Origin: an uncultured Rubrobacteraceae bacterium | GTDB taxonomy: Bacteria; Actinomycetota; Rubrobacteria; Rubrobacterales; Rubrobacteraceae | Reading direction: 5' to 3' | NCBI GenBank assembly: GCA_902806085.1 | Contig: CADCVH010000053.1 | Coordinates: 83,693 to 147,692 of the forward strand | Length of the DNA: 64,000 bases | Shown here: in pieces, positions 1 through 64,000 of the stretch | Layout of the letters: the number at the start of each line of letters is the position of its first letter | Position numbering within the stretch: position 1 is the first letter of the stretch | Notes under the pieces: generated by a model | Told to the model about the DNA's origin: nothing | Database searches by the model: none | The model's input: only the letters and a program-made list of their open reading frames with translations | Translations under genes and position numbers: made by a program

Positions 1-123
1 GCGCCCGATCTTCACGCAGGGCAAGGACCCCTCCCTGCACCAGCGGTAGACCGTCACCTGCCCCACGCCCAGGTACCCGGCCACCTCCTCCGTTCCCAGC
101 AACCCCTCCAACCGCTCGGCCAT
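1..123 (-). CDS. Excisionase-family helix-turn-helix protein, C-terminus cut by window edge
   Basis: Reading from the ATG at 123 toward the window edge gives 41 residues, open at position 1. The visible part contains EEVAGYLGVGQVTVYRW followed by REGSLPCVKIGR, the pattern of the MerR-like/excisionase HTH_17 fold (helix, turn, recognition helix, then a basic wing). Proteins of this family are small DNA binders: recombination directionality factors, plasmid regulators or stand-alone transcription factors. The visible end is where the HTH normally finishes, so the full protein could be anything from about 60 residues upward. The neighbour, starting at 317, is transcribed divergently. The target cannot be inferred. 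Confidence 0.75.
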   Translation of the reverse strand, partial: MAERLEGLLGTEEVAGYLGVGQVTVYRWCREGSLPCVKIGR

Positions 124-222
124 TTATCCTCGCTTCTTTCGCCCACGGACCTCGCGCCCCCGCCGCTTAGAGCCCAATCTTCCCAAGGCTGCGGCATTTT
201 TGCGGTACTTGACAATATTTAA

Positions 223-248
223 GTTTACTCCACGGATTCCTGGGGTAC
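223..248 (+). promoter_or_regulatory. SigB-type (general stress) promoter candidate
   Basis: GTTTAC (223-228), a 14-base spacer, then GGGTAC (243-248). This fits the actinobacterial and Bacillus SigB pattern GTTTAA-N12-15-GGGTAY. The start of transcription would be near 255, about 60 bases before the GTG at 317. A TTGACA at 209-214 overlaps the region but has no good -10 at 16-18 bases. The stress-protein genes downstream suit the assignment, and the same pattern with the same spacer recurs at 7356, 46353 and 62291. Confidence 0.55.
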
Positions 249-316
249 GGGATTTGGCGTAGTCGTGCGCGGACGTTGTCGCGCGCGGAGCACGCGGCTA
301 GTTTGGAGGCAATGCA

Positions 317-1222
317 GTGGAGAATCGCAGCGACGGGTACACGGCGATAGAGGATCGGTACGCCGGCTACACCGTGGTCGACCAGGACGGTTCCAAGATA
401 GGCAAAGTAGACGACCTGTTCCTAGACGAGAGCGACAACCCCGAGTACTTCGGCGTGAAGATGGGCTTCCTCGGCACCAGGAGCACCCTCATCCCCGCCG
501 ACATCACCACCACCGACGAGGCGAACAACACCATTACCGTGTCGACGGACAAGGAGACCGCGAAGAACGGTCCGGCCTTCGACGACGACCGGGAGATCAC
601 CCCCGAGTACGAGAACGAGGTGCGCTCCTACTACGGTCTGGGCGCCGCGACGGGCTCCGGCTCCTACGGCGACTACGAGGGCTCGGAGACGGGCGTCGAG
701 CACTCCGGCGCGGGGACGACCGGGTCGACCAGCGCCGGCACGGTGGGCTCCGGGATGACGATGGGCGACACGGAGTCCGGCGAGTTCCGCGAGCACGACC
801 GCAACCAGGAGGGCGTGGCGCAGCCCGGTTCCGACCTCGACGACCGCGACGAGCTGCGGGTGCAGAGGAGCGAGGAGGAGCTCAGGGCCGGCACCCGCGA
901 GCGCGAGGCGGGCGCCATGAGGGTGCGCAAGCGCGTGAGGACCGACCGCGAGCGCATGGAGGTTCCGGTAAAGCACGAGGAAGTGAGCGTGGAGCGGGTT
1001 CCGGTCTCGGGTGAGGCCACGGAGGCGCAGATAGGCGAGGACGAGGTGTCGGTGCCGGTGACCGAGGAGGAGGTCGTGGTCGACAAGAGGGCGGTTGCCA
1101 AGGAGGAGGTCAGGGTCCGCAAGGACGTGGTGGAGGGCACGGAGGTGGTGGAGGAGGACGTCCGCCGCGAGGAGGTGGACGTGGAGGACGCCACCGAGCG
1201 GGGCCGCGGCACCGAGCGCTAA
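317..1222 (+). CDS. PRC-barrel plus DUF2382 (YsnF/AvaK-type) stress protein
   Basis: 301 residues. Residues about 12-95 form a PRC-barrel domain (GYTVVDQDGSKIGKVDDLF, then PEYFGVKMGF), a fold found in photosynthetic reaction centre H subunits and RimM that usually binds protein partners. A Gly/Ser/Thr linker (about 110-165) leads to a charged DUF2382 domain (about 170-290) made of alternating short beta strands such as EEVSVERVPV and EEEVVVDKRAV. There is no signal peptide or membrane segment, so it is probably cytoplasmic. GTG start with GGAGG at 305-309. The family is linked to general stress and desiccation in actinobacteria and Deinococcus, but no reaction is known. Two paralogues follow at once, which indicates local duplication. 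Confidence 0.85.
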   Translation: MENRSDGYTAIEDRYAGYTVVDQDGSKIGKVDDLFLDESDNPEYFGVKMGFLGTRSTLIPADITTTDEANNTITVSTDKETAKNGPAFDDDREITPEYENEVRSYYGLGAATGSGSYGDYEGSETGVEHSGAGTTGSTSAGTVGSGMTMGDTESGEFREHDRNQEGVAQPGSDLDDRDELRVQRSEEELRAGTREREAGAMRVRKRVRTDRERMEVPVKHEEVSVERVPVSGEATEAQIGEDEVSVPVTEEEVVVDKRAVAKEEVRVRKDVVEGTEVVEEDVRREEVDVEDATERGRGTER

Positions 1223-1239
1223 GGGCGAACCGCTTGTCG

Positions 1240-1270
1240 GGGGGCGCGCCGTGCGGAACGGCGCGCCCCC
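1240..1270 (+). terminator. GC-rich hairpin terminator
   Basis: Perfect 13-bp inverted repeat (1240-1252 and 1258-1270) with a 5-base loop, followed by TTAGCTTT. It lies 18 bases after the stop of the first PRC/DUF2382 gene and probably separates it, wholly or partly, from the paralogues downstream. Confidence 0.7.
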
Positions 1271-1319
1271 TTAGCTTTGGTCGTCTGGAGCAGAGGCTCT
1301 CAGCCCAGAAAGGTCCGTT

Positions 1320-1793
1320 ATGGCTTACGAAGGACGAGATGAACGGCCGCCGGGGGGGGACCCCGTGGGGCCGGAGGCCGATGAGCGTGGTGGCCTCGAA
1401 GATGATTTGAGGGTTCAGCGCTCCGAAGAGGAGTTGCGGGCCGGCGTCAGGCAGCGCGAGGCCGGCTCCATGAACGTCAAGAAGAGCGTGCGCACCGAGC
1501 GCGAAGAGGTGCGGGTTCCGAAGAGGCGTGAGGAGATCGACGTCGAGCGGGTGCCGATGGATCGGGAGGTCGCGGAGGCCGAGTTCGGGGACGAGGAGGT
1601 CGTCGTTCAGGTCTTCGAGGAAGAGGTCGTGGTCTCCAAGCGGATCGTGCTGAAAGAAGAGATCCGGCTGCGCAAGAGGGTCGTGGAGGAAGAAGAGGTC
1701 GTCGAGGTCGACCTCCGCAAGGAGGAGGTCGAGATAGACGACCGGACCGAGCGGGGCGGCCGGCAGGGACCTCTGGCGTCAGAGAGGGAGTAG
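1320..1793 (+). CDS. DUF2382-only (YsnF/AvaK-type) stress protein
   Basis: 157 residues. Residues about 28-150 align along their length with the DUF2382 halves of both neighbours (shared VQRSEEELRAG near residue 32 and the repeated EEVVV strands), but the PRC barrel is missing and is replaced by a 27-residue polar leader. Its stop lies 4 bases before the ATG of the next paralogue, so the two are surely co-transcribed. The protein is very acidic and basic by turns with no hydrophobic segment, so it is soluble. It probably partners or caps the two PRC-containing paralogues; that is inference. Molecular function is unknown. Confidence 0.82.
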   Translation: MAYEGRDERPPGGDPVGPEADERGGLEDDLRVQRSEEELRAGVRQREAGSMNVKKSVRTEREEVRVPKRREEIDVERVPMDREVAEAEFGDEEVVVQVFEEEVVVSKRIVLKEEIRLRKRVVEEEEVVEVDLRKEEVEIDDRTERGGRQGPLASERE

Positions 1794-1797
1794 GCGA

Positions 1798-2856
1798 ATG
1801 GCCCAGGAAAACGCAGGTAAGCGGTTCGAGGGCTACACCGTCTACGACCAGCACTACGAGAAGGTCGGTAAGGTGGACGACCTCTTCGTGGACGAGAACG
1901 ATAGTCCCGAGTACATCGGCGTCAAGATGGGCCTCTTCGGGGATCCATCTACGCTCATCCCCATGGACATCGTGCGGGTGAACGACGCGCGCCAGCTCGT
2001 CGAGGTCGCATCCGACAAAGAGACCATCAAGAGCGCCCCCAGCTTCGGCAACGACGCGGACATAACGTCCGAGTTCGAGGACAGCGTGTACGTCCACTTC
2101 GGGGCGACGCGCGAGGTTCGGCCGGTGGACAGGGGCGGGTACGGCGCCTATCAAGCCGGGGACGCGGCGTACGGGGGGCGATCTTCGTTGCCCAAACCCG
2201 CCTCGACGCGGGCGGCCCCGCCGGAGTACGTGCCCCCGACGGAGGTTCGCGAAGCCGAATACGCGTCGGACCCCGCGGGCGGGGAGCGGCGCTACACCGA
2301 CCCGCAGCCGCGGAAAGAGCACGCGGCGCCCCGCGACGGCGGACGCGTGTACGAGTTGGACATCGGGGCCGAGCCTCGGGAGACGGGCGTCGAACGCTCC
2401 GGTGCCGGGACGACCGGGTCGGGCGAGTTTCGCGGGCACGACCGCGACCGGGAGGGCGTGGCGCGGTCCGGCGGCGATCTCGATGACCGCGACGAGTTCA
2501 GGGTGCAGCGCTCCGAAGAGGAGCTTAGGGTCGGCACCCGCGGGCGCGAGGCCGGCAGCGTCAAGGTCCGCAAGCGGGTCCGCGTCGACCGCGAGCGCCT
2601 GAGCGTTCCGACCCGCCGCGAAGAAGTGAGCGTGGAGCGGGTGCCGGTAAGCGGTGAGGCCACCGAGGCTCAGATAGGCGAGGACGAGGTGTCCGTGCCC
2701 GTGGTCGAGGACGAGGTCGTGGTCCAGAAGCGCGCCGTGGCGAAGGAGGAGATCCGCATCCGCAAGGACGTCGTCCGGGGGGAGCAGATCGTCGAGGAGG
2801 ACGTCAGGCGCGAGGAGGTCGAGATAGAGGACCACACCAGGCGAGGCGGGCAGTAG
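1798..2856 (+). CDS. PRC-barrel plus DUF2382 stress protein (second copy)
   Basis: 352 residues. The PRC barrel is at about 10-90 (GYTVYDQHYEKVGKVDDLF, PEYIGVKMGLFG) and the DUF2382 domain at about 225-345. The linker between them is longer than in the first copy and rich in Pro, Ala and Tyr, so it is probably disordered. C-terminal halves of the two copies are close to identical (for example SGEATEAQIGEDEVSVPV in both), so the duplication is recent or subject to gene conversion. ATG start, 4 bases after the previous stop, with GGGAGTAGG as ribosome site inside the previous gene. Cytoplasmic; role in stress inferred from family and neighbours. Confidence 0.85.
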   Translation: MAQENAGKRFEGYTVYDQHYEKVGKVDDLFVDENDSPEYIGVKMGLFGDPSTLIPMDIVRVNDARQLVEVASDKETIKSAPSFGNDADITSEFEDSVYVHFGATREVRPVDRGGYGAYQAGDAAYGGRSSLPKPASTRAAPPEYVPPTEVREAEYASDPAGGERRYTDPQPRKEHAAPRDGGRVYELDIGAEPRETGVERSGAGTTGSGEFRGHDRDREGVARSGGDLDDRDEFRVQRSEEELRVGTRGREAGSVKVRKRVRVDRERLSVPTRREEVSVERVPVSGEATEAQIGEDEVSVPVVEDEVVVQKRAVAKEEIRIRKDVVRGEQIVEEDVRREEVEIEDHTRRGGQ

Positions 2857-2914
2857 CAAACAGGCTGGCCGGTACGCAAGACGTTCCGGCCCCGCGAACA
2901 CGGGAGGCAACAAC

Positions 2915-3112
2915 ATGGACTTAGGCGGCTTCAATCCCCAGGACGCGCAGCAGTATTTGCAGGGCGTCAACTGGCCGGCGGACAAGCAGGAAGTGGTCAA
3001 CAAGGCCGAGGGCAACGGCGCCCCGCAGCCCATGCTAGAGCAGCTCAAGAACCTCGGGGGCGGCCAGTTCTCGGGTCCTCAAGACGTGATCGGCAAGTTG
3101 CAGGGCGGGTAG
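2915..3112 (+). CDS. DUF2795-family small protein
   Basis: 65 residues, ATG preceded by GGGAGGC. The sequence GVNWPADKQEVVNKAEGNGA, then a leucine-rich helix and a terminal segment FSGPQDVIGKLQGG, follows the DUF2795 pattern (a helix-loop-helix unit in which a small protein or domain of about 50-60 residues is typical of Actinobacteria and related soil bacteria). The family is often found near stress or chaperone genes and has no proven activity. It sits between the DUF2382 genes and the aquaporin, all on one strand, and is probably part of the same stress-induced unit. Confidence 0.8.
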   Translation: MDLGGFNPQDAQQYLQGVNWPADKQEVVNKAEGNGAPQPMLEQLKNLGGGQFSGPQDVIGKLQGG

Positions 3113-3190
3113 TCCTCTCCGGGACACGAACCGCGGATGCCGGCCGCGCGGCCGGTGAAGTGACGAAAACTCTTAAAGAGGGGGAACGAA

Positions 3191-4141
3191 TTGGATTCCG
3201 AAGGAAACAGGCGCGAAGAGGGGGTGCGCCCGGAGGCGGGACAGGACCGGACGACCGGCCGGCCCGCGGGCGACGAAGGCCGCGGGTTGGCAGACGGCCC
3301 GACATCGGGCGTCCGCCGGGCCGGCTCGGTCACGTCCCGGCAGGACACGGGCGGTGGGCGCCTCACCAGGGACGAGATGCGCCGCGCGGCCAAAGAGGGC
3401 TTGATCGAGAGGGAAGAAGAGCTTAAGGGCGACGGCCTGTACGGCAGCAGCACCAGCGACCCAATTATGCCCGTCGCCCTGGCCGAGCTCGTCGGCACCT
3501 TTATCCTCGTCTTCGGCGGGACCGCCGTCGCGGTCGGCGCCATACTCAGTCGCCCGACGGCGGGCGCCGCCTACGACTCGCTGGCGATAGCCCTGGCCTT
3601 CGGGCTGGCGCTCGCGGCGGTGGTCGCGGCAATCGGGCACGTCTCCGGGGCGCACGTCAACCCGGCCGTTACGCTCGGGATGGCCTCCACCGGCAAGTTC
3701 CCCTGGAAGTCCGTGCCCATCTACCTCGGGGCGCAGCTCGTTGGCGCGGTGCTGGGCGCCCTCGGCACCTGGCTCGCCTTCGGCGGTCCGGGCAGGATCG
3801 AGGCGAAGCTGGCGGCCACCTACCCGGCGCAGGGGGTGGGGGACCTCCAGGCGTTCCTGCTGGAGATACTCATCACCTTCATCCTCGTCTTCGTGGTGAT
3901 CTCGGTGGCGACCGACGATCGGGCGCCCGCGCCCATAGCCCCCGTAGCCGTGGGCTTCGCCCTGGCCGTCGGGGTCTTTATAGCCGGCCCCGTGACCGGG
4001 GGCGCGGTCAACCCGGTGCGCGCGCTGGGACCGATGCTCGTGGCGGGCGACCTCACGAGCGCGTGGCTCTACATACTGGGGCCGATCATCGGCGGCGTGC
4101 TGGCAGCACTCCTCTACGACCGCACCATGGCCCAGAGCTGA
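3191..4141 (+). CDS. MIP-family aquaporin/glycerol channel with long polar N-terminus
   Basis: 316 residues, TTG start after GAGGGGGA. Residues 1-90 are polar and unlike any channel; residues 91-316 are a normal six-helix major intrinsic protein of about 225 residues. The first half-helix motif is HVNPAV (Asn157-Pro-Ala). The second is AVNPVRALGP, with Val276 in place of the usual Ala, while the Arg of the selectivity filter is kept. It should let water or small neutral solutes cross the inner membrane, which suits an osmotic or desiccation stress island. A later start near residue 63-66 would give a conventional length, but the open frame and ribosome site favour the long form. Confidence 0.88.
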   Translation: MDSEGNRREEGVRPEAGQDRTTGRPAGDEGRGLADGPTSGVRRAGSVTSRQDTGGGRLTRDEMRRAAKEGLIEREEELKGDGLYGSSTSDPIMPVALAELVGTFILVFGGTAVAVGAILSRPTAGAAYDSLAIALAFGLALAAVVAAIGHVSGAHVNPAVTLGMASTGKFPWKSVPIYLGAQLVGAVLGALGTWLAFGGPGRIEAKLAATYPAQGVGDLQAFLLEILITFILVFVVISVATDDRAPAPIAPVAVGFALAVGVFIAGPVTGGAVNPVRALGPMLVAGDLTSAWLYILGPIIGGVLAALLYDRTMAQS

Positions 4142-4184
4142 GCGCGCGCGGCCCGTCGGAAGCCGACGCGAAAGGAGCACGAGG

Positions 4185-4931
4185 ATGAGCGATAGAGGGC
4201 AAGGAGAAGGCAACACCGACGCGCCGAGGGTGGACGCCGAGCACGGCGAACGCGGCGCTGAAGTCAGCAACGAAGGCGGCGGAGGGTCCGGTCCCCGCAG
4301 GGTCAGCGACGTGCGGCGGGAGCAGGAGACGAACCGTGGCTCGACCGGATCCTCCGATACGAGCCGGGACACGGACACACGCACCGACCACATCACCGAC
4401 CGGGACACGAGGCAGGGTACGGACCGGGGCACGGGGACCGACCGGGGCACGAGCTGGATCAGCGTTATCCTCGGCTGGCTCTGCGCGCTCGGGGCGGCGT
4501 TCATCCTCACCGGCATCGTGGGCGCCATCGTAGGCGGCATCATCGCGGCTTTGGGCCTCGGCGCGGCCGGGGGCGGCATCTCTAGCATCGTGGGGGCTGT
4601 CGTGACCCTCCTGTTGGCGTTCTTTATCGGCGGATACGTGGCGGGCAGGATGGCGAGCCGCTCGGGGGCCAAGCACGGCCTCCTGGTCGCGCTCCTCGCC
4701 CTCATAGCCGCGATAATCTTCGCGGTCGCCGGCGGCGTCATAGGCGGCGTCTTCGGGGAGGCCCTCGCCAACGCTATTCCGCCCGGCCTCACGCAGGCCA
4801 TACCGACGAGCGTGCCGCAGGGCCTGGGCATCGCGGCCATAATAGGCGGCATCCTCGTGCTGCTGGCGCCGTTTATCGGCGGCGCTTTGGGCGGCTCCAA
4901 GGGCGCCAAGACCGGCCAGAACCGGCCGTAA
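4185..4931 (+). CDS. Glycine-rich membrane protein of unknown function
   Basis: 248 residues, ATG with GAAAGGAGC upstream. Residues 1-90 are polar with Asp/Thr/Arg repeats (DTRTDHITDRDT, then DRGTGTDRGT) and probably disordered. From about residue 91 there are four hydrophobic segments rich in Gly, Ala and Ile (near 91-125, 130-150, 165-190 and 210-235), so the protein is an integral membrane protein with a cytoplasmic or external polar tail. It resembles the many Gly-zipper or TIGR04086-like membrane proteins of stress islands, but no specific family is claimed. It is the last gene before a strong terminator and follows the aquaporin by 43 bases. Confidence 0.75.
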   Translation: MSDRGQGEGNTDAPRVDAEHGERGAEVSNEGGGGSGPRRVSDVRREQETNRGSTGSSDTSRDTDTRTDHITDRDTRQGTDRGTGTDRGTSWISVILGWLCALGAAFILTGIVGAIVGGIIAALGLGAAGGGISSIVGAVVTLLLAFFIGGYVAGRMASRSGAKHGLLVALLALIAAIIFAVAGGVIGGVFGEALANAIPPGLTQAIPTSVPQGLGIAAIIGGILVLLAPFIGGALGGSKGAKTGQNRP

Positions 4932-4945
4932 AGTAGACGAAGAAC

Positions 4946-4982
4946 CCCGGGGGGGCGCGGCCTAGAGCCGCGCCCCCCCGGG
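4946..4982 (+). terminator. Strong GC hairpin terminator of the stress island
   Basis: Perfect 16-bp inverted repeat, 4946-4961 paired with 4967-4982, loop CTAGA. It lies 14 bases after the membrane-protein stop. No T-tract follows, as is common for actinobacterial terminators. Confidence 0.75.
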
Positions 4983-5189
4983 CCATTCGAAGGTACAGGG
5001 GCAAGAAGGAGAAAGAAACAGGATCAGTAGGTAGATCGCTTTCGCGGGGGCTCGGCTCTGCCCCAAGTGCCCTCCCGGCGCTCATCGGCGCCCCGCTGAT
5101 CCTCGTGATCGGCCACGTCGTCGCCAAGGTCCTCCAGGGCGCCGAACCCCGCAAAACCGCAAACAGGTCCGAGGATTGGGGGTGAAAGC

Positions 5190-5273
5190 GTGGGTTATAT
5201 CCTGAGAAGGGTGCTGCTGGCCGCGGCGCCCTTCCTCTGGCGCAAGTTCAAACAGAGGCGCCGCAAGAGCTAG
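5190..5273 (+). CDS. Candidate 27-residue basic small protein
   Basis: GTG start with GGGGGTGAAA directly upstream; the product begins MGYILRRVLL, continues with a short hydrophobic stretch (AAAPFLW) and ends in RKFKQRRRKS. The hydrophobic-then-basic layout suggests a small membrane-edge or nucleic-acid-binding peptide. A similar start and layout occur at 8673 (MGYLPGGRLL, then VLWLKREEGRR). The stretch before it, 4991-5185, holds a plus-strand frame with a hydrophobic segment (LPALIGAPLILVIGHVVAKV) ending in TGA at 5183-5185 but with no ATG, GTG or TTG at its head, so it could be a decayed gene. No family recognised. Confidence 0.4.
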   Translation: MGYILRRVLLAAAPFLWRKFKQRRRKS

Positions 5274-5315
5274 CGAATCGGGCTTTTGTGGCCGGCAAGA
5301 CCAGAGGGCCGAAAG

Positions 5316-5753
5316 CTAGCGCGACTTTTCCGAAGTACGATGCCTCGGGGAAGTCGCCCTTGCTACGCGGAGCTCTTGTTCCGGCCTTACCGCGTGGCGC
5401 GCCGCGAAGCCGCGCAGGCTCAAAGTCACCAGGGCGATGGTCGTGTCGAACTTGGGGCCCATCATCTCCGGCAACGGGTCCAGGGCCACGAGATCAACCC
5501 CCGCGCGGTGGTACCCCGCGAGCCGTGCGACGAGCTCCCCGGCCGTGCTCTCGACGGTCCGCCAGCCCTCTCTCTCCAGGCCGTCGAGCTTCAAGAACAT
5601 CTCGGCCTCCTCCGGGAAGCTGAAGACCGGCAGCGCCGTCCGCCCCGCGTCGATACCGACGGTAAAAAACTCCGGCCGGCCGGTCCCGGTGTTCTCGATC
5701 AGCCAGTAAACGGTTGTAAGGTCCGGCAGTCGCGCCACCCTGTTCCCCGACAT
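5316..5753 (-). CDS. Conserved-looking hypothetical protein
   Basis: 145 residues from the ATG at 5753, which has GAGGGGAG 6-7 bases upstream; longer readings lack this. The sequence is soluble, with VYWLIENTGTG, FFTVGIDAGRTALPVFSFPE and AEMFLKLDGLEREGWRT. The alternating beta-alpha pattern and the phrase LPVFSFPEEAE recall SseB-like domains, but the match is too weak to name. It stands alone between two plus-strand units. Confidence 0.6.
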   Translation of the reverse strand: MSGNRVARLPDLTTVYWLIENTGTGRPEFFTVGIDAGRTALPVFSFPEEAEMFLKLDGLEREGWRTVESTAGELVARLAGYHRAGVDLVALDPLPEMMGPKFDTTIALVTLSLRGFAARHAVRPEQELRVARATSPRHRTSEKSR

Positions 5754-5951
5754 CTCTGACTCCCCTCTGCGCGAAGCTCGGCACGAAGAGTTTCGCAGGT
5801 ATCGTGATTCCCCAAAACCTCCGCATTGCCGCAACGGGTACGAACAAACACCTTAATACACCGCTACTCCCGCGGAAACCCAGTTGGGTCGTCTTGCATC
5901 GCAAATGCATCGAAAGATGTAGGCGTGTACACCACGCAGATAGGAGAGCAT

Positions 5952-6056
5952 ATGAGTGTAAACTACCTACCAAGACGTAGGGGTGGGGTTCGGGTAGTCA
6001 GAACGTTCGGGGCGGACGCGTGGCGGGGAGAACCCGTGATCCTGGAGGGGCCATGA
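5952..6056 (+). CDS. Candidate 34-residue peptide upstream of the response regulator
   Basis: ATG at 5952 has AGGAG at 5942-5946. The frame gives MSVNYLPRRRGGVRVVRTFG and ends at the TGA 6054-6056, 23 bases before the regulator's GTG. It is basic and may be a leader peptide or a real small protein. The stretch 5754-5951 holds no other gene I can support. Confidence 0.35.
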   Translation: MSVNYLPRRRGGVRVVRTFGADAWRGEPVILEGP

Positions 6057-6079
6057 TCTTCGGTAATTCGAGTTAGAAG

Positions 6080-6751
6080 GTGGAGAACCGCCCGACGACG
6101 GTGCTCCTGGCCGACGACCACACCATGTTCCGCGAGGGATTGGCGAGGCTTTTGACCTCCTACGGGGGGCTAGAGGTGGTCGGGGAGACGACCAACGACG
6201 AGGGCGCCGTCGCCCTCGCCCGCGAGAAGAAGCCCGACGTCGTCATCATGCAGGTGCAGATACCGTTCGAGGAGGCCAAAGAGTCCCTCGACAAGATGCG
6301 CGAGGTCGAGCCGGCGCCGAAGGTCATCATCGTGACCATGTTCGAGGACCCCGCCATGATGCGGGCGTTCTTGAAGCTCGGGGCCAGCGCCTACGTGCTC
6401 AAGAGCTCCTCCACGACCCAGCTCGTGGGGGCTATACGCGCCGCGGCTTTCGCACCCGAAGACCGCGACGCGGTCGTGGGCATGCCGGCGGCGATGCTAG
6501 AAGCGTCGGGGGCGGGGTCTGAGAGCGTGCTCTCGGTGCGGGAGCTCGAGATCCTGCTCCTGGCGGCCCGCGGCCTCTCCAACCGCCAGATAGCCGTCCG
6601 GGTGCACCTGGCGGAGGGGACCGTCAAGCGCCACCTCTCCAACGCCTACCACAAGATGGGCGTCGGCTCCCGCGGCGAGGCCGCGAGGAAGGCGCTGGCC
6701 GAGGAGTGGATCACGGTGCGCGAGATCACCGGGGAAGAGGACGCCGGGTAA
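6080..6751 (+). CDS. Orphan NarL/FixJ-type response regulator lacking the phospho-acceptor Asp
   Basis: 223 residues, GTG start with AGAAGG upstream. Residues 6-122 form a receiver domain: the acidic pair Asp12-Asp13, Thr in IIVTMF and the Lys of YVLKSS are in place. The acceptor position, normally MDV/MDI before a Pro, reads VVIMQVQIP, so Gln58 replaces Asp. Residues 155-215 form a LuxR-type HTH (LSVRELEILLLAARGLSNRQ, then GTVKRHLSNAYHKMGV). It is therefore expected to bind DNA but not to be switched by phosphorylation at this site. No histidine kinase lies in the window. Asp-less receivers can be constitutive or respond to ligands or partners. Confidence 0.88.
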   Translation: MENRPTTVLLADDHTMFREGLARLLTSYGGLEVVGETTNDEGAVALAREKKPDVVIMQVQIPFEEAKESLDKMREVEPAPKVIIVTMFEDPAMMRAFLKLGASAYVLKSSSTTQLVGAIRAAAFAPEDRDAVVGMPAAMLEASGAGSESVLSVRELEILLLAARGLSNRQIAVRVHLAEGTVKRHLSNAYHKMGVGSRGEAARKALAEEWITVREITGEEDAG

Positions 6752-6793
6752 GGGGCGTAGCCCGCAAGCGTAGCCCGCAAGCGTGCCGGGTTA

Positions 6794-7138
6794 CTACACG
6801 CGTTCCCCCAAGACGAGATCTTCCACCTCGTCGACGACCGCGAGCAGGTCGTCCACGCACATGTCCTTTATCTCCCAGATCCGACCGCCCAGGTTGATCC
6901 TGGCGCCCATGCCGTCGCTGTACAGCACCTCGATCCGGTACGCGATGGCGTTCAAGGATTCCGCCCCGGCCCCATCGTTGTCGTGGCGCACGAGCAGGTG
7001 CGGCCTGAACCTGGTTACCTCCCCGTCGAGGGATTCTGAGGGGGCGATCATCACCTCGGCGTCGGGACGGTGTTCGTGCAGGACGACCGCGAGCGTCTCG
7101 CGATACATCCGGGGCTTCACGGTTACAAGTATGCGCAC
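6794..7138 (-). CDS. Hypothetical protein with receiver-like N-terminus
   Basis: 114 residues, GTG start with AGGAG upstream. The first half (MRILVTVKPRMYRETLAVVL, DAEVMIAPSES, FRPHLLVRHDND) reads like the first three beta-alpha units of a CheY-like receiver with the acidic pocket eroded. The second half (AYRIEVLYSDG, INLGGRIWEIKDM, VDDLLAVVDEVEDLVLG) does not. It converges on the orphan regulator, and the two may be functionally linked. A Rubrobacter-type lineage-specific protein is plausible; no activity is claimed. Confidence 0.6.
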   Translation of the reverse strand: MRILVTVKPRMYRETLAVVLHEHRPDAEVMIAPSESLDGEVTRFRPHLLVRHDNDGAGAESLNAIAYRIEVLYSDGMGARINLGGRIWEIKDMCVDDLLAVVDEVEDLVLGERV

Positions 7139-7259
7139 GTCCGTACGCTCCTAACTCGCGGGAAACCAATACGAAACGACTACGCACCAAAGCGGCCCAC
7201 AGATTGCTGTAAGGAGACTATACACCGGGTGCGGGGGGAATCGACCGGATCGCGCCGAC

Positions 7260-7344
7260 AATGTGTTGAAGTGTGTAGCGTGCGTTTCGTGGTTCGGTCT
7301 CGCCACGATGCATCCGCAAGATCCGCTACACATTTCGACACATT
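7260..7344 (+). promoter_or_regulatory. Long RNA hairpin upstream of the desaturase gene
   Basis: Arms at 7260-7280 and 7324-7344 are complementary at 19 of 21 positions, and in plus-strand RNA both mismatches become G-U pairs, so 21 continuous pairs are possible. The 43-base loop has an inner stem TCGTGG/CCACGA (7287-7292 with 7303-7308). The rest of the gap 7139-7534 holds a promoter candidate at 7356 and no gene. Possible roles: terminator or processing site, RNA thermosensor, or paired operators (each arm carries TGTG-type repeats). Confidence 0.5.
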
Positions 7345-7355
7345 TTCCGCGAATA

Positions 7356-7381
7356 AGTTACCGGAATGACACTCGGGGTGT
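7356..7381 (+). promoter_or_regulatory. SigB-type promoter candidate for the desaturase
   Basis: AGTTAC (7356-7361), 14-base spacer, GGGTGT (7376-7381). Same layout as 223-248 and 46353-46378, with one departure in the -10 (G for A). The leader to the ATG at 7535 would be about 145 bases. Confidence 0.4.
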
Positions 7382-7534
7382 CGTGGCGAGGATATATTCC
7401 CTTACGCTGCCCGCAGCGTACAGGAGCTCGCACGCGGTTCTTCCTTCGAGGCGGTCCGGCTCATTGGACTTCCCTGTTCGCCGCCTGTGATGGAACCGCC
7501 GGAGCGTTGCCCCGGCCGGAAAGGAACATAACGC

Positions 7535-8575
7535 ATGACACTAGACGCGTCACCCCAGGCCGGCCGTCGCGGCGAGGCCAACCCTTATGCCGATCTAAAG
7601 CGCCTCGTAAAAGAGGAAGGGCTGCTGGAGCGGCAGCCGGCCTACTTCGGTGGCAAGATCGCCCTTAACTCTTGCCTGTTGGCGGTGGGCCTCGCCCTGC
7701 TGCCGATCCTCGACAATACCTGGCTCCAGCTCGCGAACGCCGTTTACCTGGCCTTCGTGTTCGTCCAGATCAGCTTCCTCGCCCACGACTTCGGGCACCG
7801 CCAGTTCTCCTTCCGCGCCGCCTGGAAGAACGACTGGGCGACCCTCATCCTCGGCAACCTGGTACTCGGCGTGAGCCGCCAGTGGTGGATCGACAAGCAC
7901 AACGACCACCACGGGCACCCGAACCAGATGGACGTCGACCCCGACATAGACATCCCGCTGCTCGCCTTCGAGGAGGAGCAGGCCTTCGAGAAGCGGGGGC
8001 TGGCCCGGTTCGTCGTGAAGTATCAGGCGGTCCTGATCTTCCCGCTCTCGCTGCTGCAGTACATCAGCATGGTCCGGAGCAGCATCGATTTTTTGGCCGG
8101 CGGGAAGTCGCGGCGCCCGGTGACCGAAAGCTCCCTCATGGTGGTCCACTTCGCGCTCTACTTCGGCCTGCTGTTCCTGTTCCTGGAACCGCTGCAAGCC
8201 CTGCTCTTCTTCGCCGTCCATCGTGGGTTGTTCGGCCTGTTCATGGTCTCGGTCTTCGCGCCCAACCACAAGGCCATGCCCATCCTGGAGAACGACAGCC
8301 AGGCGGATTTCCTTCACCGCCAGGTCTTAACCAGCCGCAACGTCAAAGCGCACCCCATCACCGACTTCTGGTACGGCGGCCTCAACTACCAGATAGAACA
8401 CCACCTCTTTCCCAGGCTCTCCCGGAACAAGCTCAGGGAGGCGCAGCCCATCGTCAAGGACCTCTGCCGCGAGATCGAGATCCCCTACCACGAGACCAGC
8501 GTCCTCCAGTCCTACCGGGAGATCCTGCAGCACCTGCACGCGGTCGGCGCCCCCCTCCGCAAGGCGGTCAACTAG
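7535..8575 (+). CDS. Membrane acyl-lipid/fatty-acid desaturase
   Basis: 346 residues, ATG with GGAAAGGAAC upstream. It inserts cis double bonds in fatty acyl chains, using a di-iron centre in the membrane and electrons from ferredoxin or a reductase. All three histidine boxes are present: HDFGH (84-88), HNDHHGHPN (122-130) and QIEHH (286-290). Gln at the start of the third box is the mark of the front-end/delta-6-like and linoleoyl-CoA desaturase subgroup (DesA3-like). Four membrane segments flank the boxes (about 45-85, 165-180, 205-245). It is monocistronic. Cold or stress induction is likely for such enzymes, and a hairpin and SigB-type promoter precede it. Confidence 0.92.
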   Translation: MTLDASPQAGRRGEANPYADLKRLVKEEGLLERQPAYFGGKIALNSCLLAVGLALLPILDNTWLQLANAVYLAFVFVQISFLAHDFGHRQFSFRAAWKNDWATLILGNLVLGVSRQWWIDKHNDHHGHPNQMDVDPDIDIPLLAFEEEQAFEKRGLARFVVKYQAVLIFPLSLLQYISMVRSSIDFLAGGKSRRPVTESSLMVVHFALYFGLLFLFLEPLQALLFFAVHRGLFGLFMVSVFAPNHKAMPILENDSQADFLHRQVLTSRNVKAHPITDFWYGGLNYQIEHHLFPRLSRNKLREAQPIVKDLCREIEIPYHETSVLQSYREILQHLHAVGAPLRKAVN

Positions 8576-8672
8576 AGCCACGACGGGCCGGGCCCGTATT
8601 CCGAAGGACCGGTAGCCGCCGCGCGCCTGCGGACCCCGCAACGCGCCCCGAGTTGCAGGGACGAAGGTAGGC

Positions 8673-8828
8673 GTGGGATACTTGCCGGGGGGCAGGCTGC
8701 TGGTAGGGCCGGTTCTCTGGCTTAAGCGCGAGGAGGGGCGCAGGGGCATTCGGTACGCCCGGGCGACCACCACCGTAAGAGGAAGTTTCATATCCCCGTC
8801 GCGCTCTTGCGGCGACGGGGGCTCTTAG
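8673..8828 (+). CDS. Candidate 51-residue small protein
   Basis: GTG start preceded by GGGACGAAGG; the product begins MGYLPGGRLLVGPVLWLKRE and continues EGRRGIRYAR. The opening resembles the 27-residue product at 5190. The last 12 codons run through the hairpin at 8794-8820, which is unusual for a real gene, so the start may be right and the function still doubtful. The stop lies 16 bases before the GTG of the BCCT carrier. Confidence 0.35.
   Translation: MGYLPGGRLLVGPVLWLKREEGRRGIRYARATTTVRGSFISPSRSCGDGGS
8794..8820 (+). terminator. Hairpin just upstream of the BCCT gene
   Basis: CCCCGTCGC (8794-8802) pairs with GCGACGGGG (8812-8820) across a 9-base loop. It sits immediately before the ribosome site AAGGAGG of the carrier gene, so it could end upstream transcription or act in the leader. 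Confidence 0.4.
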
Positions 8829-8844
8829 AGAAGGAGGTGGGCGG

Positions 8845-10548
8845 GTGACGGATACGCGAGCGGGCGGTGAAGCATCCCGGGGCGAAGGCGGGCAGGCCCA
8901 GCGGTTGGGGGCCGTGTTCTATGTGACGGTCGCCATATCGGCGGCGTTCGTGTTGTGGGGCGTGCTCTTCACGGACAACTTCACCAGCACGACCGGGACG
9001 ATAGTGGGCTGGATCACCGAAAGCCTCGGCTGGTTGTACATGCTCATAACCACCTTCTTCCTGGGGTTCGCCATCTACCTGGCCTTCTCGCGTTACGGCA
9101 AGATCAAGCTCGGCCAGCCGGACGACGAACCCGAGTTCGGCTACTTCGCGTGGTTCGCGATGCTCTTCCAGGCCGGGATGGGGATAGGCCTCGTCTTCTG
9201 GGGTGTGGCCGAGCCCCTCACCCACTACAACACCCCGCCCCTCGGTCTGGCGGAGGCGCGCACGCCGGAGGCCGCCACCCTGGCCTTGCAGACCGCGTTC
9301 TTCCACTGGTGTTTGCACCCGTGGGCGATGTACGCGACCATCGGCGTCGCCGTCGCGTACTTCAGCTACCGCAGGGGCATGCAGAACCTCCAGATAAGCA
9401 CGGTCTTCCGGCCCCTGATCGGCGACCGCGTAGACGGCCCGATGGGCAAGGCCATAGACATCCTGGCGATACTGGCCACGCTCTTCGGCGTCGCCGTCTC
9501 CTTGGGGCTCGGCACCCTCCAGATCGCCGCCGGGCTCGGCAGCGTCTTCGGCCTCCCCGACGGTATCGGCCTGATGCTGATCATCATCGGCGTCACGGCC
9601 GTCGCCTACATGCTCTCGGCGTCGACGCCGATAGAGAAGGGGGTCAACTTCCTGAGCCAGGCTAGCATGTACCTGGCCTTCCTCCTGCTCATCTACTTCC
9701 TCGTCGTGGGGCCGACGATCCTCCAGCTCAATACCTTTACGCAGGAGCTCGGCGTCTACATCGCCAACATCGTCCCCCAGAGCCTCAGGATGAGCGCCTT
9801 CGACCCGCAGGAGGCGGAGTGGCTCGGCAGTTGGACCATCTTCTTCTGGGCGACCTGGATCGCCTGGGGCCCTTACGTGGGCGCCTTTATCGCCCGCATC
9901 TCCCGCGGGCGCACAATCAGGGAGTTTATCGTCGGGGTGCTGATCGGGCCTAGCCTCTTCTCCATGATCTGGTTCTCCGTGTTCGGGGCGGCCGGCATCC
10001 GGCTGGACAACCAGACGAACGGCAGCCTCGGCGAGGCCGTCGCCAACGACGGCGCCGCCATCGCGCTGTTCGAGTTCCTCGGCCAGTACCCGCTCGCCCT
10101 GCTCACGTCGCTGGTGGCGCTGTTTTTGATCTTTATCTTCTTCGTGGCGGGCGCCGACGCGGGGACCATCGTGCTCGGCAGCATGTCCGCCGGCGGCGTC
10201 TTGAACCCGAAGACGAGCATCAAGCTGACCTGGGGCGTGATCATGGCGGCCCTCGCGGTGGCCCTGCTGCTGGCCGGGGGCGGCGGGGCCGACGCGCTCA
10301 GCGGGCTCACGAACGGGGCGATCCTGGCCGCCACGCCGTTCGGGATACTCATGGTCCCCATGTGCTACGGCTTGTACAAGACCCTCAAGACGGACTACCG
10401 TGAGGAGCGAAGGGAGATGCAGGAGGCGATGGCCTACGATCGCCAGGTCGAGATGCGGCAGATGCAGGAGATCATGCACCCGCGGCCCCGGAGGCTGAGG
10501 CACGTCCGGATGACGGACCGGCGGCAGCCCCCGGACCCCGACGAATAG
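8845..10548 (+). CDS. BCCT-family betaine/choline/carnitine carrier
   Basis: 567 residues, GTG start after AAGGAGGTGG. Secondary carrier for quaternary-ammonium osmoprotectants driven by Na+ or H+. Twelve hydrophobic segments fill residues about 25-515. The family signature GMGIGLVFWGVAEPL lies in segment 3, and WTIFFWATWIAWGPYVGAF, followed by ISRGRTIREF, in segment 8 carries the Trp-rich substrate box. The polar C-terminal tail of about 45 residues is rich in Met, Arg and Glu and could be an osmosensing tail as in BetP. Hsp20 follows after 9 bases, so the two are probably co-transcribed as a stress unit. Confidence 0.93.
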   Translation: MTDTRAGGEASRGEGGQAQRLGAVFYVTVAISAAFVLWGVLFTDNFTSTTGTIVGWITESLGWLYMLITTFFLGFAIYLAFSRYGKIKLGQPDDEPEFGYFAWFAMLFQAGMGIGLVFWGVAEPLTHYNTPPLGLAEARTPEAATLALQTAFFHWCLHPWAMYATIGVAVAYFSYRRGMQNLQISTVFRPLIGDRVDGPMGKAIDILAILATLFGVAVSLGLGTLQIAAGLGSVFGLPDGIGLMLIIIGVTAVAYMLSASTPIEKGVNFLSQASMYLAFLLLIYFLVVGPTILQLNTFTQELGVYIANIVPQSLRMSAFDPQEAEWLGSWTIFFWATWIAWGPYVGAFIARISRGRTIREFIVGVLIGPSLFSMIWFSVFGAAGIRLDNQTNGSLGEAVANDGAAIALFEFLGQYPLALLTSLVALFLIFIFFVAGADAGTIVLGSMSAGGVLNPKTSIKLTWGVIMAALAVALLLAGGGGADALSGLTNGAILAATPFGILMVPMCYGLYKTLKTDYREERREMQEAMAYDRQVEMRQMQEIMHPRPRRLRHVRMTDRRQPPDPDE

Positions 10549-10557
10549 GGGGAAACA

Positions 10558-11010
10558 ATGAGCGAGAGACGCGACCCGTTTCGGGGGTTCGTGGACAGCA
10601 TAAGCGAGTGGAACCGGATGCGGGAGTACGGGATGTACGGCGCCGAACCCGCGCAGGAGGGGCAACGCAGGACCCACGCGACCGCCTGGGTCCCGGCCGC
10701 GGACATATTCGCCAGGGGCGACGACCTGGTGATCCGGTGCGAGCTCGCCGGCGTGAGGGAAGAGGACATAGACATCACCCTCACCGGCGGCGTGCTCACC
10801 GTCTCCGGGGAGCGCAGAAGCGACCTGGACGACGAAGAGGTGCATTTCTACACGCGGGAGCGCTCCTACGGCCACTTCAGGCGGAGCATGAACCTTCCCG
10901 AAGGCGTGGACGGAAGGAAGATAAAGGCCTCTTTCGAGGACGGCATGCTGGAGCTCAACATAACGGACGGGGCCGTCTACCCCGAGCCCGAACGCATCCG
11001 AATCGGGTAG
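10558..11010 (+). CDS. Hsp20/alpha-crystallin small heat-shock protein
   Basis: 150 residues, ATG with GGGGGAAAC upstream. ATP-independent chaperone that holds unfolding proteins in large oligomers. The alpha-crystallin domain spans about 40-135 (AWVPAADIFARGDDLVIRCE, then LAGVREEDIDITLTGGVLTV), with the conserved G-x-L motif near the end (DGMLELNI). The N-terminal arm of 40 residues and short C-terminal tail ending RIRIG supply the usual oligomer contacts, including an I-x-I anchor. It lies 9 bases after the osmoprotectant carrier. Confidence 0.93.
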   Translation: MSERRDPFRGFVDSISEWNRMREYGMYGAEPAQEGQRRTHATAWVPAADIFARGDDLVIRCELAGVREEDIDITLTGGVLTVSGERRSDLDDEEVHFYTRERSYGHFRRSMNLPEGVDGRKIKASFEDGMLELNITDGAVYPEPERIRIG

Positions 11011-11019
11011 GCGACCGAA

Positions 11020-11057
11020 AGCGGGGCTGACGGAGGCGCCGCCCCGTCAGCCCCGCT
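11020..11057. terminator. Bidirectional hairpin terminator
   Basis: Perfect 14-bp inverted repeat (11020-11033, 11044-11057) with a 10-base loop, between the convergent hsp20 and osmoprotectant-binding genes. Confidence 0.75.
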
Positions 11058-11082
11058 CTCCCTTTGCCGGTGGGGGTGCTCT

Positions 11083-12060
11083 CTAGAGTAGCCCGTTCTC
11101 CTTGAGGAATTGCCGGGCGACCGCCTCTTCGGACTTCCCGTCTACGTCCACGGCCGCGTTTAGCTCCTGCAGGGTTTCGTTGTCCAGCTCCTCGGTGATG
11201 GGGGCGAAGACGTCCGAGATCCCGGGGTACTGGCTCACGACCTCGTCACGCACGGTGAGGGATGGGTTGTAGATCGGGAAAAACTGCTGGTCGTCCTCGA
11301 GAAGCGTCAGGTCGAGGGCCTTGATGCGCCCGTCGGTCTCGAACACCTCGCCGAAGTTGCACCGCTCGCCCTCGTCGATGGCGCCGTAGATCCGACCCTC
11401 CTCCAGCTCGACGATGTTGTCGTCGGGAAGCTCGAAACCGTAGGTCTTCTCCACCCCCGGCAGGCCGTCGTCGCGCCTGAGGAACTCGCTCGCGGCGCAC
11501 AGGGTCGCGTCCTCCGGGCGCAACTCGGCTAAAGCGCCCAACTCCGAGAGGCTCCTGACGCCGAGGACCCCTGCGGCCTCGCTGCGCACGGCTATGGCGA
11601 AGGAGTTGTTGGCCGAGGCGGGTTCGAGCCACCGGATGCGGTTCTTCTCCAGATCCTCCCCGGCGACGGCCTGGTACTGCCTCTGGCTGTCGGGGATGGG
11701 TTCCGCGTGGCCGAGGTGGGTGATCCAACCCGTGCCCGTATACTCCCAGTAGGCGTCGATCTCACCCGAGGTCAGGGCCTTCCGGGCGGCCTCGGTCCCG
11801 GCGAGCCCGGTCCGGTCCTCGACGGTCGCCCCGGCGGCCTCCAACACCTGGATGGCGATCTGGCCGAGAACCCTCTGCTCGGTGAACTCCTTGGAACCGA
11901 CGGAGATCTCCAGATCGGACAGCCTGACCTTCTGCCCGGCCTCGCTCCCGCCCACATTGCCCCCGCCGCCGCTAGATCCGCCGCCGCAACCCGCCGCGAC
12001 GACGGACAGGACCACGACGATCCCGAGCAAGCGCAACATACCCGGCCTTTTCGAACTCAT
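11083..12060 (-). CDS. Osmoprotectant (glycine betaine-type) ABC substrate-binding lipoprotein
   Basis: 325 residues. A signal peptide with lipobox VVAAGC puts the acylated Cys at 25, so it is anchored outside the membrane. The mature part is an OpuAC/ProX-type (ABC class F) binding protein: ISVGSKEFTEQRVLGQI, ALTSGEIDAYWEYTGTGW and the C-terminal IYNPSLTVRDEV are typical of the OsmF/OpuCC branch. It delivers betaine, carnitine or choline to a membrane permease. No permease or ATPase gene is next to it, so it must work with a transporter coded elsewhere or serve as a scavenger. It converges on the BCCT/hsp20 unit. Confidence 0.9.
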   Translation of the reverse strand: MSSKRPGMLRLLGIVVVLSVVAAGCGGGSSGGGGNVGGSEAGQKVRLSDLEISVGSKEFTEQRVLGQIAIQVLEAAGATVEDRTGLAGTEAARKALTSGEIDAYWEYTGTGWITHLGHAEPIPDSQRQYQAVAGEDLEKNRIRWLEPASANNSFAIAVRSEAAGVLGVRSLSELGALAELRPEDATLCAASEFLRRDDGLPGVEKTYGFELPDDNIVELEEGRIYGAIDEGERCNFGEVFETDGRIKALDLTLLEDDQQFFPIYNPSLTVRDEVVSQYPGISDVFAPITEELDNETLQELNAAVDVDGKSEEAVARQFLKENGLL

Positions 12061-12098
12061 GACGGCTCTCCCCCTGTCGTGGGCAAGCCGCCCTTACG

Positions 12099-12130
12099 AC
12101 TATACGGGTGCTCGAAACGTTCCACGTTTC
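12099..12130 (-). promoter_or_regulatory. Promoter and operator of the osmoprotectant-binding gene
   Basis: On the minus strand TATAGT (12104-12099) is a good -10. The -35 zone holds a perfect inverted repeat, GAAACGT-N3-ACGTTTC, at 12114-12130. A repressor bound there would block RNA polymerase. Regulator unknown. Confidence 0.5.
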
Positions 12131-12423
12131 CCCCTTTCATCATGCCGCGACGGCCCGACCACGACGATGACACCTACCCGCCCTCACGTCGAGATGCCCC
12201 GGAGGGGCGCGAAGATCCACCCCCGAGTTTCGTGAATTATCGGACCTCGCAAACCTTCTCGCAAGCGTGCCAGCCGCACACGTGTTTCGTGTGACCGGCA
12301 CGGCGGACGCCCGGACCCCAAGATCTTGGGCGTCCCCCGCCTCCTCATCTCCCCTTGCCCCCACAAGCCGGATACCATCGTACCCGGCGGCAAAACCGAA
12401 GCAGAATTTGGTACTTATACATA

Positions 12424-12442
12424 TATGTGTAAAATACACATA
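12424..12442 (+). promoter_or_regulatory. Inverted repeat TATGT-N9-ACATA upstream of the PhaC-like gene
   Basis: TATGT (12424-12428), nine bases, ACATA (12438-12442); the symmetry here extends to TATGTGTA/TACACATA. It lies in an AT-rich island in a 70% GC genome. The same TATGT-N9-ACATA stands at 62318-62336 upstream of the phasin-like gene, both within ATATATGTG. A TATACA just upstream (12416-12421) could be the -10. The rest of 12131-12423 shows no gene. Confidence 0.55.
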
Positions 12443-12484
12443 GTGAATCGTTAAGTTCAGCAATCGTCACGGAGGTTTCGATAA

Positions 12485-12550
12485 ATGGGGTACGGCGCCG
12501 GCGAGGCGGTCTGGGGTTTGTGGGGACGACGGGGGGGTGGCCGGGTTTGA
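12485..12550 (+). CDS. Candidate 21-residue leader peptide before the PhaC-like gene
   Basis: ATG at 12485 has GGAGG at 12471-12475. The frame reads MGYGAGEAVWGLWGRRGGG then Arg-Val and stops with TGA at 12548-12550. That TGA overlaps a TTG (12547-12549) in the PhaC-like frame, the TTGA arrangement typical of translational coupling. The PhaC-like frame itself has no good ribosome site at its GTG. Confidence 0.4.
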   Translation: MGYGAGEAVWGLWGRRGGGRV

Positions 12551-13767
12551 TCCGGGAGCGTTCCTCTTCCGGTGGGACCGAGCCGGGACGGGCGGGGGGT
12601 GGCCTGCCGGACGGGTTGGGACCGTTCGGGGTCTGCAACTACGACGGTCCGGAGACGATCCGCGCCAGGAAGTACGCCACGGGTACGCACGTGCTGCTGC
12701 AGGAGGTAGGCGTCGAGACGGGGCTTACGCCCAGGGAGGTGGTCTGGAGCAAGAACAAGACCAGGCTCTACCGCTACCGGCGCCCCGGCGAGGGCAACGG
12801 GACGGGCGTGGGAAAGAGGCGTGCAGTGCCGGTGCTCCTGGTCTACGGCTTCGTGCTCAAGCCTTACGTCCTGGATCTCGTGCCCGGCAACAGCCTGGTG
12901 GAGTACCTCGTGAACGAGGGTTTCGACGTCTACCTGCTCGATTTCGGGATCTCCGGCGCCGAGGACTCGGGGCTGTCGCTTGAAGATTTCGTCCTGGATT
13001 ACATGCACGGGGCGGTGGAGAAGGTTATCGAGACCTCGGGGGCCGGGGAGGTGAGCCTCTTCGGGCAGTCCCAGGGCGGGACGTTGTGCGCCATGTACGC
13101 CTCGCTGTTCCCAGGGGGACCCCTAAAGAACCTCGTCCTGCTCTCGTCGCCCACGGAGTTCGTGCCGCGAGACCCCGGGTTGCTCGGGCTCTGGACGCTC
13201 GCGAGCCGCCACGGGGGGGCGTTCTTCGACCCGGCGGTGGTGCCACGGTTCTTTGGAAACCTGCCGACGGACTTCGCGGGCTCGCTCATCAACACGGCGG
13301 CCTCGCTGCAGGCCACCGCGGTGGGCACGGCCGCCCGGGGCGTCAGCTTCGGCCTTTACGACGCGGCCCTGCGCGAGATCCGGGCGCAGGCCGGGCGGGA
13401 CGTCTCCCTGCGTTCGTGGCTTGCGGTGAGCAAGTGGGTGGACGACGCGGCCCCCTTCCCCGGCGCGACCTTCCGGAGGTGGGTGCAGGACTTCTACCAG
13501 CGCGACAAACTCGTCAAGGGGCTGGTGAAGCTTCGCGGGCGAAAGGTGGACCTCTCGAACATCGGGTGCGCCGTGCTCAACGTCTCCGGCAAGTGGGACT
13601 ACGTCGTCCCGGCCTCCCAGACGGAGGCCACGACCATCCTCGCCGGCAGCCGGGACAAAGAGTCCATCTCCCTGGACGCCGGGCACGTGGGCATGCTCGT
13701 CGGGCCGGGCGCCGGGGACCTCTGGCCCAGGGTCCGGAACTGGCTCGCGCCTCGCTCCGGCCGCTAG
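12520..13767 (+). CDS. PHA-synthase-like alpha/beta hydrolase with Ser nucleophile
   Basis: 415 residues from GTG 12520, 406 from the coupled TTG 12547. The fold and order match class III PhaC: TPREVVWSKNKTRLYRYRRP, VLLVYGFVLKPYVLDL, then the nucleophile elbow, SGKWDYVVP (Asp360) and AGHVGML (His389). PHA synthases carry Gly-x-Cys-x-Gly; here the elbow is FGQSQGG, with Ser184 (codon TCC). True synthases use a Cys thioester to polymerise hydroxyacyl-CoA, so this may be a hydrolase or transacylase derived from PhaC, or a synthase with altered chemistry. No phaE or phaA/B lies nearby, but a phasin-like gene with the same upstream repeat does, at 62371. Confidence 0.82.
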   Translation: MGTTGGWPGLIRERSSSGGTEPGRAGGGLPDGLGPFGVCNYDGPETIRARKYATGTHVLLQEVGVETGLTPREVVWSKNKTRLYRYRRPGEGNGTGVGKRRAVPVLLVYGFVLKPYVLDLVPGNSLVEYLVNEGFDVYLLDFGISGAEDSGLSLEDFVLDYMHGAVEKVIETSGAGEVSLFGQSQGGTLCAMYASLFPGGPLKNLVLLSSPTEFVPRDPGLLGLWTLASRHGGAFFDPAVVPRFFGNLPTDFAGSLINTAASLQATAVGTAARGVSFGLYDAALREIRAQAGRDVSLRSWLAVSKWVDDAAPFPGATFRRWVQDFYQRDKLVKGLVKLRGRKVDLSNIGCAVLNVSGKWDYVVPASQTEATTILAGSRDKESISLDAGHVGMLVGPGAGDLWPRVRNWLAPRSGR

Positions 13768-13795
13768 GGAACTGACGGTGGCCGGGCGTCTGGCT

Positions 13796-13812
13796 GGGCT
13801 GTAACACAGCCC
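13796..13812 (+). terminator. Short hairpin after the PhaC-like gene
   Basis: GGGCTGT (13796-13802) pairs with ACAGCCC (13806-13812) around a 3-base loop, 29 bases after the stop. Confidence 0.5.
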
Positions 13813-13869
13813 GGTGAGAAAGGGACGGACTTCGGCCGATCGGGTTTGCCGGGGGCTCTCCGCTAGGGT

Positions 13870-13895
13870 GTAGGGGCGTTCGCCAATGCCCCTAC
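13870..13895 (-). terminator. Hairpin overlapping the end of the lactonase-like gene
   Basis: GTAGGGGC (13870-13877) and GCCCCTAC (13888-13895) form an 8-bp stem across the stop codon of the minus-strand gene. Confidence 0.5.
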
Positions 13896-14716
13896 GCCTG
13901 GTCCTTGGCGTAGTAGAGAAGCTCGCCGGGGCTCAACAGCTTGTGGTGGCGCATCGGGTTCAGGCCGTAAAGGTAACTCACGAAGTGGCCGGGGTCGGCG
14001 CCGTTGAAGGCGAACAGGTCGTAGTGGGTAGGCACGATCAGGCCGAAGTCCAGGGTCTCGGCCAGTTCCGCGGCCTCCCGGAGGTCCGTGTTGCCGACGA
14101 GGTTCCGGGCCGTGCGGAAGTAGTCGCGGCCGTTTATGGGGACGAAGGCGACGTCTATCTTCCAGGCGGAGAGCGTCTCTATGAGACCTTCGTAGATCAC
14201 GGTGTCTCCCGCGTGGTAGACGGTCACGCCACCCCACTCGATCACGTACCCCAGGTACGGGTAGCCGCGCTCCGGGTCGTACTCCAACTCCGTGTGGGCC
14301 GAAGGCACCGCCGTTACCGTGGCCCCGGCAACCTCCACGGGCTCCCCGATCTCGGGCACGACGACGCGCCCGGCGTCCAGACCCGCCCCGACGAGCGTGT
14401 CGCGGCTGGTGGTGGGGACGACGAACCGGGCCCGCGGCGACGCCCCGGAGAGCGGCAAGATGGTCCCCGGGTCCGTGTGGTCTATGTGGTCGTGGGTGAG
14501 GAGGACCGCGTCGGCGTTCGTGACCTCGTCCGGCCGGAGCGGGGGAGGGAAGGTCCGTTCCAGGCTGCCGCCCTCGCCGTCGGAGTCCGTTAGATACGGG
14601 TCGACGTACAGCACGCCCTGCGGGCCCTTGATCGCCACCCCCACCTGTCCCAGGCCCCAAAAAGCGAGCGCCCGTTCCCCCACCCGCAGCCCGTCCATAC
14701 CGGAGATCACACCCAT
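13892..14716 (-). CDS. UlaG-like metallo-beta-lactamase-fold hydrolase
   Basis: 274 residues from the ATG at 14716 (MGVISGMDGL); the frame stays open 29 codons further upstream without a better start. Metal site: THDHIDH (residues 74-80), PSAHTE, YHAGDTV and a terminal PTHYD supply the ligands for two Zn or Mn ions. Members of this branch include L-ascorbate-6-phosphate lactonase and other sugar lactonases. It acts in the cytoplasm; there is no signal peptide. Its neighbours at 14923 and 18011 are sugar-acid enzymes, so a lactonase role is reasonable but unproven. Confidence 0.82.
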   Translation of the reverse strand: MGVISGMDGLRVGERALAFWGLGQVGVAIKGPQGVLYVDPYLTDSDGEGGSLERTFPPPLRPDEVTNADAVLLTHDHIDHTDPGTILPLSGASPRARFVVPTTSRDTLVGAGLDAGRVVVPEIGEPVEVAGATVTAVPSAHTELEYDPERGYPYLGYVIEWGGVTVYHAGDTVIYEGLIETLSAWKIDVAFVPINGRDYFRTARNLVGNTDLREAAELAETLDFGLIVPTHYDLFAFNGADPGHFVSYLYGLNPMRHHKLLSPGELLYYAKDQA

Positions 14717-14922
14717 AACTCCCGCATACCTCCCTAGCCCGTCGCCGATACCGGCCAGCTTACCATCGGGCCCGGTCCGGGGCCCGGCGCGAACATGTCG
14801 CACCGTCCCCGCCGCCCGCGAGACAGGCCGGCGGTAAGAAGGTATCGTCCGGCATAGGATTACCGCCCGTCTTCGGTCGGCGGGGTGGCCCTTTGGAAAA
14901 CCGGAAGCGGGGAGGAGAGAGC

Positions 14923-15693
14923 GTGCGGGAGAACAGGGTGAGGTCCATCTGGAGGGGCGGGGGCGTGGTACTCAACGGCTGGTTGCACGTGCCCAGTTCC
15001 TTCTCCGCCGAGGTCATGGCACACGCCGGTTGGGACAGCCTCACCATAGACCTGCAGCACGGGCCGCCCGACATGGGGAGCGTCATCCCCATGCTCCAGG
15101 CCATCTCTACCACGGACGTCGTGCCGTTCGCGCGGGCGAACTGGAACGACCCGGGCACGATCATGAAGCTCCTGGACGCGGGTTGCTACGGCGTCATCTG
15201 CCCCATGATCGAGGGCCGCGAAGACGCCGAAGCCTTCGTCGGCGCCTGCCGCTACCCGCCCGACGGCTACCGCAGCTACGGGCCGTTCCGGGCCAACCTC
15301 TACGGCGGCCCGGACTACGCCGGGGGCGCCAACGATGCGGTCGTGACGATGGCGATGATCGAGACGAAGGAGGCCCTCGAGGACCTCGACGGCATCCTGG
15401 ACGTCCCCGGCCTCGACGCCGTCTTCGTCGGGCCGTCCGACCTGGGCCAGGCCCTCGGGCACGGGCCCGGCATGGACCGCGAGGAGCCTGAGATGGTCGA
15501 GGCGATAGGCAGGATCGTCGGTTCGGCGCGGAAAAAGGGGCTGGCAGCCGGCATCTTCACCGGCTCCACGGAGTACGCGGGGCGCATGATCGACGAGGGC
15601 TTCAACTTCGTCAACGTCTCCTCGGACGCGCGTCTCATGGCGGACGGGGCGGCTGCCGCGGCCTCGGTCCTCCGGGACCGGCGCCCATCGTAA
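14923..15693 (+). CDS. HpcH/HpaI-family 2-keto-3-deoxy-sugar-acid aldolase
   Basis: 256 residues from GTG 14923, chosen because GGAGG lies 7 bases upstream; a TTG at 14893 would add ten residues without such a site. Class II metal-dependent TIM-barrel aldolase that splits 2-keto-3-deoxy acids to pyruvate and an aldehyde. The opening NRVRSIWRGGGVVLNGWLHV and LTIDLQHGPPD match the 2-keto-3-deoxy-L-rhamnonate aldolase (YfaU/RhmA) branch. The active-site segments MIETKEAL (metal Glu) and VGPSDL are intact. It is coded 1.5-5 kb from a dehydratase, SDR and FadR operon on the other strand, with which it could form a non-phosphorylating sugar-acid route. Confidence 0.87.
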   Translation: MRENRVRSIWRGGGVVLNGWLHVPSSFSAEVMAHAGWDSLTIDLQHGPPDMGSVIPMLQAISTTDVVPFARANWNDPGTIMKLLDAGCYGVICPMIEGREDAEAFVGACRYPPDGYRSYGPFRANLYGGPDYAGGANDAVVTMAMIETKEALEDLDGILDVPGLDAVFVGPSDLGQALGHGPGMDREEPEMVEAIGRIVGSARKKGLAAGIFTGSTEYAGRMIDEGFNFVNVSSDARLMADGAAAAASVLRDRRPS

Positions 15694-15752
15694 ACGGCGC
15701 CGTTTGCGCTCGAAGCTTCCGGTTCACGAGGCGCAGCGTTTTCTAAAGAACC

Positions 15753-15781
15753 TTAACTTTTCCGTTTCATTACGTTACACT
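15753..15781 (+). promoter_or_regulatory. Housekeeping-type promoter for the NlpC/P60 gene
   Basis: TTAACT (15753-15758), 17-base spacer, TACACT (15776-15781), about 38 bases before the ATG at 15820. Confidence 0.5.
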
Positions 15782-15819
15782 ACCCCACGGAACAGATTCA
15801 TCGCCCGGAGGGGGGCTAC

Positions 15820-16860
15820 ATGCGTCGGATCTCGTTGGTATGTGCGACTGTGCTCGTGGCTTCCGTCGCGGCCGTGTCCTTATCTTTGGTGATCGTTCCG
15901 GAGGCGAAGTCCGAGTCCGGCAAACGGGTCTCGCAGGGCTCTGTGGTCGACCCCGATTCCCGGGCAGCCGTTGCCGCCCAGAAAGACATAGCCGAGGAGG
16001 AGAAGCTCCCGGATTATTCGCAGGTCGTGGACAACACGACCGAAGACCGTTTCCAGGCGCCGAAGTGGCAGGTGCGTAGCAGCGACTCGAGCCACGGCGG
16101 GAGCTACGTCACCGCCAGTTCCGGGGCGCCGGCGCGTTTCGAGGTAAAGATCCCCTCCGATAACGACTACTCCGTGTACGCCTGGTGGCCCGAGGCCGCC
16201 GTCGACAGCACCGAGGCCCGCTTCGGCGTCGGGACGGCCTCCGGCACGAAGTGGGGCAACATCGACCAGCGTAACGAGGGCGGCATGTGGATCAAGCTCG
16301 GTACCTACTCAATGGAGAAGGGCGAGCGCGTCGTGCAGATCGCGTCTGCCTCCGGGGACGCCGGGACCGTGGCCGCGGACGCCGTGGCCGTCATCCGCGG
16401 CGAATCGCTTATGCCCCCCGAGCCGACGAACGGCGAAAGCGGCGGGTCCGATCTCTCAGCCCGCGCCACGGCGACCAGATCCGCTTCGGGCTACGACGTC
16501 GTTCGCCAGGCGAGGAAGTACAAGGGCACCCCCTACCGGTACGGCACCTGCACCACGTACCGTATGAGCTGCACGTGCCTGACCAAGAAGACCGTCTCGC
16601 CCTTCGGGCACAACATGCCGCTGACCGAGATCGGGCAGTGGAGGTACGACCGCTCGGTCTACGTCCGGTACTCCAAGCTCGCGCCCGGGGACGAGGTGTT
16701 CTTCAAGGAGAACGGGCGCAGCGGCCCCATAACCCACGTCGGCATCTACTCTGGCAACGGCATGATCGTCCACGCCTCCAGCTATTTCGGTAGGGTGGTC
16801 GAAAAGCAGATGAAGTACATAAACGGTTACGCCGGCGCCAAGAGGTTCAGGCTCCCGTAG
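15820..16860 (+). CDS. Secreted golvesin-like plus NlpC/P60 cell-wall hydrolase
   Basis: 346 residues, ATG with GGAGGGG upstream. Signal peptide at 1-30 (VCATVLVASVAAVSLSLVIV). Residues about 65-190 read as a golvesin C-terminal-type beta-sandwich (FEVKIPSDNDYSVYAWWPE, VVQIASASGDAGTVAADAV). Residues about 225-346 are an NlpC/P60 papain-like domain: YKGTPYRYGTC, then SCTCLTKKT holding the nucleophile Cys, and ITHVGIYSGNGMIVHAS with the catalytic His. The usual Asp-Cys-Ser-Gly-Leu around the Cys is changed to Ser-Cys-Thr-Cys-Leu. It probably cuts peptide stems in peptidoglycan or a related bond outside the cell. Confidence 0.85.
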   Translation: MRRISLVCATVLVASVAAVSLSLVIVPEAKSESGKRVSQGSVVDPDSRAAVAAQKDIAEEEKLPDYSQVVDNTTEDRFQAPKWQVRSSDSSHGGSYVTASSGAPARFEVKIPSDNDYSVYAWWPEAAVDSTEARFGVGTASGTKWGNIDQRNEGGMWIKLGTYSMEKGERVVQIASASGDAGTVAADAVAVIRGESLMPPEPTNGESGGSDLSARATATRSASGYDVVRQARKYKGTPYRYGTCTTYRMSCTCLTKKTVSPFGHNMPLTEIGQWRYDRSVYVRYSKLAPGDEVFFKENGRSGPITHVGIYSGNGMIVHASSYFGRVVEKQMKYINGYAGAKRFRLP

Positions 16861-17231
16861 AGGGTGCCGAGAACGGGGCTCGTGGGCCCAAACGCGTCTA
16901 ACGAGCAGACGCCTTCTTGCTGCCCGCCACAAACCACCGATCCATGAGAGAGGTTTCAAGCCTTCCTCTCAGCCGTAGGCCATCTCCCACGCGCTCGGGA
17001 ATCGCCCGGGAACCGCTCGGGAACTAGTCACCAAGGGCCGAGATACGCAACCCCCACCGATCGCGCCCTGCCCATCGTACCCACCACGAGGGCGAGAGAC
17101 GCCCCGCCCACGGTGTCTTCGGCGCGGCGTCGGCGTCCGTCCTGGAGCGCGCCCCGGGTTCGCCTCTCCCGGCGGCGACGATCTCGGCCGGCTCCTCGAC
17201 CGAGGTTCCGTGCCGAGAGACGGGGTTGCGT
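16861..17231. other. Gap of 371 bases without a supported gene
   Basis: Between the NlpC/P60 gene and the end of the SDR gene, which converge. It holds an inverted repeat TGAGAG/CTCTCA (16945-16950 with 16966-16971) that may be a terminator, and two copies of CGCTCGGGAA 22 bases apart near 16991-17022. Overlapping frames here lack ribosome sites and family features. Confidence 0.5.
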
Positions 17232-18011
17232 CTACCCCTGCTCTTCCCCCTGCTCCCACCAGAGGCCCATGCGGGCGGTGGTGCCGCCGTCGGCGTAGAG
17301 GACCTGGCCCGTGACGAAGTCCGCGGCGTCCGAGACGAGGAAGGCGACCGTGGGGCCTATGTCCTTGGGGCGGCCTACGCGGCCCCAGGGGACGAGGGTG
17401 TCGCCGAACTCCGAGGAGTAGTTCGGGTCGTCGAAGTAGCGGGGGACCTCGATGAGGCCGGGGCCCACGGCGTTCACGCGGACTTTTTCGTCCGTCAGCT
17501 CTATCGCGAGCTGGCGGGTGAAGGCGTTGATCGCGCCCTTGGTGGCCGCGTAGGCCGTGTGCCGGGGCAATCCCGCGAACCCGTGGATGGAGGTGACGTT
17601 CACGATGCTCCCGCCGCCACGCTCCCGCATGAAGGGCACCGCCCGCCGGGCGAGAAAGAAGTACCCCTTCATGTTCAGGTCGAAGAGCGAGTCGTAGGCC
17701 TCCTCGTCGGTGTCCAGGAAATCCAGCGCCTTCGTGACCCCGGCGTTGTTGACGAGCGTGTCGAGGCCGCCCAAAGCCTCCGCCGCCTCGTCCACGACCC
17801 GCTCGCACTCAGGGACTTCGCTCAGGTCCCCCTGCACGGCGACGGCCTTACCGCCGAGACCTTCCATCTGCGAGACCGTCTCCTCCGGCTCGGTGTGGGC
17901 GTAGTGGACGGCGACCTCGGCGCCCTGCCGGGCTAGCTCTATGGCGACGCCCTGGCCGATGCCCATGCCCGCGCCCGTGACGAGCGCCTTCTTGCCCCGG
18001 AGGGCGGCCAT
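17232..18011 (-). CDS. SDR-family oxidoreductase
   Basis: 259 residues. The ATG at 18011 overlaps the stop of the dehydratase gene by one base (TGATG), so the two are coupled. Classical short-chain dehydrogenase: GAGMGIG near residue 13 for NAD(P), NNAGV, catalytic Ser in NVTSIHG and the Tyr-x-x-x-Lys of AYAATKGA. It ends [18 protein letters not shown]. It probably oxidises or reduces a sugar or sugar acid (3-ketoacyl reductase-like enzymes of this type serve in L-fucose, L-rhamnose and galactonate routes). It is the last gene of the FadR operon. Confidence 0.88.
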
Positions 18012-19174
18012 CAGGAACCCGGGGCCTTTGTGGTCTCCCGCTTCTCCCAGCCCTCCGCGAAAAGGTTGAAGTGGACGTTCTGTTTGGGGTGCGCCCCTAC
18101 GACTTCCTCGTTCAGCTCGACGCCGAGGCCGGGCCCCTTCGGGAGCCCGAAGTAGCCGTCCACGACCTCGGGCAGGCCCGGGGCGGTCTCGCGGACCCAG
18201 GGGTCGGCGAAGTCGTTGAAGTACTCCTGGATGCGGAAGTTCGTCGTCGTGGCGGCGAGGTGGAGGGCGGCGGCGGTGTTGATCTGGCCCCCGACGTTGT
18301 GAGGAGCTATGGTCACGTAGTACGCGTCGGCCCACGCGGCGAGCTTCTTTGTCTCCAGCAGGCCGCCGATGTGGCTGATGTCCGGCTGGATGACGTCCGC
18401 CGCCTGCAGCTCGAAGACCTCCCGGTACTCCAGCCGCTGGTGGATGCGCTCCCCGGTCGCGACGGCCGAATCGATGCCGTCAGACGCCTTCTTGAGCGCC
18501 TTCAGGTTCACCGGGGGGACGGGCTCCTCGACCCAGCCCAGGCCGAAGGGTTCGAGCATCCGGGCCATCTCTATGGCGGTGGCGGGGGAGAAGCGGCCGT
18601 GCATCTCCAAAAGGATCTCGGGCCCCGGCCCGATGGCGTCCCTGACCGCCTCCACGAGCGCCACGGCTTTGAGCTTCTCCTCCCGCTCCATCTCGTAGTG
18701 CCCCGGCCCGAACGGGTCGAGCTTGAGCGCCCCGTAGCCCCTCTCCACGACCTTCTTCGCGGCCGCGTGGAACTCCTCGGGCGTGCGCTCGACGCGGTAC
18801 CAGCCGTTGGCGTAGGCCTTCACCTTGTCGCGGACCGGGCCGCCGAGAAGGTTGTAGACGGGTTGGTCGAGGGCCTTGCCGACGATGTCCCAGCACGCGG
18901 TCTCGAACATGGCGATGCCGCTGCTCATCACCTCGCCGGCGCGCGAGAAGTCGTCGCGGCCCATCTTCTTTACGAGGTCCTCGATCCTGAACGGGTCGTG
19001 CCCGACGAGGTGCCTCGGGACGGCCTCGGCCAGGTACCCGACCAGGGCGTCGGTATGGTTGACCATCCTGGCCTCGCCGAGGCCGGTCAGGCCTTCGTCC
19101 GTGTGGACCCTGACGATGGTCAGGTTGCGCCACTCGGTGCCGACCACGAAGGTCTCGGCGTGCGTGATCTTCAT
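18011..19174 (-). CDS. Enolase-superfamily sugar-acid dehydratase (galactonate dehydratase-like)
   Basis: 387 residues. Mandelate racemase/muconate lactonising enzyme fold: N-terminal capping domain ([27 protein letters not shown]), then a TIM barrel. Active-site parts seen: [17 protein letters not shown] (metal Glu and general-acid His as in DgoD), VEEPVPP, TGERI and APHNVGG (second His). It should dehydrate an aldonic acid to the 2-keto-3-deoxy acid. Galactonate is the nearest family label, but L-rhamnonate, L-fuconate or others are possible. ATGA overlap with the gene before it and TGATG with the SDR after it show one operon. Confidence 0.87.
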
Positions 19175-20106
19175 GCACCCTCCTTTGCGGGGATGCCGGG
19201 GAAGACGGCCCCCTTCTGCGTGGTCTCGGCCTCCGGGTAGTAGCGGTCCAGCATCGAGATCCCGATCTCAGCCCGCCGCACCCTCTCCCTGCCCAGGGCC
19301 ATCGCCGTGGCCTCGAGGTGCGTCCCGCTCGGGTAGATGTTCGGCGCGTTGCGCAGGCCGAACTTGACGAAGACGGGGGAGGCGACGCGGACGAGGTCCG
19401 GGATCTCGTAGTGCCGGACGAAACCGCCGAAATCGTCGGGGACCTCCACGTATACGTCGAGCGGCAGGCCGGCGACGGCCCGGATTGCCGCCAACTGCGC
19501 CAGCGAGAGGTCGGTCGGCGTGTTGTACGTGCCCGCCCCAAGGTCCTCCATCGTCTTCACGGCAGCCGCGTTGGCCGCCGCGAGCTGCACGGAGACCTTG
19601 ATGACGAGGTCCTCGGGCAACTCCCCCTTCGCCTTGAGGTCCCGCAGCACCCACAGCAGGCCCGCGTCCGCCACGAGCACGCCCCGCAGCCCCAGACTCA
19701 CACCCCGCAGCACGTCTTCGAGGGCGTAGGCGAGCTGGTCCTGCCCGCGGTGCTGGGCCCCGAGGACCCCGCCGGCGCTCGAACCCGCGCTCGCGCCCGT
19801 CTCCCACGAGGCGCGCGGCCCGACGAAGAGCGAGAGCTCCAGCCCCGCCTCCCGGGCCATAGCGCACATCTCCAGTATCTCGGCGTCGGTGAGGAGCATG
19901 ATGCCGGAGCCCTGGGAGACGCGGTGGAATTGGACCTTGCGCCTCTCCGCCTCGTCGAGGACCGCTTCGAGGACGCGGGGGCCTTCGACGCTCGGGATCT
20001 CGACCCGGTACCGCGCCCCGTCCGGGAAACGTTTCCCGGAATCCGGCAGGCCGTAGAGGTCCCTGTCCGGCAACCCCAGGCCGGCCAGCAGTTCGTGGGC
20101 TCTCAT
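19171..20106 (-). CDS. Unknown TIM-barrel-like protein in the sugar-acid operon
   Basis: 311 residues, ATG at 20106 inside the end of the FadR gene (ATGA overlap). The sequence alternates beta strands and helices as in a barrel: YRVEIPSVEGPRVLEAVL, LELSLFVGPRASW, GVLVADAGLLWVLRDLKAKG, DLVIKVSVQLAAANAAAVKT, LDVYVEVPDDFGGF, PVFVKFGLRNAPNIYPSGTH. The pattern recalls the peptidase U32/YegQ group, which are barrel proteins and not proven peptidases, but the cysteine-rich motif of true U32 proteins is not seen. Position between regulator and dehydratase suggests a catabolic enzyme (isomerase, lactonase or aldolase-like). Function unknown. Confidence 0.65.
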   Translation of the reverse strand: MRAHELLAGLGLPDRDLYGLPDSGKRFPDGARYRVEIPSVEGPRVLEAVLDEAERRKVQFHRVSQGSGIMLLTDAEILEMCAMAREAGLELSLFVGPRASWETGASAGSSAGGVLGAQHRGQDQLAYALEDVLRGVSLGLRGVLVADAGLLWVLRDLKAKGELPEDLVIKVSVQLAAANAAAVKTMEDLGAGTYNTPTDLSLAQLAAIRAVAGLPLDVYVEVPDDFGGFVRHYEIPDLVRVASPVFVKFGLRNAPNIYPSGTHLEATAMALGRERVRRAEIGISMLDRYYPEAETTQKGAVFPGIPAKEGA

Positions 20107-20819
20107 ATGGTCTCCTTCTCCCCCGTTTCCAGCATCCCTTCCCGGATGGCCGCCTCGATGTCCCCCGCGGTGTTCGCGAGGTGCGCCCGCATCTCACGCC
20201 GCGCCCCCTCGGCGTCTCCGGACCCCACGCGTGCGAGTATCCGTTCGTGTTCGAGGAGCGCCCGCTGCGCGTTGCCGGGCCGCGCGGCGCTGACCCGGCG
20301 GCTGGCCCGCAACAGCTCGATCACGGGCTCCAGCATCGTCAGCAGCACCCCGTTCCGCGCGGCGCGCGCCAAAAGCGCGTGAAACTCCACGTCGGCGTCC
20401 ACGTACCCTTCTGTCGACTCGATGGAGTCGCGCATCTTCTCGATCTGGACGCGCATCTCCTCGACGTCCTGGGGGCCGGCGCGGCCCGCCGCGAGCCCCG
20501 CGACCTCTACCTCCAGGATGCCGCGCATCTCCAGAAGCTCCCACAACGTCTTCGGCTGGACCCTGAGCAAGAGCCCCAAAGTGTCGCGCACGGCCCGCGG
20601 TTCCCCGCCGCTCACGACCGCGCCGCGGCCGTGCTCGATGCTGACGAGCCCCCGGGCCTCCACCAGGTTCAACGCCTCCCGAACGACGGTCCTGCTCACG
20701 CCGAGTCGCCCGCACAGCTCGCGCTCCGGCGGAAGGCGATCCCCCGCCGAAAGGCCGCCGGAGATCACCATGTCCAGGAGCTCTTCCGCCGCCCGGTCCC
20801 TGAGCCTCGTACGCTGCAT
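20103..20819 (-). CDS. FadR/GntR-family transcriptional regulator
   Basis: 238 residues from the ATG at 20819 (MQRTRLRDRAAEELL), which has GGGGTGAGAG upstream. GntR winged helix at about 5-70 (GDRLPPERELCGRLGVSRTV, then VREALNLVEARGLV), followed by an all-helical FCD ligand domain (about 90-225: DADVEFHALLARAARN, LEHERILARV, with Asp/His metal-site residues). Such proteins repress sugar-acid operons and release DNA on binding the acid. It is the first gene of the operon 20819-17232 and probably controls its own promoter. Confidence 0.88.
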   Translation of the reverse strand: MQRTRLRDRAAEELLDMVISGGLSAGDRLPPERELCGRLGVSRTVVREALNLVEARGLVSIEHGRGAVVSGGEPRAVRDTLGLLLRVQPKTLWELLEMRGILEVEVAGLAAGRAGPQDVEEMRVQIEKMRDSIESTEGYVDADVEFHALLARAARNGVLLTMLEPVIELLRASRRVSAARPGNAQRALLEHERILARVGSGDAEGARREMRAHLANTAGDIEAAIREGMLETGEKETI

Positions 20820-20842
20820 CTTGTCTCTCACCCCGGTTAACA

Positions 20843-20870
20843 TTGTTATACCAATCAGAGTGCGCGTCAA
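20843..20870 (-). promoter_or_regulatory. Promoter and likely FadR-type operator
   Basis: Minus strand: TTGACG (20870-20865), then TAACAA (20848-20843) after 16 bases, or TATAAC (20850-20845) after 14. The -10 zone contains an imperfect repeat GGTATAAC/GTTAACC (20852-20835), the kind of site FadR/GntR proteins bind. Confidence 0.45.
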
Positions 20871-20881
20871 ATAGGTTCTAG

Positions 20882-21003
20882 GTTTAAGGCTTTGAGGCAT
20901 TAGGGGTGTAGTGCGCGGGTTGGGCCCAACGTCGCAACCGGGAGTTGACAAAGAGCGGCGTGGTCTCGGGGGCGTTACCCTACAGGGCCTCAAAACCCTA
21001 AAC
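20882..21003. repeat. Inverted-repeat structure in the gap between two regulators
   Basis: A 17-base arm at 20882-20898 pairs at 15 of 17 positions with 20987-21003, enclosing 88 bases. Inside is a perfect palindrome GTTGGGCCCAAC (20919-20930). No frame inside looks coding. The region 20820-21036 is otherwise empty. Confidence 0.4.
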
Positions 21004-21036
21004 CACCCCGCTTCGGGTGCGGAATCTGTGCCGACT

Positions 21037-21834
21037 TTACAGCGAGGCTACTTTGAAGGCTATTTCGTTTTCGCGGAGTTCTTGTAGCTGGTCTTCGCCG
21101 ACTTTGGCGTCGACTATCACGAGGTCGAAGTCGCGGAGGTGGGCGAGGCGGTGGAGGGCCACCTTGTCGAACTTGGTGTGGTCTACGAGGAGGATGCGGC
21201 GTTTGGCGGCGGCCATCATGGCGCGTTTGCCGCGCATGATCTCCTGGTCCTGGTGCAGGGCGAAGCAGTCGGAGACGGCGGAGGTGGACATCAGGACGAC
21301 GTCGGCGCGGACGACGGAGAGGGAGGCCTCGCAGACGGCGCCGCCGAAGGCTTCGAGGGCGGGAAGGTACTCGCCGCCGAGCATGATCAGGTCTATCCCC
21401 CTCACCCCGTGTAGCTCGTTCATCACCATCACGAAGTTGGTGATGACGGTGACGGGGCTCTTCTCCGGCAACAGCCTCGCCGCCACGAGCGCCGTCGTGG
21501 ATTCGTCGAGGACCACCGAGTCGCCGGGCTGGACCTCGGCGAGCGCGGCCCTCGCGAGCGCCTCCTTCTCCGCCGTGGACGTCCTGAGCCTGTAGCGCAC
21601 GCTGCTGTCGAACCGGCTCGACGGCTGCGCGGTAACGTGCCCCCGCAGCTTCCGCAAAAGGCCCTGACGCTCCAGCTCGTCGAGGTCGCGGTGGATGGTT
21701 ATGAGGCTCACCCCGAACAGGTCCGTGAGGTCCTTGATCCCGGCCGAACCCCTCTCCAGCACGTGCTCCGCCACCCGCGCCTGACGCTCCGCCACCCGCC
21801 CGACGCTGCCCCTGCCGGACCCCTCTCCACTCAA
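21037..21834 (-). CDS. DeoR-family transcriptional repressor of the sugar operon
   Basis: 265 residues from the TTG at 21834; a GTG at 21795 would give the more usual 252, and a far upstream ATG at 21960 would overlap the divergent promoter. DeoR HTH near residues 15-70 (GSAGIKDLTDLFGVSLITIH then RDLDELERQGLLRKLRGHV), then the sugar-phosphate-binding DeoRC domain (DSVVLDESTTALVAARLLPE, VTVITNFVMV, IMLGGEY, ILLVDHTKFDKVAL). It should bind a phosphorylated sugar. It is divergent from the importer operon starting at 22163 and probably represses it. Confidence 0.85.
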   Translation of the reverse strand: MSGEGSGRGSVGRVAERQARVAEHVLERGSAGIKDLTDLFGVSLITIHRDLDELERQGLLRKLRGHVTAQPSSRFDSSVRYRLRTSTAEKEALARAALAEVQPGDSVVLDESTTALVAARLLPEKSPVTVITNFVMVMNELHGVRGIDLIMLGGEYLPALEAFGGAVCEASLSVVRADVVLMSTSAVSDCFALHQDQEIMRGKRAMMAAAKRRILLVDHTKFDKVALHRLAHLRDFDLVIVDAKVGEDQLQELRENEIAFKVASL

Positions 21835-21937
21835 CTCGAAGATCCCATACCCTCCTTCTACCGCACGCAACAAGACAGGCAAAAGCATTGTACATGCCCG
21901 CATGCCCCCGCCGCACCTTCGTCCCGCAAGAGAAAAC

Positions 21938-21983
21938 TTCATCAATATAGCTCTTGACATGAGATTATTTCATCATTTACGAT
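21938..21983 (+). promoter_or_regulatory. Promoter of the sugar operon with direct repeats
   Basis: TTGACA (21954-21959) and TACGAT (21978-21983) with an 18-base spacer. Copies of TTCATCA at 21938-21944 and 21969-21975 lie 31 bases apart, three helical turns, and flank the -35: likely DeoR-type sites. The leader to 22163 is about 170 bases, with no other gene. Confidence 0.5.
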
Positions 21984-22162
21984 AAGAATAGGGGTATGGG
22001 TTACGAGACGGGGTGAGAGGGCGTTGGTGGGAAGCGTTCGAGTGGTCGGTATGGGGTGTGTCGTGGGGTCCGGTTTTTGGTGAGGTTTTCCGGTATCTGA
22101 GGTCGGGGATCGCGGGTAGTTCGATGGGCCGCTCTACCGGGTGGCCTGGGGAAGGAGCAGGG

Positions 22163-23563
22163 ATGCGGGAAGAGGGAATGGGGTTGCGCAGGATCCGGCG
22201 CAGGGACTTTTTGAAGGGGGTCGGGGCGGGGGCCGCGGCCTTGGGCCTCGCCGGTTGCGGGGTGGACTTCGCGCAGGAGCGGTCGGGCGGGCAGGACCCG
22301 TCCAAGGTCAAGGGCGAGTTCTCGTGGACGCGGGAGAAGGGGAAGACCATCAACGTCCTCTTCGCCAAGCACCCGATGGCGGACTCGTTCATCAAGGAGT
22401 TGCCTTCCTTCGAGAAGAAGACCGGCATAAAGGTCCAGTACGACACGCTGCCGGAGGAGGAGTTCTTCCAGAAGCTCAGGACCGACCTCTCGACCGGCAA
22501 GGGCAACTACGACGCGTTCATGAACGGGCCGCCCAACAACTGGGAGTTCGCGGCACCCGGCTGGAGCGAGCCGCTCGACGCGTACATAAACAACAAGGCG
22601 CTAACCAGCGCCGACTACGACCTCGACGACTTCTACCCGGCGGCGCTCGGGGTGAACCGGTGGCGGGGCAAGCTCTGGTCGATACCCGCCAACGAGGAGG
22701 GGTACTCGCTCTTCTCGCGCAAGGACGTCCTCGAGGAGATGGGCATCGAGGCGCCGCAGACGTGGGACGACCTCATAGCCGCCGTCAAGGAGGCCGACGG
22801 GAAGACCTTCGGCGGCAAGAAGGTCGACGGGTTCGTCGCCCGCGGGGACAAGACCTTCCCGACCATCCAGTCCGGCTACAGCACGGCCTTCCTCGGGTAC
22901 GGCGCCACGGACGTCGACGATTCGGGCAAGGTCGTCATCAACTCGCCGGAGGGCGTCAAGGCCACGGAGAAGTGGGCCGAGGTGATGGGCCACGCGCCAA
23001 ACAACGTGGGTACTTTCACCTGGTACGAGGCGATGAACCACTTCTCGGCGGGGAACGCGGCGTTCTTTATCGACGCGGACCACATGTCCGAGGCCTTCGA
23101 GGACCCGACGGCGAGCGCCATCGCGGGCAAGGTCGATTACGGGTTGCCGCCCGAGGGGGACGCGGGAAGGATGGGGAACATCTGGCTGTGGTCGCTCGCG
23201 ATGTCCGCGTCTTCCAAGAACAACGTGGCGGCCTGGATGTTCCTGCAGTGGGCGACGACCAGGGAGCAGCTCGAGAAGGCAATCACCGAGGGCAACATCA
23301 ACCCGACCAGGCGCTCGCTCGCCAACTCCGAGACCATGAAGAACTACACCAAAGACTGGGGCTCCTACAACGAGACCTGGCAGACTATCCTCTCGGACCA
23401 CGCCGCCTGGAACTACATCAAGTCGCCCAAGTACCCGGCCTTCGGGGACCGGTGGGCGCTCGCGATCCAGGAGATAGCCCTCGGCGGCGGCTCCATCGAG
23501 GAGACCCTCGACGCCGCGGCGAAAGAGATGCAGGACATCTACGACTCCGCCAAGGGCTCGTAG
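22163..23563 (+). CDS. Sugar ABC transporter substrate-binding lipoprotein (Tat-type signal)
   Basis: 466 residues from the ATG at 22163, which has GGGGAAGGAGC upstream; longer readings begin in the leader. Signal RRRDFLKGVGAGAAALGLAG then Cys32 joins a twin-arginine motif to a lipobox, so it is likely exported folded and lipid-anchored. The rest is a family 1 (MalE-like, class D) binding protein: INVLFAKHPMADSF, FEKKTGIKVQYDTLPEEEFF, WSIPANEEGYSLFSRKDVLE, ATSEQ-like tail helices. It delivers an oligosaccharide, sugar or polyol to the two permeases coded next. Confidence 0.9.
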   Translation: MREEGMGLRRIRRRDFLKGVGAGAAALGLAGCGVDFAQERSGGQDPSKVKGEFSWTREKGKTINVLFAKHPMADSFIKELPSFEKKTGIKVQYDTLPEEEFFQKLRTDLSTGKGNYDAFMNGPPNNWEFAAPGWSEPLDAYINNKALTSADYDLDDFYPAALGVNRWRGKLWSIPANEEGYSLFSRKDVLEEMGIEAPQTWDDLIAAVKEADGKTFGGKKVDGFVARGDKTFPTIQSGYSTAFLGYGATDVDDSGKVVINSPEGVKATEKWAEVMGHAPNNVGTFTWYEAMNHFSAGNAAFFIDADHMSEAFEDPTASAIAGKVDYGLPPEGDAGRMGNIWLWSLAMSASSKNNVAAWMFLQWATTREQLEKAITEGNINPTRRSLANSETMKNYTKDWGSYNETWQTILSDHAAWNYIKSPKYPAFGDRWALAIQEIALGGGSIEETLDAAAKEMQDIYDSAKGS

Positions 23564-23572
23564 GCCGGGCCG

Positions 23573-24436
23573 ATGAACCAGTCGCGCCGGCTGCCGTACC
23601 TCCTGCTCCTGCCGGGCATAGTGCTGCTGCTCGCGGTGCTCTACCCGTTCCTGAGCGGGGTCTACTGGAGCTTCACGGACTTCGACCTCACGCTCGGCCA
23701 GAACCCCGCGTTCAACGGGCTGGACAACTACGTCGAGGCCTTCAGGCCGAGCGGGGAAGGCCTGCACTCGATCCTCATAACCTTCGCCTACGCGGCGCTG
23801 GCCGTGACGGCCCAGCTCCTGCTCGGGTTCGGGGTGGCGCTCCTGCTGACGAGGGAGGGGGCGCACATAAAGGTCTTCCGGGCGCTCATCGTACTGCCGC
23901 TGCTCATGCCGCCCGTGGTGGCGACCATGATGTGGCGCGTCATGATGACGCCCGACGGGGTCCTGAACTACATGCTCAGTTGGGTGTATCTGCCGCCTTT
24001 CGACTGGCTCGGGTCCACCAGCACGGCGCTGTTCTCGGTGGTGCTCATCGACACCTGGATCTACACGCCCTTCGTCATCCTGATCCTGCTCGCCGGGATG
24101 CAGTCCATCCCCACCGAGGTCCACGAGGCCGCGAGGGTCGACGGCGCGAGCTACGCCAGGGAGGTCTGGAACCTCATGGTGCCGCTCCTCAGGCCGTTCT
24201 TCGTCATCGTGATCGTCTTCCGGGGCATCGACTCGCTGAAGATGTTCGACATCATCTACACCGCGACCAGGGGCGGCCCGATCGACGCGACGATGAACCT
24301 GCACGTCCAATCGTACTTCACCGGCATCAGGGCGCTGGACATCGGCTCCTCGATGACGTTTCTGGTCGTGCTCTGGGTCCTCTGCTACGCCCTCGCGTTC
24401 TTGTTGCTCCGCGCCCGGAGGGGGAGGTTGGCCTGA
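23573..24436 (+). CDS. Sugar ABC transporter permease, MalF-like
   Basis: 287 residues, ATG 9 bases after the previous stop. Six membrane helices; the inner-face EAA loop that contacts the ATPase reads VHEAARVDGASYAREVWNL followed by MVPLLRPFF near residues 183-208. CUT1-type carbohydrate permease working with the partner at 24438. No ATPase gene is in this operon, so a shared MsiK/UgpC-type ATPase coded elsewhere must energise it. Confidence 0.92.
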   Translation: MNQSRRLPYLLLLPGIVLLLAVLYPFLSGVYWSFTDFDLTLGQNPAFNGLDNYVEAFRPSGEGLHSILITFAYAALAVTAQLLLGFGVALLLTREGAHIKVFRALIVLPLLMPPVVATMMWRVMMTPDGVLNYMLSWVYLPPFDWLGSTSTALFSVVLIDTWIYTPFVILILLAGMQSIPTEVHEAARVDGASYAREVWNLMVPLLRPFFVIVIVFRGIDSLKMFDIIYTATRGGPIDATMNLHVQSYFTGIRALDIGSSMTFLVVLWVLCYALAFLLLRARRGRLA

Positions 24437-24437
24437 A

Positions 24438-25289
24438 ATGTTAGGAAAAGGTGGAACCAGCGCCAGCCGCACGAAGCGCCGCAACGGCGTCCTGGCGAAC
24501 GCCGCGTTGCTCGCCTACACGGCGTTCGCGTTGTTCCCTTTGTTCTGGATCTTCTTGATGTCCCTGAAGGTGCAGCGGGACGTCATAGCCACGCCCCCCA
24601 AGTTTTTCTTCACCCCGACGCTTGCGAACTACGCCGAGGTCCTCTCCCGGCCGGACTTCCTGACGCCGTTCAAGAACTCCGTTATCGTCACCTTCGGGGC
24701 GTTGTTCCTGTCCGCCCTGATCGCGTTACCGGCGGCGTACGCGCTGGCGCGGATGGAGTTCCGGGGCAAGGAGGACCTGGCGTTCGCGTTCCTCTCTTTG
24801 CGGTTCGCGCCGGAGCTGATCATCCTCCTCCCCCTGTTCGTGATCTACCAGTCCTTCGGGCTCTACGACACGTACATCGGCCTGATCCTGATCTACCAGC
24901 TCATCACCTTCCCCCTGATGGTCTGGATGATGCGCTCTTTCCTGGAGGACGTGCCCAAGGAGCTGGAGGAAGCCGTCCAGATAGACGGCGGGAGCTGGTT
25001 CACCTCCTTCCGCATGATAATCACCCGCATAGCGTTGCCGGGGCTCGCGGCGAGCTGCGTGCTCTCTTTCATCTACGCCTGGAACCACTTCGTCTTCGCG
25101 CTGGTGCTCGCCTCGCAGAGGACGCAGGTCATCACGGGGGGGCTGCTCCAGTTCATCTCTTTCGAGCAGATACAGTGGGGCTCGATGGCGGCGGGCGTGA
25201 TGCTTGCCATCGTGCCCGAGTTCATCATCGCCGTGTTCGCGCTGCGGTACATGATCCGGGGCCTCACGGCCGGCACGGTGAAGGGTTAG
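24438..25289 (+). CDS. Sugar ABC transporter permease, MalG-like
   Basis: 283 residues, ATG one base after the previous stop. Six membrane helices; the EAA loop reads LEEAVQIDGGSWFTSFRMI near 175-195. It ends RGLTAGTVKG, the ending common to MalG-type permeases. Pairs with the product of 23573 to form the channel. Confidence 0.92.
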   Translation: MLGKGGTSASRTKRRNGVLANAALLAYTAFALFPLFWIFLMSLKVQRDVIATPPKFFFTPTLANYAEVLSRPDFLTPFKNSVIVTFGALFLSALIALPAAYALARMEFRGKEDLAFAFLSLRFAPELIILLPLFVIYQSFGLYDTYIGLILIYQLITFPLMVWMMRSFLEDVPKELEEAVQIDGGSWFTSFRMIITRIALPGLAASCVLSFIYAWNHFVFALVLASQRTQVITGGLLQFISFEQIQWGSMAAGVMLAIVPEFIIAVFALRYMIRGLTAGTVKG

Positions 25290-25329
25290 GGTAGGGGCTC
25301 GTCATGGACACGCGAGGGAGGAGCACGCG

Positions 25330-26373
25330 GTGATGCGAGGGGCGATCCTACCGGGCGGCGCAAGGGTGGACCTGCGGGACTTCGACGTACCGGAACCGGG
25401 ACCGGGGCAGGCGCTGGTCAGGATGAAGGCGTCCGGGCTCTGCGGCAGCGACCTGCGCGCCATCTACCACGAGCACGCCGGGTCCGACCCGAACGAGCGC
25501 TACCAGAACGTCATAGCCGGCCACGAACCGGCCGGGCAGGTGGAGTCTGTAGGACCGGGCGTGGTCGGTCTACAGCCCGGCGACCGGGTCGTCGCCTACC
25601 ACATCGTCGGCTGCGGCCGGTGCGAGGAGTGCCTCAAGGGGTTCATGATCGGCTGCCACTCCCCCGGCCGCTCGGCCTACGGCTGGCAACGCGACGGCGG
25701 ACACGCGGACTTTCTTCTCGCGGAGGCCCGCACCCTTCTGCACCTCCCGGACGGGCTGACCTACGCCGACGGCGCCCTCGTCGCCTGCGGCTTCGGCACC
25801 GCCTACCAGGGGATACTCAGGGCCGACGTCTCCGGCCGGGACCGGGTCCTGGTGGTCGGGCTCGGCCCGGTCGGGCTAGGCGCGGTGATGCTCGCGGCGT
25901 CGAGTGGGGCGGAGGTCATAGGCGTGGACCTCGTACCCGAACGCCTGGACCTCGGCAGGGAAGCCGGCGCCGCCCACGTCTCTCTCGGCGGTGAGGGCGC
26001 CGCCGAGCGCGTCATGGAGCTTACGGGCGGCCACGGCGTCGAGGTTGCGCTGGACTGTTCCGGGAGCGGGCCGGGGCGGGTCCTTTGCCTGGAGGCGGCG
26101 CGTACCTGGGGGCGGGTCGTCTTTCTCGGCGAGGGGAAGACCGTCGAGTTCGAGCCGAGCCCGCTGCTGTTGCACAAGCAGTTGACGCTCCACGGCTCCT
26201 GGGTCACGGGGCTGAACGAGATGCGCGGCCTGCTGGAGCACCTCGCCCGCGAGGGCCTGCACCCGGACAGGACCGTCAGCCACACGTTCCCCCTCTCGGA
26301 GACCAGGGAGGCCTACGAGGCCTTCGACGCCGGGAAGACGGGCAAGGTCGTGATCTCCTGGGAGAACGGGTGA
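25330..26373 (+). CDS. Zinc-dependent polyol/threonine-type dehydrogenase
   Basis: 347 residues, GTG 25330 (or ATG 25333) with GGGAGGAGC upstream. Medium-chain dehydrogenase: catalytic zinc site GLCGSDLRA and AGHEPAGQ; structural zinc Cys cluster in VGCGRCEECLKGFMIGC; Rossmann motif VGLGPVGLGAV, then GVDLVPERLDL with Asp that favours NAD. It probably oxidises a polyol or hydroxy-sugar brought in by the importer to a ketose, feeding the kinases that follow. The stop overlaps the next GTG. Confidence 0.88.
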   Translation: MMRGAILPGGARVDLRDFDVPEPGPGQALVRMKASGLCGSDLRAIYHEHAGSDPNERYQNVIAGHEPAGQVESVGPGVVGLQPGDRVVAYHIVGCGRCEECLKGFMIGCHSPGRSAYGWQRDGGHADFLLAEARTLLHLPDGLTYADGALVACGFGTAYQGILRADVSGRDRVLVVGLGPVGLGAVMLAASSGAEVIGVDLVPERLDLGREAGAAHVSLGGEGAAERVMELTGGHGVEVALDCSGSGPGRVLCLEAARTWGRVVFLGEGKTVEFEPSPLLLHKQLTLHGSWVTGLNEMRGLLEHLAREGLHPDRTVSHTFPLSETREAYEAFDAGKTGKVVISWENG

Positions 26374-27848
26374 CCCTGAACGGGGCCTTCGACTCGCCGG
26401 TGACCGTCGGGATAGACCTCGGCACCCAGAGCGTCCGCGTCGTGCTGGTGGAAGAGAGCGGGGTGGAGGTGGGCTCCGGCAGCGCCCCGCTCACGAGCGA
26501 GCGTTCGGACGAGGTGCGCCACGAGCAGGACCCCGAGTCCTGGTGGGGGGCGGTGGGGGAGGCCGCGCGGGGGGCGACGGAGGGCCTCGGCGGCAGGCCC
26601 GTGGACGGCCTCGCGATATGTTCGACCTCAGGCACGATCCTGCTGGCCGACGCGGAGGGGCGTCCGCTGACGCCCGCGATCATGTACAACGACGGGCGCG
26701 CCGCCGAAGAGGCGGAACTGGCCCAGGAGGTCGGGCGAGAGCTCTGGGGCTCGCTCGGGTACAAGATCAGCGGCTCCTACGCCCTTCCGCGGTTGATCTG
26801 GCTGCTCGGCAACGGGTACGGCGAGGGCGCCTCCAGGATGATGCACCAGGCGGACTTCGTCGCCTCGCGCCTGGCGGGAGAACCCGTCGGCACCGACTGG
26901 AGCCACGCCCTGAAGACGGGCTGGGACCTCGTAAACGAGCGCTGGCCGGAGGGGATCATGGAGGACCTCGGCATTCCGGTGGACCTGTTGCCGCCCGTCG
27001 CGCGTCCCGGCACGGATCTCGGGGAGGTCTCCGCGAAGGCGGCCGAACACACGGGGATACCGGCGGGGACCCCGATCCGGGCCGGCATGACCGACAGTTG
27101 CGCGGCCCAGATCGCGGCCGGCGCCCTCGAACCGGGCCGCTGGAATTCTGTCCTCGGCACGACGCTCGCCCTCAAGGGCGTCGCCCCGAAGCTGCTGCAC
27201 GACCCGGCGGGCGTCGTCTACTGCCACCGCCACCCGGACGGCGGCTGGCTCCCCGGCGGCGCCTCCAGCACCGGCGCCGGCGTCATCTCGGAGATGTTCC
27301 CCGACGCCGACCTCGAGGTCCTGAACGACGAGGCCGAGAAGCGGGGCCCCTCCTCGGCGATCTTCTACCCGCTGGCGGCGAAGGGCGAGCGCTTCCCCTT
27401 CTCAGCACCCGAGGCCAGGAGCTTCTGGGAGGGCGAGCCGGAGGACGAGGTGGACCGCTACCGGGCCGTGCTCGAAGGGGTGGCGTTCGTGGAGAGGTTG
27501 TGTTTCGCGCACCTGGACGGGCTCGGGGCGGACGTGTCGGGGCCGGTGAGCAGCACCGGGGGCGGGGCGAAGAGCCGCCTCTGGTCGCAGCTCCGGGCGG
27601 ACGTGCTCGGGATGACCGTGACCGTGCCGCGGTCGTCGGAGGGCTCCGTCGGCATGGCGATCCTCGCCCGCGCGGGATCCGGCCCCGTCGCCGAGACCGC
27701 GACGAGCATGAGCGGGACGAAGTGGGAGTTCGAGCCGTCCGGGCAGAACGGCAGGCTCGCCGAGAACTTCGAGCGCCTGACGGACGCCTTCGTCGGGCGG
27801 GGCTTTATCCCCGAAGACCTGGCCCGCCGCGCGAGGATAGAACGATGA
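26370..27848 (+). CDS. FGGY-family carbohydrate kinase (first of three in the operon)
   Basis: 492 residues, GTG overlapping the previous TGA (GTGA). Actin-like fold: phosphate-1 VGIDLGTQSVRVVLVEE, sugar-site DSCAAQIAAG and the second-domain loop SSTGGGAKSRLW. It transfers phosphate from ATP to a ketose or polyol. Residue choices resemble xylulokinase and related pentulose or tetrulose kinases, but the sugar cannot be set from sequence alone. Coupled by ATGA to the phosphatase gene. Confidence 0.88.
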   Translation: MTLNGAFDSPVTVGIDLGTQSVRVVLVEESGVEVGSGSAPLTSERSDEVRHEQDPESWWGAVGEAARGATEGLGGRPVDGLAICSTSGTILLADAEGRPLTPAIMYNDGRAAEEAELAQEVGRELWGSLGYKISGSYALPRLIWLLGNGYGEGASRMMHQADFVASRLAGEPVGTDWSHALKTGWDLVNERWPEGIMEDLGIPVDLLPPVARPGTDLGEVSAKAAEHTGIPAGTPIRAGMTDSCAAQIAAGALEPGRWNSVLGTTLALKGVAPKLLHDPAGVVYCHRHPDGGWLPGGASSTGAGVISEMFPDADLEVLNDEAEKRGPSSAIFYPLAAKGERFPFSAPEARSFWEGEPEDEVDRYRAVLEGVAFVERLCFAHLDGLGADVSGPVSSTGGGAKSRLWSQLRADVLGMTVTVPRSSEGSVGMAILARAGSGPVAETATSMSGTKWEFEPSGQNGRLAENFERLTDAFVGRGFIPEDLARRARIER

Positions 27849-28489
27849 CGGAGCCGGTCCGCCTCCTGCTCGCCCGCCACGGCCGGACGGAGTGGCACCG
27901 CGACAACCGCTACGTGAGCCGCACGGACATCGGCATAGACGAGACAGGCCGCGAGCAGGCCCAAACCCTCGCCCAGCGCGCGAAGGAGGAATCCCCGTCT
28001 CTCGTCCTGAGCTCTCCGCTGAAACGTGCACTTCTCACGGCCGGGCCCGCCGCGGAAGCCTGCGGCCTGCAGCCGGAGACGGACGACCGGCTGAGGGAGC
28101 TGGACTTCGGCGGCTGGGAGGGCAAGACCTTCGGCGAGATCCGCGCACAAGACCCCGAACGCGCCGAACGCTTCCTGCACTCGGCGGAGCACGGGTTCCC
28201 TGGCGGCGAACCGCTGGAGGATGGGGCGGGAAGAATCCTCGCCGTCTTCGAGGACCTGCGCCGCTCGCACGCCGGGCGGACGGTCCTCGTCGTGGCCCAC
28301 AACACGCTGCTCCGGCTCGGGCTGTGCGCGGTGCTCGGCGTCCCGCTCGGGGAGTACCGGCGGCGGCTGCCGCGCGTCGTCAACGGCGCCGTGAGCGAGG
28401 TCCGCTTTGGCGAGGGGGGAGGGGCGCTGTACAGCCTCAACGACCCCGGGCAAGCGAAACGCACGCAAAGAGAGGGGAAGGCCCAGTGA
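27845..28489 (+). CDS. Histidine phosphatase (phosphoglycerate mutase-like)
   Basis: 214 residues, ATG inside the kinase stop (ATGA). Motif LLARHGRTEWHRDNRY carries the phosphohistidine, SSPLKRALLTAG the second Arg, and LVVAHNTLLR the second His. It is a co-factor-independent acid-type phosphatase, here probably acting on sugar phosphates: either removing a toxic dead-end product or completing the pathway. Presence inside a kinase/aldolase operon is uncommon. Confidence 0.87.
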   Translation: MTEPVRLLLARHGRTEWHRDNRYVSRTDIGIDETGREQAQTLAQRAKEESPSLVLSSPLKRALLTAGPAAEACGLQPETDDRLRELDFGGWEGKTFGEIRAQDPERAERFLHSAEHGFPGGEPLEDGAGRILAVFEDLRRSHAGRTVLVVAHNTLLRLGLCAVLGVPLGEYRRRLPRVVNGAVSEVRFGEGGGALYSLNDPGQAKRTQREGKAQ

Positions 28490-29520
28490 AGATCCTGGTC
28501 GCGGGGGACCGCCACGTGTTGAGCCGGCTGATGGTGGAGGCCTTGGAGAAGGAGCTCGGGGATGGTCTTGACGTCACGACGATAGATTTCGGTTGGCCCA
28601 TGGAGCCCCACGCGGAGGTGGCCGAGGTCAAGGAGGCCGCGGGCAGCGAGGAGGAGGTCATAGAGGCCGGGCCGGGGGCCGAGGTGATCGTCACGCAGCT
28701 CGCCCCGATCACGGAGAAGGTGCTGGATTCCCTGGAAGATCTCAAGCTCGTCGTCGTGACGCGCGGTGGCCCCGTGAACGTTAACGTCGAGGCCGCCACG
28801 CGCAACGGCGTGATCGTCGCGAACGCCCCGGGGCGCAACGCGCCGGCCGCCGCGGAGTACGCCCTGGGCCTCATGCTCGCCGCCATGAAGCGCATCCCCG
28901 ACGCCCACGCCTCCCTCAAGGGCGGCGAGTGGCGCGGCGAGTTCTACGCCTACGAGGAGAACGGTGTGGAGCTCGACGGCTCGACCGTGGGGCTCATAGG
29001 CTTCGGGGCCATAGGCAGCAGGGTGGCGAAGGTCCTCGCGGCCTTCGGGGCGGAGGTGCTCGTCCACGACCCGTTCGTGGACGACGGACCCGTCCGAGAG
29101 GCCGGGGGGCGCAAGGCGGAGCTAGGGGAGTTGCTCGAACGGTCCAGGGTCGTCAGCCTGCACGCGCGCCTGGGCGACGAGACGCGGGGCATGATCGGGG
29201 CCGAACAGATAGCGAAGATGCCCGGGGGCTCCGTGCTGGTGAACACCGCCCGCGGCGGCCTCCTCGATTACGACGCCCTCTGCGACGCGCTGGAGTCCGG
29301 GCATCTCGGGGCTGCCGCGCTCGACGTATACGATGAGGAGCCCCCGCCGGAGGGGTCCCGGCTCTTCGGGGCGCCGAACCTCGTGCTATCGCCGCACATA
29401 GCCGGTGCCACGCGGGAGACGGCGCACCGGGCGGCTGGCATCGCGGCGGCGGAGGTCGGAAGGTACGCGCGGGGGGAGAGGCCGGAGAACGCCGTCAACG
29501 GGGAGGCGGTGGGCCGGTAG
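28486..29520 (+). CDS. D-isomer-specific 2-hydroxyacid dehydrogenase
   Basis: 344 residues, GTG overlapping the previous TGA (GTGA). NAD-binding domain GLIGFGAIGSRVAKVL near residue 166; catalytic Arg in NTARGGLLDY, Glu in YDEEPPPEG, His in LSPHIAGAT. It interconverts a 2-keto acid and a D-2-hydroxy acid (phosphoglycerate, glyoxylate or erythronate-type substrates are possible). The nearest sub-branch by eye is the phosphoglycerate dehydrogenase-like group without an ACT domain. Confidence 0.88.
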   Translation: MKILVAGDRHVLSRLMVEALEKELGDGLDVTTIDFGWPMEPHAEVAEVKEAAGSEEEVIEAGPGAEVIVTQLAPITEKVLDSLEDLKLVVVTRGGPVNVNVEAATRNGVIVANAPGRNAPAAAEYALGLMLAAMKRIPDAHASLKGGEWRGEFYAYEENGVELDGSTVGLIGFGAIGSRVAKVLAAFGAEVLVHDPFVDDGPVREAGGRKAELGELLERSRVVSLHARLGDETRGMIGAEQIAKMPGGSVLVNTARGGLLDYDALCDALESGHLGAAALDVYDEEPPPEGSRLFGAPNLVLSPHIAGATRETAHRAAGIAAAEVGRYARGERPENAVNGEAVGR

Positions 29521-29544
29521 GTTGGCGGCGGGGCGAGAGGGACC

Positions 29545-31017
29545 ATGAACGCCATCGGCATAGACGTCGGGACGACCGGCCTGAAGGCGGTCGCGGTGAG
29601 CTCCGGGGGGGAGATCCTGCGCGAAAAGACCGCCCGCTACCCGACCCGCCTCGCCGGGCTCGGGGCGGAGCAGGACGCCCGCGCCTGGTGGCGGGCGGCG
29701 AGGGAGGCGCTGCCCGAAGTGGCAGGCGGCGAGCCGGTCTCAGGCGTCGCCGTTACCTGCCAGGCCCCCACGCTCGTCTGCGTCGACGGGGACTTCGAGC
29801 CGCTGGGGGCGGCCCTCACCTGGATCGACCGCAGGGCCCACCGGGAGGCGGAGGAGATAGCCGGAGCCGTCGCCCCCACCCGCAACCCCCCCGACCCGTA
29901 CTTCGCCACAGGCAAGCTGCTCTGGCTCGCCCGCAACCGCCCCGAGGAATTGGAGAACGCCCGCGCCGTCCTGTGCGCCAACGGCTTTGTGATCGGGCAA
30001 CTGACCGGCGAGGCGTCCCTGGACGAGACGACAGCCGGCCTCTTCCAGGGCTGGGACGGCGCCTTCGACCCCGCGCTCCCCGGCCTCGTCCCCCTCGACT
30101 TGCTGCCGCCGGTGCGCCCGGCGATGGAGATCGCCGGCGAGGTGTCGCGTTCGGCAGCGGAGGCCACGGGCCTGCCTGAGGGCACGCCGGTCGCCCACGG
30201 CGGGATCGACGCCGTGGGGGCCGCGCTCGAGGCCGGCATCTTCGGGCCCGGCGACGGGCTCGTGGAGATGACCGGGTTCTCGACCGTGGTCATCACCGCC
30301 GCCCGGCGGGGGACGCGCGTCCCCGGCATGATCCACACGCGCCACGGCGCGGGCGGGAACGACCTCATCCTGGCCGCGATGGTCACCGCGGGCGCCGTTA
30401 CGGAATGGGGCATGAGGCTGACCGGCTTCGAGAACCCGGCCGCGTTCGACGGCAACGTCTCGAAAGAGGCCGCGGGCCGCGGGCGGCCGGGCAGGCTGCT
30501 CATGGTCCCCGCCCTCGCCGGCGAGAGGACCCCGACCTGGGACGCGACGGCCCGCGGCGCCGTGGTCGGCCTCGACCTCGACGCGGACGCGGCCGACCTC
30601 GCCGTCGCCATCTACGAGGGAACGGCCCTGGGCCTCGCGGACAACTTCGGGCGCATGCAGGAGGTCCTGGGCGACCTCAGGCCCGTGCGCTCCGTCGGCG
30701 GCGGCTCCAAGAGCGAGATCTGGACCCGGATCAAGGCCGACGTGCTCGGCGTGCCGGTCACGGTGCCGCGCCTGGGCCACGGCGCGGCGGCCGGGGCCGC
30801 CATGCTCGCCGGCATGGCGACAGGGCTCTGGCCGGACGAGGAGTCGGCCAGGGCCCTGGTGGCCGGGGAGGGCCGGGCGTTCGAGCCCGACCCGAAGATG
30901 ACCGAGAAGTACGCGAGACGCCTGGACCTCTACAGGGAACTGCAAAGTATGCTCCCCCCCATAACGCGGGGGCTGCAGGCAACCGGGGAAGAGCAAACGG
31001 CGCGATGGACCGACTAG
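29545..31017 (+). CDS. FGGY-family carbohydrate kinase (second of three)
   Basis: 490 residues, ATG. Motifs: AIGIDVGTTGLKAVAVSSGG, sugar-site HGGIDAVGAALEAG, phosphate-2 VEMTGFSTVVI and second-domain SVGGGSKSEIWTRIKADVLG. The Gly-Gly-Gly-Ser loop and the DVLGVPV stretch are xylulokinase-like. It differs clearly from the first and third kinases, so the three are not recent duplicates. The class II aldolase gene starts within its last 13 bases. Confidence 0.87.
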   Translation: MNAIGIDVGTTGLKAVAVSSGGEILREKTARYPTRLAGLGAEQDARAWWRAAREALPEVAGGEPVSGVAVTCQAPTLVCVDGDFEPLGAALTWIDRRAHREAEEIAGAVAPTRNPPDPYFATGKLLWLARNRPEELENARAVLCANGFVIGQLTGEASLDETTAGLFQGWDGAFDPALPGLVPLDLLPPVRPAMEIAGEVSRSAAEATGLPEGTPVAHGGIDAVGAALEAGIFGPGDGLVEMTGFSTVVITAARRGTRVPGMIHTRHGAGGNDLILAAMVTAGAVTEWGMRLTGFENPAAFDGNVSKEAAGRGRPGRLLMVPALAGERTPTWDATARGAVVGLDLDADAADLAVAIYEGTALGLADNFGRMQEVLGDLRPVRSVGGGSKSEIWTRIKADVLGVPVTVPRLGHGAAAGAAMLAGMATGLWPDEESARALVAGEGRAFEPDPKMTEKYARRLDLYRELQSMLPPITRGLQATGEEQTARWTD

Positions 31018-31811
31018 ACGTGGCGAAGGGGGTGCCCGTGGGCACGAATTACGGCGGGCTTTTGGAGGAGCTGGTGGGGTTGTCGAGGTCCCTCGGGGAC
31101 CCGGGGAGGGACCTCGTGATCCTGGGCGAGGGGAACACCTCCGTCCGCCTGGACGACGAAAGCTTCCTCGTAAAGGCCAGCGGCACCTCCCTCGCGAACG
31201 CGAAAAAGGAGGGCTTCGTCCGCATGGACTTCGGGCGCACGCTGGCCCTCCTCGACCTCGAAGACCCCTCCGACGACGAGCTTGGCGGCGCCCTCATGGC
31301 GGCCCGGGGCGAGGGCGGGGGGGACCTGCGGCCCTCCATCGAGGCCGTGATGCACGCGCTCTGCCTCACGGAGGGGGAGGCGACCTTTGTCGGGCACACG
31401 CACCCGACGTCGGTTAACGCCGTCCTGTGCTCCGACCGGGCGGAGATGCTCTCTGCCGGCGTGATCTTCCCTGACCAGGTCGTGGTCCTCGGCCGCCACC
31501 TCCTGCACGTGCCCTACGCCGACGTTGGCCTCCCCCTGGCCCGCGCGCTGCGCGACGGCCTGCGGGAGCACGGGGGGCGCGTCGGGGCCCCGCCGAAGAC
31601 CGTCTACCTGCAAAACCACGGCCTCGTGGCCCTGGGCCCGTCGGCCGGCGGGGTGGAGAGGGTCACCGCGATGGCGGACAAGCACGCGCGCATCATGGCC
31701 GGCGTGCTCGCCGCCGGCGAGCCGGTCTTTCTCACCGCCGAACAGGCCGACGGCCTGGACGCCCGCCCGGACGAGGAGTACCGCCGCCGGGTGCTGGGAG
31801 GGGGCAGGTGA
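31005..31811 (+). CDS. Class II aldolase/adducin-family protein (first of two)
   Basis: 268 residues from the ATG at 31005, overlapping the kinase end by 13 bases. ILGEGNTSVRLDDESFLVKA, the metal site THPTSVNAVL (two His) and LQNHGLVALG (third His) are typical of the zinc-dependent class II aldolase fold shared by FucA, RhaD, AraD and SgaE. The GEGNTS rather than SGNVS box places it with the rhamnulose-1-phosphate aldolase-type domain of fused proteins. It should split or epimerise a phosphoketose. The second family member at 33394 is quite different. Confidence 0.83.
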   Translation: MDRLDVAKGVPVGTNYGGLLEELVGLSRSLGDPGRDLVILGEGNTSVRLDDESFLVKASGTSLANAKKEGFVRMDFGRTLALLDLEDPSDDELGGALMAARGEGGGDLRPSIEAVMHALCLTEGEATFVGHTHPTSVNAVLCSDRAEMLSAGVIFPDQVVVLGRHLLHVPYADVGLPLARALRDGLREHGGRVGAPPKTVYLQNHGLVALGPSAGGVERVTAMADKHARIMAGVLAAGEPVFLTAEQADGLDARPDEEYRRRVLGGGR

Positions 31812-31897
31812 CGCGCGGGCGGTGGGCGACGACGCGGGGCGGAGGGGCGTCGGAGGACGTCCCCGGAGACGCTAAGGACTAAGGAGATGATCGGGAC

Positions 31898-33349
31898 ATG
31901 ATCCTCGGTATAGACCTGGGCACCTCGGTCGTGAAGGCCGCCGCCTTCTCGCGGGGCGGGGAGGTCCTGGCGGTCGAGGGCCGCCGGGTAAAACTGTACA
32001 ACCCGCGCCCCGAGTGCTCGGAGCAGGACATCGACGAGACGGTGGAGGCGCTCGGCGCGGTCGTCCGGGCCGCGCTGGAAGGGACGGACGAACCCGTCGA
32101 GACGGTCGGCCTCACCGGCCAGGGCGACGGCCTCTGGCTCCTGGACGAAAGGGGCCGCCAGGTGCGCCGCGCCGCGACCTGGCTCGACGCCAGGGCCAAC
32201 CCCATCGTCGAAGAGTGGAGGGCCTCAGGCGTCTTCGAGGAGCACTTCCGCCTAAACGGCAACGTCACCTTCCCGGGGGCGCCCTCCGCCATCATGGCCG
32301 CCCTCAAACGCGAAGAACCGGAGTCGCTCGAAAGGGCCGCCACGGCGGGCTACTGCAAGGACGTCGCCTTCAGGCGCCTCACCGGCGGGCGGGCCACCGA
32401 CGCCTCCGACGCCTCCGAACCGTTCATGGACCACTCGACCAGGGAGTACGACCCCGGCATCCTGAAGCTCTTCGGCCTGGAAGACCACGAGCACCTGCTC
32501 GCGCCCATCGACGCCTACCCGGGGGAGGCCCGCCCCATCAGCAGAGAAGGGGCGGAGTTGACGGGGCTTCCTGAGGGCACCCCGGTACACAGCGGCCCGT
32601 TCGACCTGCCGGCCACCGCCATGGGCGCGGGCGTCACGAGGCTCGGGGACGGCGTCATCATCGTCGGCACCACCCTCGCCTGCGAGGTCCTGACCGACCG
32701 CGTGGAGACGGACGGGGAGCCGGGAGGGCAGACGCTCTGCATGCTGGAGCCTGACCGCTGGCTCAGGGCTATGCCCGCGATGGTCGGCACCGCCTCCATG
32801 GACCTTACCCTGAACCTGCTCCGCTCCGAGCACGCGGAGATAGAGGACTTTCTCGCCGGGAGCCCGCCGGGCGCCAACGGGGTGGGCGTCCTGCCGTTCT
32901 TCTCGCCCTCCGGGGAGCGCGCCCCCTTCGTCGAGCCCGACGCCCGCGGGCAGCTCTCCGGCATGACCCTTGGCACCACCCGCGCCGACGTGGTCAGGGC
33001 CGTCGCAGAGGGGGTCGGGTACGCGGCGAAGCACTGCCTCGCGGCGGCCGGCTTGCGGGGCGAACTGTCTATCTGCGGCGGCGGGGCGGAGTCCCGCGCC
33101 TGGCGGCAGGTCCTCGCCGACGTGCTCCAGCGGCCCCTCAAGGTCGCCCGCCGTCCCGAGGTCGGCGCCAGGGGGGCGGCGATGGCCGCCATGATCTCGC
33201 TGAAGATGGACTTCGACCACGAAGCCTGGACCCGCCCGGAAGACGAGGTGCGGCCCAGCGAGGACCTGGCCGACCTCTACGAGGAGGGCTTCGATCACTA
33301 CCTGGCCAGGGTCGATTCCGCCCGCGATCTCTGGGGCCGTCCTACGTGA
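31898..33349 (+). CDS. FGGY-family carbohydrate kinase (third of three)
   Basis: 483 residues, ATG after AAGGAGATGA. ILGIDLGTSVVKAAAFSRGG, VGLTGQGDGLWLLDERG, sugar-site SGPFDLPATAMGAG and SICGGGAESRAW. The GQGDGLW segment resembles carbohydrate kinases of the L-xylulose/erythritol group (LyxK/EryA-like). The substrate is not fixed by sequence. Coupled by GTGA or a short gap to the aldolase that follows. Confidence 0.87.
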   Translation: MILGIDLGTSVVKAAAFSRGGEVLAVEGRRVKLYNPRPECSEQDIDETVEALGAVVRAALEGTDEPVETVGLTGQGDGLWLLDERGRQVRRAATWLDARANPIVEEWRASGVFEEHFRLNGNVTFPGAPSAIMAALKREEPESLERAATAGYCKDVAFRRLTGGRATDASDASEPFMDHSTREYDPGILKLFGLEDHEHLLAPIDAYPGEARPISREGAELTGLPEGTPVHSGPFDLPATAMGAGVTRLGDGVIIVGTTLACEVLTDRVETDGEPGGQTLCMLEPDRWLRAMPAMVGTASMDLTLNLLRSEHAEIEDFLAGSPPGANGVGVLPFFSPSGERAPFVEPDARGQLSGMTLGTTRADVVRAVAEGVGYAAKHCLAAAGLRGELSICGGGAESRAWRQVLADVLQRPLKVARRPEVGARGAAMAAMISLKMDFDHEAWTRPEDEVRPSEDLADLYEEGFDHYLARVDSARDLWGRPT

Positions 33350-33393
33350 CGGAAGGGCCAAACGCAAACACGACGCGAAAGAGGAGGACCGGC

Positions 33394-34065
33394 TTGAAGC
33401 ACCAGAGGCTACGCGAAGAGGTCACCGAAGTCTCGCGCCGGATGAGCGCCTCCGGCCTCGTCCGCACGACCTCGGGCAACGTCAGCGCCCGCACCCCCGA
33501 CGGGAACGTCCTCATAACCCCGAGCGGGCTGCCCTACGAGGACCTCGAACCGCAGGACGTGGCGCTCGTGAACCTCGAGGGCGCGTTGCTAGAAGGCTGC
33601 TTCGATCCATCCACCGAGGTCCCGATGCACACGGGCATCTACCGCTCCAAGCCGGACGTTGGCGGGATCGTGCACACCCACGCGCCCTACTCGACCGCGC
33701 TCGCCTGCCTGGGCCTGGAGATCCCCGCGGTCCACTACATGCTCGCGGTCCTCTCCGAAGAGGGCCGCGTTCCCCTGTCCCCCTACGCGACCTACGGCAC
33801 CGAGGAGCTGGCCGGGTACGCGGCCGAGACCCTCGGCGACGCCCACTCCGCCTGCCTGCTCCAGAACCACGGGACCATCACCGTGGGGGAGACAGCCGGA
33901 AAGGCCTACTCGCTGACCGTGATCCTGGAGGAGATGGCCGAGCTCTACTACAGGACCATGACGGCCGGAGACCCCATCATCCTGGGCCCCGACCGCATAG
34001 CCGAGACCCGCGCCAAGATAGCCGGTTACGGGCAGACCAAGCCGGCGGCCAAAAAACCGGCGTAG
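33394..34065 (+). CDS. Class II aldolase, L-fuculose-phosphate aldolase-like (second of two)
   Basis: 223 residues from TTG 33394, preferred because GAGGAGG lies 6 bases upstream; a GTG at 33346 that overlaps the kinase stop would add 16 polar residues. RTTSGNVSARTPDGNVLITP and PSGLPYEDL, catalytic Glu in STEVPMHTGIY, metal His in VHTHAPYS and LQNHGTITVG. This is the FucA/AraD branch (about 215-230 residues is normal). It would release DHAP or glycolaldehyde phosphate from a ketose phosphate. Last gene of the operon. Confidence 0.88.
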   Translation: MKHQRLREEVTEVSRRMSASGLVRTTSGNVSARTPDGNVLITPSGLPYEDLEPQDVALVNLEGALLEGCFDPSTEVPMHTGIYRSKPDVGGIVHTHAPYSTALACLGLEIPAVHYMLAVLSEEGRVPLSPYATYGTEELAGYAAETLGDAHSACLLQNHGTITVGETAGKAYSLTVILEEMAELYYRTMTAGDPIILGPDRIAETRAKIAGYGQTKPAAKKPA

Positions 34066-34327
34066 AACCGCCCGGAGAGGAGGCCACCGGGGAGCCTGAA
34101 AGAGGCCCTCCCGACGCGGTCGGCTCGGGCATCGCACGCCGCGACGGGCACGCGGCATCCGACCCCAGCCGGGCAGGAATTCTCGTCGAGGAGATGCGCC
34201 TTCGAGCCCGGCCGCACGCGCGGCCGGCGTGCCAAACCACCCGGAACCACCGCGGCGAGAGACGGCCCGGCATCGGCCTTGCACCGGAATGCAGCCTCCG
34301 TTACAGTGTGAGCGGGGAAAGGAGATA

Positions 34328-34358
34328 TTTGAGCGATTTAGAACGAGGATTGCTCGAA
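34328..34358 (+). promoter_or_regulatory. Operator-like inverted repeat before the second DeoR gene
   Basis: TTTGAGCGAT (34328-34337) and ATTGCTCGAA (34349-34358) are inverted copies at 8 of 10 positions, ending 10 bases before the TTG start. Likely the autoregulatory site. The rest of the gap 34066-34327 has no gene I can support. Confidence 0.45.
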
Positions 34359-34368
34359 CGATCATAAA

Positions 34369-35154
34369 TTGTCAGACAAACGCGCAGATTTACCGGGTCA
34401 GCGGCAGCGGCGGATAGCGGAGCTCGTTCGCGAGTCGGGGAGCGTCACCGTGGCGACGTTGGAGGAGGACCTCGGCATCTCTCCGGCGACCGCGCGGCGG
34501 GACCTGGCGGTGCTCGAGAGGCAGGGCAAGGTAAAGAGGACCCATGGCGGGGCCGTCATGCCTGGGTTCACGCAGCACGAGGACTCCTTCCAGCAGCGGC
34601 TGGGGGAGGCGTTGGAGGCGAAGGGGCGGCTGGCGCGGGTCGCGGCTGCGATGCTCGAGGCGGACGAGACGGTGTTCGTGGATTCGTCCACCACGGCTTA
34701 CTACGCGGCGCGGCGCATAATCGCCGACGCGCCGAGCGTGACGTGCCTGACCAACCTGGTACCGGTCATGGACCTGTTCTCCGGGGCGGATCCGTCCGGC
34801 GCGAGCATGGTCGGGGTCGGCGGCATGTTCAGGGCGCTGACGCTCTCCTTCGTGGGGCCGTGCGCCGTGCGTGCCGTCGAGTCTTACCTGGTGGACAGGG
34901 CGTTCGTGAGCGTCAAGGGGATCACGGCCGGGGGGCACCTCACGGACGCGGACCCGCTGGAGGCGGAGGTCAAGCGCGCCATGATCCGGCAGTCCGACAA
35001 GCCCGTGCTGCTGGTGGACGGCAGGAAGTTCGAGCGCCGGGGCATGAGCGTCATAGGCCACGTCTCCGAGGTCTCCCTGGTGGTAACCGCCGACGCCCGC
35101 CCCCCGCACGTGCAGGCCCTGGAGGACCTGGGGGTGGCCGTGAAGAGCGTGTAA
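34369..35154 (+). CDS. DeoR-family transcriptional repressor of the rhamnose cluster
   Basis: 261 residues, TTG start. HTH at about 10-60 (RQRRIAELVRESGSVTVATL, EDLGISPATARRDLAVLERQ, VKRTHGGAV), then DeoRC (ETVFVDSSTTAYYAARRI, SVTCLTNLVPVMD, PVLLVDGRKFERRGMSVIGH). It likely senses a rhamnose-derived phosphate such as rhamnulose-1-phosphate and controls the genes from 35656 to 46198, all on the same strand downstream. Confidence 0.85.
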   Translation: MSDKRADLPGQRQRRIAELVRESGSVTVATLEEDLGISPATARRDLAVLERQGKVKRTHGGAVMPGFTQHEDSFQQRLGEALEAKGRLARVAAAMLEADETVFVDSSTTAYYAARRIIADAPSVTCLTNLVPVMDLFSGADPSGASMVGVGGMFRALTLSFVGPCAVRAVESYLVDRAFVSVKGITAGGHLTDADPLEAEVKRAMIRQSDKPVLLVDGRKFERRGMSVIGHVSEVSLVVTADARPPHVQALEDLGVAVKSV

Positions 35155-35240
35155 GAGGAGCGGGCAGGGCCGGCTGGGGAGCCGGTTCGTGGGAAAGGGA
35201 AATCGCGAGGGTTTATGCCCGGGAGGAGTTTATCTGAGCC

Positions 35241-35436
35241 ATGGCTACTTCGGAGGCGGACGTGAACAGCCGGCACGACGACGGCCACGTCAGCGCTCAG
35301 CAATGGAGATGGACCGCCCTGGCGGGCATGGCGTCCTACATGGACGCCGGGTCTATCGGTTCGGGTACCCCGGATGGACACCACCCAGCCCGCGCTCTCG
35401 CTTATGACCGCCATGGCCTGCCCGGTGGAGCGATGA
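35241..35436 (+). pseudogene. Remnant of an MFS sugar transporter gene
   Basis: ATG at 35241 with GGGAGGAG upstream opens a frame whose residues 25-41 (QQWRWTALAGMASYMDAGS) match the start of MFS sugar transporters. After about 35360 the MFS-like text jumps frame (ATG 35373: MDTTQPALSLMTAMACPVER, then TGA 35434-35436), and the other eleven helices are missing. The frame left open to 35651 codes basic, unstructured sequence. The stretch 35437-35655 holds no gene. So this is a truncated, frame-shifted remnant. Confidence 0.6.
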
Positions 35437-35655
35437 GCGCGATGCCCGACGTATCGGCCGTGAAGCTCGGAGGCCGGCAACGGCCGTGCCCGCGCAGAAG
35501 ATTTCGGCGGACGGCGAGGCACGCCACGAGGCGTGCGCCGGTTCTCATGGATGGGTGGATCCACGCTTCGCGGGCAGCGAGACGGCGCCGCCTCAGCACC
35601 CCGGTCGGCCAGGCGGGGGTCTTCGAGACCCCAGGGTTCAGGGAAGGGTAACGGT

Positions 35656-36537
35656 ATGCCGCAGTTCGGAGCGCACGCGTTCATATGGGCAGGCGAATGG
35701 ACCCCCGAGGGGGCCGAGAAGGTGATCCGCGGCGCGTCCGAGGCCGGGCTGGATTTCGTGGAGATCCCCCTGTTGCATCCGGAGAGCATGGACGCCGCCG
35801 GGACGAGGGAGCTGCTGGACGGGTACGGGATCGGGTGCACCTGCTCGCTCGGGTTGCCCGCGTCGGCGCACCTCCCCTTCGCCCCCGATGCGGCCGAGAG
35901 GTTTCTCCGGACGGCGGTAGACGTCACGGCCTCGCTCGGGTCCGACGCGCTTTCGGGGGCGATCTACACCCACCTTGGCACCCTGACCCGCAAGCCGCCC
36001 ACCGAGGACGAGCTCGCGACGGTGGCGCGGGTGATCAAGAGCGTGGCGCGCTACGCGGCACAACGGGACGTCTCGCTCGGCATAGAGGCCATCAACCGCT
36101 ACGAGACGTACCTGATCAACCTGGCCTCCCAGGCCGATGAGATGCTGGGCCGGGTCGACGAGGCCAACGTGTTCGTTCACCTGGACACCTACCACATGAA
36201 CATCGAGGAGAAGGGCTTCTATGAGCCTATAGTCGCCGCCGGGGCAAGCATGCGCTACATCCACCTCTCCGAGTCCGACCGGGGGACGCCGGGCACGGGC
36301 AACGTGCGCTGGGACGACGTGTTCGCAGGCCTCGAGGCCGTAGAGTACGACGGGCGCCTGGTGATGGAGTCCTTCGCGGCGGTCAACGAGGACATCATAG
36401 GCGCCACGGCCCTGTGGCGGGACGTGGTCGGCGACCCGCAGGCCTTGATAACCGACGGGCTCGCCTTTCTTCGCGACAAGGCGGCCGAGCACGGCCTCCT
36501 CGATGGCCCGGCCGGGCCGCCCCGGGTGGGTCGGTAG
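35656..36537 (+). CDS. Sugar epimerase, D-tagatose 3-epimerase/TIM-barrel family
   Basis: 293 residues from the ATG at 35656 (AGGGAAGGG upstream). AP endonuclease-2-type barrel with metal ligands GIEAINRYETY (Glu), VHLDTYHMNIEE (Asp, His), IHLSESDRGTPGTG and VMESFA (second catalytic Glu). This pattern is the D-tagatose/D-psicose/L-ribulose 3-epimerase group. In this place it could epimerise L-rhamnulose or remove L-fructose-like side products of the isomerase. Its stop overlaps the rhamnulokinase start. Confidence 0.87.
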   Translation: MPQFGAHAFIWAGEWTPEGAEKVIRGASEAGLDFVEIPLLHPESMDAAGTRELLDGYGIGCTCSLGLPASAHLPFAPDAAERFLRTAVDVTASLGSDALSGAIYTHLGTLTRKPPTEDELATVARVIKSVARYAAQRDVSLGIEAINRYETYLINLASQADEMLGRVDEANVFVHLDTYHMNIEEKGFYEPIVAAGASMRYIHLSESDRGTPGTGNVRWDDVFAGLEAVEYDGRLVMESFAAVNEDIIGATALWRDVVGDPQALITDGLAFLRDKAAEHGLLDGPAGPPRVGR

Positions 36538-38051
36538 TGGCCGCGGAGACCGCATTTCTGGCGGTCGACCTTGGGGCCGAGAGCGGACGCGCCGTGCTCG
36601 GACGCTTCGACGGCGGGCGGATGACCCTCGAGGAGGTGCACCGCTTCCCGAACGTGCCAGTCCGCCTGCCGGACGGCCTGCACTGGGACGTGTTGCGGAT
36701 CGTCGAAGAGGCCAAGGCGGGGATCGCCAGGGCGTCTAGCGAAGCCGGGCAGATGGAGAGCCTCGGGATCGACTCCTGGGGCGTGGACTTCGGCCTGCTG
36801 GACCGCGACGGCTGCCTGATAGCCAACCCCTACCACTACCGCGACCCCCGCACCGAGGGCATGGAGGAGAGGGCCTTCGGCCGGATGCCCAAAGAGGAGA
36901 TCTACGAGACGACGGGCGTCCAGTTCATGCCGATAAACACCCTCTACCAACTCCTGGCGATGGAGGGTTCGCCGCTTCTCCAGGCGGCGCGGACGCTGCT
37001 CCTGATCCCCGACCTTCTCGGCTACTGGCTCACCGGCGAGAGGGCCTGCGAGTCCACCATCGCCAGCACCACCCAGCTCTGCGACGCGCGCTCCGGCGGT
37101 TGGGCCCGGGACGTCCTGGAGAAGATGCGCCTTCCCGGCCACATCTTCGGCGAGATCGTCCCTCCCGGCACCCAACTCGGGCCCCTGCTGCCGGAGGTCG
37201 CCGAGGAGACGGGGGCGAAGGGAGGGTTGCCCGTTACGGCCGTCGCCTCCCACGACACCGCCTCAGCCGTGGTCGCCGTCCCCGCCGAGGGCGAGAATTT
37301 CGCTTACATCTCCAGCGGCACCTGGTCCCTGGTGGGCGTGGAGTTGCCGAGACCCGCCATCGCGCCCGAGGGGATGCGCGCCAACTTTACGAACGAGGGG
37401 GGCTTCGGCGGCACGACGCGGTTCCTGAAGAACGTCATGGGTCTCTGGCTCCTGCAGGAGTGCCGGCGCACCTGGGCCCGCGAGGGGCGCGAGTACTCCT
37501 ACGAAGAACTTACCCGCCTCGCGCAGGCTGCGCCGGCCGGCGGTCCCTTGCTGGACCCGGATCATCCCTCCTTCCTCCCCCCGGGGGACATGCCGGGACG
37601 CATCCGCCGTTTCTGCCGGGCGACAGGCCAGGGACGGCCCGGGGAGCCGGGGGAGGTCGCCCGGTGCGTGATCGAAAGCCTCGCGCTCAAGTACCGGTGG
37701 TCGCTGGAGCGGGCCGAGGAGATAACCGGTAGGCGCGTCGAGGTCGTCCACGTGGTGGGGGGTGGGGTGCGGAACACGCTGCTCTGCCAACTCACGGCGG
37801 ACGCGACGCGCCGGCCGGTGCGGGCCGGGCCGGTGGAGGCCACGGCCCTTGGCAACCTCATGGTCCAGGCCTACGCCCGGGGGCACCTCGGTTCGCTGGA
37901 GGAGATCCGGGCCGCCGTGCGGCGCTCCCCCATAGAACTGCACGACTATTTGCCGATGGGCAGCGCGGACGAGTGGGACGGGGCCTACGAGAGGTTGCGG
38001 GGGATCATGGACGCCGCCGCACACCCGGACACGGAAGGAGCGGTCCTTTGA
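36537..38051 (+). CDS. rhaB: Rhamnulokinase
   Basis: 504 residues, GTG overlapping the previous TAG (TAGTG). FGGY kinase with RhaB marks: FLAVDLGAESGRAVLGRFDG, LPDGLHWDVLRI, IDSWGVDFGLLD, NPYHYRDPRT, ISSGTWSLVG, NEGGFGGTTRFLKNVMGLWL and VHVVGGGVRN. It phosphorylates L-rhamnulose at O1. Together with the isomerase at 42816 and the aldolase-dehydrogenase at 44114 it makes a complete phosphorylating rhamnose pathway. Confidence 0.93.
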   Translation: MAAETAFLAVDLGAESGRAVLGRFDGGRMTLEEVHRFPNVPVRLPDGLHWDVLRIVEEAKAGIARASSEAGQMESLGIDSWGVDFGLLDRDGCLIANPYHYRDPRTEGMEERAFGRMPKEEIYETTGVQFMPINTLYQLLAMEGSPLLQAARTLLLIPDLLGYWLTGERACESTIASTTQLCDARSGGWARDVLEKMRLPGHIFGEIVPPGTQLGPLLPEVAEETGAKGGLPVTAVASHDTASAVVAVPAEGENFAYISSGTWSLVGVELPRPAIAPEGMRANFTNEGGFGGTTRFLKNVMGLWLLQECRRTWAREGREYSYEELTRLAQAAPAGGPLLDPDHPSFLPPGDMPGRIRRFCRATGQGRPGEPGEVARCVIESLALKYRWSLERAEEITGRRVEVVHVVGGGVRNTLLCQLTADATRRPVRAGPVEATALGNLMVQAYARGHLGSLEEIRAAVRRSPIELHDYLPMGSADEWDGAYERLRGIMDAAAHPDTEGAVL

Positions 38052-38121
38052 GCATGTGTGAGAGGAGGGATGGAGAGCCGGGTGGTGACCATCCGGAGGG
38101 CGTCAGAGAGGTAGGAGCGTC

Positions 38122-39708
38122 ATGAGACCCTCCGACGAACCCGGCACGGGGAGGGCTGCCACGGCCGCCGAGGCCCCGCCCGTCTTCCGCCTCCGGGACG
38201 TGACCAAGCGCTTCGGCGGCGTGACGGCCGTGGAGGGGGTGGGTTTCGACCTGCGGCCCGGTGAGGTCCACGCCCTTGTGGGCGAGAACGGCGCGGGCAA
38301 GAGCACGCTCATGAAGATGGTCCACGGCCTGTACGCGCCAGATGAGGGAACGCTGGAGGTGGGGGGGGAGGCCACCGAGTTCTCCTCGCCGCGCGACGCC
38401 GAGGCCGCCGGCATCGCCATGATCCCGCAGGAGCTCGACCTGTTCCCGGAGCTCTCGGTTACGGAGAACCTGTTCGTGGGCCGTCACCGGCCCCGCACGC
38501 GCTGGGGCACCCTGGACCGGGCCGCCATGCGGGGCAAAGCCCGCGAGCGGTTGGGGTCCCTCGGGGTCGACCTGGACGTCACCGCCTCCGTCAAAGGGCT
38601 CTCGGCGGCCAACCAGCAGATCGTCGCCATCGCGCGGGCCCTCGTGGGCGAGGCCAGGGCCGTGGTCATGGACGAGCCGACCGCCTCCCTGACCGAGCGG
38701 GAGGTCCGGCAGCTCTTCAGGATCATCTCGGATCTGACCTCGGGCGGCGTCGGCGTCGTCTACATCTCGCACCGCCTGGAGGAGGTCTTCACGATCTCGG
38801 ACCGCATCACCGTGCTGCGCGACGGGCACCACATCACCACCGCGCCCGCCGCAGACCTCGACGCCGAGGAGTTGGTACGCCTCATGGTGGGCCGGCCCTT
38901 GAACGAGCTGTTCACCCGGAGCCCGCACAGCCCCGGGGAGGTGGCCCTGGAGGTGCGCGGCCTGGGCAGGGCCGGCGAGTTCGAAGAGGTAGACCTCGTC
39001 GTGCGCCGGAGCGAGATCGTGGGCCTCTCCGGGCTCGTCGGGGCCGGCCGCAGCGAGGTGGCCCAGGCGATCTTCGGCATCCGTTCGCCCGAGTCCGGCG
39101 AGATACGCATCGACGGCGAGGTCGTCAGGATAAAATCGCCCCAGGCGGCCATGGAGAAGGGCATATTCTACGTGCCCGAGGAGCGGCGCTCGCAGGGGCT
39201 CATCCTGCCGTTCTCCATAAAAAACAACATCACTTTGAGCATCCTGGACCGGATCGCCCGGTTCGGGTTCGTGCCGAGGACGGAGCGGCAGACGGCCGAC
39301 CGCTTCGCCAAGGGGCTGTCGATCCGGGGGGGCAGCGTCTCCGACCCCGTCAGCCGCCTCTCGGGCGGCAACCAGCAGAAGGTGGTGCTGGCGAAGTCGC
39401 TCGCCCGCGAGCCGTCCATCCTGCTCCTCGACGAGCCGACCAGGGGCATCGACGTCGGGGCCAAGTCGGAGATCTACCGCCTCATAGACGACCTCGCCAA
39501 GGAGGGGAAGGCGATCCTGCTCATCTCTTCGGAGCTCGAGGAGGTCCTCTCCATGTCGGACCGGGTGGTGGTAATGCGGGAGGGCAGGATCACGGGCGAG
39601 TTCGGACGGAACGAGGCAGACCAGGAGAGGGTGATGACCGCGGCCACCGGCGGCAGAGACCGGCCGGCCCCCGCCGGCCGGGGAGAGGAGGCACCCGAAG
39701 ATGAGTGA
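38122..39708 (+). CDS. Rhamnose-type sugar ABC transporter ATPase (two ABC domains)
   Basis: 528 residues, ATG after GGTAGGAG. CUT2-type (RbsA/MglA-like) protein. First ABC domain about 15-255: Walker A VGENGAGKSTL, signature LSAANQQ, Walker B VVMDEPTASL. Second domain about 265-505: degenerate Walker A GLVGAGRSEV, signature LSGGNQQK, LLLDEPTRGIDVGA. The degenerate second Walker A is normal for the family. It drives sugar import through the two permeases coded next. Confidence 0.93.
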   Translation: MRPSDEPGTGRAATAAEAPPVFRLRDVTKRFGGVTAVEGVGFDLRPGEVHALVGENGAGKSTLMKMVHGLYAPDEGTLEVGGEATEFSSPRDAEAAGIAMIPQELDLFPELSVTENLFVGRHRPRTRWGTLDRAAMRGKARERLGSLGVDLDVTASVKGLSAANQQIVAIARALVGEARAVVMDEPTASLTEREVRQLFRIISDLTSGGVGVVYISHRLEEVFTISDRITVLRDGHHITTAPAADLDAEELVRLMVGRPLNELFTRSPHSPGEVALEVRGLGRAGEFEEVDLVVRRSEIVGLSGLVGAGRSEVAQAIFGIRSPESGEIRIDGEVVRIKSPQAAMEKGIFYVPEERRSQGLILPFSIKNNITLSILDRIARFGFVPRTERQTADRFAKGLSIRGGSVSDPVSRLSGGNQQKVVLAKSLAREPSILLLDEPTRGIDVGAKSEIYRLIDDLAKEGKAILLISSELEEVLSMSDRVVVMREGRITGEFGRNEADQERVMTAATGGRDRPAPAGRGEEAPEDE

Positions 39709-40699
39709 AGTGCAGACGCCGACCCCCGCGCAGAGCGGCGCGAACGGCACCGTGCTGAGCCGGTGGTTGGTACGCCCCGAGGCGCCCGCCCTGGTGTTCC
39801 TGGCCGTCCTGCTCGTGGCCTTCTCGCTCAGCAGCGACGAGTTTTTGAGCGGTTCCAACCTCGAGTCCATCCTGGTCTCCGTGGCCGTGCTGGGCACCAT
39901 CGCCCTGGCGGTCAACCAGGTGATCCTGTGCGGGGAGATAGACATCTCGACGGGCTCGATGATGGGCCTGTGCGCGGTCGCCGCGGGGGCCGTGGCGACG
40001 AGCACGGGCGGCCTGATCCTCCCCCTGCTGACCGGCGTGGCCGTCGGCGCGCTCGCCGGGGCGGCCAACGGGCTGCTCGTTACCCTCGGGCGCATCCCTT
40101 CCATAATCGTGACGCTCGGCATGCTCTACGCGCTGCGCGGGGTGATCCTGCTCGTCACGGGGGGTACCTGGATCACCGGCATCCCGGACGGGACGCGCGT
40201 GCTCGGGACCGGGTCGGTGCTCGGCATAGAGTACCCCGTGTTCGTCCTCCTCATACTGTTCGTGGTGATGGAGATGGTCAGCCGTCACTCGACCTGGGGC
40301 CGGAACGTCTTCGCCGTCGGCGGCAACCGTCGGGCCTCCCGCCTGGCGGGGCTCCCGATAGACCGCGTCCGGTTCCTGTCCTTCGTGCTGGTTGGCGTCT
40401 TTGTCGGCATAGCGTCCATCATCTACCTCGGGCGGGCAGGGTCCGTGCAGACCAACACCGGGACCGGCCTGGAGCTTCAGGTCGTCGCGGCCGTGGTGAT
40501 AGGGGGCACCAGCATCTCTGGTGGGCGGGGTTCGACGCTGGCCGCCCTCACCGGGGCCGTGCTCATAGGCGTCATCCTCAACGGCCTCATCCTGGTGGGG
40601 GTGCCGGGCATCTGGCAGGACGCCGTGCTCGGGGCCCTGATCCTGCTCGCCGTCACCACCGACGTGCTGCGCCGGCGTCTGCTGGGAGACAAGTCATGA
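39701..40699 (+). CDS. Rhamnose-type ABC transporter permease 1 (RbsC-like)
   Basis: 332 residues, overlapping the ATPase end by 8 bases. CUT2 permease with about ten hydrophobic segments; GEIDISTGSMMGLCAVAAG, the family's conserved D-(I/L)-S-x-G-S motif, and GGTSISGGRGSTLAALTGA near the end. Forms a heterodimeric channel with the product of 40696. Confidence 0.92.
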   Translation: MSEVQTPTPAQSGANGTVLSRWLVRPEAPALVFLAVLLVAFSLSSDEFLSGSNLESILVSVAVLGTIALAVNQVILCGEIDISTGSMMGLCAVAAGAVATSTGGLILPLLTGVAVGALAGAANGLLVTLGRIPSIIVTLGMLYALRGVILLVTGGTWITGIPDGTRVLGTGSVLGIEYPVFVLLILFVVMEMVSRHSTWGRNVFAVGGNRRASRLAGLPIDRVRFLSFVLVGVFVGIASIIYLGRAGSVQTNTGTGLELQVVAAVVIGGTSISGGRGSTLAALTGAVLIGVILNGLILVGVPGIWQDAVLGALILLAVTTDVLRRRLLGDKS

Positions 40700-41655
40700 G
40701 CGCGGCCACAGCGGCCCTCAGGCGCTTGAAGCTCTCCCGCGAGGTCGTGCTGCTCGGGGTGCTGATCGTCCTTATGGTCGTTATGTCCCTGCTCTCGCCG
40801 CTCTTCCTCACCGTGGGCAACCTGCTCAACACCTCGCGCTTTTTCGTCGAGGTGGGGCTCATGGCGCTCGGGATGACCCTGATAATCATCACGGGAGGCA
40901 TCGACCTCTCCGTCGGGTCGAACGTGGCCCTCGTCTCGGTCGCCGTCGGGTTCTCCTACGCCGCCGGCCTGCCCCTGCCCCTGGCGATCCTGTTCGGCCT
41001 CGTGGTGGGCCTGGCCGCCGGCCTCTTCAACGGCCTCTTTATCACCCTGCTGGACCTGCACCCCCTCGTGGTCACCCTGGGGACCTTCGCCCTGTTTCAG
41101 GGCCTGGCGTACGGCCTGTCGAAGGCGGAGGCTGTCTCGGACTTTCCCCCCTGGTTCGCCTACTTCGGCCAGGCTTACTTCCTGAACGTGGTGCCGGGGC
41201 AGTTGTTCATCTTTATCCTGGCCGTGGTCGTGGTCTGGCTGATCCTGTCTCGCACCCGTTTCGGCCGCTACGTCTACGCCATCGGCAACAACGAGGAGGC
41301 GGCCCATTTCTCCGGGGTGCCCGTCCGCAGGGTGAAGCTGGCCCTCTACTCCGGCATCGGCCTCTTGGTGGGCATGGCCGCGGTCATCTACACCTCGCGG
41401 GTCTACACGGCGCGCGGCGACTCGGGCCTCGGGCTGGAGCTCGACGTTATCTCCGCCGTGGTCCTAGGGGGGGCCAGCATCTACGGCGGATCTGGGACCA
41501 TAGGCGGCACCGTGCTCGGCGTCCTCATCATCGCGACCTTGCGAAACGGCCTGGTCCTGGCCGGGGTGCCGAGCACCTGGCAGGTCTTCGTGCTCGGGGT
41601 CCTGCTCCTCGTGGCCGTCTTCCTGAACGAGTTTTTCCGAAGAAGGGAGGAGTGA
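40696..41655 (+). CDS. Rhamnose-type ABC transporter permease 2 (RbsC-like)
   Basis: 319 residues, ATG inside the previous stop (ATGA). CUT2 permease; GGIDLSVGSNVALVSVAVG and LGGASIYGGSGTIGGTVLG. The paired, different permeases (as in RhaP/RhaQ of Rhizobium) are the usual layout for rhamnose importers. Confidence 0.92.
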   Translation: MSAATAALRRLKLSREVVLLGVLIVLMVVMSLLSPLFLTVGNLLNTSRFFVEVGLMALGMTLIIITGGIDLSVGSNVALVSVAVGFSYAAGLPLPLAILFGLVVGLAAGLFNGLFITLLDLHPLVVTLGTFALFQGLAYGLSKAEAVSDFPPWFAYFGQAYFLNVVPGQLFIFILAVVVVWLILSRTRFGRYVYAIGNNEEAAHFSGVPVRRVKLALYSGIGLLVGMAAVIYTSRVYTARGDSGLGLELDVISAVVLGGASIYGGSGTIGGTVLGVLIIATLRNGLVLAGVPSTWQVFVLGVLLLVAVFLNEFFRRREE

Positions 41656-41720
41656 CCCGTACCCGAGAGAGAAAACCGCCGGTAGAAGAGAGCAAAGCTT
41701 ACCGAGAAGGAGGAGAGAGC

Positions 41721-42749
41721 GTGGCCAGATACGCGTGGGGGGCCAGGATCGTCCGTGTAGCCTTGTTGATGGCGTTGGTGTTGGTGGCCGCATCCTGCGG
41801 CGTGGGGCAGCAGCCGTCCCAGGGTGGCGGCGGCGGTAGCGGGCCGAAGAAGATCTGCATGATGCCCAAGCTCGTCGGCATTCCCTACTTCAACGCCTCC
41901 GAGACGGGCGCGAAGGAGGCGGCCAAGGACCTCGGCGTCGAGCTCGTCTACGACGGGCCGACGGAGGCCAAGGCGGCGCTCCAATCCCAGATGATCGAGC
42001 AGTGGATCCAGCAGCAGTGCGGCGCCATCTCGGTCGCCGCCAACGATCCCGACGCCCTCGCCCCCGCCATGAAGAAGGCCCAAGACGCCGGTATAAAGAC
42101 CTCGTCCTGGGACGCCGACGTGGCCAAGGACGCCCGCGAGGTCTTCGTCAACCAGGCGACCTTCGAGGCCATAGGCTACGAGCTCGTCGACGTGATGGCC
42201 GAGCAGACCGACGGCAAGGGCAAGTTCCTGGTCGTCACCGGCTCGCTCACCGCCCCGAACCAGGTCGCCTGGCTCAAAGAGATGCGCGAGCGCATGAAGG
42301 ACAAGTACCCCGAGATGTCCATCGCCTCCGTCGAGCCCGGCGAGGAGGACCTTCAGCTCGGGATCGACATAACCAAGAACTACCTGCGCGCCAACCCCGA
42401 CACGGCGGGCGTCTTCGGGATAACCTCCGTCGCCCTGCCCGGCGCGGCCGAGGCCGTCGAGCAGGCGGGGCTCGAGGGCAAGGTGGCCGTAACCGGCCTC
42501 TCGACGCCCAACGACATGAAGCCCTACCTCGAGTCCGGGGCCGTCGAGGAGTTCGTCCTCTGGAACCCGGTGGACCTCGGCTACCTGGCGGTGCACGTCG
42601 CCAACGCCCAGCTCGAGGGCAACATGCCCAAATCCGGGACCTTCGAGGCCGGCCGCCTCGGCAAGGTCGAGCTGCTCGCCGAGGACGAGGTCCTCCTCGG
42701 CCCACCCCTCGTCTTCAACCAGAAGAACATCGGCAAGTACGACTTCTAG
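41721..42749 (+). CDS. Rhamnose-type ABC transporter substrate-binding lipoprotein
   Basis: 342 residues from GTG 41721, preferred because AAGGAGGAG lies upstream; a frame start at 41652 would precede the signal by 23 polar residues. Signal ALLMALVLVAASC gives a lipobox with acylated Cys. Mature part is a periplasmic-binding type I (RbsB/RhaS-like) protein: KICMMPKLVGIPYFNASETG, IEQWIQQQCGAISVAANDPD, FLVVTGSLTAPNQVAW, EFVLWNPVDLGYLAV. The last phrase is a rhamnose-binding (RhaS) family mark. Confidence 0.91.
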   Translation: MARYAWGARIVRVALLMALVLVAASCGVGQQPSQGGGGGSGPKKICMMPKLVGIPYFNASETGAKEAAKDLGVELVYDGPTEAKAALQSQMIEQWIQQQCGAISVAANDPDALAPAMKKAQDAGIKTSSWDADVAKDAREVFVNQATFEAIGYELVDVMAEQTDGKGKFLVVTGSLTAPNQVAWLKEMRERMKDKYPEMSIASVEPGEEDLQLGIDITKNYLRANPDTAGVFGITSVALPGAAEAVEQAGLEGKVAVTGLSTPNDMKPYLESGAVEEFVLWNPVDLGYLAVHVANAQLEGNMPKSGTFEAGRLGKVELLAEDEVLLGPPLVFNQKNIGKYDF

Positions 42750-42815
42750 GGCAACACCGGCGCCGGCGTCTCCCTCGCGAGGGGCGCCGGCGTCCGACCG
42801 GGGGAGGAGAAACCT

Positions 42816-44036
42816 TTGGAGAGCACGCAAGGCTGGGCCTACGACGGGCGCCTTTCGGGGTCTCTTGCGGCGCGGGGGGTCGACGTCGACCGGGTGGAGG
42901 AACGCCTGCGTTCGCAGAGGGTAGAGACCCCGTCGTGGGGTTACGGCGACACCGGCACGCGCTTCGCCGTCTTTCCGCAGCGGGGCGTGCCCCGCGACCC
43001 TTTCGAGAAGGTGGCCGACGCCGCCCAGGTCCACGGGCTGACCGGCGTGTGCCCGACGGTGGCCGTCCACATCCCGTGGGACAGGGTGGACGACTACGGC
43101 GGGCTGAAAGAACACGCGGGATCCTTGGGCTTACGCATCGGCGCGGTCAACCCCAACCTTTTTCAGGAGCCCGCGTACAAGCTCGGCAGCGTCTGCCACC
43201 CCGATCCGGCCGTCAGGCGCGAGGCCACCGACCACCTGCTCGAGTGCGTGCGCGTGGCCGGGGAGGTCGGCTCCGAGGTCCTCTCCCTGTGGTTCGCCGA
43301 CGGCACCAACTACGCCGGGCAAGACTCGTTTATCGAGCGCCGCCACCGGATGGTCGATTGCCTGGGCGAGGTCTACTCGGCCATGCCGGGGAACATGCGG
43401 ATGCTGCTCGAGTACAAGCCCTACGAGCCGGCCTTCTACCACACCGACCTCGCCGACTGGGGCGCGGCCCTCACCGTCTGCCAGAAGCTCGGCGATCGGG
43501 CAGAAGTCCTGGTAGATCTCGGGCACCACGCCAAGGAGGTCAACATAGAGTACGTCGTGGCGCTGCTCCTCGACGAGGGCCGGCTCGGGGGCTTCCACTT
43601 CAACAACCGCAAGTACGGCGACGACGACCTCATCGTCGGGAGCGTGAACCCGTTCGAGCTGTTCCTGATCTACGTCGAGCTCGTCGGGGCGGAGGAGCGG
43701 TCCGAGACGCGCATCGACTACATGATCGACCAGACCCACAACATCGAGCCCAAGATGGAGGCCATGATCCTGTCCGTGATGAACCTCCAGGAGGCCTACG
43801 CGAAAGCCCTCCTCGTGGACCGCCGGGCGCTGGACGGGGCCAGGCGCGCGGGCGACGTCCTCGGGGCGCACCGGACCCTGCTCGACGCCTACGCCACGGA
43901 CGTGCGCCCCCTGTGCGCGAAGGTCCGCGAGGACCTGGGCGCCGCGGCTGACCCGATAGCGGCCTTCAAAGAGGGCGGGTACGCGGAGAAGGTCGCCGCG
44001 GAGCGCGGCGAAGGCGCCGGCGCGGGGTGGGGCTAG
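42816..44036 (+). CDS. rhaI: L-rhamnose isomerase, Pseudomonas stutzeri type
   Basis: 406 residues, TTG after GGGGGAGGAG. TIM-barrel metal enzyme turning L-rhamnose to L-rhamnulose. Family marks: ETPSWGYGDTGTRFAVFPQR, LWFADGTNYAGQDS, LEYKPYEPAFYHTD (metal Glu), VDLGHHAKEVNIE (Asp, His), GGFHFNNRKYGDDDL, YMIDQTHNIEPKMEAM. This is the Rhodobacter/Actinobacteria/P. stutzeri branch, unlike E. coli RhaA. A GC palindrome near 42759-42792 separates it from the binding-protein gene. Confidence 0.93.
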   Translation: MESTQGWAYDGRLSGSLAARGVDVDRVEERLRSQRVETPSWGYGDTGTRFAVFPQRGVPRDPFEKVADAAQVHGLTGVCPTVAVHIPWDRVDDYGGLKEHAGSLGLRIGAVNPNLFQEPAYKLGSVCHPDPAVRREATDHLLECVRVAGEVGSEVLSLWFADGTNYAGQDSFIERRHRMVDCLGEVYSAMPGNMRMLLEYKPYEPAFYHTDLADWGAALTVCQKLGDRAEVLVDLGHHAKEVNIEYVVALLLDEGRLGGFHFNNRKYGDDDLIVGSVNPFELFLIYVELVGAEERSETRIDYMIDQTHNIEPKMEAMILSVMNLQEAYAKALLVDRRALDGARRAGDVLGAHRTLLDAYATDVRPLCAKVREDLGAAADPIAAFKEGGYAEKVAAERGEGAGAGWG

Positions 44037-44113
44037 GGCCGACGAAACTGCCACGAGAAGAGCTTATAGCTGACGGCCGAGGGCTGAAGGCGCCGACCGT
44101 AGGGAGGCCACGC

Positions 44114-46198
44114 ATGGAGACGAGGATACCGGGGGCAACGGAGAACCTGTGGGACGAGGGCGCGGTCGCCGGCCTCTCTGAGCTTGAGAAGCTGGCCCAC
44201 CGCTCCAACCTGTTCGGGAGGGACCGCTCGGTCGCCAACTTCGGGGGCGGCAACACCTCGACCAAAACGAAGGAGCGCGACCACGCCGGGCGGGAGGTGG
44301 ACGTCCTCTGGGTCAAGGGCTCGGGCTCGGACCTGGCCACCATAGGGGCGGGACAGTTCACCGGCATCAAGTTGGACGAGGTGCTGCCGCTCGGGGAACG
44401 GGACGAGATGGGCGACGAGGAGATGGTCGCGTACCTCGCCGCCTGCCAGCTCAGGCCGGACATGCCGAGGGGGTCCATAGAGACGCTCCTGCACGCCTTC
44501 GTGCCCCACCCGCACGTGGACCACACGCACCCGGACGCGATCAACATGATCTGCTGCGCCGGGGACGGCGAGGACCTGGCGGCCCGGTGCTTCGGCGGGG
44601 ATGCCGTCTGGATCCCCTACATTCGCCCGGGCTTTACCCTCTCCAAGCAGGTGGGCGACGCCGTGAGGAACAACCCGAACGCGAGGTTCGTCCTGCTCGC
44701 CAAGCACGGCCTCGTCACCTACGGGAGCACCCACGAGGAGAGCTACGCCAGGACCATCGAGGCCGTCAACCGCGCCGCCGAGTTCGTCGCTGGCAGGGCC
44801 GGGGAGCCGTTCGGCGGCCGCTCGGTCGAGCCGCCCGGGCCGGGGAGGCGCGAGGAGCTGCTCGCCGGCGTCCTGCCAGCCCTGCGCGGGGCGCTCTCTT
44901 CCGGGTCCGCGGGGACGGCGCACAAGATCCTGCGCATCGACCACACCTCCGACGATGTCCTCGAGTTCGTCTGCGGGCGCGACTCCGGGGAGCTCTCCCA
45001 GGTGGGTGCCGCCTGCCCCGACCACCTGGTAAGGACGAAGGTGAGGCCCCTGTGGGTGGACTTCGACCCGGAGAACGAGGGTGCTGAGGAGCTGAAGGCG
45101 AGGCTCCGCGAGGGTGTCGAGGCGTACCGGCGGGACTACGAGGCGTACTTCTCGCGCCACGAGGAGGCCGACGAGGAGATGTCCGACCCCAACCCGAGGG
45201 TCGTCCTGATCCGGGGCGTGGGGCTCGTGGGCGCCGCGCACAACGCCAGGGAGGCGGGCCTCTCCAGGGACTTCGCCTACAGGGCCATCAACGTCATACG
45301 CGGCGCCCACGCCCTCGGCGGCTACGTCTCCCTGACGGAGGAGGAATCGTACGCGGTCGAGTACTGGCCCCTGGAGCTCTACAAGCTCGCCCAGGCCCCG
45401 CCGTCCCGCGAGCTCGCGGGCAGGGTCGCCTTCGTCACCGGCGGGGCCGGGGGCATAGGCAGCGCCGTGGCGCGGGCTTTAGCCGCGGAGGGGGCCTGCG
45501 TCGTGGCCTGCGACCTCGACGAAGAGGGCGCCGGGGAGGTCGCGGAGAGCCTCCCGCAGCCGGGCATCGCCGCGCGGGCGGACGTCACCGACGAGGGGGA
45601 GGTCGCCCGCGCCTACCGCCTGGCCGTCCTCGAGTACGGCGGGGTGGACGTCGTGGTCTCAAACGCGGGGCTCGCCTCCTCCGCGCCCATCGAGGAGACG
45701 AGCGTCGAGATGTGGGACAAGAACCACGCCGTGCTCGCCAAGGGATACTTTCTGGTCTCGCGCGGGGCTTTCAAGATCATGAAGGAGCAAGGGGTCGGGG
45801 GCAGCCTGATCTTCGTGGCCTCCAAGAACGCCATGGCCGCCGGCAAGAACGCGGCCGCCTACTCTTCGGCCAAGGCCGCCGAGCTGCACCTGGCGCGTTG
45901 TCTGGCCGAGGAGGGCGGGACCGCGGGCATCCGGGTCAACACGGTGAACCCCGACGCGGTCCTGAGCGGGTCGAGGATCTGGGGCTCCTCCTGGCGCGAG
46001 GAGCGCGCCGCCGCCTACGGCATAGAGCCAGAAGAGCTCGAAGAGCACTACCGCCAGCGGAACGTGCTCAAGGTCAACGTGCTCCCGGAGAACATCGCCG
46101 AGGCCGTCCTGCACTTCGCATCCGAAATACGGTCGTCGAGGAGCACCGGCAATATCCTCAACGTGGACGGCGGCGTAAAGGATGCCTACCCGAGGTGA
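44114..46198 (+). CDS. Bifunctional rhamnulose-1-phosphate aldolase/lactaldehyde dehydrogenase
   Basis: 694 residues from the ATG at 44114; a GTG at 44027 would add 29 residues in the previous gene's end. Residues 1-430: class II aldolase (LFGRDRSVANFGGGNTSTKT, metal HPHVDHTHPDAINM, LAKHGLVTYG). Residues 440-694: short-chain dehydrogenase (VTGGAGGIGSAVARALAAEG, SNAGLASSAP, AYSSAKAAELHLARCLAEEG, ending LNVDGGVKDAYPR). The aldolase gives DHAP and L-lactaldehyde; the SDR half oxidises the lactaldehyde to lactate. This fused RhaEW/RhaD-type protein is known in Actinobacteria, Bacillus and Rhizobium. Confidence 0.92.
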   Translation: METRIPGATENLWDEGAVAGLSELEKLAHRSNLFGRDRSVANFGGGNTSTKTKERDHAGREVDVLWVKGSGSDLATIGAGQFTGIKLDEVLPLGERDEMGDEEMVAYLAACQLRPDMPRGSIETLLHAFVPHPHVDHTHPDAINMICCAGDGEDLAARCFGGDAVWIPYIRPGFTLSKQVGDAVRNNPNARFVLLAKHGLVTYGSTHEESYARTIEAVNRAAEFVAGRAGEPFGGRSVEPPGPGRREELLAGVLPALRGALSSGSAGTAHKILRIDHTSDDVLEFVCGRDSGELSQVGAACPDHLVRTKVRPLWVDFDPENEGAEELKARLREGVEAYRRDYEAYFSRHEEADEEMSDPNPRVVLIRGVGLVGAAHNAREAGLSRDFAYRAINVIRGAHALGGYVSLTEEESYAVEYWPLELYKLAQAPPSRELAGRVAFVTGGAGGIGSAVARALAAEGACVVACDLDEEGAGEVAESLPQPGIAARADVTDEGEVARAYRLAVLEYGGVDVVVSNAGLASSAPIEETSVEMWDKNHAVLAKGYFLVSRGAFKIMKEQGVGGSLIFVASKNAMAAGKNAAAYSSAKAAELHLARCLAEEGGTAGIRVNTVNPDAVLSGSRIWGSSWREERAAAYGIEPEELEEHYRQRNVLKVNVLPENIAEAVLHFASEIRSSRSTGNILNVDGGVKDAYPR

Positions 46199-46352
46199 GC
46201 TTGCGATATCCGGCGGCGAGTCCGGATCGGGGGAGGTGCAAACGGGCGAAGCCGACGGGGCGGGCGAAGGTCGGGGTCCTTGCGTGGGTTTCCCTACCTC
46301 CTACCGCCACGATGGCAAATGGGATGGTCGGGCCCGACCGTGGGGAGTCGCG

Positions 46353-46378
46353 GGTTACGTGGGGTCTCCCCCGGGTAC
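46353..46378 (+). promoter_or_regulatory. SigB-type promoter candidate
   Basis: GGTTAC (46353-46358), 14 bases, GGGTAC (46373-46378): nearly the same boxes and the same spacer as at 223-248. It lies about 48 bases before the GTG at 46427. A 14-base palindrome GGTCGGGCCCGACC (46326-46339) lies just upstream; the rest of 46199-46426 is empty. Confidence 0.5.
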
Positions 46379-46426
46379 AGCTAGCCCGGTTATGGAGAGG
46401 TGTCGGCGAGGCCGGAGGAGGCTGAC

Positions 46427-46864
46427 GTGGGCAGAAGGGGCAGGCGCAAAGGGTCCCAGGGACGCGCGCAGGGACGCGTGCGAGAACGCGTGCGCGGAGG
46501 AGGTTCGGGACGCGGCGGTGGAGGAAGCGCGGGCCGAAAACGGGGTGGCTTCGACATAGGCGCCGTGCAGGATCTGGCGGGCCGGCTGGGGGATCGCCCC
46601 GGGGGCCGGTCGGGGGGCGCCTCGGGGGGTCTCGCGGGTGCCGCCGCGGGGCTCGCGGGCGGGGGCCTGGCGGGCAAGTTCCTGGGGGGCGGCTCGGAGG
46701 GTTCGGAGGAAGATTTCAGGAGGGAGGTCGCGGATCAGATCGCCCTCATGGACGAACGCCTGCAGATCCTAGAAGATCAGATGCAGGAACTGCGCGGGAT
46801 GCTTGGAAGTACGGAGGCCCCGACGGAACCCGAGGGCGAGGCAGACCCCGGCAGCCTACCTTAG
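46427..46864 (+). CDS. Glycine/arginine-rich protein with C-terminal coiled coil
   Basis: 145 residues from GTG 46427 (GGAGGAG upstream); an earlier GTG at 46400 lacks one. Residues 1-45 are Gly/Arg-rich, probably disordered and nucleic-acid-binding in character. Residues 60-95 are Gly/Ala/Leu-rich (GLAGAAAGLAGGGLAGKFLG) and could be membrane-associated or a Gly-zipper. Residues 100-130 (REVADQIALMDERLQILEDQ then MQELRGML) form a helix with coiled-coil heptads. Lineage-specific, function unknown; the stress promoter suggests a stress role. Confidence 0.6.
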   Translation: MGRRGRRKGSQGRAQGRVRERVRGGGSGRGGGGSAGRKRGGFDIGAVQDLAGRLGDRPGGRSGGASGGLAGAAAGLAGGGLAGKFLGGGSEGSEEDFRREVADQIALMDERLQILEDQMQELRGMLGSTEAPTEPEGEADPGSLP

Positions 46865-46876
46865 GGGTCGAAAAGG

Positions 46877-46903
46877 CCCCGGGGCCGCCGCCCGGCCCCG
46901 GGG
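46877..46903. terminator. Bidirectional hairpin terminator
   Basis: CCCCGGGGCCG (46877-46887) pairs with CGGCCCCGGGG (46893-46903), 5-base loop, between convergent genes. Confidence 0.7.
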
Positions 46904-46904
46904 G

Positions 46905-47378
46905 TCAGGCCTCGCCTTCCAGGGCGTCCTCGATTGCATCCTCGATGGCGTCTTCCACTATGTCGGCCGCCAGTATGGCCTCCAGGCCGTCCAGGACGTC
47001 GTCGGCGTCCAGCACGTAGGCCTCGTAGCCTTCGGTCTGCGCCCGCCGTCTCAGGGCGTCCATCACGTCGAGGAGGCATCCGGCGCCCCACTTGAGGTCT
47101 TCCTCGACGAGCCGGGAGGTCGCCACGCTCACCACGGCGTCCACGGCGGCCGGCTCCAGACCGCCGGTCTCGGGGTCGGTCAACAGGAAGTCGTTGGCCC
47201 TGAGCACGTCCTCGACCACCCGCTTGGCGTCTGGCATCGGGGGGACCTCGAACAGGGGCAGGTAGGCGGCGGAGATGACGCGCAGCGCCTTTACCTGGTG
47301 GTTGTGGTCCCCTTGCGCGTAGCTCTCTATAATCTCGAAAAGCTCCGGAAAGCTCTCTCCGCCCGTCGACTCCGTCAT
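46905..47378 (-). CDS. Acidic helical hypothetical protein
   Basis: 157 residues from the ATG at 47378, which has GGGAGGAC upstream; the frame upstream has no site. Mostly helical and strongly acidic: FPELFEIIESYAQGDHNHQV, AAVDAVVSVATSRLVEEDLK, ending in a repetitive stretch VEDAIEDAIEDALEGEA. No cysteines or membrane segments. A promoter of SigB type lies at 47454-47479. No family recognised. Confidence 0.6.
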   Translation of the reverse strand: MTESTGGESFPELFEIIESYAQGDHNHQVKALRVISAAYLPLFEVPPMPDAKRVVEDVLRANDFLLTDPETGGLEPAAVDAVVSVATSRLVEEDLKWGAGCLLDVMDALRRRAQTEGYEAYVLDADDVLDGLEAILAADIVEDAIEDAIEDALEGEA

Positions 47379-47453
47379 CGTCCGTCCTCCCGCTCGCGTT
47401 GGCAGTGACGCCCGGCCCCGTCCGGTCCCCGGACCCCGCCCGACGCGCAATCT

Positions 47454-47479
47454 ATACCCCCGGTAACGGAAAGCTACCC
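47454..47479 (-). promoter_or_regulatory. SigB-type promoter candidate, minus strand
   Basis: Minus strand GGGTAG (47479-47474), 14 bases, GGGTAT (47459-47454). The -10 is ideal, the -35 weaker than at the other four sites. Leader to 47378 about 70 bases. Confidence 0.35.
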
Positions 47480-47496
47480 GCGCCCGGGGCCATGCC

Positions 47497-47524
47497 TCGA
47501 CTAAGGGCGAACGTGCGGTATACT
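47497..47524 (+). promoter_or_regulatory. Housekeeping-type promoter of the helicase leader
   Basis: TCGACT (47497-47502), 16 bases, TATACT (47519-47524). It points at the terminator at 47565 and the helicase at 47694. Confidence 0.4.
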
Positions 47525-47564
47525 ACCCGGGTTACGCGATAAAGAACATACGTCCACGATCATC

Positions 47565-47595
47565 GAGATGCCGGATGTCCCGCATCTCTTTTTTT
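47565..47595 (+). terminator. Intrinsic terminator in the leader of the DEAD-box helicase gene (attenuator or sRNA end)
   Basis: GAGATGC (47565-47571) and GCATCTC (47582-47588), 10-base loop, then a run of T to 47595: a textbook Rho-independent terminator. It stands between the promoter at 47497 and the coding start at 47694, 99 bases before it. So the promoter either makes a short RNA of about 65 bases or reads through only under some condition. Confidence 0.6.
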
Positions 47596-47693
47596 GTGTC
47601 TTGCGCCTTCTCTCTAACCGTGAGCGGTAGCCCACGACGTACGCTCCTTATTGTGGCGACTACTGTCCGACGAGAGAGAGGAACCGGAACACC

Positions 47694-48845
47694 TTGACAG
47701 ACACCATACAGGAGGTCCAGAGGACCTCGTTCGCGGCCATGCCGATATCCGAGAAGGTCCAGAGGGCCGTCGCCGACCAGGGCTGGGAGACCCCGACCCC
47801 CATACAGGCGCTGGCGTTGCCCGAGCTTCTTGACGGCGAGGACGTCGTAGGCCTCGCCCAGACCGGCAGCGGCAAGACCGCCGCCTTCGCCATACCCCTG
47901 ATCGAGTCCCTAGACGCGAAGCCGCGTGGGGTGCAGGCGCTCGTGCTCGTGCCGACGCGCGAGCTCGCGGCGCAGGCCGCGACGGAGATCTCCAGCCTCT
48001 CCAAGTACAACCCGGTCCGCCCGGTCGTGCTGTGCGGGGGCGTCGGCATCGGGCCCCAGATCAAAGCCCTCAGGAACCGCTCCACCTCCGTGGTCGTGGG
48101 CACGCCCGGGCGCATCCTCGACCACCTCCAGCGGGGCACGCTTCACCTGAACGCGGTGCGCTACCTCGTGCTAGACGAGGCTGACCGGATGCTCGACATG
48201 GGCTTCGCCCCCGACGTCGGGCGCATCCTCTCCCACACCCCCGAGAAGGAGAGGCAGACCGCCCTCTTCTCGGCGACGATGCCGGGGGAGATCCGGGGCA
48301 TGGTCAAGCGCCACATGCGCTCGCCGCGCTACCTGACCGTAAAGTCCGAGGCCCCCACGGTGGACACCGTCGAGCAGGTCTACTACCGCATGGACGGCAG
48401 GGACAAGACCCGCGCCCTGCGCGCCCTCATCGACGCGGAGAAGGACCCCGTGACGATAGTTTTCCGCCGCACCAAGCACGGCGCCACCAAGCTGCACCGC
48501 CAGCTGGAGAAGAGCGGCTACAAGGTTGCCCTCCTGCACGGCGGCAAGTCGCAGTCGCAGCGCACCAAGACGCTCGAAGGCTTCTCCAGGGGCCGGACGA
48601 GCATCCTCGTGGCGACCAACGTCGCCTCGCGCGGGCTCGACATCCCGAACGTCTCGCACGTCTTCAACTACGACCTCCCCGAGGACACCGAGACCTACGT
48701 CCACCGCATCGGCCGCACCGCGCGCGCCGGCAAGGAGGGCGTGGCGGTCACGCTCGTGGGCGAGGCCGAGGTCAGGGACTTCGAGAAGATCCGGCGCTCC
48801 CTACCCGTCGAGGTCCGCCAGAGCCGGCTGCCCCGCTCCGCCTGA
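47694..48845 (+). CDS. DEAD-box ATP-dependent RNA helicase
   Basis: 383 residues, TTG start. Compact RhlE/CsdA-like core: Q motif QGWETPTPIQALALPELLDG, motif I AQTGSGKTAAF, Ia VPTRELAAQ, Ib TPGRILDHL, II LDEADRMLDMGF, III FSATMP, V ATNVASRGLDIPNV, VI HRIGRTARAGKEG. There is no C-terminal extension, so it lacks the RNA-binding tails of CsdA/DbpA. It unwinds short RNA duplexes, for example in ribosome assembly or cold adaptation. Expression probably passes the leader terminator. Confidence 0.93.
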   Translation: MTDTIQEVQRTSFAAMPISEKVQRAVADQGWETPTPIQALALPELLDGEDVVGLAQTGSGKTAAFAIPLIESLDAKPRGVQALVLVPTRELAAQAATEISSLSKYNPVRPVVLCGGVGIGPQIKALRNRSTSVVVGTPGRILDHLQRGTLHLNAVRYLVLDEADRMLDMGFAPDVGRILSHTPEKERQTALFSATMPGEIRGMVKRHMRSPRYLTVKSEAPTVDTVEQVYYRMDGRDKTRALRALIDAEKDPVTIVFRRTKHGATKLHRQLEKSGYKVALLHGGKSQSQRTKTLEGFSRGRTSILVATNVASRGLDIPNVSHVFNYDLPEDTETYVHRIGRTARAGKEGVAVTLVGEAEVRDFEKIRRSLPVEVRQSRLPRSA

Positions 48846-48859
48846 GCGATGGCATAAGA

Positions 48860-48897
48860 GGGACCCGTAGACCTCTCCGGAGAGGTCTACGGGTCCC
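48860..48897. terminator. 38-base perfect palindrome, bidirectional terminator
   Basis: 19-bp arms with no loop bases, 48860-48878 with 48879-48897. It lies 14 bases after the helicase stop and covers the last codons and stop of the convergent cupin gene. Confidence 0.8.
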
Positions 48898-49414
48898 AGC
48901 GCCGGAGTAGCGGACCCTCCTCACCAGTGAGGGGATCGGTCTCCGGCAGCGGCACGCCGCGGATGTTCTCCAGCACCCCCGGCCGCTCGCCCTCTTCGCC
49001 GGTTCTCAGGTCGTAGTTCTCCTGCCCGCGCGGGTAGGCGCCGACAACCGAGAAACCCCGGCTAGAGCCTTCGTTACAGTGCCCCACGCCCGCCGGGATG
49101 ACCACCACGTCGCCCGCAGCGACCTCGGCCGTCTCCCCTCCGGGACCGCCGAAGGTGATGCGCGCCTCGCCGCCGACCACGCACAGGACCTCGTGGGAGG
49201 TCGAGTGGTAGTGGTGGTAAGAGAAAACGCCGCCTACCCAGGCGCCGCCCCAACCGTTCTGCGCCAGCAACTCCTTGCATCGCGAGGGATCTTGCCCGCC
49301 TTCCGGGAGCGCCCGCGGGTAGATGAGCAGCGGCAACGTCGGGTTGTTGGGTATGCTGCCGTCGTCCTCGAAGCGGTACTCTCGAACTTCTACTTGCCGC
49401 GTCGAATCTTTCAT
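48887..49414 (-). CDS. YjlB-like cupin protein
   Basis: 175 residues from the ATG at 49414 (MKDSTRQVEVREYRFEDDGS). Cupin barrel: GGVFSYHHYHSTSHEVLCVV with the metal His cluster and Glu, GDVVVIPAGVGHCNEGSS with the third His. The closing PRGQENYDLRTGE matches the YjlB group, whose substrate is not known. Soluble. The last codons lie in the palindromic terminator. Confidence 0.82.
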   Translation of the reverse strand: MKDSTRQVEVREYRFEDDGSIPNNPTLPLLIYPRALPEGGQDPSRCKELLAQNGWGGAWVGGVFSYHHYHSTSHEVLCVVGGEARITFGGPGGETAEVAAGDVVVIPAGVGHCNEGSSRGFSVVGAYPRGQENYDLRTGEEGERPGVLENIRGVPLPETDPLTGEEGPLLRRWDP

Positions 49415-49582
49415 CCGGCCGGTGCTCCCCTTTCGCCCTCGGGGCTTACAGGCAACTATCATAGACGCCGGATCTTTGCGGTGCCATCTGCGGATCAGAT
49501 AGACAGACCGGCTACCAAACTCAGCCTGCTGCCCCAGGCTTGCTAGAAAACCCGCGGACACATTGACACATTGGAGGTTGTA

Positions 49583-49987
49583 GTGGCGAGGGTCAGGTTA
49601 TCCGTGGACGTGGAGCCGGAGTTGAGGCGTCGGGTGAGGATGGCCGCGGCCAGCAGGGACCAGTCGGTCAAGGAGTGGCTGGAGGGTGTGCTCGAACGGG
49701 GGCTCAGGCGCACGAACGAAGACCTCGCGTGGATGGAGGGGGATTTCTCGCGTTTGGGGGAGTTCGAGCCCTACGAGTGGGCCGAGGGCGAGTTGGAGGA
49801 CGAGGCGCCGGTAAGGTACGAGCCGGGATCGGGCCTGCGGGTAACGAAGCCGGGCGGCGAAAGGGTGCGCGGCTACCGGGGAACCCTCGACGCCGCGCAG
49901 TACCGCCCCGTACGCGAGGGGCTGCTCCGGATGATGTTCCACGATGGAGAGAACGTGCCGGCACAGACCGGGGGGCCGTCGGTATGA
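49583..49987 (+). CDS. Ribbon-helix-helix (Arc/MetJ-type) protein
   Basis: 134 residues from GTG 49583, GGAGG 5 bases upstream. Residues 2-45 are a ribbon-helix-helix unit: VRLSVDVEPELRRRVRMAAA, SRDQSVKEWLEGVLERGL. The acidic middle and tail (EWAEGELEDEAPVRYEPGSG) are unlike a short antitoxin tail, and no toxin gene follows. Two ACACATTG copies at about 49556-49571 precede the start and could be its operator. Possible regulator or orphan antitoxin. Confidence 0.65.
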   Translation: MARVRLSVDVEPELRRRVRMAAASRDQSVKEWLEGVLERGLRRTNEDLAWMEGDFSRLGEFEPYEWAEGELEDEAPVRYEPGSGLRVTKPGGERVRGYRGTLDAAQYRPVREGLLRMMFHDGENVPAQTGGPSV

Positions 49988-50004
49988 GCGGGCCGCCATG
50001 CGGG

Positions 50005-53000
50005 CTAGCTGGCCCTCCTGCCGCGCCTCCCCGCCCGCAGGAAGGCTCCCGGGGAGGGCCTGACCCGCGGCGTCGGCACCGGGGCCCCCGCGAGCGCTTC
50101 GCGCAGGCTTCCCACACGGTCGACCAGGAAGGCGAAGCCCCTGGCGGCGGTCTGTTCTATCCGGCCCTCCAGGAGGAAGGCGCCCTCGCGGTGCAGCAGG
50201 TCGCCGCACCTCTGGTACGCCGAACGGAAGAGGGTCGCCTGCAAGAGGCCCCACTCGTCCTCGATCAGCAAGAAGTACACCCGGTGGCCGCTCTTGGTGG
50301 GCGGGCTCTGGAGGCATTCGATCAGGCCCGCGGCGCGGGCGCGGGCGCCGTGCGGGAGGTCCCTGATCTCCTCGCTCGAAACCACCCCCAGTTCCTCTAA
50401 TGCCGCGCGGTAGGGGCGGAGGGGATGCCGGCGGACGTTGAGACCCAGGACCTCCCACTCCATCCTCTCCAGCGCCGTGTCCGCGAGGGGCAGGTGCCGG
50501 ACCCCTCTCCTCTCGCGCGAGATCCACCAGCTCGCCGGGTGCTCCAAAGGTATCTCCGGTTGCCCCGCGCTTCGCCTCTTTTTTGGCAAGGACCTGGCCT
50601 CTTCCAGCAGCCTCGACCTGTTGTCTCCACCCGGCAGGCCGTCAAGGAACCCGCCCTTGACCAGGTTCTCCAACGAGTCTCTCTCGACGGCGGTCCGCCC
50701 GTACAGGTCGGCGACGGAGACGAATGGCCTCTCGCGCCGCTCGGCCTCTATGGACGAGATGGCCCTCTCGGAGAGGCCCTTGCAGTAGCGGAGGCCTACG
50801 CGGAGCGCGGGACCGGCGGGGGTGTCCTCCACGGCGAAGTCTCCTTCCGAGACGTTGGCGTCCGGCGGGAGCGCCCCGAGCCCGATCCTCCTCGCCTCGT
50901 TCAGAAGCAGCCTGGGGCTGTAGAAGCCCATGGGTTGCGAATCGAGGAGGGCGGCGAAGAACTCGGCCGGGTAATGGCGCCTCATGTACGCGCTGGCGTA
51001 GGAGAGCTCGGCGAAGGAGGCGGCGTGCGCCGCGGAGAAGCCGTAGACGGAGAAGCCCTCCATCCAAGAGAAGACCTCGCTCGCTTTCGCGGTGGAGACG
51101 CCGTTCTTGCCGGCGCGGCCGAGGAACTCGCGGCGCAGGCCGTTCATCGCGTTCGGCCCGCGGTCCTTGGTCATGGCGCGGCGGAGCAGGTCCCCCTCGC
51201 TGAGGGAGAAGCCCGCCACGGCGTTCGCCACGGCGAGGACCTGCTCCTGGTAGACGAGGACGCCGTAGGTGCGGCGCAGCACCTCCTCTAGTTGCGGCAG
51301 GATGGCCTCGTGCGGTCCTTCGCCGTTCTTTCTCCGGACGAAAGGGGTTATCAGGTCCCCCCTGACGGGGCCTGGCCTGAAGAGCGAGATCTGGGCCACC
51401 AGGTCCGTGAACTTCTCGGGCCGGAGCCGCCGGCTCAGGTGCATCTGCCCCGGCGACTCCAACTGGAACATACCGGCGTTTTTTCCTGTTCGGATCAGGC
51501 CGTAGGTCTCCCCATCCTCCGGCGGCAGGTCGTAAGGGTCCACCTTCCGGCCCGTCCTCCCCGTGGCGAGGACGCCGGCCCTGTGCAGCGCGGTGTGCAT
51601 CCTCAGGCCCAGCAGGTCGAGCTTCGGGAGGCCGACCCGCTCCAGGTCGTCCTTGTCGTACTGGCACCTCAGTAACCCCTCCGTCCCCGAGGGCTCAAGC
51701 GGCACCAGCTCCGAGAGGTGGTGCTCCGCCGTCCCGAAGACCATGCCCCCGCTGTGCGTCCCCGCCTCCCGGATGCGCCCAACCAGGCCCGCCGAGAGCT
51801 CCAGGAGAAGCCGGTACTTCTCCGTGTCCTGCAGGGGGTGGCCGCGCATCGCCGGCTCCTTCAATGCCTCCTCCCACCCCGAAACTCCCACGTAGACCCG
51901 GTTACGGTCCGAGAAACGGGTAGGGACGTACCGGCTGAGCGCGTCTATCTCGCGTGGCGAATGCCCGAGCGCCCTGGCCGCCGCCCTTACCGCCCCCCGC
52001 AAGGACATGGTCTGGACCGTGGACGCCTCAGCAGCACCACTTTTTTGGTGGCGCCGGATCATCTCGAACCTGACCTCGTCCCGTCTTGCGGAACAGAAGT
52101 CCAGGTCTATGTCCGGCGGGTCCCCGCGCCCCTCGTGCATGAACCTCTCGAAGAGCAGCCCGTTGCCGAACGGCTCCGGCTGGGTCAGACCCAAACAGTA
52201 GGAGACCAGGCTGTTCGCGGCGCTCCCCCGCCCCGTCACCGGGATGCCCTTCTCCCTGGCAACCTTACGCGCCTCCCACGCCACCAGGAAGTACGGCGCG
52301 AACCCCCGATGGCCTATGCACCGGAGCTCCCTCCTGAGCCGCGCCGCCACCTCCCCGAGCGTCGGGTCCTCACCACCCTTGCCGTAACGCCTCCTCGCCC
52401 CCGCGAACGCCATCCTCCTGAGCACCCCCCGCGCCGACGCCCCCATCGGGACCCTGGCGACGGGCACGTGTACCCGTCCCGACAGGTCCACCGTCCCGGC
52501 GCACCGCTCCGCCACCGCCACGACGTTAGCCAGGGCCCCCGGATGGCCCGCGAAGAGCCGGCGCATCTGGTCCGGAGACTTCAAGTACAGCTGGTCTGTG
52601 GGGCGGTACTCTGGACCCGGCAACGGAGACAGGTGCGAGGCCGCCACGAGCACCTCGTGCAGGCGGTGGTCCCCCGGCTTGAGGTACGCTGCCTCGTTCG
52701 TCGCCAGCGTCGGCAGGCCCCGATCCTTCGCGAAAGCCGCGACCTTGGCGAGCCTCCTGCGGCTGCCGGCCGTCCCGTCGTCCGTGAGCTCGACGAAGAG
52801 CCCGTCCCGCCCGAACGCCTCCCGTAGGAGGCCCGTGACCTCCCTTGCCCGGACGCCGCGTTCGGAGAGGACGAGCCGGGGTACGAGCCCGAACGGCGTC
52901 GCACCAGTCAGGCAGACGAGCCCTTCGGCGTGGTCCAGCAGGGTCGCTAGCGGGCACGAGGGGCGGCGCCGATCCCCGGAGGCGCACCTGTACGCCGTGA

Positions 53001-53280
53001 CGAGCCGGCAGAGCGAGCGGTAACCCCCCGTCCCCTCCGCCAGCAGGACGAGGTGCCCGCCCCCCTCCACGGATACCTCCACCCCGACCACCGGAGAGAC
53101 GCCGGACCCGACGGCGGCCTCCAGAAAACGGGGGATACCGTACAACCCGTCGCGGTCCGTGAGCGCGAGGGGGCGCATACCCGCGTCCGCCGCCCCCCGA
53201 ACCAGCTCTTCCGGCGTTGCCGTCCCGTACCCGTAGGAGAACCCGCTCCTGGCGTGGAGGTGGACGAACGGGGCGCTCAA
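50005..53280 (-). CDS. dnaE2: Error-prone DNA polymerase III alpha subunit (DnaE2/ImuC)
   Basis: 1091 residues from TTG 53280, whose TTGA overlaps the stop of the gene before it; GTG 53304 is an alternative. N-terminal PHP domain (FVHLHARSGFSYGYGTATPE, LALTDRDGLYGIPRF); polymerase core with catalytic Asp motif DPPDIDLDFCS and GRGSAANSLVSYCLGLTQ; a helix-hairpin-helix region and OB fold near the end (ARAAGLIECLQS). Length near 1100 is normal for DnaE2, shorter than DnaE1. It does SOS mutagenic bypass, usually with ImuA and ImuB, which are not in this window. Confidence 0.93.
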   Translation of the reverse strand: MSAPFVHLHARSGFSYGYGTATPEELVRGAADAGMRPLALTDRDGLYGIPRFLEAAVGSGVSPVVGVEVSVEGGGHLVLLAEGTGGYRSLCRLVTAYRCASGDRRRPSCPLATLLDHAEGLVCLTGATPFGLVPRLVLSERGVRAREVTGLLREAFGRDGLFVELTDDGTAGSRRRLAKVAAFAKDRGLPTLATNEAAYLKPGDHRLHEVLVAASHLSPLPGPEYRPTDQLYLKSPDQMRRLFAGHPGALANVVAVAERCAGTVDLSGRVHVPVARVPMGASARGVLRRMAFAGARRRYGKGGEDPTLGEVAARLRRELRCIGHRGFAPYFLVAWEARKVAREKGIPVTGRGSAANSLVSYCLGLTQPEPFGNGLLFERFMHEGRGDPPDIDLDFCSARRDEVRFEMIRRHQKSGAAEASTVQTMSLRGAVRAAARALGHSPREIDALSRYVPTRFSDRNRVYVGVSGWEEALKEPAMRGHPLQDTEKYRLLLELSAGLVGRIREAGTHSGGMVFGTAEHHLSELVPLEPSGTEGLLRCQYDKDDLERVGLPKLDLLGLRMHTALHRAGVLATGRTGRKVDPYDLPPEDGETYGLIRTGKNAGMFQLESPGQMHLSRRLRPEKFTDLVAQISLFRPGPVRGDLITPFVRRKNGEGPHEAILPQLEEVLRRTYGVLVYQEQVLAVANAVAGFSLSEGDLLRRAMTKDRGPNAMNGLRREFLGRAGKNGVSTAKASEVFSWMEGFSVYGFSAAHAASFAELSYASAYMRRHYPAEFFAALLDSQPMGFYSPRLLLNEARRIGLGALPPDANVSEGDFAVEDTPAGPALRVGLRYCKGLSERAISSIEAERRERPFVSVADLYGRTAVERDSLENLVKGGFLDGLPGGDNRSRLLEEARSLPKKRRSAGQPEIPLEHPASWWISRERRGVRHLPLADTALERMEWEVLGLNVRRHPLRPYRAALEELGVVSSEEIRDLPHGARARAAGLIECLQSPPTKSGHRVYFLLIEDEWGLLQATLFRSAYQRCGDLLHREGAFLLEGRIEQTAARGFAFLVDRVGSLREALAGAPVPTPRVRPSPGAFLRAGRRGRRAS

Positions 53281-53717
53281 TCCAAGACCCCGACGAGAAA
53301 CCACTCCCCGGACCGCTCCCGTGCCAGGTCCGCCACCGTCCCGCCCGAGAGGAGCACCCTGACGGTGACCTCGTCCGTCGTCCGATCCTCATCCCACCAC
53401 CACCCGACCTCCCGCCAGCGGGCGAGGGTCTCCACCACCCACGCCTTCCGGGCCCGCTTCCGGCCCGAGCCCCGCGCGACCCACACGCGACCACCGGCGG
53501 AACCGTCCTCCCCGACCTCGACGGGCTCCCGCCGCGCGCGGACGGCCCGCCCACCGCGTCCTCCGGGTCTCGCCAGGTCGGACGCCCGCGAGAGCCACGG
53601 CGCCGCCAGGAGGTGATCCGCCACCGCCCGCCTCGACTCCCGGGTGGGGAACAGCGGCTCCTCGAAATCCTCCGGCCTCGGCGGGTAGCCGTGTATCTCG
53701 GCGACGCTCGTCTCCAC
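53277..53717 (-). CDS. DUF6504-like small protein of the dnaE2 cassette
   Basis: 146 residues from GTG 53717 with GGGAGGA upstream. The C-terminal part (WREVGWWWDEDRTTDEVTVR, then LARERSGEWFLVGVLD) has the Trp-rich pattern of DUF6504, small proteins next to imuB/dnaE2 in Actinobacteria. The first half is rich in Arg. It is translationally coupled to dnaE2 by TTGA. Role unknown, presumably in mutagenic repair. Confidence 0.72.
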   Translation of the reverse strand: METSVAEIHGYPPRPEDFEEPLFPTRESRRAVADHLLAAPWLSRASDLARPGGRGGRAVRARREPVEVGEDGSAGGRVWVARGSGRKRARKAWVVETLARWREVGWWWDEDRTTDEVTVRVLLSGGTVADLARERSGEWFLVGVLD

Positions 53718-53909
53718 GAGTCCTCCCTCCAAAAAAGGCGCCCGCGGCCGCAAGGAGGGTGGGGAGGACCCTTCCCGCCCGGTATAATCCGGGCGAAGGG
53801 CGTCCTCGCCTCCTCAATCCCCCGAAGACCGCTACTGGTTGGTCGCCGTTCGGTCTCCGGGGCCCGGGGTGGGGGCGCTCTCCTCTATTTTCTCCTTTCT
53901 ACGCTAACA

Positions 53910-53949
53910 CAAACTGCAGTTTGCAGTCCAGGGCAAAACCCGCTAGAGT
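53910..53949 (+). promoter_or_regulatory. lexA promoter with candidate SOS box
   Basis: TTGCAG (53921-53926), 17 bases, TAGAGT (53944-53949). The perfect 14-base palindrome CAAACTGCAGTTTG (53910-53923) overlaps the -35. It is not the Bacillus/Streptomyces box (CGAACNNNNGTTCG) but shares the AAC/GTT spacing-type symmetry, so LexA of this lineage may read it. The rest of 53718-53963 holds no gene. Confidence 0.5.
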
Positions 53950-53963
53950 GTCCGGGTGGCGCG

Positions 53964-54635
53964 ATGACGAAGGGAGCGGCCGTGGTCCCGGAGAATTGGG
54001 GGAAGAGGGTTGAGATGCTCCGGCATCTGGCCCGCATGAGCGCCGCCGGGAGGGGGGCGCCGACCGTGCGCGAGTTGGGCGAGGCGGTGGGCCTGCGGAG
54101 CTCCCAGACTGCCTACAAGCACCTCAAGAAGCTCGAAGAGGCGGGCTACGTCGAGCGGGGGGGCGGGTCGAGGCGGGCGCGGGGCGTCCGGCTCACGGAG
54201 CGGGGCTGGGAGGCGGCCGGGGGGATGCCGCTGCTGGGGCGCATCGCCGCCGGGCGGGGCCTCGAGGCCGTGGCGGTGGACGACGAGTCTTTCTACCTGC
54301 CCCCTGAGCTGCGTTTCTCGCGGTCTGGCAGGAGGCGCTACGCCCTGAGGACCGTGGGGCAGAGCATGAGGGGGGCCGGGATCGAGGACGGGGACGTGCT
54401 CGTCGTGGAGGAGGACGAGGACCCGGCCGACGGCGAGGTCGTCGTGGCGCTCCTGCGGGGCGGCGAGGAGGTGACCGTGAAGAGGATCTTCCGCGAGAGG
54501 GGCGAAGCCGGGGAGTTCGTGCGGCTCAGGCCGGAGAACGGGGACCACGAGGACCTCGTCGTGCCCGCCGAGGAGGCGGAGGTGCAGGGGCGGGTGGTCT
54601 TCGTCGTGCACCCGCCGCGGGGGAGGCGTCGCTAG
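53964..54635 (+). CDS. lexA: LexA repressor
   Basis: 223 residues, ATG. Winged-helix DNA-binding domain at about 8-80 (GAPTVRELGEAVGLRSSQTA, YKHLKKLEEAGYV), cleavage site Ala96-Gly97 in LGRIAAGRG, catalytic Ser134 in TVGQSMRGAGI and Lys173 in EEVTVKRIF: all parts of the self-cleaving S24 domain. It represses SOS genes until RecA-ssDNA triggers cleavage. It is divergent from the dnaE2 unit, and the candidate operator is in the shared gap. Confidence 0.92.
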   Translation: MTKGAAVVPENWGKRVEMLRHLARMSAAGRGAPTVRELGEAVGLRSSQTAYKHLKKLEEAGYVERGGGSRRARGVRLTERGWEAAGGMPLLGRIAAGRGLEAVAVDDESFYLPPELRFSRSGRRRYALRTVGQSMRGAGIEDGDVLVVEEDEDPADGEVVVALLRGGEEVTVKRIFRERGEAGEFVRLRPENGDHEDLVVPAEEAEVQGRVVFVVHPPRGRRR

Positions 54636-54779
54636 AGCGAGGGACGCGAAGCTCCCGCAAAGTGAGATAATAGACAAGCGCCGTATCTTCGGTGGGGTAG
54701 GCTTCGCGGTGTTGGTCTGCGCGGTTGGGGGCGTCTTTTTAGGGACGGTCCTTCCCGCAAAAGGGGCGTAGGAGGGGTT

Positions 54780-56345
54780 GTGGGAGGCATCGAAGATCGT
54801 GGCGGCGTTTTGGAAGGTGGGATCAGCCGGGCCCGTTTCCTGAAGCTGGCGGGGCTCGGGGCCGGGCTCTCGCTCTTCCCCGGCTCCCTGTTCTCCGCGG
54901 GCGCCGCCGGGGCGCAGGCCGCGGGGCCGGAGATCCTCGCCGACGGCAGGTATCCCATCGCGGCCTGGTGGCCGCCGCCCCCGGTGCCGAACACCAACCC
55001 GGACCCCGTCGCCGAGACGGCGAGGCGCTACGCGGAGCTCGCCGGGGCGAACTTCAACGCCGCTATCGGCGGCAACGGCGTGAGCAACGACCGGGCCAAC
55101 GGGCTCGCCCTAACTGCCTGCGAAGAGAACGGCGTGCGGCTCGTGCTCGCCGACGCCGAGCTCAGCAACGCCATCAAGGGCACCACGACCGCCGCCCAGG
55201 GCGTTCAGGCCGAGGGACAGGGAGAGCCGGAGGGCGTGCTGCAGGCCCTCACCGAGCAGGACTCGCGCCAGGACCTCCAGGCGCAGGCCGCCGCGAACCG
55301 GGCGGCGATCACGCAGAGGCTCCAGGAGCTCTACTCGGGGTCCGAAGGACGCCCCGGGTTCGGGCAACGCCGAGGCCTGGCCGGCATATTTGTCTACGAC
55401 GAGCCGGGGAGGACCCTGTTCGCGGACCTCAAGTTCGCGAAGGAGGAGGTCGAGCGGGTGTTCGGCGGCGGCGAGCTGCCCTACGTGAACGTCTGGCCCT
55501 CCTACGCCTCCCCGAAGAACGCGCTTCAGTCCCCGTCGTATGCGGATTACCTCAATTTCTACATGGACGAAACGCGCTATCCGGGCTCGGCGGTCGCCCC
55601 GCCGGTCCTCAGCTTCGACCACTACCCGCTGCTGCTAAACGGGCGGACCACCGCGGACTTCTTCTACAACCACGCCGTGATCCGGCGCTTCGCGCTCCGG
55701 TTCGGCGTGCCCTCCTGGGGGTTCGTGCAGAGCATGGGGTTCGACGGGCGGGCCGTCGGGCTGGAGTGGCGCCGGACGCCGAACGAGGCGGACGTGTTCT
55801 GGCAGATCAACGTGGCGCTCGCCTACGGGGTGAAGGGCATCCAGTACTTCACCTACTGGACCCCGCAGAACAACGAGGTGAAGTTCGGCAACGCCCTGAT
55901 CTCGCGCGCGGGAGCCCGCACCCCGCTCTACGCCTACGCCGGGCGGGCCAACGCCTACCTGCGCAAGGTAGGCGCGGTCCTGCTGCCCCTGAACTCCGCC
56001 TCCGTGACACACGCCAACGAGCCGACCCCGCCCCGCGGCGCGCTGCCCTTCAGGGGCAACCCTTACGTCAGGGCCGCAACCGGCAGCCCGGTCATCCTGA
56101 GCTTTTTCAACGACCCGGACGACCCGGCCGAACGCTACCTGCTCGTCGCGAACCGCGCGCCCAACAGGGCGGCGAAGGCGCGCCTGACCGTCTCCAACCT
56201 CGTCAAAAGCGTGGAATCTTTCGACCCCTCATCCGGGGAGACGGGCGCCTTTGCCCCGTTGACCCTCGGTGGCACCCCGCCCCAGTACCTCTACCCCGTG
56301 ATGTCGCCGGGCCGGGCCCGCCTGTACCGCCTGCGCACCGCCTGA
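54780..56345 (+). CDS. Secreted glycoside-hydrolase-like protein
   Basis: 521 residues, GTG with TAGGAGGGG upstream. A Tat-like signal (SRARFLKLAGLGAGLSLFPG) precedes an Ala-rich cleavage region near residue 45. The body reads as a TIM barrel: YPIAAWWPPPPVP, FNAAIGGNGVSNDRANGL, LAGIFVYDEPG (possible acid Glu), VLSFDHYPLLL, GFVQSMGFDG, VALAYGVKGIQYFTYWTPQN, then a beta-rich tail. This pattern resembles GH42/GH-A clan proteins without an exact family match. Probably acts on an external polysaccharide or glycan. No other gene is nearby in its operon. Confidence 0.65.
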   Translation: MGGIEDRGGVLEGGISRARFLKLAGLGAGLSLFPGSLFSAGAAGAQAAGPEILADGRYPIAAWWPPPPVPNTNPDPVAETARRYAELAGANFNAAIGGNGVSNDRANGLALTACEENGVRLVLADAELSNAIKGTTTAAQGVQAEGQGEPEGVLQALTEQDSRQDLQAQAAANRAAITQRLQELYSGSEGRPGFGQRRGLAGIFVYDEPGRTLFADLKFAKEEVERVFGGGELPYVNVWPSYASPKNALQSPSYADYLNFYMDETRYPGSAVAPPVLSFDHYPLLLNGRTTADFFYNHAVIRRFALRFGVPSWGFVQSMGFDGRAVGLEWRRTPNEADVFWQINVALAYGVKGIQYFTYWTPQNNEVKFGNALISRAGARTPLYAYAGRANAYLRKVGAVLLPLNSASVTHANEPTPPRGALPFRGNPYVRAATGSPVILSFFNDPDDPAERYLLVANRAPNRAAKARLTVSNLVKSVESFDPSSGETGAFAPLTLGGTPPQYLYPVMSPGRARLYRLRTA

Positions 56346-56353
56346 AAACCACG

Positions 56354-56401
56354 GCCGGGTCCGAAGCCGGGTCCGAAGCCGGGTCCGAAGCCGGGTCCGA
56401 A
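56354..56401 (+). repeat. Four tandem 12-base repeats
   Basis: GCCGGGTCCGAA is repeated four times exactly at 56354-56401, directly after the stop at 56345. Copy-number change by slippage is likely. Confidence 0.9.
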
Positions 56402-56415
56402 CCGTCGCCCCGGCC

Positions 56416-56871
56416 TCACTGCTTCCTGGACAGCTCTTCAGCGTGCCGGTGCGTGGCCTCGGTGGCGGCCCGCAGGAAGCGCGAGATCACGCGCCGCTCC
56501 TCTTCGGTAAAACCCTCTTCTATGACCCTCATCGCCAGTATGTAGGGCCAGAGGTGCTCCAGCGAGTCGCCCAATCCCTCCTCTGTCTCGCGCACGAGCG
56601 CGCTCCTGCGGTCCTCGGGGTTCGGCATCCGCTCGACGTGGCCCCTCTTCTCCAGCCGGTCGACGAGCGCCGTCACCGCCCCCGGGCTCATGGAGAGCCT
56701 CCCGCCCAACCGTCCCGGCGTCATCGGACCCGCGCCCTGCAAATGCTCCAGCGCCGCCAACTCGGACGTCTCGATGCCCATGCGCTTGGCGAGGGCCGAC
56801 GCGTAACGCATCGCGGCAGAGGAATGGGCGCGCATCAGATCCGCGAGGGTCTCCTCTTCCGGTCTTGACAT
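56416..56871 (-). CDS. MarR-family transcriptional regulator
   Basis: 151 residues, ATG. Winged helix at about 35-100: TSELAALEHLQGAGPMTPGR, LSMSPGAVTALVDRLEKRGH, VERMPNPEDRRS (wing), dimerising helices at both ends. The divergent gene at 56932 and the operators between them make TspO, oxidoreductase and exporter genes the likely targets. Ligand unknown, commonly phenolic compounds or drugs. Confidence 0.9.
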   Translation of the reverse strand: MSRPEEETLADLMRAHSSAAMRYASALAKRMGIETSELAALEHLQGAGPMTPGRLGGRLSMSPGAVTALVDRLEKRGHVERMPNPEDRRSALVRETEEGLGDSLEHLWPYILAMRVIEEGFTEEERRVISRFLRAATEATHRHAEELSRKQ

Positions 56872-56913
56872 CTATTTGTTTCGATAGTAAAAATATTCAA
56901 CCATAGAAATAGA
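56871..56913. promoter_or_regulatory. MarR-type operators in the divergent promoter gap
   Basis: TCTATTT (56871-56877) and AAATAGA (56907-56913) are a perfect inverted pair across 29 bases; inside the left part CTAT-N8-ATAG (56872-56887) is a second short palindrome. AT-rich in a GC-rich genome. Confidence 0.5.
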
Positions 56914-56931
56914 TTACCAGAGGAGGCGCTC

Positions 56932-57744
56932 GTGGGCAACGGGGATGGGTGGGATTCGGCGCGGCGGGTGGTCGGTGTTGCGGGGGCTCTGTTTCAGGTC
57001 GGGGCGACGGTTCTGGCGGGGGCCGCCATCTCGGAGGCCGTCTCTGAGGGGCCGTCCTCGTTCGTGGAGCCCGCAGGGTATGCGTTCGGGGTGTGGGCCG
57101 TGATCTTTTTGCTCTCGCTGCTCTTCGCCGTCTACCAGGCGTTGCCGGCCAACCGCGAGGGCGCCGTTCTGCGGCGCGTGGGGTGGCCGGTCGCGGGGGC
57201 CTTCCTCTGCACGGGGTTGTGGTCCGTTTTCGTGCCGCTGCGCCAGTTCGGGTTCGCGCAGGTGATGCTGCTGGGCGTCTTCGTCTCTCTGCTCGTCGCC
57301 TACCTGCGGCTCGCGCGTTCGGATCCCGGCGCGCTGGGCCGGGCGGACCGCCTGTTCATCGCGCTGCCGATCGGGGTTTTTCTCGGTTGGATCACGGCGG
57401 CCAACGCCGTCAGCCTCACCTCCGAGGTCGTCCGGGTGGGGGCTGTGGACGCCCGGGGTACCGGTGAGATCCTGGTCGGCTCCGTGCTATTGCTCTTCGG
57501 CGGTCTTCTTGCAGCGGCGATCACCCACGCCGGCCGGAGGGGACCGCCCCAGGGCTACGCGGCCTTCGCGGCTACCGTGCTGTGGGCGCTCGTCGCCATC
57601 GTCGTGGCCCAGTATGGGGCCTCGCCCCTGACCGCCGGCGCCGCTGTGGTCGCCACAGCACCCGTCCTGCTCGTCCTGCTGCGCGGGCTTCGGGGCCGGG
57701 CGCGGCCCGGTAGGCGCGGGACGCCGCGTCCGAGGGCCGTCTGA
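56932..57744 (+). CDS. TspO/MBR-related membrane protein
   Basis: 270 residues, GTG with AGAGGAGG upstream. Eight hydrophobic segments. FVEPAGYAFGVWAVIFLLSL, VYQALPANREG and VGWPVAGAFLCTGLWSVFVP follow the tryptophan-rich sensory (TspO) pattern, in an extended form of the family with added helices. TspO proteins bind porphyrins or take part in stress signalling. Regulated, presumably, by the MarR protein divergent from it. The next gene begins at its stop (TGATG). Confidence 0.75.
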   Translation: MGNGDGWDSARRVVGVAGALFQVGATVLAGAAISEAVSEGPSSFVEPAGYAFGVWAVIFLLSLLFAVYQALPANREGAVLRRVGWPVAGAFLCTGLWSVFVPLRQFGFAQVMLLGVFVSLLVAYLRLARSDPGALGRADRLFIALPIGVFLGWITAANAVSLTSEVVRVGAVDARGTGEILVGSVLLLFGGLLAAAITHAGRRGPPQGYAAFAATVLWALVAIVVAQYGASPLTAGAAVVATAPVLLVLLRGLRGRARPGRRGTPRPRAV

Positions 57745-57767
57745 TGGGGCGGGGCCGGGGGAGAAGG

Positions 57768-58775
57768 ATGCGGGCGGCCGGGTTTCGAAGCTACGGGCCC
57801 CCCGAGGTCATGGAGGTGTTGGAGGCGGAGAGGCCGGAGCCGGGCCCGGACGGCGTCCTCATCCGGGTCGCCGCCGGCGGCGTCAACCCGGCGGATTGCC
57901 TCCTGAGGGGCGGGAAGCTCCGCTTCGTGACCCGTCCCCAACTGCCGTTCGTGCCCGGCGCGGACGTGGCCGGGGTGGTGGAGGACACGGGTTCGGGGGC
58001 GACGCGGTTCCGGCGAGGAGATCCTGTGTACGCGATGCTGCCCTCGACGGCCGGCGGCGGTTACGCGGAGTACGCCGCAACCCCGGAGGCGCACGTCGCC
58101 CCCGCCCCACCCGGTCTCACGCTCGGCGAGGCCGCGGCCGTGCCGCTGGCCGCGCTGACCGCCCTGCAGGCGCTTCGGGACGGGGCCGGCCTCTCCGCGG
58201 GCGCCCGCGTCCTCGTCAACGGCGCTTCGGGCGGGGTGGGGACGTTCGCGGTCCAGATCTCCCGGGCCACGGGGGCGAAGGTGACGGCCGCCGCCAGCGG
58301 GCGCAACGCCGACCTCGTGCGGGATCTCGGGGCGGACGACTTTGTGGACTATACCCGCGAGGACGTCACCGCCGGGGACGCGCGCTACGACGTCGTTCTC
58401 GACGCCGTCGGCGTCCACCCTTTTCGGCGGTGGCGGCGGGTGCTTGAGAGGGGCGGCGTCGCCGTCACCGTCAACCCGTTGCTCGGGAACCCCGCCGCAA
58501 AGCTGTTGTCCCACGTTACCGGCGGGGGCCGGCGTCTGGAGTCGGTCTTGGTGCGGCCGGACGGAAAAGACCTCGAACAGGTGGGAGCCTGGATCTTCGC
58601 CGGAGAGCTCAGGCCCGTGGTCGACCGCAGCTACCCGCTGGCCGCCGCCGCGACCGCCCACCGCCGCAGCGAGGGCCGCCGGACGCGTGGGAAACTCGTG
58701 CTCGTGGTCGACGAAAAACTCGCCGCCCAGCGGGCCGAACCTGCCCCGGATCGGGCCAACCGACCGGTGGGATAG
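57768..58775 (+). CDS. NADPH:quinone reductase-like zinc-less oxidoreductase
   Basis: 335 residues from ATG 57768 (GGAGAAGG upstream); ATG 57744 at the TspO stop adds 8. Medium-chain dehydrogenase: MRAAGFRSYGPPEVMEVLEA, GVNPADCLLRGG, PGADVAGVVEDTG, VNGASGGVGTFAVQIS for NADP, no structural Cys cluster. It reduces quinones or enals. It probably shields against reactive carbonyls and is part of the MarR group. Confidence 0.87.
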   Translation: MRAAGFRSYGPPEVMEVLEAERPEPGPDGVLIRVAAGGVNPADCLLRGGKLRFVTRPQLPFVPGADVAGVVEDTGSGATRFRRGDPVYAMLPSTAGGGYAEYAATPEAHVAPAPPGLTLGEAAAVPLAALTALQALRDGAGLSAGARVLVNGASGGVGTFAVQISRATGAKVTAAASGRNADLVRDLGADDFVDYTREDVTAGDARYDVVLDAVGVHPFRRWRRVLERGGVAVTVNPLLGNPAAKLLSHVTGGGRRLESVLVRPDGKDLEQVGAWIFAGELRPVVDRSYPLAAAATAHRRSEGRRTRGKLVLVVDEKLAAQRAEPAPDRANRPVG

Positions 58776-58851
58776 AGGGGGTCGGCGAGTAGAATTCTTG
58801 GCAGGAGAAACACGCCGAAAAGGCGGCAAAAAGCGGGGAGGCGGTAGGGGT

Positions 58852-59847
58852 TTGGGCGCACGAGGGTTATCCGATGGCGGGGCCGCGATCCGGGTCGAGG
58901 GGCTCGTCCGGCGGTTCGGGGAGAACGCGGCGGTGGACGGGGTGGACCTCTCGGTGGAGCCGGGTGAGATCTACGGTTTCCTCGGCCCGAACGGGGCCGG
59001 AAAGACGACCACGGTCAGGATGCTCGTGACGCTGCTCTCCCCGACCTCCGGACGGGCGGAGGTGGCGGGATACGACGTCGTCTCCGAGCCGCACGAGGTC
59101 CGGCTTCGCATCGGGGTGGCGTTGCAGGAGGCGGCGCTCGACGCGCAGCAGACGGGCGCCGAGATCCTGCGCCTCCAGGGCCGCCTCTACGGCCTGACCG
59201 TCGGGGAGACGAAGCGTCGTCTCTCCGAGCTCGGCGAGCTCATCGACCTCGGCGACGCCCTCGACCGGCGCGTCGGCGGCTACTCCGGCGGGATGCGCCG
59301 CCGCCTGGACCTCGCCGCCGCCCTCGTCCACAACCCGGACGTCCTCTTCCTCGACGAGCCGACCACGGGCCTCGACCCCGTCAGCCGCCAGAAGGTCTGG
59401 GAGGAGGTCCGCCGCCTAAACGACGAGCTCGGCGTCACCATCTTCCTGACCACCCAGTACCTCGAAGAGGCGGACCGCCTCGCCGACCGGGTCGGCATCA
59501 TCGACGCCGGCCGCATCGCCGCAGAGGGGACGCCCGAGGACCTCAAACGCTCCGTCGGGCAGGACCTCGTCGTCGTCAGCACCAGCGGGGAGGCCAACGG
59601 CGCGGTCGAGAAGCTGCGCGGCCTGGAGGCCGTCAAGAAGGTGGACGTCCGCGGCGAGGAGCTGACCATCTCCACCCCCGACGGCCCGCGCGTCGTCGGG
59701 AAGGTCGCCGTGGCGCTCGAGGAGTCCGGCGTCCCCGTGGAGAGGCTTACCCTCCGCACCCCGACCCTCGACGACGTGTTTCTGGAAGTAACCGGAAACC
59801 GACTCGGCACCGACGACGGCAGTTCAAGCGAGGAGGACGGACGATGA
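58852..59847 (+). CDS. DrrA-like ABC exporter ATPase
   Basis: 331 residues from TTG 58852 (GGGGAGGCGG upstream); the open frame extends far upstream but inside the oxidoreductase gene. Walker A GFLGPNGAGKTTTVRML, signature GYSGGMRRRLDLAAAL, Walker B VLFLDEPTTGLDPVSRQ, H-loop LTTQYLEEAD. C-terminal domain of about 100 residues as in DrrA (daunorubicin exporters). Coupled to the permease gene by ATGA. The promoter candidate TAGAAT at about 58791-58796 may serve this gene. Confidence 0.9.
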   Translation: MGARGLSDGGAAIRVEGLVRRFGENAAVDGVDLSVEPGEIYGFLGPNGAGKTTTVRMLVTLLSPTSGRAEVAGYDVVSEPHEVRLRIGVALQEAALDAQQTGAEILRLQGRLYGLTVGETKRRLSELGELIDLGDALDRRVGGYSGGMRRRLDLAAALVHNPDVLFLDEPTTGLDPVSRQKVWEEVRRLNDELGVTIFLTTQYLEEADRLADRVGIIDAGRIAAEGTPEDLKRSVGQDLVVVSTSGEANGAVEKLRGLEAVKKVDVRGEELTISTPDGPRVVGKVAVALEESGVPVERLTLRTPTLDDVFLEVTGNRLGTDDGSSSEEDGR

Positions 59848-60653
59848 CCGGCGCGAGCATCAACGCGGGAGGCGGAAGCATCGGGGCACGTCCGGCGGGT
59901 TTCTGGCGGGACCTCGTAAGCGTCGCGGGAAGGGCGCTGCGGGCCGTGCCGCGCGAGCCGGAGGCGCTCATACCGGCCCTGATCGTCCCGATCTTCTTCT
60001 TCGCCGTGAACGTCGGGTCGCTGGCGGATATCTCATCTTTCGCCGGCGTGGACGACTTCGAGGCGTTCCAGTTGCCCGTGGCCATCGTCTTCGCCGTTAC
60101 CGGCATCTCGCGGGCGTCGGCGCTCGTCACCGACATACAATCCGGCTACTTCGACCGGCTGCTCGTCTCGCCGGTCAACCGCTACAGCCTGCTCCTCGGC
60201 CTGATGGCCGCCGACCTCGTGCTCGTCATGGCCCTCTGCGTTCCCGTGCTGGTCCTCGGCTTCATCCTCGGCGTCGGCTTCACGACCGGACCCTTGGGCG
60301 TGCTCGCGTTCCTGCTCCTGAGCGGCCTCTGGGGGCTCGCGTTCACGGGTTTTCCCTACGCCATCGCGCTCAGGACCGGCAACCCGGCGGCCGTCAACTC
60401 GTCGTTTATCCTGTTCTTCCCGTTCGCTTTCCTTACCACGACCTTCCTGCCGCAGGAGGCGCTCACCGGCTGGCTCGCCACCGTGGCGGACTACAACCCG
60501 GTGACGTACCTGCTGGCGGGCCTGCGCGCCCTGATCTCCTCCGGCTGGGTCCTCGCCGACCTGCTCCCCGCCATCGGCGCCGTCGCCCTCGTTGCCCTCG
60601 TCTCGTTCTACCTCGCCTTTAGCGCCCTGAGCGCCCGCGTCCGCGGCTCGTAG
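59844..60653 (+). CDS. DrrB-like ABC-2 exporter permease
   Basis: 269 residues, ATG overlapping the ATPase stop. Six membrane segments; the N-terminal REPEALIPALIVPIFFFAVN and FLPQEALTGWLATVADYNPV with TYLLAGLRAL near the end are the ABC-2 (DrrB/NodJ) marks. Pairs with DrrA to export a drug, lipid or glycan. Confidence 0.9.
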   Translation: MTGASINAGGGSIGARPAGFWRDLVSVAGRALRAVPREPEALIPALIVPIFFFAVNVGSLADISSFAGVDDFEAFQLPVAIVFAVTGISRASALVTDIQSGYFDRLLVSPVNRYSLLLGLMAADLVLVMALCVPVLVLGFILGVGFTTGPLGVLAFLLLSGLWGLAFTGFPYAIALRTGNPAAVNSSFILFFPFAFLTTTFLPQEALTGWLATVADYNPVTYLLAGLRALISSGWVLADLLPAIGAVALVALVSFYLAFSALSARVRGS

Positions 60654-60663
60654 GCCTAAAACC

Positions 60664-61743
60664 TTGCCGGGCATCGAGGAACAGGCCAGAGGCTGGTCCT
60701 ACGACCGCCAGCGCCTGGGGCGTCGCGCCCCGGACGCCGGCGCCGCGCTGCGCGCCGTCGTGGGCGTGTACAGCTCCCACCCGTCTGCCCCGCTCTCGCT
60801 CCGCGCCCGCGCGCGCACCTTCGACCACGGCGCGTTCCGGCGCCTGGACGCCGAACGGCGGGCGCTCCGGCTGCCGGCGATGCGCGGGTCCATCCACCTC
60901 CTGCCGCGCGAGACCGCCCACCTCGCGTTCCGCGCCGTCCCCGAGCCGCCGTCGGGCTTGAAACAGCGCCTTAAATACTTCGGCATCCCCGAAGGGCGCT
61001 ACGCCGAACTGCGCGAGGTGGTTCTCGGCGCGGCCAACGGGCCGCGGACGGCCCGGGATCTCGGGCGCGAGCTGCGCGAGACGGCCGGCTACGGCGGCAG
61101 CCCGACGCCCGTGCTGGCCGGCACCGCCCGCGAGGGCGCGCTCCTGCGTATCGGCGCCGAGGGCCCCCGCTCCAACGCGCTCCGCTACGTCGCCACACGG
61201 ACCTGGCTCGGCGGCGACCTGCCCGAGGCCGACCCCGACGGAGCCCTGGCCTGGCTCGCCGGCGAATACCTGCGCGCCTTCGGCCCCGCCCGACCCGAGG
61301 ACTTCCGCTGGTGGGCCGGCGTCTCCAAGGGCCGCGCCTCGGCGGCGCTCGAAACCGTGGAGACCGTCGAGCCCGAGGCCGGTTACCTCCTGCCCGCCGG
61401 AGACCGCGAGACGTTCGAGGCGGCCGAACCTCCCGGCCCCGACGCCGTGGACGTCCTGCCGAAATGGGACTGCTACACGATGGGGTACGCCGCCGACGGG
61501 CGGGGGCGCTTCGTGCACCCGGACGTGCGGGGACGCGTCTACACGCCGGTCGGGGACGGCCTTGGCGTGGTGCTTGTGGGCGGGACGGCGGCGGGGGCCT
61601 GGGAGGCGCGCTTCTCAGGGAAAGTCATGGAGGCGCGGTTGGATATGTTCGAGCGTCCCGGCGCGCGCTTGAAGAAAACGATAAAAGATCGGTTCGGAGA
61701 GATCGCGGCTTTTATGAACGCCCGGGAGGTTCGCTTTACCTGA
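60664..61743 (+). CDS. Winged-helix DNA-binding domain protein (HTH_42/AlkX-type)
   Basis: 359 residues, TTG start 10 bases after the exporter stop. Residues 1-110 (WSYDRQRLGRRAPDAGAALR, RAVVGVYSSHPSAPLSLRAR, MRGSIHLLPRETAHLAFRAV) and the central PKWDCYTMGYA fit the HTH_42 family, which includes the DNA glycosylases AlkX/YcaQ of interstrand-crosslink repair. The QxQ/QxD catalytic loop of YcaQ is not evident, so the repair activity is not claimed. Confidence 0.75.
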   Translation: MPGIEEQARGWSYDRQRLGRRAPDAGAALRAVVGVYSSHPSAPLSLRARARTFDHGAFRRLDAERRALRLPAMRGSIHLLPRETAHLAFRAVPEPPSGLKQRLKYFGIPEGRYAELREVVLGAANGPRTARDLGRELRETAGYGGSPTPVLAGTAREGALLRIGAEGPRSNALRYVATRTWLGGDLPEADPDGALAWLAGEYLRAFGPARPEDFRWWAGVSKGRASAALETVETVEPEAGYLLPAGDRETFEAAEPPGPDAVDVLPKWDCYTMGYAADGRGRFVHPDVRGRVYTPVGDGLGVVLVGGTAAGAWEARFSGKVMEARLDMFERPGARLKKTIKDRFGEIAAFMNAREVRFT

Positions 61744-61807
61744 TACCCCGCCGCGAGCGGCGAACGCGCTCACCCGTCGCGCACCCGCGGATCGATAAAC
61801 TAGACGG

Positions 61808-62131
61808 GTGAACGGTGCGAACGGCGCGAGGGACGAAGGATGCGAGCTGTGCGGCCGGCCGGTGGAGCGGCTGACGCGCCACCACCTCGTCCCCAGGACG
61901 CGCCACAAGAACAAGAAGAACAAAAAGACCTTCGACCGGCAGGAGATCCACCGCACCGTCGGCCTCTGCCCGCCGTGCCACCGCCACATCCACACCGTCC
62001 TGGACAACAAACAACTCGAACGCGACTACAACACCCTAGAAGCCCTCGGGTCCCACCCGGACATCCAGAAGTTCGTGGCCTGGATCGGCAAGAAGCCCCA
62101 CGGCACGACCAGGGCGAACCCCCGCCGATAA
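61808..62131 (+). CDS. HNH-type zinc-ribbon nuclease-like protein
   Basis: 107 residues, GTG. Zinc pair CELCGR, the HNH-like RHHLVPRTRHKNKKNKKTF, second pair CPPCHRHIHTVLDNKQLERD. Basic loop between. The protein is small and solitary, with no methylase or phage gene next to it, so it is either a housekeeping nuclease-like protein or a DNA-repair factor. Confidence 0.78.
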   Translation: MNGANGARDEGCELCGRPVERLTRHHLVPRTRHKNKKNKKTFDRQEIHRTVGLCPPCHRHIHTVLDNKQLERDYNTLEALGSHPDIQKFVAWIGKKPHGTTRANPRR

Positions 62132-62290
62132 GGAAGTATCCCCCCAAGAAGCGGAAACCCGCCACGGACACCGGCCCATCGGCGGGCTCCTCATGACGCG
62201 ATTTTGCAGGACGATAACCCGGTCTCGCAAGCCGGACCGGTGCCCAGACGTCGCGCGATGTGACATTTTTCACCCGAAATACCGTCAGGA

Positions 62291-62316
62291 CGTTTTGCGC
62301 CGAGCGGGTGTGGTAT
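62291..62316 (+). promoter_or_regulatory. SigB-type promoter candidate of the phasin-like gene
   Basis: CGTTTT (62291-62296), 14 bases, TGGTAT (62311-62316). The spacing equals that at 223, 7356 and 46353. The rest of the gap 62132-62290 has no gene. Confidence 0.4.
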
Positions 62317-62317
62317 A

Positions 62318-62336
62318 TATGTGCATTAGGAACATA
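62318..62336 (+). promoter_or_regulatory. Inverted repeat TATGT-N9-ACATA upstream of the phasin-like gene
   Basis: TATGT (62318-62322) and ACATA (62332-62336), nine bases apart, inside ATATATGTG. The same repeat and spacing stand at 12424-12442 before the PhaC-like gene. It overlaps the start-of-transcription zone of the promoter at 62291, as a repressor site would. Confidence 0.55.
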
Positions 62337-62370
62337 AGTGTAGTGACCTACGAGCACGGAGGCAAAGCCA

Positions 62371-63105
62371 GTGGCTACCACCACGAACATAGACAAGATG
62401 GCCCGCACCGCCCGGGAGATGACCGAGGCCCAGCGCGACTCTTACGAGGTCCTTGCGGAGAACTTCGCGGCCTCCCAGCGTCGGGGCGCCAGGCTGGCCC
62501 AGGACGGTCTCAAGTTCTTCAAGCTCCAGGAGGACGGCGTCAGGGCGACGCAGGAATGGTTCGCCAACGGCGTGCGGTTGCTGCAGCTTCAGCAGCGCAA
62601 CGCCAGCTTCGTCCAGGAGTGGTTGAGCGGCGGCGTCGAGGTTTTGCGGGATCAGACGGAGCACAACCTCCGCACGGCGGACGCCTTCGCGCGCAGCGCC
62701 CGCAAGCAGCAGGAGGGTTTGCAGACGCTCGGCCGTGAGTGGGCCGGGGCTTACACGGACTTCTTCTCCCCCTTCGCCTACGCCAGGCAGGGCCTGAGGA
62801 CCGCCCAGCAGGTTACCGAGCAGGCCACCCGTCAGGGCCTGCGCGTCGCGGAAGAGGCCGCCGGGCAGACCGAGAACGTTCTCCGTCAGACCGAGGAGGC
62901 GACCCACGAGGCCGAGCTCCGGACCGCCGTTCACGGCGCGCTGAAGGTCGCGGACTACGAAGAGTTGACCGTTGATGAGGTCTCCAAGAGGCTCGACGGC
63001 CTCTCCGTCGCGGAGCTCAAGAAGGTGCGCGAGTACGAGAAGCGCAGCAAGAGCCGCGACACCCTCATCGACCAGATCGACCGCAAGATAAAGGCCGCTT
63101 CGTAA
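62371..63105 (+). CDS. Phasin-like granule-associated helical protein
   Basis: 244 residues, GTG with CACGGAGGC upstream. Almost wholly helical and rich in Gln, Ala, Arg and Glu: FAASQRRGARLAQDGLKFFK, VRATQEWFANGVRLLQLQQR, long amphipathic helices typical of phasins. The C-terminal 45 residues (LTVDEVSKRLDGLSVAELKK, VREYEKRSKSRDTLIDQIDR) form a distinct small helical domain of the kind at the end of Rho-N/SAP-like proteins. Phasins coat polyhydroxyalkanoate granules. The shared upstream repeat links it to the PhaC-like gene at 12520. Confidence 0.72.
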   Translation: MATTTNIDKMARTAREMTEAQRDSYEVLAENFAASQRRGARLAQDGLKFFKLQEDGVRATQEWFANGVRLLQLQQRNASFVQEWLSGGVEVLRDQTEHNLRTADAFARSARKQQEGLQTLGREWAGAYTDFFSPFAYARQGLRTAQQVTEQATRQGLRVAEEAAGQTENVLRQTEEATHEAELRTAVHGALKVADYEELTVDEVSKRLDGLSVAELKKVREYEKRSKSRDTLIDQIDRKIKAAS

Positions 63106-63130
63106 GCAGGGTTCTTACCGGGTAAGGCCT

Positions 63131-63161
63131 AGAAGGGCCGGGGGTCTTCCCCGGCCCTTCT
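63131..63161. terminator. Bidirectional hairpin terminator
   Basis: 13-bp perfect stem (63131-63143 with 63149-63161), 5-base loop, after the phasin-like gene. The gap to 63369 is otherwise empty. Confidence 0.7.
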
Positions 63162-63368
63162 ACGTGCCTCAAGCGCCCTTGCCCGGGTTGTGTCGCGCCG
63201 GGAACCGGCGAGATCGGTCCGGGTCCGGTAGTCCCACGGGGTCCTTTCGCGACGGCGGAAGATCGGGGTTCACGGTCGTCGGTCCCCGACTACTCTATGG
63301 GAACCCGGTACGGGAACCCGGGCCACCAACACCGCGGCGCGTGCGTCCCGGGCCTTCCGGAGAGGTTT

Positions 63369-64000
63369 CTACGTCGTGGCCTGACGTCCGGGATAGGGGC
63401 CGTAGCCGCGGAGCATCCAGACCTCGGGCACGACTTCGGCGACCACCTTTCCGTCGTCGAAGACCCTGACCGTCGAGCTCTCGGAGACGGCCACGGCGAC
63501 GGCTCCCGTGCGGTTCGAGATGGAGGCGGCGGCCATGTGGCGGCTGCCGAGGCCAAGGGGTAGGTCCAGGTTGTCCGAGGCCGCGTCCAGGTAGCGGGCC
63601 GCCGAGACCACGACGCCGCCGTCCGAGACGACGAAGGCGCCGTCCAACTGGGCGAGTTCTTTTACCGTCTCGCGCATGTTGGGGTCCCTGGTGTGCTTTT
63701 TGTCGTCGGGGTGGCCGGCCAGGGGGTCCAGGATGAGGGGCCGGGAGCGGACGAGCACCTCTTCGTGGTCCCCGACGGCGAAGAGCGTGCCTATCTTGCG
63801 GCCCTCGCGGCCCTCGCGGGCTATCTCGACGGCGAGCTCCACGACCCGCCTGAGCGTGTTGTTGTTGACGCCGCGCTCTTCTGAGCAGATCTCGGCGATG
63901 GGGTCGTCGAACCGGTCGAAGGGGCTCTCGGGGCCGGGACGGAAGACCGTTCGATCCGCCCTGCCCTTCGCGCCGCCCTGCGCCTCCTCGACCGCCCGGA
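63369..64000 (-). CDS. Diadenylate cyclase (DAC-domain), N-terminus beyond window
   Basis: At least 210 residues, open at 64000. It makes c-di-AMP from two ATP. DAC marks: LDGAFVVSDGGVVVSAARYL (Asp-Gly-Ala) and LGLGSRHMAAASISNRTGAV (Arg-His box), then VAVSESSTVRVFDDGKVVAE. The RH-x-A form with Ser-Glu-Ser resembles the archaeal DacZ-like branch rather than DisA or CdaA with RHR. Upstream in-frame residues include AEICSEERGVNNNTL. Ends PEVWMLRGYGPYPGRQ then Ala-Thr-Thr. c-di-AMP controls osmotic balance and envelope growth in related bacteria. Confidence 0.82.
   Translation of the reverse strand, partial: RAVEEAQGGAKGRADRTVFRPGPESPFDRFDDPIAEICSEERGVNNNTLRRVVELAVEIAREGREGRKIGTLFAVGDHEEVLVRSRPLILDPLAGHPDDKKHTRDPNMRETVKELAQLDGAFVVSDGGVVVSAARYLDAASDNLDLPLGLGSRHMAAASISNRTGAVAVAVSESSTVRVFDDGKVVAEVVPEVWMLRGYGPYPGRQATT

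Follow-up and report, generated by a model that had tools for sequence, protein, structure and literature searches.

It has long been asked why PHA synthases use Cys as their nucleophile where lipases have Ser, and the question has been approached so far via engineered mutants. One of these, a class II synthase with a C296S substitution, reportedly made a new polyester, to judge from the title of the study, implying that Ser can polymerise. Ser has also been described in a lipase-box-like motif, GASAG, in the 'PhaC' of Streptomyces aureofaciens and in SCO7613; in the available part of that report the authors find no other triad residues, and consider that the effect may be indirect (PMC8313934). 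The literature searched, whose coverage was partial (most subscription papers fell outside it), yielded no naturally occurring PhaC that has a Ser triad. The regulatory context is best described in Bacillus megaterium, where, according to the accessible text of PMC9049629, PhaQ represses phaQ and phaP and PHB relieves the repression. In Rubrobacter, stored PHA is stated to reach as much as 50% of dry mass (abstract of PMC8146576).

Here we compare these systems with a gene, Ser-phaC, encoded on the forward strand of a 64,000-nucleotide stretch of DNA from an uncultured Rubrobacteraceae bacterium (the window). Its open frame spans positions 12520–13767 (415 aa, numbered here from the GTG at 12520). 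That GTG had been taken as the start in an earlier note on this DNA. The start is more probably the TTG at 12547 (coding region 12547–13767), because this TTG is overlapped by the TGA of a 21-aa leader ORF (12485–12550, forward strand) that has its own ribosome-binding site (GGAGG ahead of the ATG at 12485). The same overlap, with TTG or GTG as the start, is repeated at three orthologous loci (L008 and L016 by script, L074 by eye), and the leader ORF and Ser-phaC are probably translationally coupled.

The catalytic residues proposed in that note, Ser184 within FGQSQGG together with Asp360 and His389, were confirmed in the window, where the elbow GQSQGG lies at 13063–13080 (Ser184 codon TCC, 13069–13071), the codon of Asp360 at 13597–13599 and that of His389 at 13684–13686, all on the forward strand. 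Searching 60 genomes, including that of the window, and reading the loci gave orthologues with GQSQGG in 11 Rubrobacteraceae genomes. Ten are intact, 68–85% identical to the window protein and invariant at Ser184, Asp360 and His389 in the alignment; the eleventh (L013/L025) is split into two frames in a MAG contig and has Ser as well. The close relatives all carry Ser; Cys in all of them is what the note had named as pointing to a sequencing error. Besides the presence of Ser in 11/11 orthologues, the Ser184 codon varies among the ten intact genes, and because TCC, TCG and TCT all occur the residue is not one shared read error; a misread Cys PhaC was thus ruled out. Ratios of dN/dS were 0.14–0.27 (six pairs), and the gene is under purifying selection.

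Cys was the nucleophile in 38 class III-like and four sister rows from Rubrobacteraceae, in two outgroup rows and in eight plasmid-borne references. Residue counts were based on 10 Ser, 42 Cys and two outgroup rows, and omitted fragments (L013, L047, L066–L068, L071, L072) and two-part class I-like matches. When a profile of the Ser clade (A1, threshold 1e-40) was applied to 396 genomes of the phylum, 39 matched and none outside Rubrobacteraceae belonged to the clade: the three matches outside the family are Cys proteins (GWCIGG, GYCMGG and GVCQGG), and one further match within it (G373) is broken at the nucleophile motif. Plasmid records yielded 187 matches, all below 60% identity; the eight that were read, PhaC relatives from Priestia, Rhizobium, haloarchaea and Novosphingobium (some annotated merely as alpha/beta hydrolase), all have Cys. 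Four phage records match Ser-PhaC at ~26% identity.

By profile scores, phylogeny and predicted fold alike, Ser-PhaC belongs with PhaC and is no ordinary lipase, which upholds the PhaC-like identity originally suggested; the replacement of Cys by Ser is real and clade-wide. Ser-PhaC scored 253.1 bits against the NCBIfam class III PhaC profile TIGR01836, below the cut-off of 365.3, and 87.5 bits against the class I profile; the Cys paralogue of the same genome scored 387.0 bits against TIGR01836. Since the TIGR01836 score is below cut-off and a phaE neighbour is absent, Ser-PhaC falls outside the definition of a class III synthase. Among Pfam families, Abhydrolase_1 was above its cut-off, and PhaC_N and PHB_depo_C were just under theirs. 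Overall likeness to hydrolases was discarded as a sign of hydrolysis, as the best lipase-type Pfam family (PF00561) gave Ser-PhaC 48.2 bits versus 78.9 for the Cys paralogue. Neither intracellular depolymerase profile reached its cut-off with Ser-PhaC (TIGR01849, 18.5 bits, cut-off 300.75; NF050089, 23.9 bits, cut-off 300). An AlphaFold2 model (pLDDT 68.6, pTM 0.72) keeps the PhaC fold, namely an alpha/beta core plus a PhaC-type CAP, the CAP segment 231–278 being of low confidence (pLDDT <50). Foldseek matches to this model were all PhaC at ranks 1–15, and VIA-align superposed it on a PHA synthase with Z 32.2 (305 residues aligned, rmsd 3.2 Å); seven PhaC entries scored Z 29.8–32.2 and the first non-PhaC entry, a lipase, Z 24.3.

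We assessed the ancestry of the Ser nucleophile in a tree of the 10 intact Ser genes and Cys-type relatives from which the nucleophile column and L145 were omitted. The 10 Ser rows formed one clade (support 100/100), whose stem is long at 0.63 changes per column, joined to four Cys rows (L024, L026, L044 and L045; 100/97) inside Rubrobacteraceae PhaC, with Priestia megaterium PhaC placed next. The parent set is Cys-type, class III/IV-like PhaC; the possibility of a grouping with ordinary lipases, raised in the earlier note, was not borne out. Because the Ser clade is nested within Cys PhaC, Cys is ancestral and, on the present sample, the change to Ser occurred once. Cys-type PhaC-like genes accompany Ser-phaC in 10/11 genomes, the exception (G015) being a 90% complete MAG. 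Ser-phaC is best explained as a third paralogue in Rubrobacteraceae, found alongside class I PhaC and class III PhaC/PhaE.

Several active-site residues set the Ser clade apart from the 38 class III-like rows, and three of them were lost along its stem: the Trp142 of DWGxP, present in 38/38 of these rows, in the four sister rows and in both outgroup rows, is Phe or Leu in the Ser clade; Pro145 (38/38) is Ser; and elbow residue 183 is Gln where Tyr is found in 38/38. Residue 356 has changed from Ala to Ser. The His that follows the catalytic Asp in 38/38 class III-like rows is Tyr361 in Ser-PhaC, and had already been lost in the Cys sisters (Ile, Phe, Tyr and Phe). In the Chromobacterium PhaC structure, as described in the available part of PMC5509742, the His after Asp sits at the dimer interface, and the elbow position is at cavity B of the active site. 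Given these locations, the active-site rim of the Ser clade has been rebuilt. The CAP-helix residues Trp306 and Asp309, which align with the highly conserved Trp392 and Asp395 of Chromobacterium (same source), are retained, as is Tyr326. An Ala110-to-Gly change in the oxyanion loop was rejected as a mark of the clade, Gly being found also in the Cys paralogue of the same genome (L002) and in Rhizobium rows.

Upstream of Ser-phaC, a PhaQ-type operator overlaps promoter-like sequence at 12419–12446 (forward strand), with a perfect-arm palindrome, TATGTGTA/TACACATA, giving TATGTGTAAAATACACATA at 12424–12442. Similar sites precede most Ser-phaC orthologues, and a matrix built from six of these, excluding the window, scored the window operator at 41 bits. 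A pattern search of the window's own genome (≤3 mismatches) returned two matches only, the Ser-phaC promoter and a site at about C79:42634–42640 (L128 4635, G000), which lies before a PadR-family gene followed by phasin-like and thiolase-like genes; the exact palindrome core has no second copy in the genome beyond the Ser-phaC promoter. Over 107 aa, the PadR-like protein shares 52% identity with PhaQ of P. megaterium; it scored 135.4 bits against TIGR02719, just under the cut-off of 139.35. At this locus, which holds the genome's class I phaC and a phaE/R-like plus phaC pair, the sole strong site precedes the PhaQ-like gene, and none was found before the two Cys synthase genes. The regulator, phasin-like and thiolase-like genes behind this one operator, close to the synthase genes, make up a PhaQ/PhaP-type system in Rubrobacteraceae.

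Across 41 genomes the same pattern (≤3 mismatches) found 19 sites, versus three for the reversed pattern. Downstream of the 19 were nine PhaQ-like plus phasin operons, two phasins alone, six Ser-phaC genes and, in two cases (L116 1501, G011 C6; L122 1501, G021 C6), no recognised PHA gene. A matrix from the 11 non-phaC sites gave 32–44 bits at 8/11 Ser-phaC loci, including the window (the low scorers being L008, 12.9; L009, 1.8; and L017, 1.7 bits), ≤8.1 bits at all four Cys sister loci, where the operator is absent, and 24.5 bits just upstream of P. megaterium phaQ. These 11 sites had first been located by the pattern drawn from Ser-phaC sites, and so circularity is avoided only for the P. megaterium site and for which genes lie downstream. 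The region before P. megaterium phaQ (L142 1072–1099) combines a TTGACA promoter with a palindrome, GGTGTAAATTACACAT, that resembles the Rubrobacteraceae operator. The PhaQ-type operator thus appears to be conserved across phyla, and Ser-phaC, through the operator it shares, is predicted to belong to a PhaQ-type regulon. At one orthologous locus (L010), the operator (1699) lies 1.2 kb upstream of Ser-phaC, with an ORF between them (1858–2952) that may be an inserted element.

The earlier note had proposed that Ser-phaC shares an operator with a phasin-like gene in the window (62371–63105, forward strand). The site before that gene (62313–62340, forward strand) is weak, at 16.6 bits versus 41, and although it is the second-best distinct place in the 64 kb, with a 16-site matrix it (62313/62314) is not among the best three of the window; the strong link is instead to the PhaQ-like/phasin operon elsewhere in the genome. 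The window phasin-like gene, which also resembles lipid-droplet protein genes, is 61% identical over 98 aa to a gene found directly upstream of Ser-phaC at L017, where a G+C-rich inverted repeat (by eye) lies between the two, and we claim adjacency alone for that pair. The phasin relatives resemble a lipid-droplet protein at scores below cut-off.

As had been reported, phaE, phaA and phaB are absent next to Ser-phaC in the window, and no phaE or phaR was recognised by eye among the adjoining ORFs of the orthologous loci listed; the phaE/phaR-like gene of this genome sits with the Cys paralogue. In the window a fatty acid desaturase gene (7535–8575) is separated from Ser-phaC by genes for a transporter, an Hsp20 and an OsmF-like protein. 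Elsewhere, by eye, desaturase-like genes lie directly upstream at L008 and L075, and acyl-CoA dehydrogenase-like genes upstream at L074, L077 and L078. Neighbours thus vary by lineage and none is a fixed partner. Directly downstream of the Cys sister PhaC gene in two species we observed, by eye, a 284-aa alpha/beta hydrolase (L131 4864–5718; L133 5075–5929), which may be a partner enzyme of the sister PhaC.

Ser-PhaC is a genuine Ser variant of PhaC that arose once, is conserved and has a PhaQ-type operator before its gene; as computational results, its family placement and the shared operator are firm. For its function, the arguments seem to us about evenly balanced for and against a granule-associated Ser-His-Asp acyl-enzyme derived from synthase stock that would serve as an intracellular PHA depolymerase or in chain release or transacylation, and not as the main polymerase. 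It would have originated from a phaE-less Cys-type PhaC paralogue in which Cys changed to Ser once and the rim of the active site was remodelled. The promoters of Ser-phaC and of the phasin operon are probably both repressed by a PadR protein that is PhaQ-like and responds to PHB. Should this Rubrobacter protein act as B. megaterium PhaQ does, repression would end once polymer is present, and Ser-PhaC would be made together with phasins when granules exist, and not with the synthases that start granules. The Ser acyl-enzyme may then attack PHA chains or oligomers on granules and pass its acyl group mainly to water or a small acceptor, resulting in PHA mobilisation or chain release. We infer the binding of the PhaQ-like protein at the Ser-phaC site, the granule location and the direction of the chemistry; action on granules, as had been suggested from the window, gains independent support from the PhaQ-type operator. 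Deacylation by water, the usual course for Ser alpha/beta-hydrolases, is favoured, though the enzyme may also transacylate or even polymerise. Hydrolysis is more likely than polymerisation, since the nucleophile is Ser, hallmarks of synthases have been lost and the mode of regulation fits, although no one of these points is decisive. We dropped the argument that a depolymerase slot is vacant in these genomes (TIGR01849 above cut-off in 0/41, with four weak matches), because NF050089 likewise gave nothing above cut-off in 14/14 control genomes and is uninformative, and because many depolymerase-like hydrolases are listed for Rubrobacter by another database in the accessible part of PMC8146576.

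Other explanations fit parts of the same evidence. Ser-PhaC could be a true PHA synthase that uses Ser for Cys, perhaps with other monomers or towards short oligomers, and that works with phasins instead of PhaE. The model retains the PhaC fold and CAP, Trp306, Asp309 and Tyr326 are kept (residue roles as given in the available part of PMC5509742), and the engineered Cys-to-Ser class II enzyme is titled as making new polyester. We nevertheless think such a synthase rather unlikely, given that Trp142, Pro145 and His361 are changed though kept in 38/38 class III-like rows, that the gene is an addition to Cys-type PhaC-like genes in 10/11 genomes, and that its operator is absent before Cys synthases. 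Ser-PhaC might also serve granule or lipid metabolism as a transacylase or thioesterase that moves acyl groups among hydroxyacyl-CoA, PHA chain ends and lipids; such a role would suit the desaturase and acyl-CoA dehydrogenase-like genes found nearby and the lipid-droplet likeness (below cut-off) of the phasin relatives. These neighbours depend on lineage, however, and the operator shared with phasin and PhaQ genes is the sole widely common link, which leaves this alternative improbable.

It is more doubtful still that Ser-PhaC is a catalytically dead or weak paralogue acting as a granule binder or regulator that partners an active synthase. In its favour, Ser-PhaC is an extra paralogue beside active-type synthases, and an inactive PHB synthase linked to phaC2 has been reported in Bradyrhizobium (PMC9049629, available part); against it, the whole triad is invariant, Ser can serve as a nucleophile where Ala could not, and dN/dS lies in the range given above. 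We give hardly any weight to an ordinary lipase or esterase unrelated to PHA, or to a misread Cys gene. GxSxGG is the usual Ser-hydrolase elbow, but profile scores, tree and model fold rule out the former, and Ser in all 11 orthologues through different codons speaks against the latter. The granule-associated acyl-enzyme, which would open or release PHA chains, is the best fit for an additional enzyme that keeps the PhaC fold, has a complete Ser-His-Asp triad and lacks hallmarks of synthases. We tentatively entertain a bolder version, though we lean slightly against it, in which a synthase has undergone a natural switch of direction into a Ser-dependent granule-bound PHA depolymerase (or a Ser polymerase), by one Cys-to-Ser change and remodelling of the rim, under the polymer-sensing PhaQ. 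A single fold would thereby serve both synthesis and breakdown of PHA within one cell, and the series from Cys class III through Cys sister to Ser clade would record the steps. Ser-PhaC may also supply a PHA-mobilising enzyme in Rubrobacter. Because the Ser clade is a natural one that retains its triad and has both close Cys sisters and a conserved operator, the question of Cys versus Ser can be tested directly by exchanging single residues between existing enzymes.

Compared with described systems, Ser-PhaC resembles class III PhaC (TIGR01836) in best profile, fold, catalytic Asp and His and catalytic-subunit length, and differs in its Ser, sub-cut-off score, lack of a PhaE neighbour, altered Trp142, Pro145 and His361, and N-terminal extension. 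Its closest relatives are the phaE-less Cys paralogues (L024, L026, L044 and L045; 52–54% identical), which share an N-terminal segment at about residues 42–48 and the loss of the His after Asp; unlike Ser-PhaC, they have a Cys nucleophile, keep Trp142 and lack the PhaQ-type operator at 4/4 loci. The 'PhaC' of S. aureofaciens and SCO7613, likened by description alone, share Ser with it and are unlike it in having GASAG without a triad. Intracellular PHB depolymerases (TIGR01849; NF050089, which we take to be an alpha/beta-hydrolase family with a Ser elbow; and Bacillus thuringiensis PhaZ, 8ynv) correspond to the proposed function, although their profiles fall far short of the cut-offs as given above; PhaZ is likewise an alpha/beta-hydrolase with a Ser elbow, and ranked below all PhaC as a Foldseek match. 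With the PhaQ/PhaP regulon of B. (Priestia) megaterium, Rubrobacteraceae share a PhaQ-like regulator (52% identical), the phaQ–phasin order and the operator before phaQ; unlike that regulon, the Rubrobacteraceae operator also precedes a PhaC paralogue, and Ser-phaC would thereby extend the PhaQ-type regulon to a member of the PhaC family.

Follow-up and report, generated by a model that had tools for sequence, protein, structure and literature searches.

The window analysed here (a 64,000-nucleotide stretch of DNA from an uncultured Rubrobacteraceae soil bacterium) carries on its + strand, from 22163 to 34065, the genes of an importer, namely a solute-binding protein (SBP) with a pair of permeases, followed by those of a zinc dehydrogenase, a histidine phosphatase (HisP), a 2-hydroxyacid dehydrogenase (HADH), three FGGY kinases, and two class II aldolases. 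Gene identities on this strand were assigned by Pfam (BPD_transp_1 twice, FGGY three times, His_Phos_1, 2-Hacid_dh, and Aldolase_II twice). The features of the locus are as follows:

21037..21960, - strand: DeoR1, divergent DeoR-family regulator (DeoR/AgaR-type models)
21927..21983, + strand: operon promoter and two operator-like direct repeats, CAAGAGAAAACTTCATCA and CATGAGATTATTTCATCA (predicted from sequence)
22163..23563, + strand: SBP, CUT1 type, with twin-arginine (TAT) signal (PF01547)
23573..24436, + strand: ABC permease 1 (PF00528)
24438..25289, + strand: ABC permease 2 (PF00528)
25330..26373, + strand: zinc MDR dehydrogenase, accessory (PF00107/PF08240)
26370..27848, + strand: FGGY kinase 1 (FGGY1), SePSK/AtXK-1-like (Pfam, structure and sequence relatives, motifs, tree)
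27845..28489, + strand: HisP, histidine phosphatase (PF00300; phosphatase-type relatives)
28486..29520, + strand: HADH, PGDH-like NAD 2-hydroxyacid dehydrogenase (Pfam, nearest families, alignment)
29545..31017, + strand: FGGY kinase 2 (FGGY2), isolated branch (Pfam, tree)
31005..31811, + strand: AldA, class II aldolase of RhaD-domain type (PF00596; tree; weak fold model)
31898..33349, + strand: FGGY kinase 3 (FGGY3), erythritol kinase/L-xylulose kinase clade (Pfam, tree)
33346..34065, + strand: AldB, class II aldolase of FucA/ribulose-1-phosphate aldolase type (Pfam, models, tree)

Five gene overlaps occur in the operon, four of them of 4 bases (GTGA between the zinc dehydrogenase gene and FGGY1, between HisP and HADH, and between FGGY3 and AldB; ATGA between FGGY1 and HisP) and one, FGGY2/AldA, of 13 bases, in agreement with the ATGA/GTGA coupling described in an earlier note on this DNA. 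The remaining intergenic gaps measure 1-86 bases, and 303 bases separate the operon end from the next gene. A fourth FGGY gene lies just downstream (36540-38051) and is a member of a separate, complete L-rhamnose operon, to which RhaI also belongs; there is no isomerase in the operon described here. The whole genome encodes 14 FGGY kinases, so that several kinases at one locus are less odd here than they would be elsewhere. The divergent SDR-dehydratase-U32-GntR genes were weighed as possible operon members but left out, since they were seen to adjoin it only in Rubrobacter (L030).

The predicted promoter reads TTGACA-N18-TACGAT (21954-21983); its core is identical in genome G006 and similar in G029 and G015, and the promoter/operator element is unique within the genome. 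Because the longest DeoR1 open reading frame overlaps this promoter, the true DeoR1 start probably lies further in. DeoR1 orthologues adjoin the module in Rubrobacteraceae, Streptomyces, G153, and G192; a search for operator words in common with Streptomyces upstream regions gave none that were convincing. A possible S-box link was also considered (B. subtilis yoaDCB presumably encodes an FGGY and PGDH-like pair), and riboswitch control was dropped, as Rfam has no match anywhere in the window.

The block is present, whole or in part, in five other Rubrobacteraceae genomes, and the order FGGY1-HisP-(importer)-HADH-FGGY2-AldA-FGGY3 is common to other genera of the family. Together with the dN/dS values of the operon genes, 0.06-0.25 relative to a second Rubrobacter genome, this conserved order places the operon beyond chance. 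The source genome is a metagenome bin of 133 contigs with 4.55% contamination, which would fit a chance or decaying gene assembly or an assembly artefact of the bin, but this scarcely credible explanation is already contradicted by the identical order in the two-contig G006, by the low dN/dS values, and by the conserved promoter. The operon is confirmed as real and conserved.

The pairwise identities among the three kinases (28.2-30.5%) and between AldA and AldB (25.7%) show that neither the kinases nor the aldolases are duplicates; the earlier note's picture of three non-duplicate FGGY kinases, HisP, HADH, and two unlike aldolases on one strand thus holds. The nearest relative of FGGY1 is SePSK, which has D-ribulose kinase activity and whose residues Asp8, Thr11, and Asp221 are catalytic, with Ser72 and Ser222 contacting ribulose (PMC4880283). 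The FGGY1 motifs GIDLGTQ, STSGT, and MTDSC match all five of these residues, in positions paired by eye, and by its sequence FGGY1 is a putative SePSK-type D-ribulose kinase. FGGY2 forms an isolated tree branch with close relatives only in Rubrobacteraceae, and FGGY3 falls in a clade with EryA and LyxK without being nested with EryA itself. The three kinases score 64.9 (FGGY1), 75.2, and 43.5 bits against the pentulose kinase model TIGR01315, whose cut-off is 408.7, and every enzyme of the operon stays below the NCBIfam cut-offs that would assign it a specific activity.

Both aldolases belong to the class II aldolase superfamily: AldA and AldB score 74.6 and 187.3 bits for PF00596 (cut-off 22.2), and the zinc His motif and catalytic Glu are present (HTH, NHG, PSIE/PSTE). 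In the tree, AldA is RhaD-domain-like and AldB FucA-like. The AldA fold model is weak (mean pLDDT 53.6) and usable at the superfamily level only, its best matches being class II aldolases; AldA scores 40 bits with the RhaD model TIGR02632 (cut-off 568), and a scan of genome contigs with a single AldA sequence matched only three Rubrobacteraceae, where an alignment query might reach further. AldB is nearest to FucA-type aldolases and haloarchaeal class II aldolases, with the HxH...H zinc motif and Glu kept. Its best model is that of ribulose-1-phosphate aldolase (NF053831; 190 bits, under the cut-off of 300), and it scores 138 bits with the FucA model TIGR01086 (cut-off 400).

The operon combines two modules, each of which is also found separately in other phyla: FGGY3 and HADH (with the FucA-type AldB), and FGGY1 and a phosphatase (with the RhaD-type AldA). 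FGGY3, HADH, and an aldolase are found together in Shinella, Sinorhizobium, Paracoccus, Pseudosulfitobacter, Streptomyces NBC_00053, and Halomarina, and in a scan of 396 genomes each of the seven strong HADH matches adjoins these kinases. The Streptomyces core mostly has no adjoining aldolase, suggesting that aldolases may be dispensable for the core step. An acetolactate synthase-like gene adjoining the Pseudosulfitobacter triad was considered as a glyoxylate carboligase and rejected, its best model being PRK07586, acetolactate synthase large subunit. The phosphatase family of the FGGY1 module varies, with HisP in Actinobacteria and a HAD phosphatase in rhizobia and on contig C97 of the source genome. 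On this contig, a second locus combines an AldB paralogue (62%) with three FGGY kinases, RpiB, a transporter of the RbtT/DalT type, a zinc dehydrogenase, and the HAD phosphatase. Where FGGY1 homologues occur without HisP or HADH (G120, G127, G130, G188, G299, and others), their neighbourhoods do not point clearly to any metabolic role.

As each module is also found alone, one importer and regulator could serve two unrelated sugars, FGGY3-HADH-AldB acting on one and FGGY1-phosphatase-AldA(-FGGY2) on the other, for example a plant-wall sugar met with L-rhamnose, such as D-apiose. Apiose and rhamnose co-occur in rhamnogalacturonan II, and the FGGY1-AldA pair is embedded in, or adjoins, sets of rhamnose genes (Aminobacter, G137, G294, and the window). 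However, the genes of both modules share a single DeoR regulator and a single importer in lineages as distant as Rubrobacteraceae, Sinorhizobium, and G153, which favours a linked function, and the operon holds no candidate apiose isomerase or reductase, leaving this explanation rather doubtful.

Regarding the substrate, the importer that the earlier note saw is present as the SBP and two permeases, but the operon has no gene for its ATPase; homologous ATPases are encoded elsewhere in the source genome, and other lineages have two ATPase genes inside the cluster. The closest solved chain to the SBP, albeit a distant relative, is the sorbitol SBP 4rya. In related loci, MFS transporters of the RbtT/DalT/CsbX family adjoin FGGY3/HADH (Streptomyces KN37, 562 bits; G192, 544; NBC_00053, 481; cut-off 375), and a relative lies immediately upstream of FGGY3 in BHT-5-2; the window has no RbtT/DalT-type transporter but an ABC importer instead. 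These polyol-type importers, the sorbitol-SBP likeness, and the FGGY3 clade make a C4-C5 polyol the best-supported substrate class, a link suggested by likeness between loci. The earlier note's interpretation is supported in part; its tetritol itself, branched sugar, or several sugars remain proposals. The "zinc polyol dehydrogenase" is a zinc MDR dehydrogenase, but its own sequence does not prove the polyol label, its best NCBIfam models being threonine/inosose dehydrogenase, far under cut-off. The orthologous operons in G006 and G029 (L030, L129) do without it, which makes it accessory.

Our preferred, tentative reading, to which we give a little less than an even chance, is a phosphorylative route for a C4-C5 polyol or ketulose that would end in DHAP and be expressed under DeoR1 from one promoter. 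The ABC importer would take up the polyol or ketulose and FGGY3 would phosphorylate it; HADH would convert the polyol phosphate to a ketose 1-phosphate, replacing the GlpD-like EryB of erythritol pathways, and AldB would cleave this product into DHAP and a short aldehyde. The ribulokinase-like FGGY1, the phosphatase, and AldA, with FGGY2, may process a related ketose or, alternatively, strip or shift phosphate on misplaced intermediates, and the zinc dehydrogenase, where present, may oxidise the polyol to the related ketose. The substrate, the positions phosphorylated, and what HADH, the phosphatase, and FGGY2 do are our inferences. Support comes from the polyol-type importers and sorbitol-like SBP, the grouping of FGGY3 with EryA/LyxK, the SePSK-like FGGY1, the FucA-type AldB, the recurrent FGGY3-HADH-aldolase triad, the HADH matches beside kinases, and the C97 locus. 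The reading is weakened in that three kinases exceed the strict need of the scheme, no enzyme passes a curated cut-off, the Streptomyces core mostly goes without an adjoining aldolase, the window lacks the RbtT/DalT transporter of the related loci, and only a distant relative points to the ligand class of the SBP.

The families nearest to HADH are PGDH and glyoxylate reductase, and the catalytic R256, E285, and H304 are invariant in 10 of 10 aligned sequences. The catalytic Arg of 2-hydroxyacid dehydrogenases normally binds a carboxylate, and we know of no member of this family that acts on a polyol phosphate, both of which speak against the polyol route; phosphoglycerate dehydrogenase, for its part, oxidises the carbon adjacent to a phosphomethyl group. 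The retained Arg-Glu-His and the family relationship would suit a sugar-acid route, in which the importer takes up an aldonate or keto-aldonate, HADH switches C2 between hydroxyl and keto forms, FGGY3 adds a phosphate to the acid, and the phosphorylated keto acid is either decarboxylated by AldB or cleaved by it to DHAP; in a variant, HADH reduces glyoxylate or hydroxypyruvate freed by the aldolase. Parallels exist in the E. coli 2,3-diketo-gulonate reductase with LyxK and in tetronate pathways, and the FGGY3 clade includes LyxK, encoded close to YiaK in E. coli. A further match of AldB is to the 3-oxo-tetronate-4-phosphate decarboxylase (OtnC) model NF043034, at 116 bits, but the cut-off is 250 and the fuculose- and ribulose-1-phosphate aldolase models outscore it. 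Moreover, the DUF1537 kinase and the 2-oxo-tetronate isomerase of the tetronate (otn/ltn) pathway are missing from the operon, and the transporters of related loci are of polyol type. We consider the sugar-acid route unlikely. A similarly low probability is given to a wider reading, in which Actinobacteria, Alphaproteobacteria, and haloarchaea share a new phosphorylative polyol pathway that runs from a kinase through HADH, acting on an alditol phosphate, to a FucA-type aldolase, and to which a further module of kinase, phosphatase, and aldolase is attached.

Compared with known systems, the polyol route resembles the erythritol pathway (EryA-EryB-EryC with TpiB/RpiB) in that FGGY3 belongs to the EryA/LyxK clade and polyol phosphorylation would come first; however, a GlpD-like EryB, EryC, RpiB, and TpiB are absent across 22163-34065, where a PGDH-like dehydrogenase and class II aldolases are found instead. 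With ribitol/D-arabitol (Rbt/Dal) systems, related loci share RbtT/DalT/CsbX transporters and an FGGY kinase, and the window has a zinc dehydrogenase, but its kinases are far under the pentulose kinase model and the classical route has no place for two aldolases, HADH, and a phosphatase. L-Rhamnose and L-fucose pathways share an FGGY kinase and a DHAP-yielding class II aldolase; the operon lacks an aldose isomerase and a lactaldehyde enzyme, and its aldolases stay under the FucA and RhaD cut-offs. The Sinorhizobium, Shinella, Streptomyces, and Halomarina clusters have FGGY3, HADH, and often AldB, with a CUT1 importer and DeoR1 in several, but no FGGY2; that of Sinorhizobium also has FGGY1 and an AldA-type aldolase, like the window, and adds GlpD, TPI, and an isomerase.

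Kinase, phosphatase, and class II aldolase stay together despite the change of phosphatase family, which could point to a phosphate swap, i.e., a ketose 5-phosphate phosphorylated at C1, stripped of its 5-phosphate by the phosphatase, and cleaved as ketose 1-phosphate by the aldolase. The RuBP phosphatase and ribulose-1-phosphate aldolase of the haloarchaeal non-carboxylating pentose bisphosphate pathway offer a precedent, with a FucA-type, DHAP-making aldolase as in the operon (PMC9700705). The operon nevertheless has no ribose-1-phosphate kinase, no ribose-1,5-bisphosphate isomerase, and HisP rather than a HAD RuBP phosphatase, and nothing points to its FGGY kinases accepting a sugar phosphate, making such a swap very improbable.

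In line with the earlier note, literature searches brought up no published pathway that uses these genes together; clusters of the same genes exist elsewhere, but those found have no known substrate, so that the note's own ground for refutation, an orthologous cluster of known substrate, did not turn up. As a fusion of two separately recurring modules, the set is less singular than that note held. The combination of enzymes corresponds to no described pathway found, but its components come from known families. Both the FGGY3-HADH-aldolase triad and the FGGY1-phosphatase-aldolase trio reappear in distantly related lineages, and the searches turned up no paper on the set. Working out what a single member does would allow genes to be named in many soil bacteria and in some haloarchaea, and might reveal that sugar metabolism employs the 2-hydroxyacid dehydrogenase fold in a new way.

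The sugar operon, carried by a 4.41-Mb Rubrobacter metagenome bin, fills one strand and is preceded by a repeat-bearing promoter:

21954-21983, 5' of the operon: promoter with an 18-base direct repeat
22163-34065, + strand: solute-binding protein (SBP), two permeases, zinc dehydrogenase (ADH), FGGY1, histidine phosphatase (HisP), 2-hydroxyacid dehydrogenase (HADH), FGGY2, class II aldolase A (AldA), FGGY3, class II aldolase B (AldB)

Neighbouring genes share 4 bases at four junctions and 13 bases at a fifth, and a DeoR-family gene (DeoR1) is divergently oriented. The earlier note's description of a one-strand set with unlike FGGY kinases and unlike aldolases holds, as identities are 28-30% among the kinases and 26% between AldA and AldB. 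In trees including E. coli and erythritol kinases, FGGY3 groups with EryA and LyxK, FGGY1 (best solved relatives SePSK and AtXK-1) forms its own clade, and FGGY2 sits on a long, isolated branch. AldA clusters with RhaD-type domains and AldB with FucA and haloarchaeal aldolases, its best solved relative being the Bacillus thuringiensis aldolase 6btd, followed by FucA. None of the operon's kinases, HisP, HADH, aldolases or ADH reached an NCBIfam cut-off.

Among the relatives searched, AldA orthologues occur in five other Rubrobacteraceae (G001, G006, G008, G015, G029). The G006 operon has the whole set, ADH alone missing. G029 has the order FGGY1-HisP-importer-HADH-FGGY2-AldA-FGGY3 and lacks ADH; its importer has diverged and comes with two ATPases. 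In G015 the genes are spread over two contigs, the first with DeoR1, FGGY1, HisP and HADH, the second with FGGY2, AldA and FGGY3. The contig fragments of G001 and G008 cover the 3' part alone. The promoter, unique within the source genome, is identical in G006 and similar in G029 and G015. Given this retention and a dN/dS of 0.06-0.25 against G006 (ten genes compared), the operon is real and under selection; ADH, missing from the G006 and G029 operons, is thus an accessory gene.

The genes fall into two modules. FGGY3-HADH accompanies an AldB-type aldolase in Shinella, Sinorhizobium, Paracoccus, Pseudosulfitobacter, Streptomyces NBC_00053 and the archaeon Halomarina. The core FGGY3-FGGY1-HisP-HADH stands without aldolase in Streptomyces KN37, BHT-5-2 and Nonomuraea, and its genes are split over both strands in NBC_01727 and G153. 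HADH gave seven strong matches in the phylum (396 genomes searched), every one of them beside FGGY3/FGGY1-type kinases. The other module, FGGY1, AldA-type aldolase and phosphatase, is found with HisP in G294 and G241; rhizobia have it too, with a HAD-IIA phosphatase instead of HisP. It lies inside or adjoins rhamnose genes in Aminobacter, G137, G294 and the window. Both modules are present in Sinorhizobium, along with a DeoR1 relative and an importer of the same type, but HisP and FGGY2 are absent.

Several plasmid loci were also recorded. Aminobacter and Shinella plasmids (L131-L134) carry a trio of AldA-type aldolase, FGGY1-type kinase and TIGR01459 HAD phosphatase, the Aminobacter copy within a rhamnose operon. 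The closest non-actinobacterial FGGY3 relative found (55%; Shinella WSC3-e plasmid) adjoins a lipoyl synthase gene and lies opposite genes for GlpD, an FBP-type class II aldolase and subunits of an oxo-acid dehydrogenase, a gene set that would make up a different pathway from the operon's. On a Pseudosulfitobacter plasmid (L086, 7977-11235), an HADH-aldolase-FGGY triad is in line with an acetolactate-synthase-like enzyme, a molybdopterin oxidoreductase and CoA transferases.

Other features noted in the window are the following:

14893-15693, + strand: HpcH/HpaI-type aldolase, near the sugar-acid dehydratase group
17232-20993, - strand: divergent group of SDR, galactonate-dehydratase-like enolase enzyme, Peptidase_U32-like protein and GntR regulator
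34369-46198, + strand, downstream: complete L-rhamnose operon, separate from the operon studied
54666-56345, + strand: open frame of 559 aa with coding-like base composition

The L-rhamnose operon encodes DeoR, an epimerase-like protein, rhamnulokinase, an RbsA-type importer, RhaI (569 bits, above cut-off) and a bifunctional RhaD aldolase/dehydrogenase, and likewise lies 3' of the studied operon in G006, where the divergent group also keeps its position (L030). The HpcH/HpaI-type aldolase and the dehydratase group could form a complete, separate sugar-acid route. The Peptidase_U32-like protein (311 aa) had no NCBIfam match and the 559-aa frame no Pfam match.

Three lines of evidence favour small polyols or ketuloses as the substrate class. 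First, the nearest solved protein to the SBP is a sorbitol-binding protein. Second, Streptomyces KN37, G192 and NBC_00053 have MFS genes next to the core that belong, well over cut-off, to the ribitol/D-arabitol RbtT/DalT/CsbX family, and in BHT-5-2 a related gene sits immediately 5' of FGGY3. This family is not strictly limited to C5 substrates, since one plasmid relative adjoins DhaK/DhaL and RpiB genes, a layout known from tetritol pathways. Third, the source genome has a second multi-kinase polyol locus (contig C97:1-18000), where an AldB paralogue (62%) accompanies three FGGY kinases, a zinc dehydrogenase, a HAD-IIA phosphatase, RpiB, a glycerol-1-phosphate-dehydrogenase-like protein and an RbtT/DalT transporter.

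In the scheme we propose, FGGY3 would phosphorylate a polyol, HADH would oxidise the carbon adjoining the phosphomethyl group, by analogy with phosphoglycerate dehydrogenase acting on phosphoglycerate, and AldB would cut the resulting ketose 1-phosphate to give DHAP plus an aldehyde. A related ketose may be the target of the FGGY1-phosphatase-AldA module, or this module may deal with misplaced phosphate. HADH is nearest to phosphoglycerate dehydrogenase and retains the catalytic Arg, Glu and His. The retained carboxylate-binding Arg is the main weakness of the polyol scheme, as it better suits the chief mechanistic rival, a sugar-acid route.

No published description of the operon's gene set was found in the literature searched, an absence that is weak evidence because most subscription papers fell outside the search. 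The operon is best filed among the known sugar pathways of phosphorylation and aldol cleavage, as a new variant.
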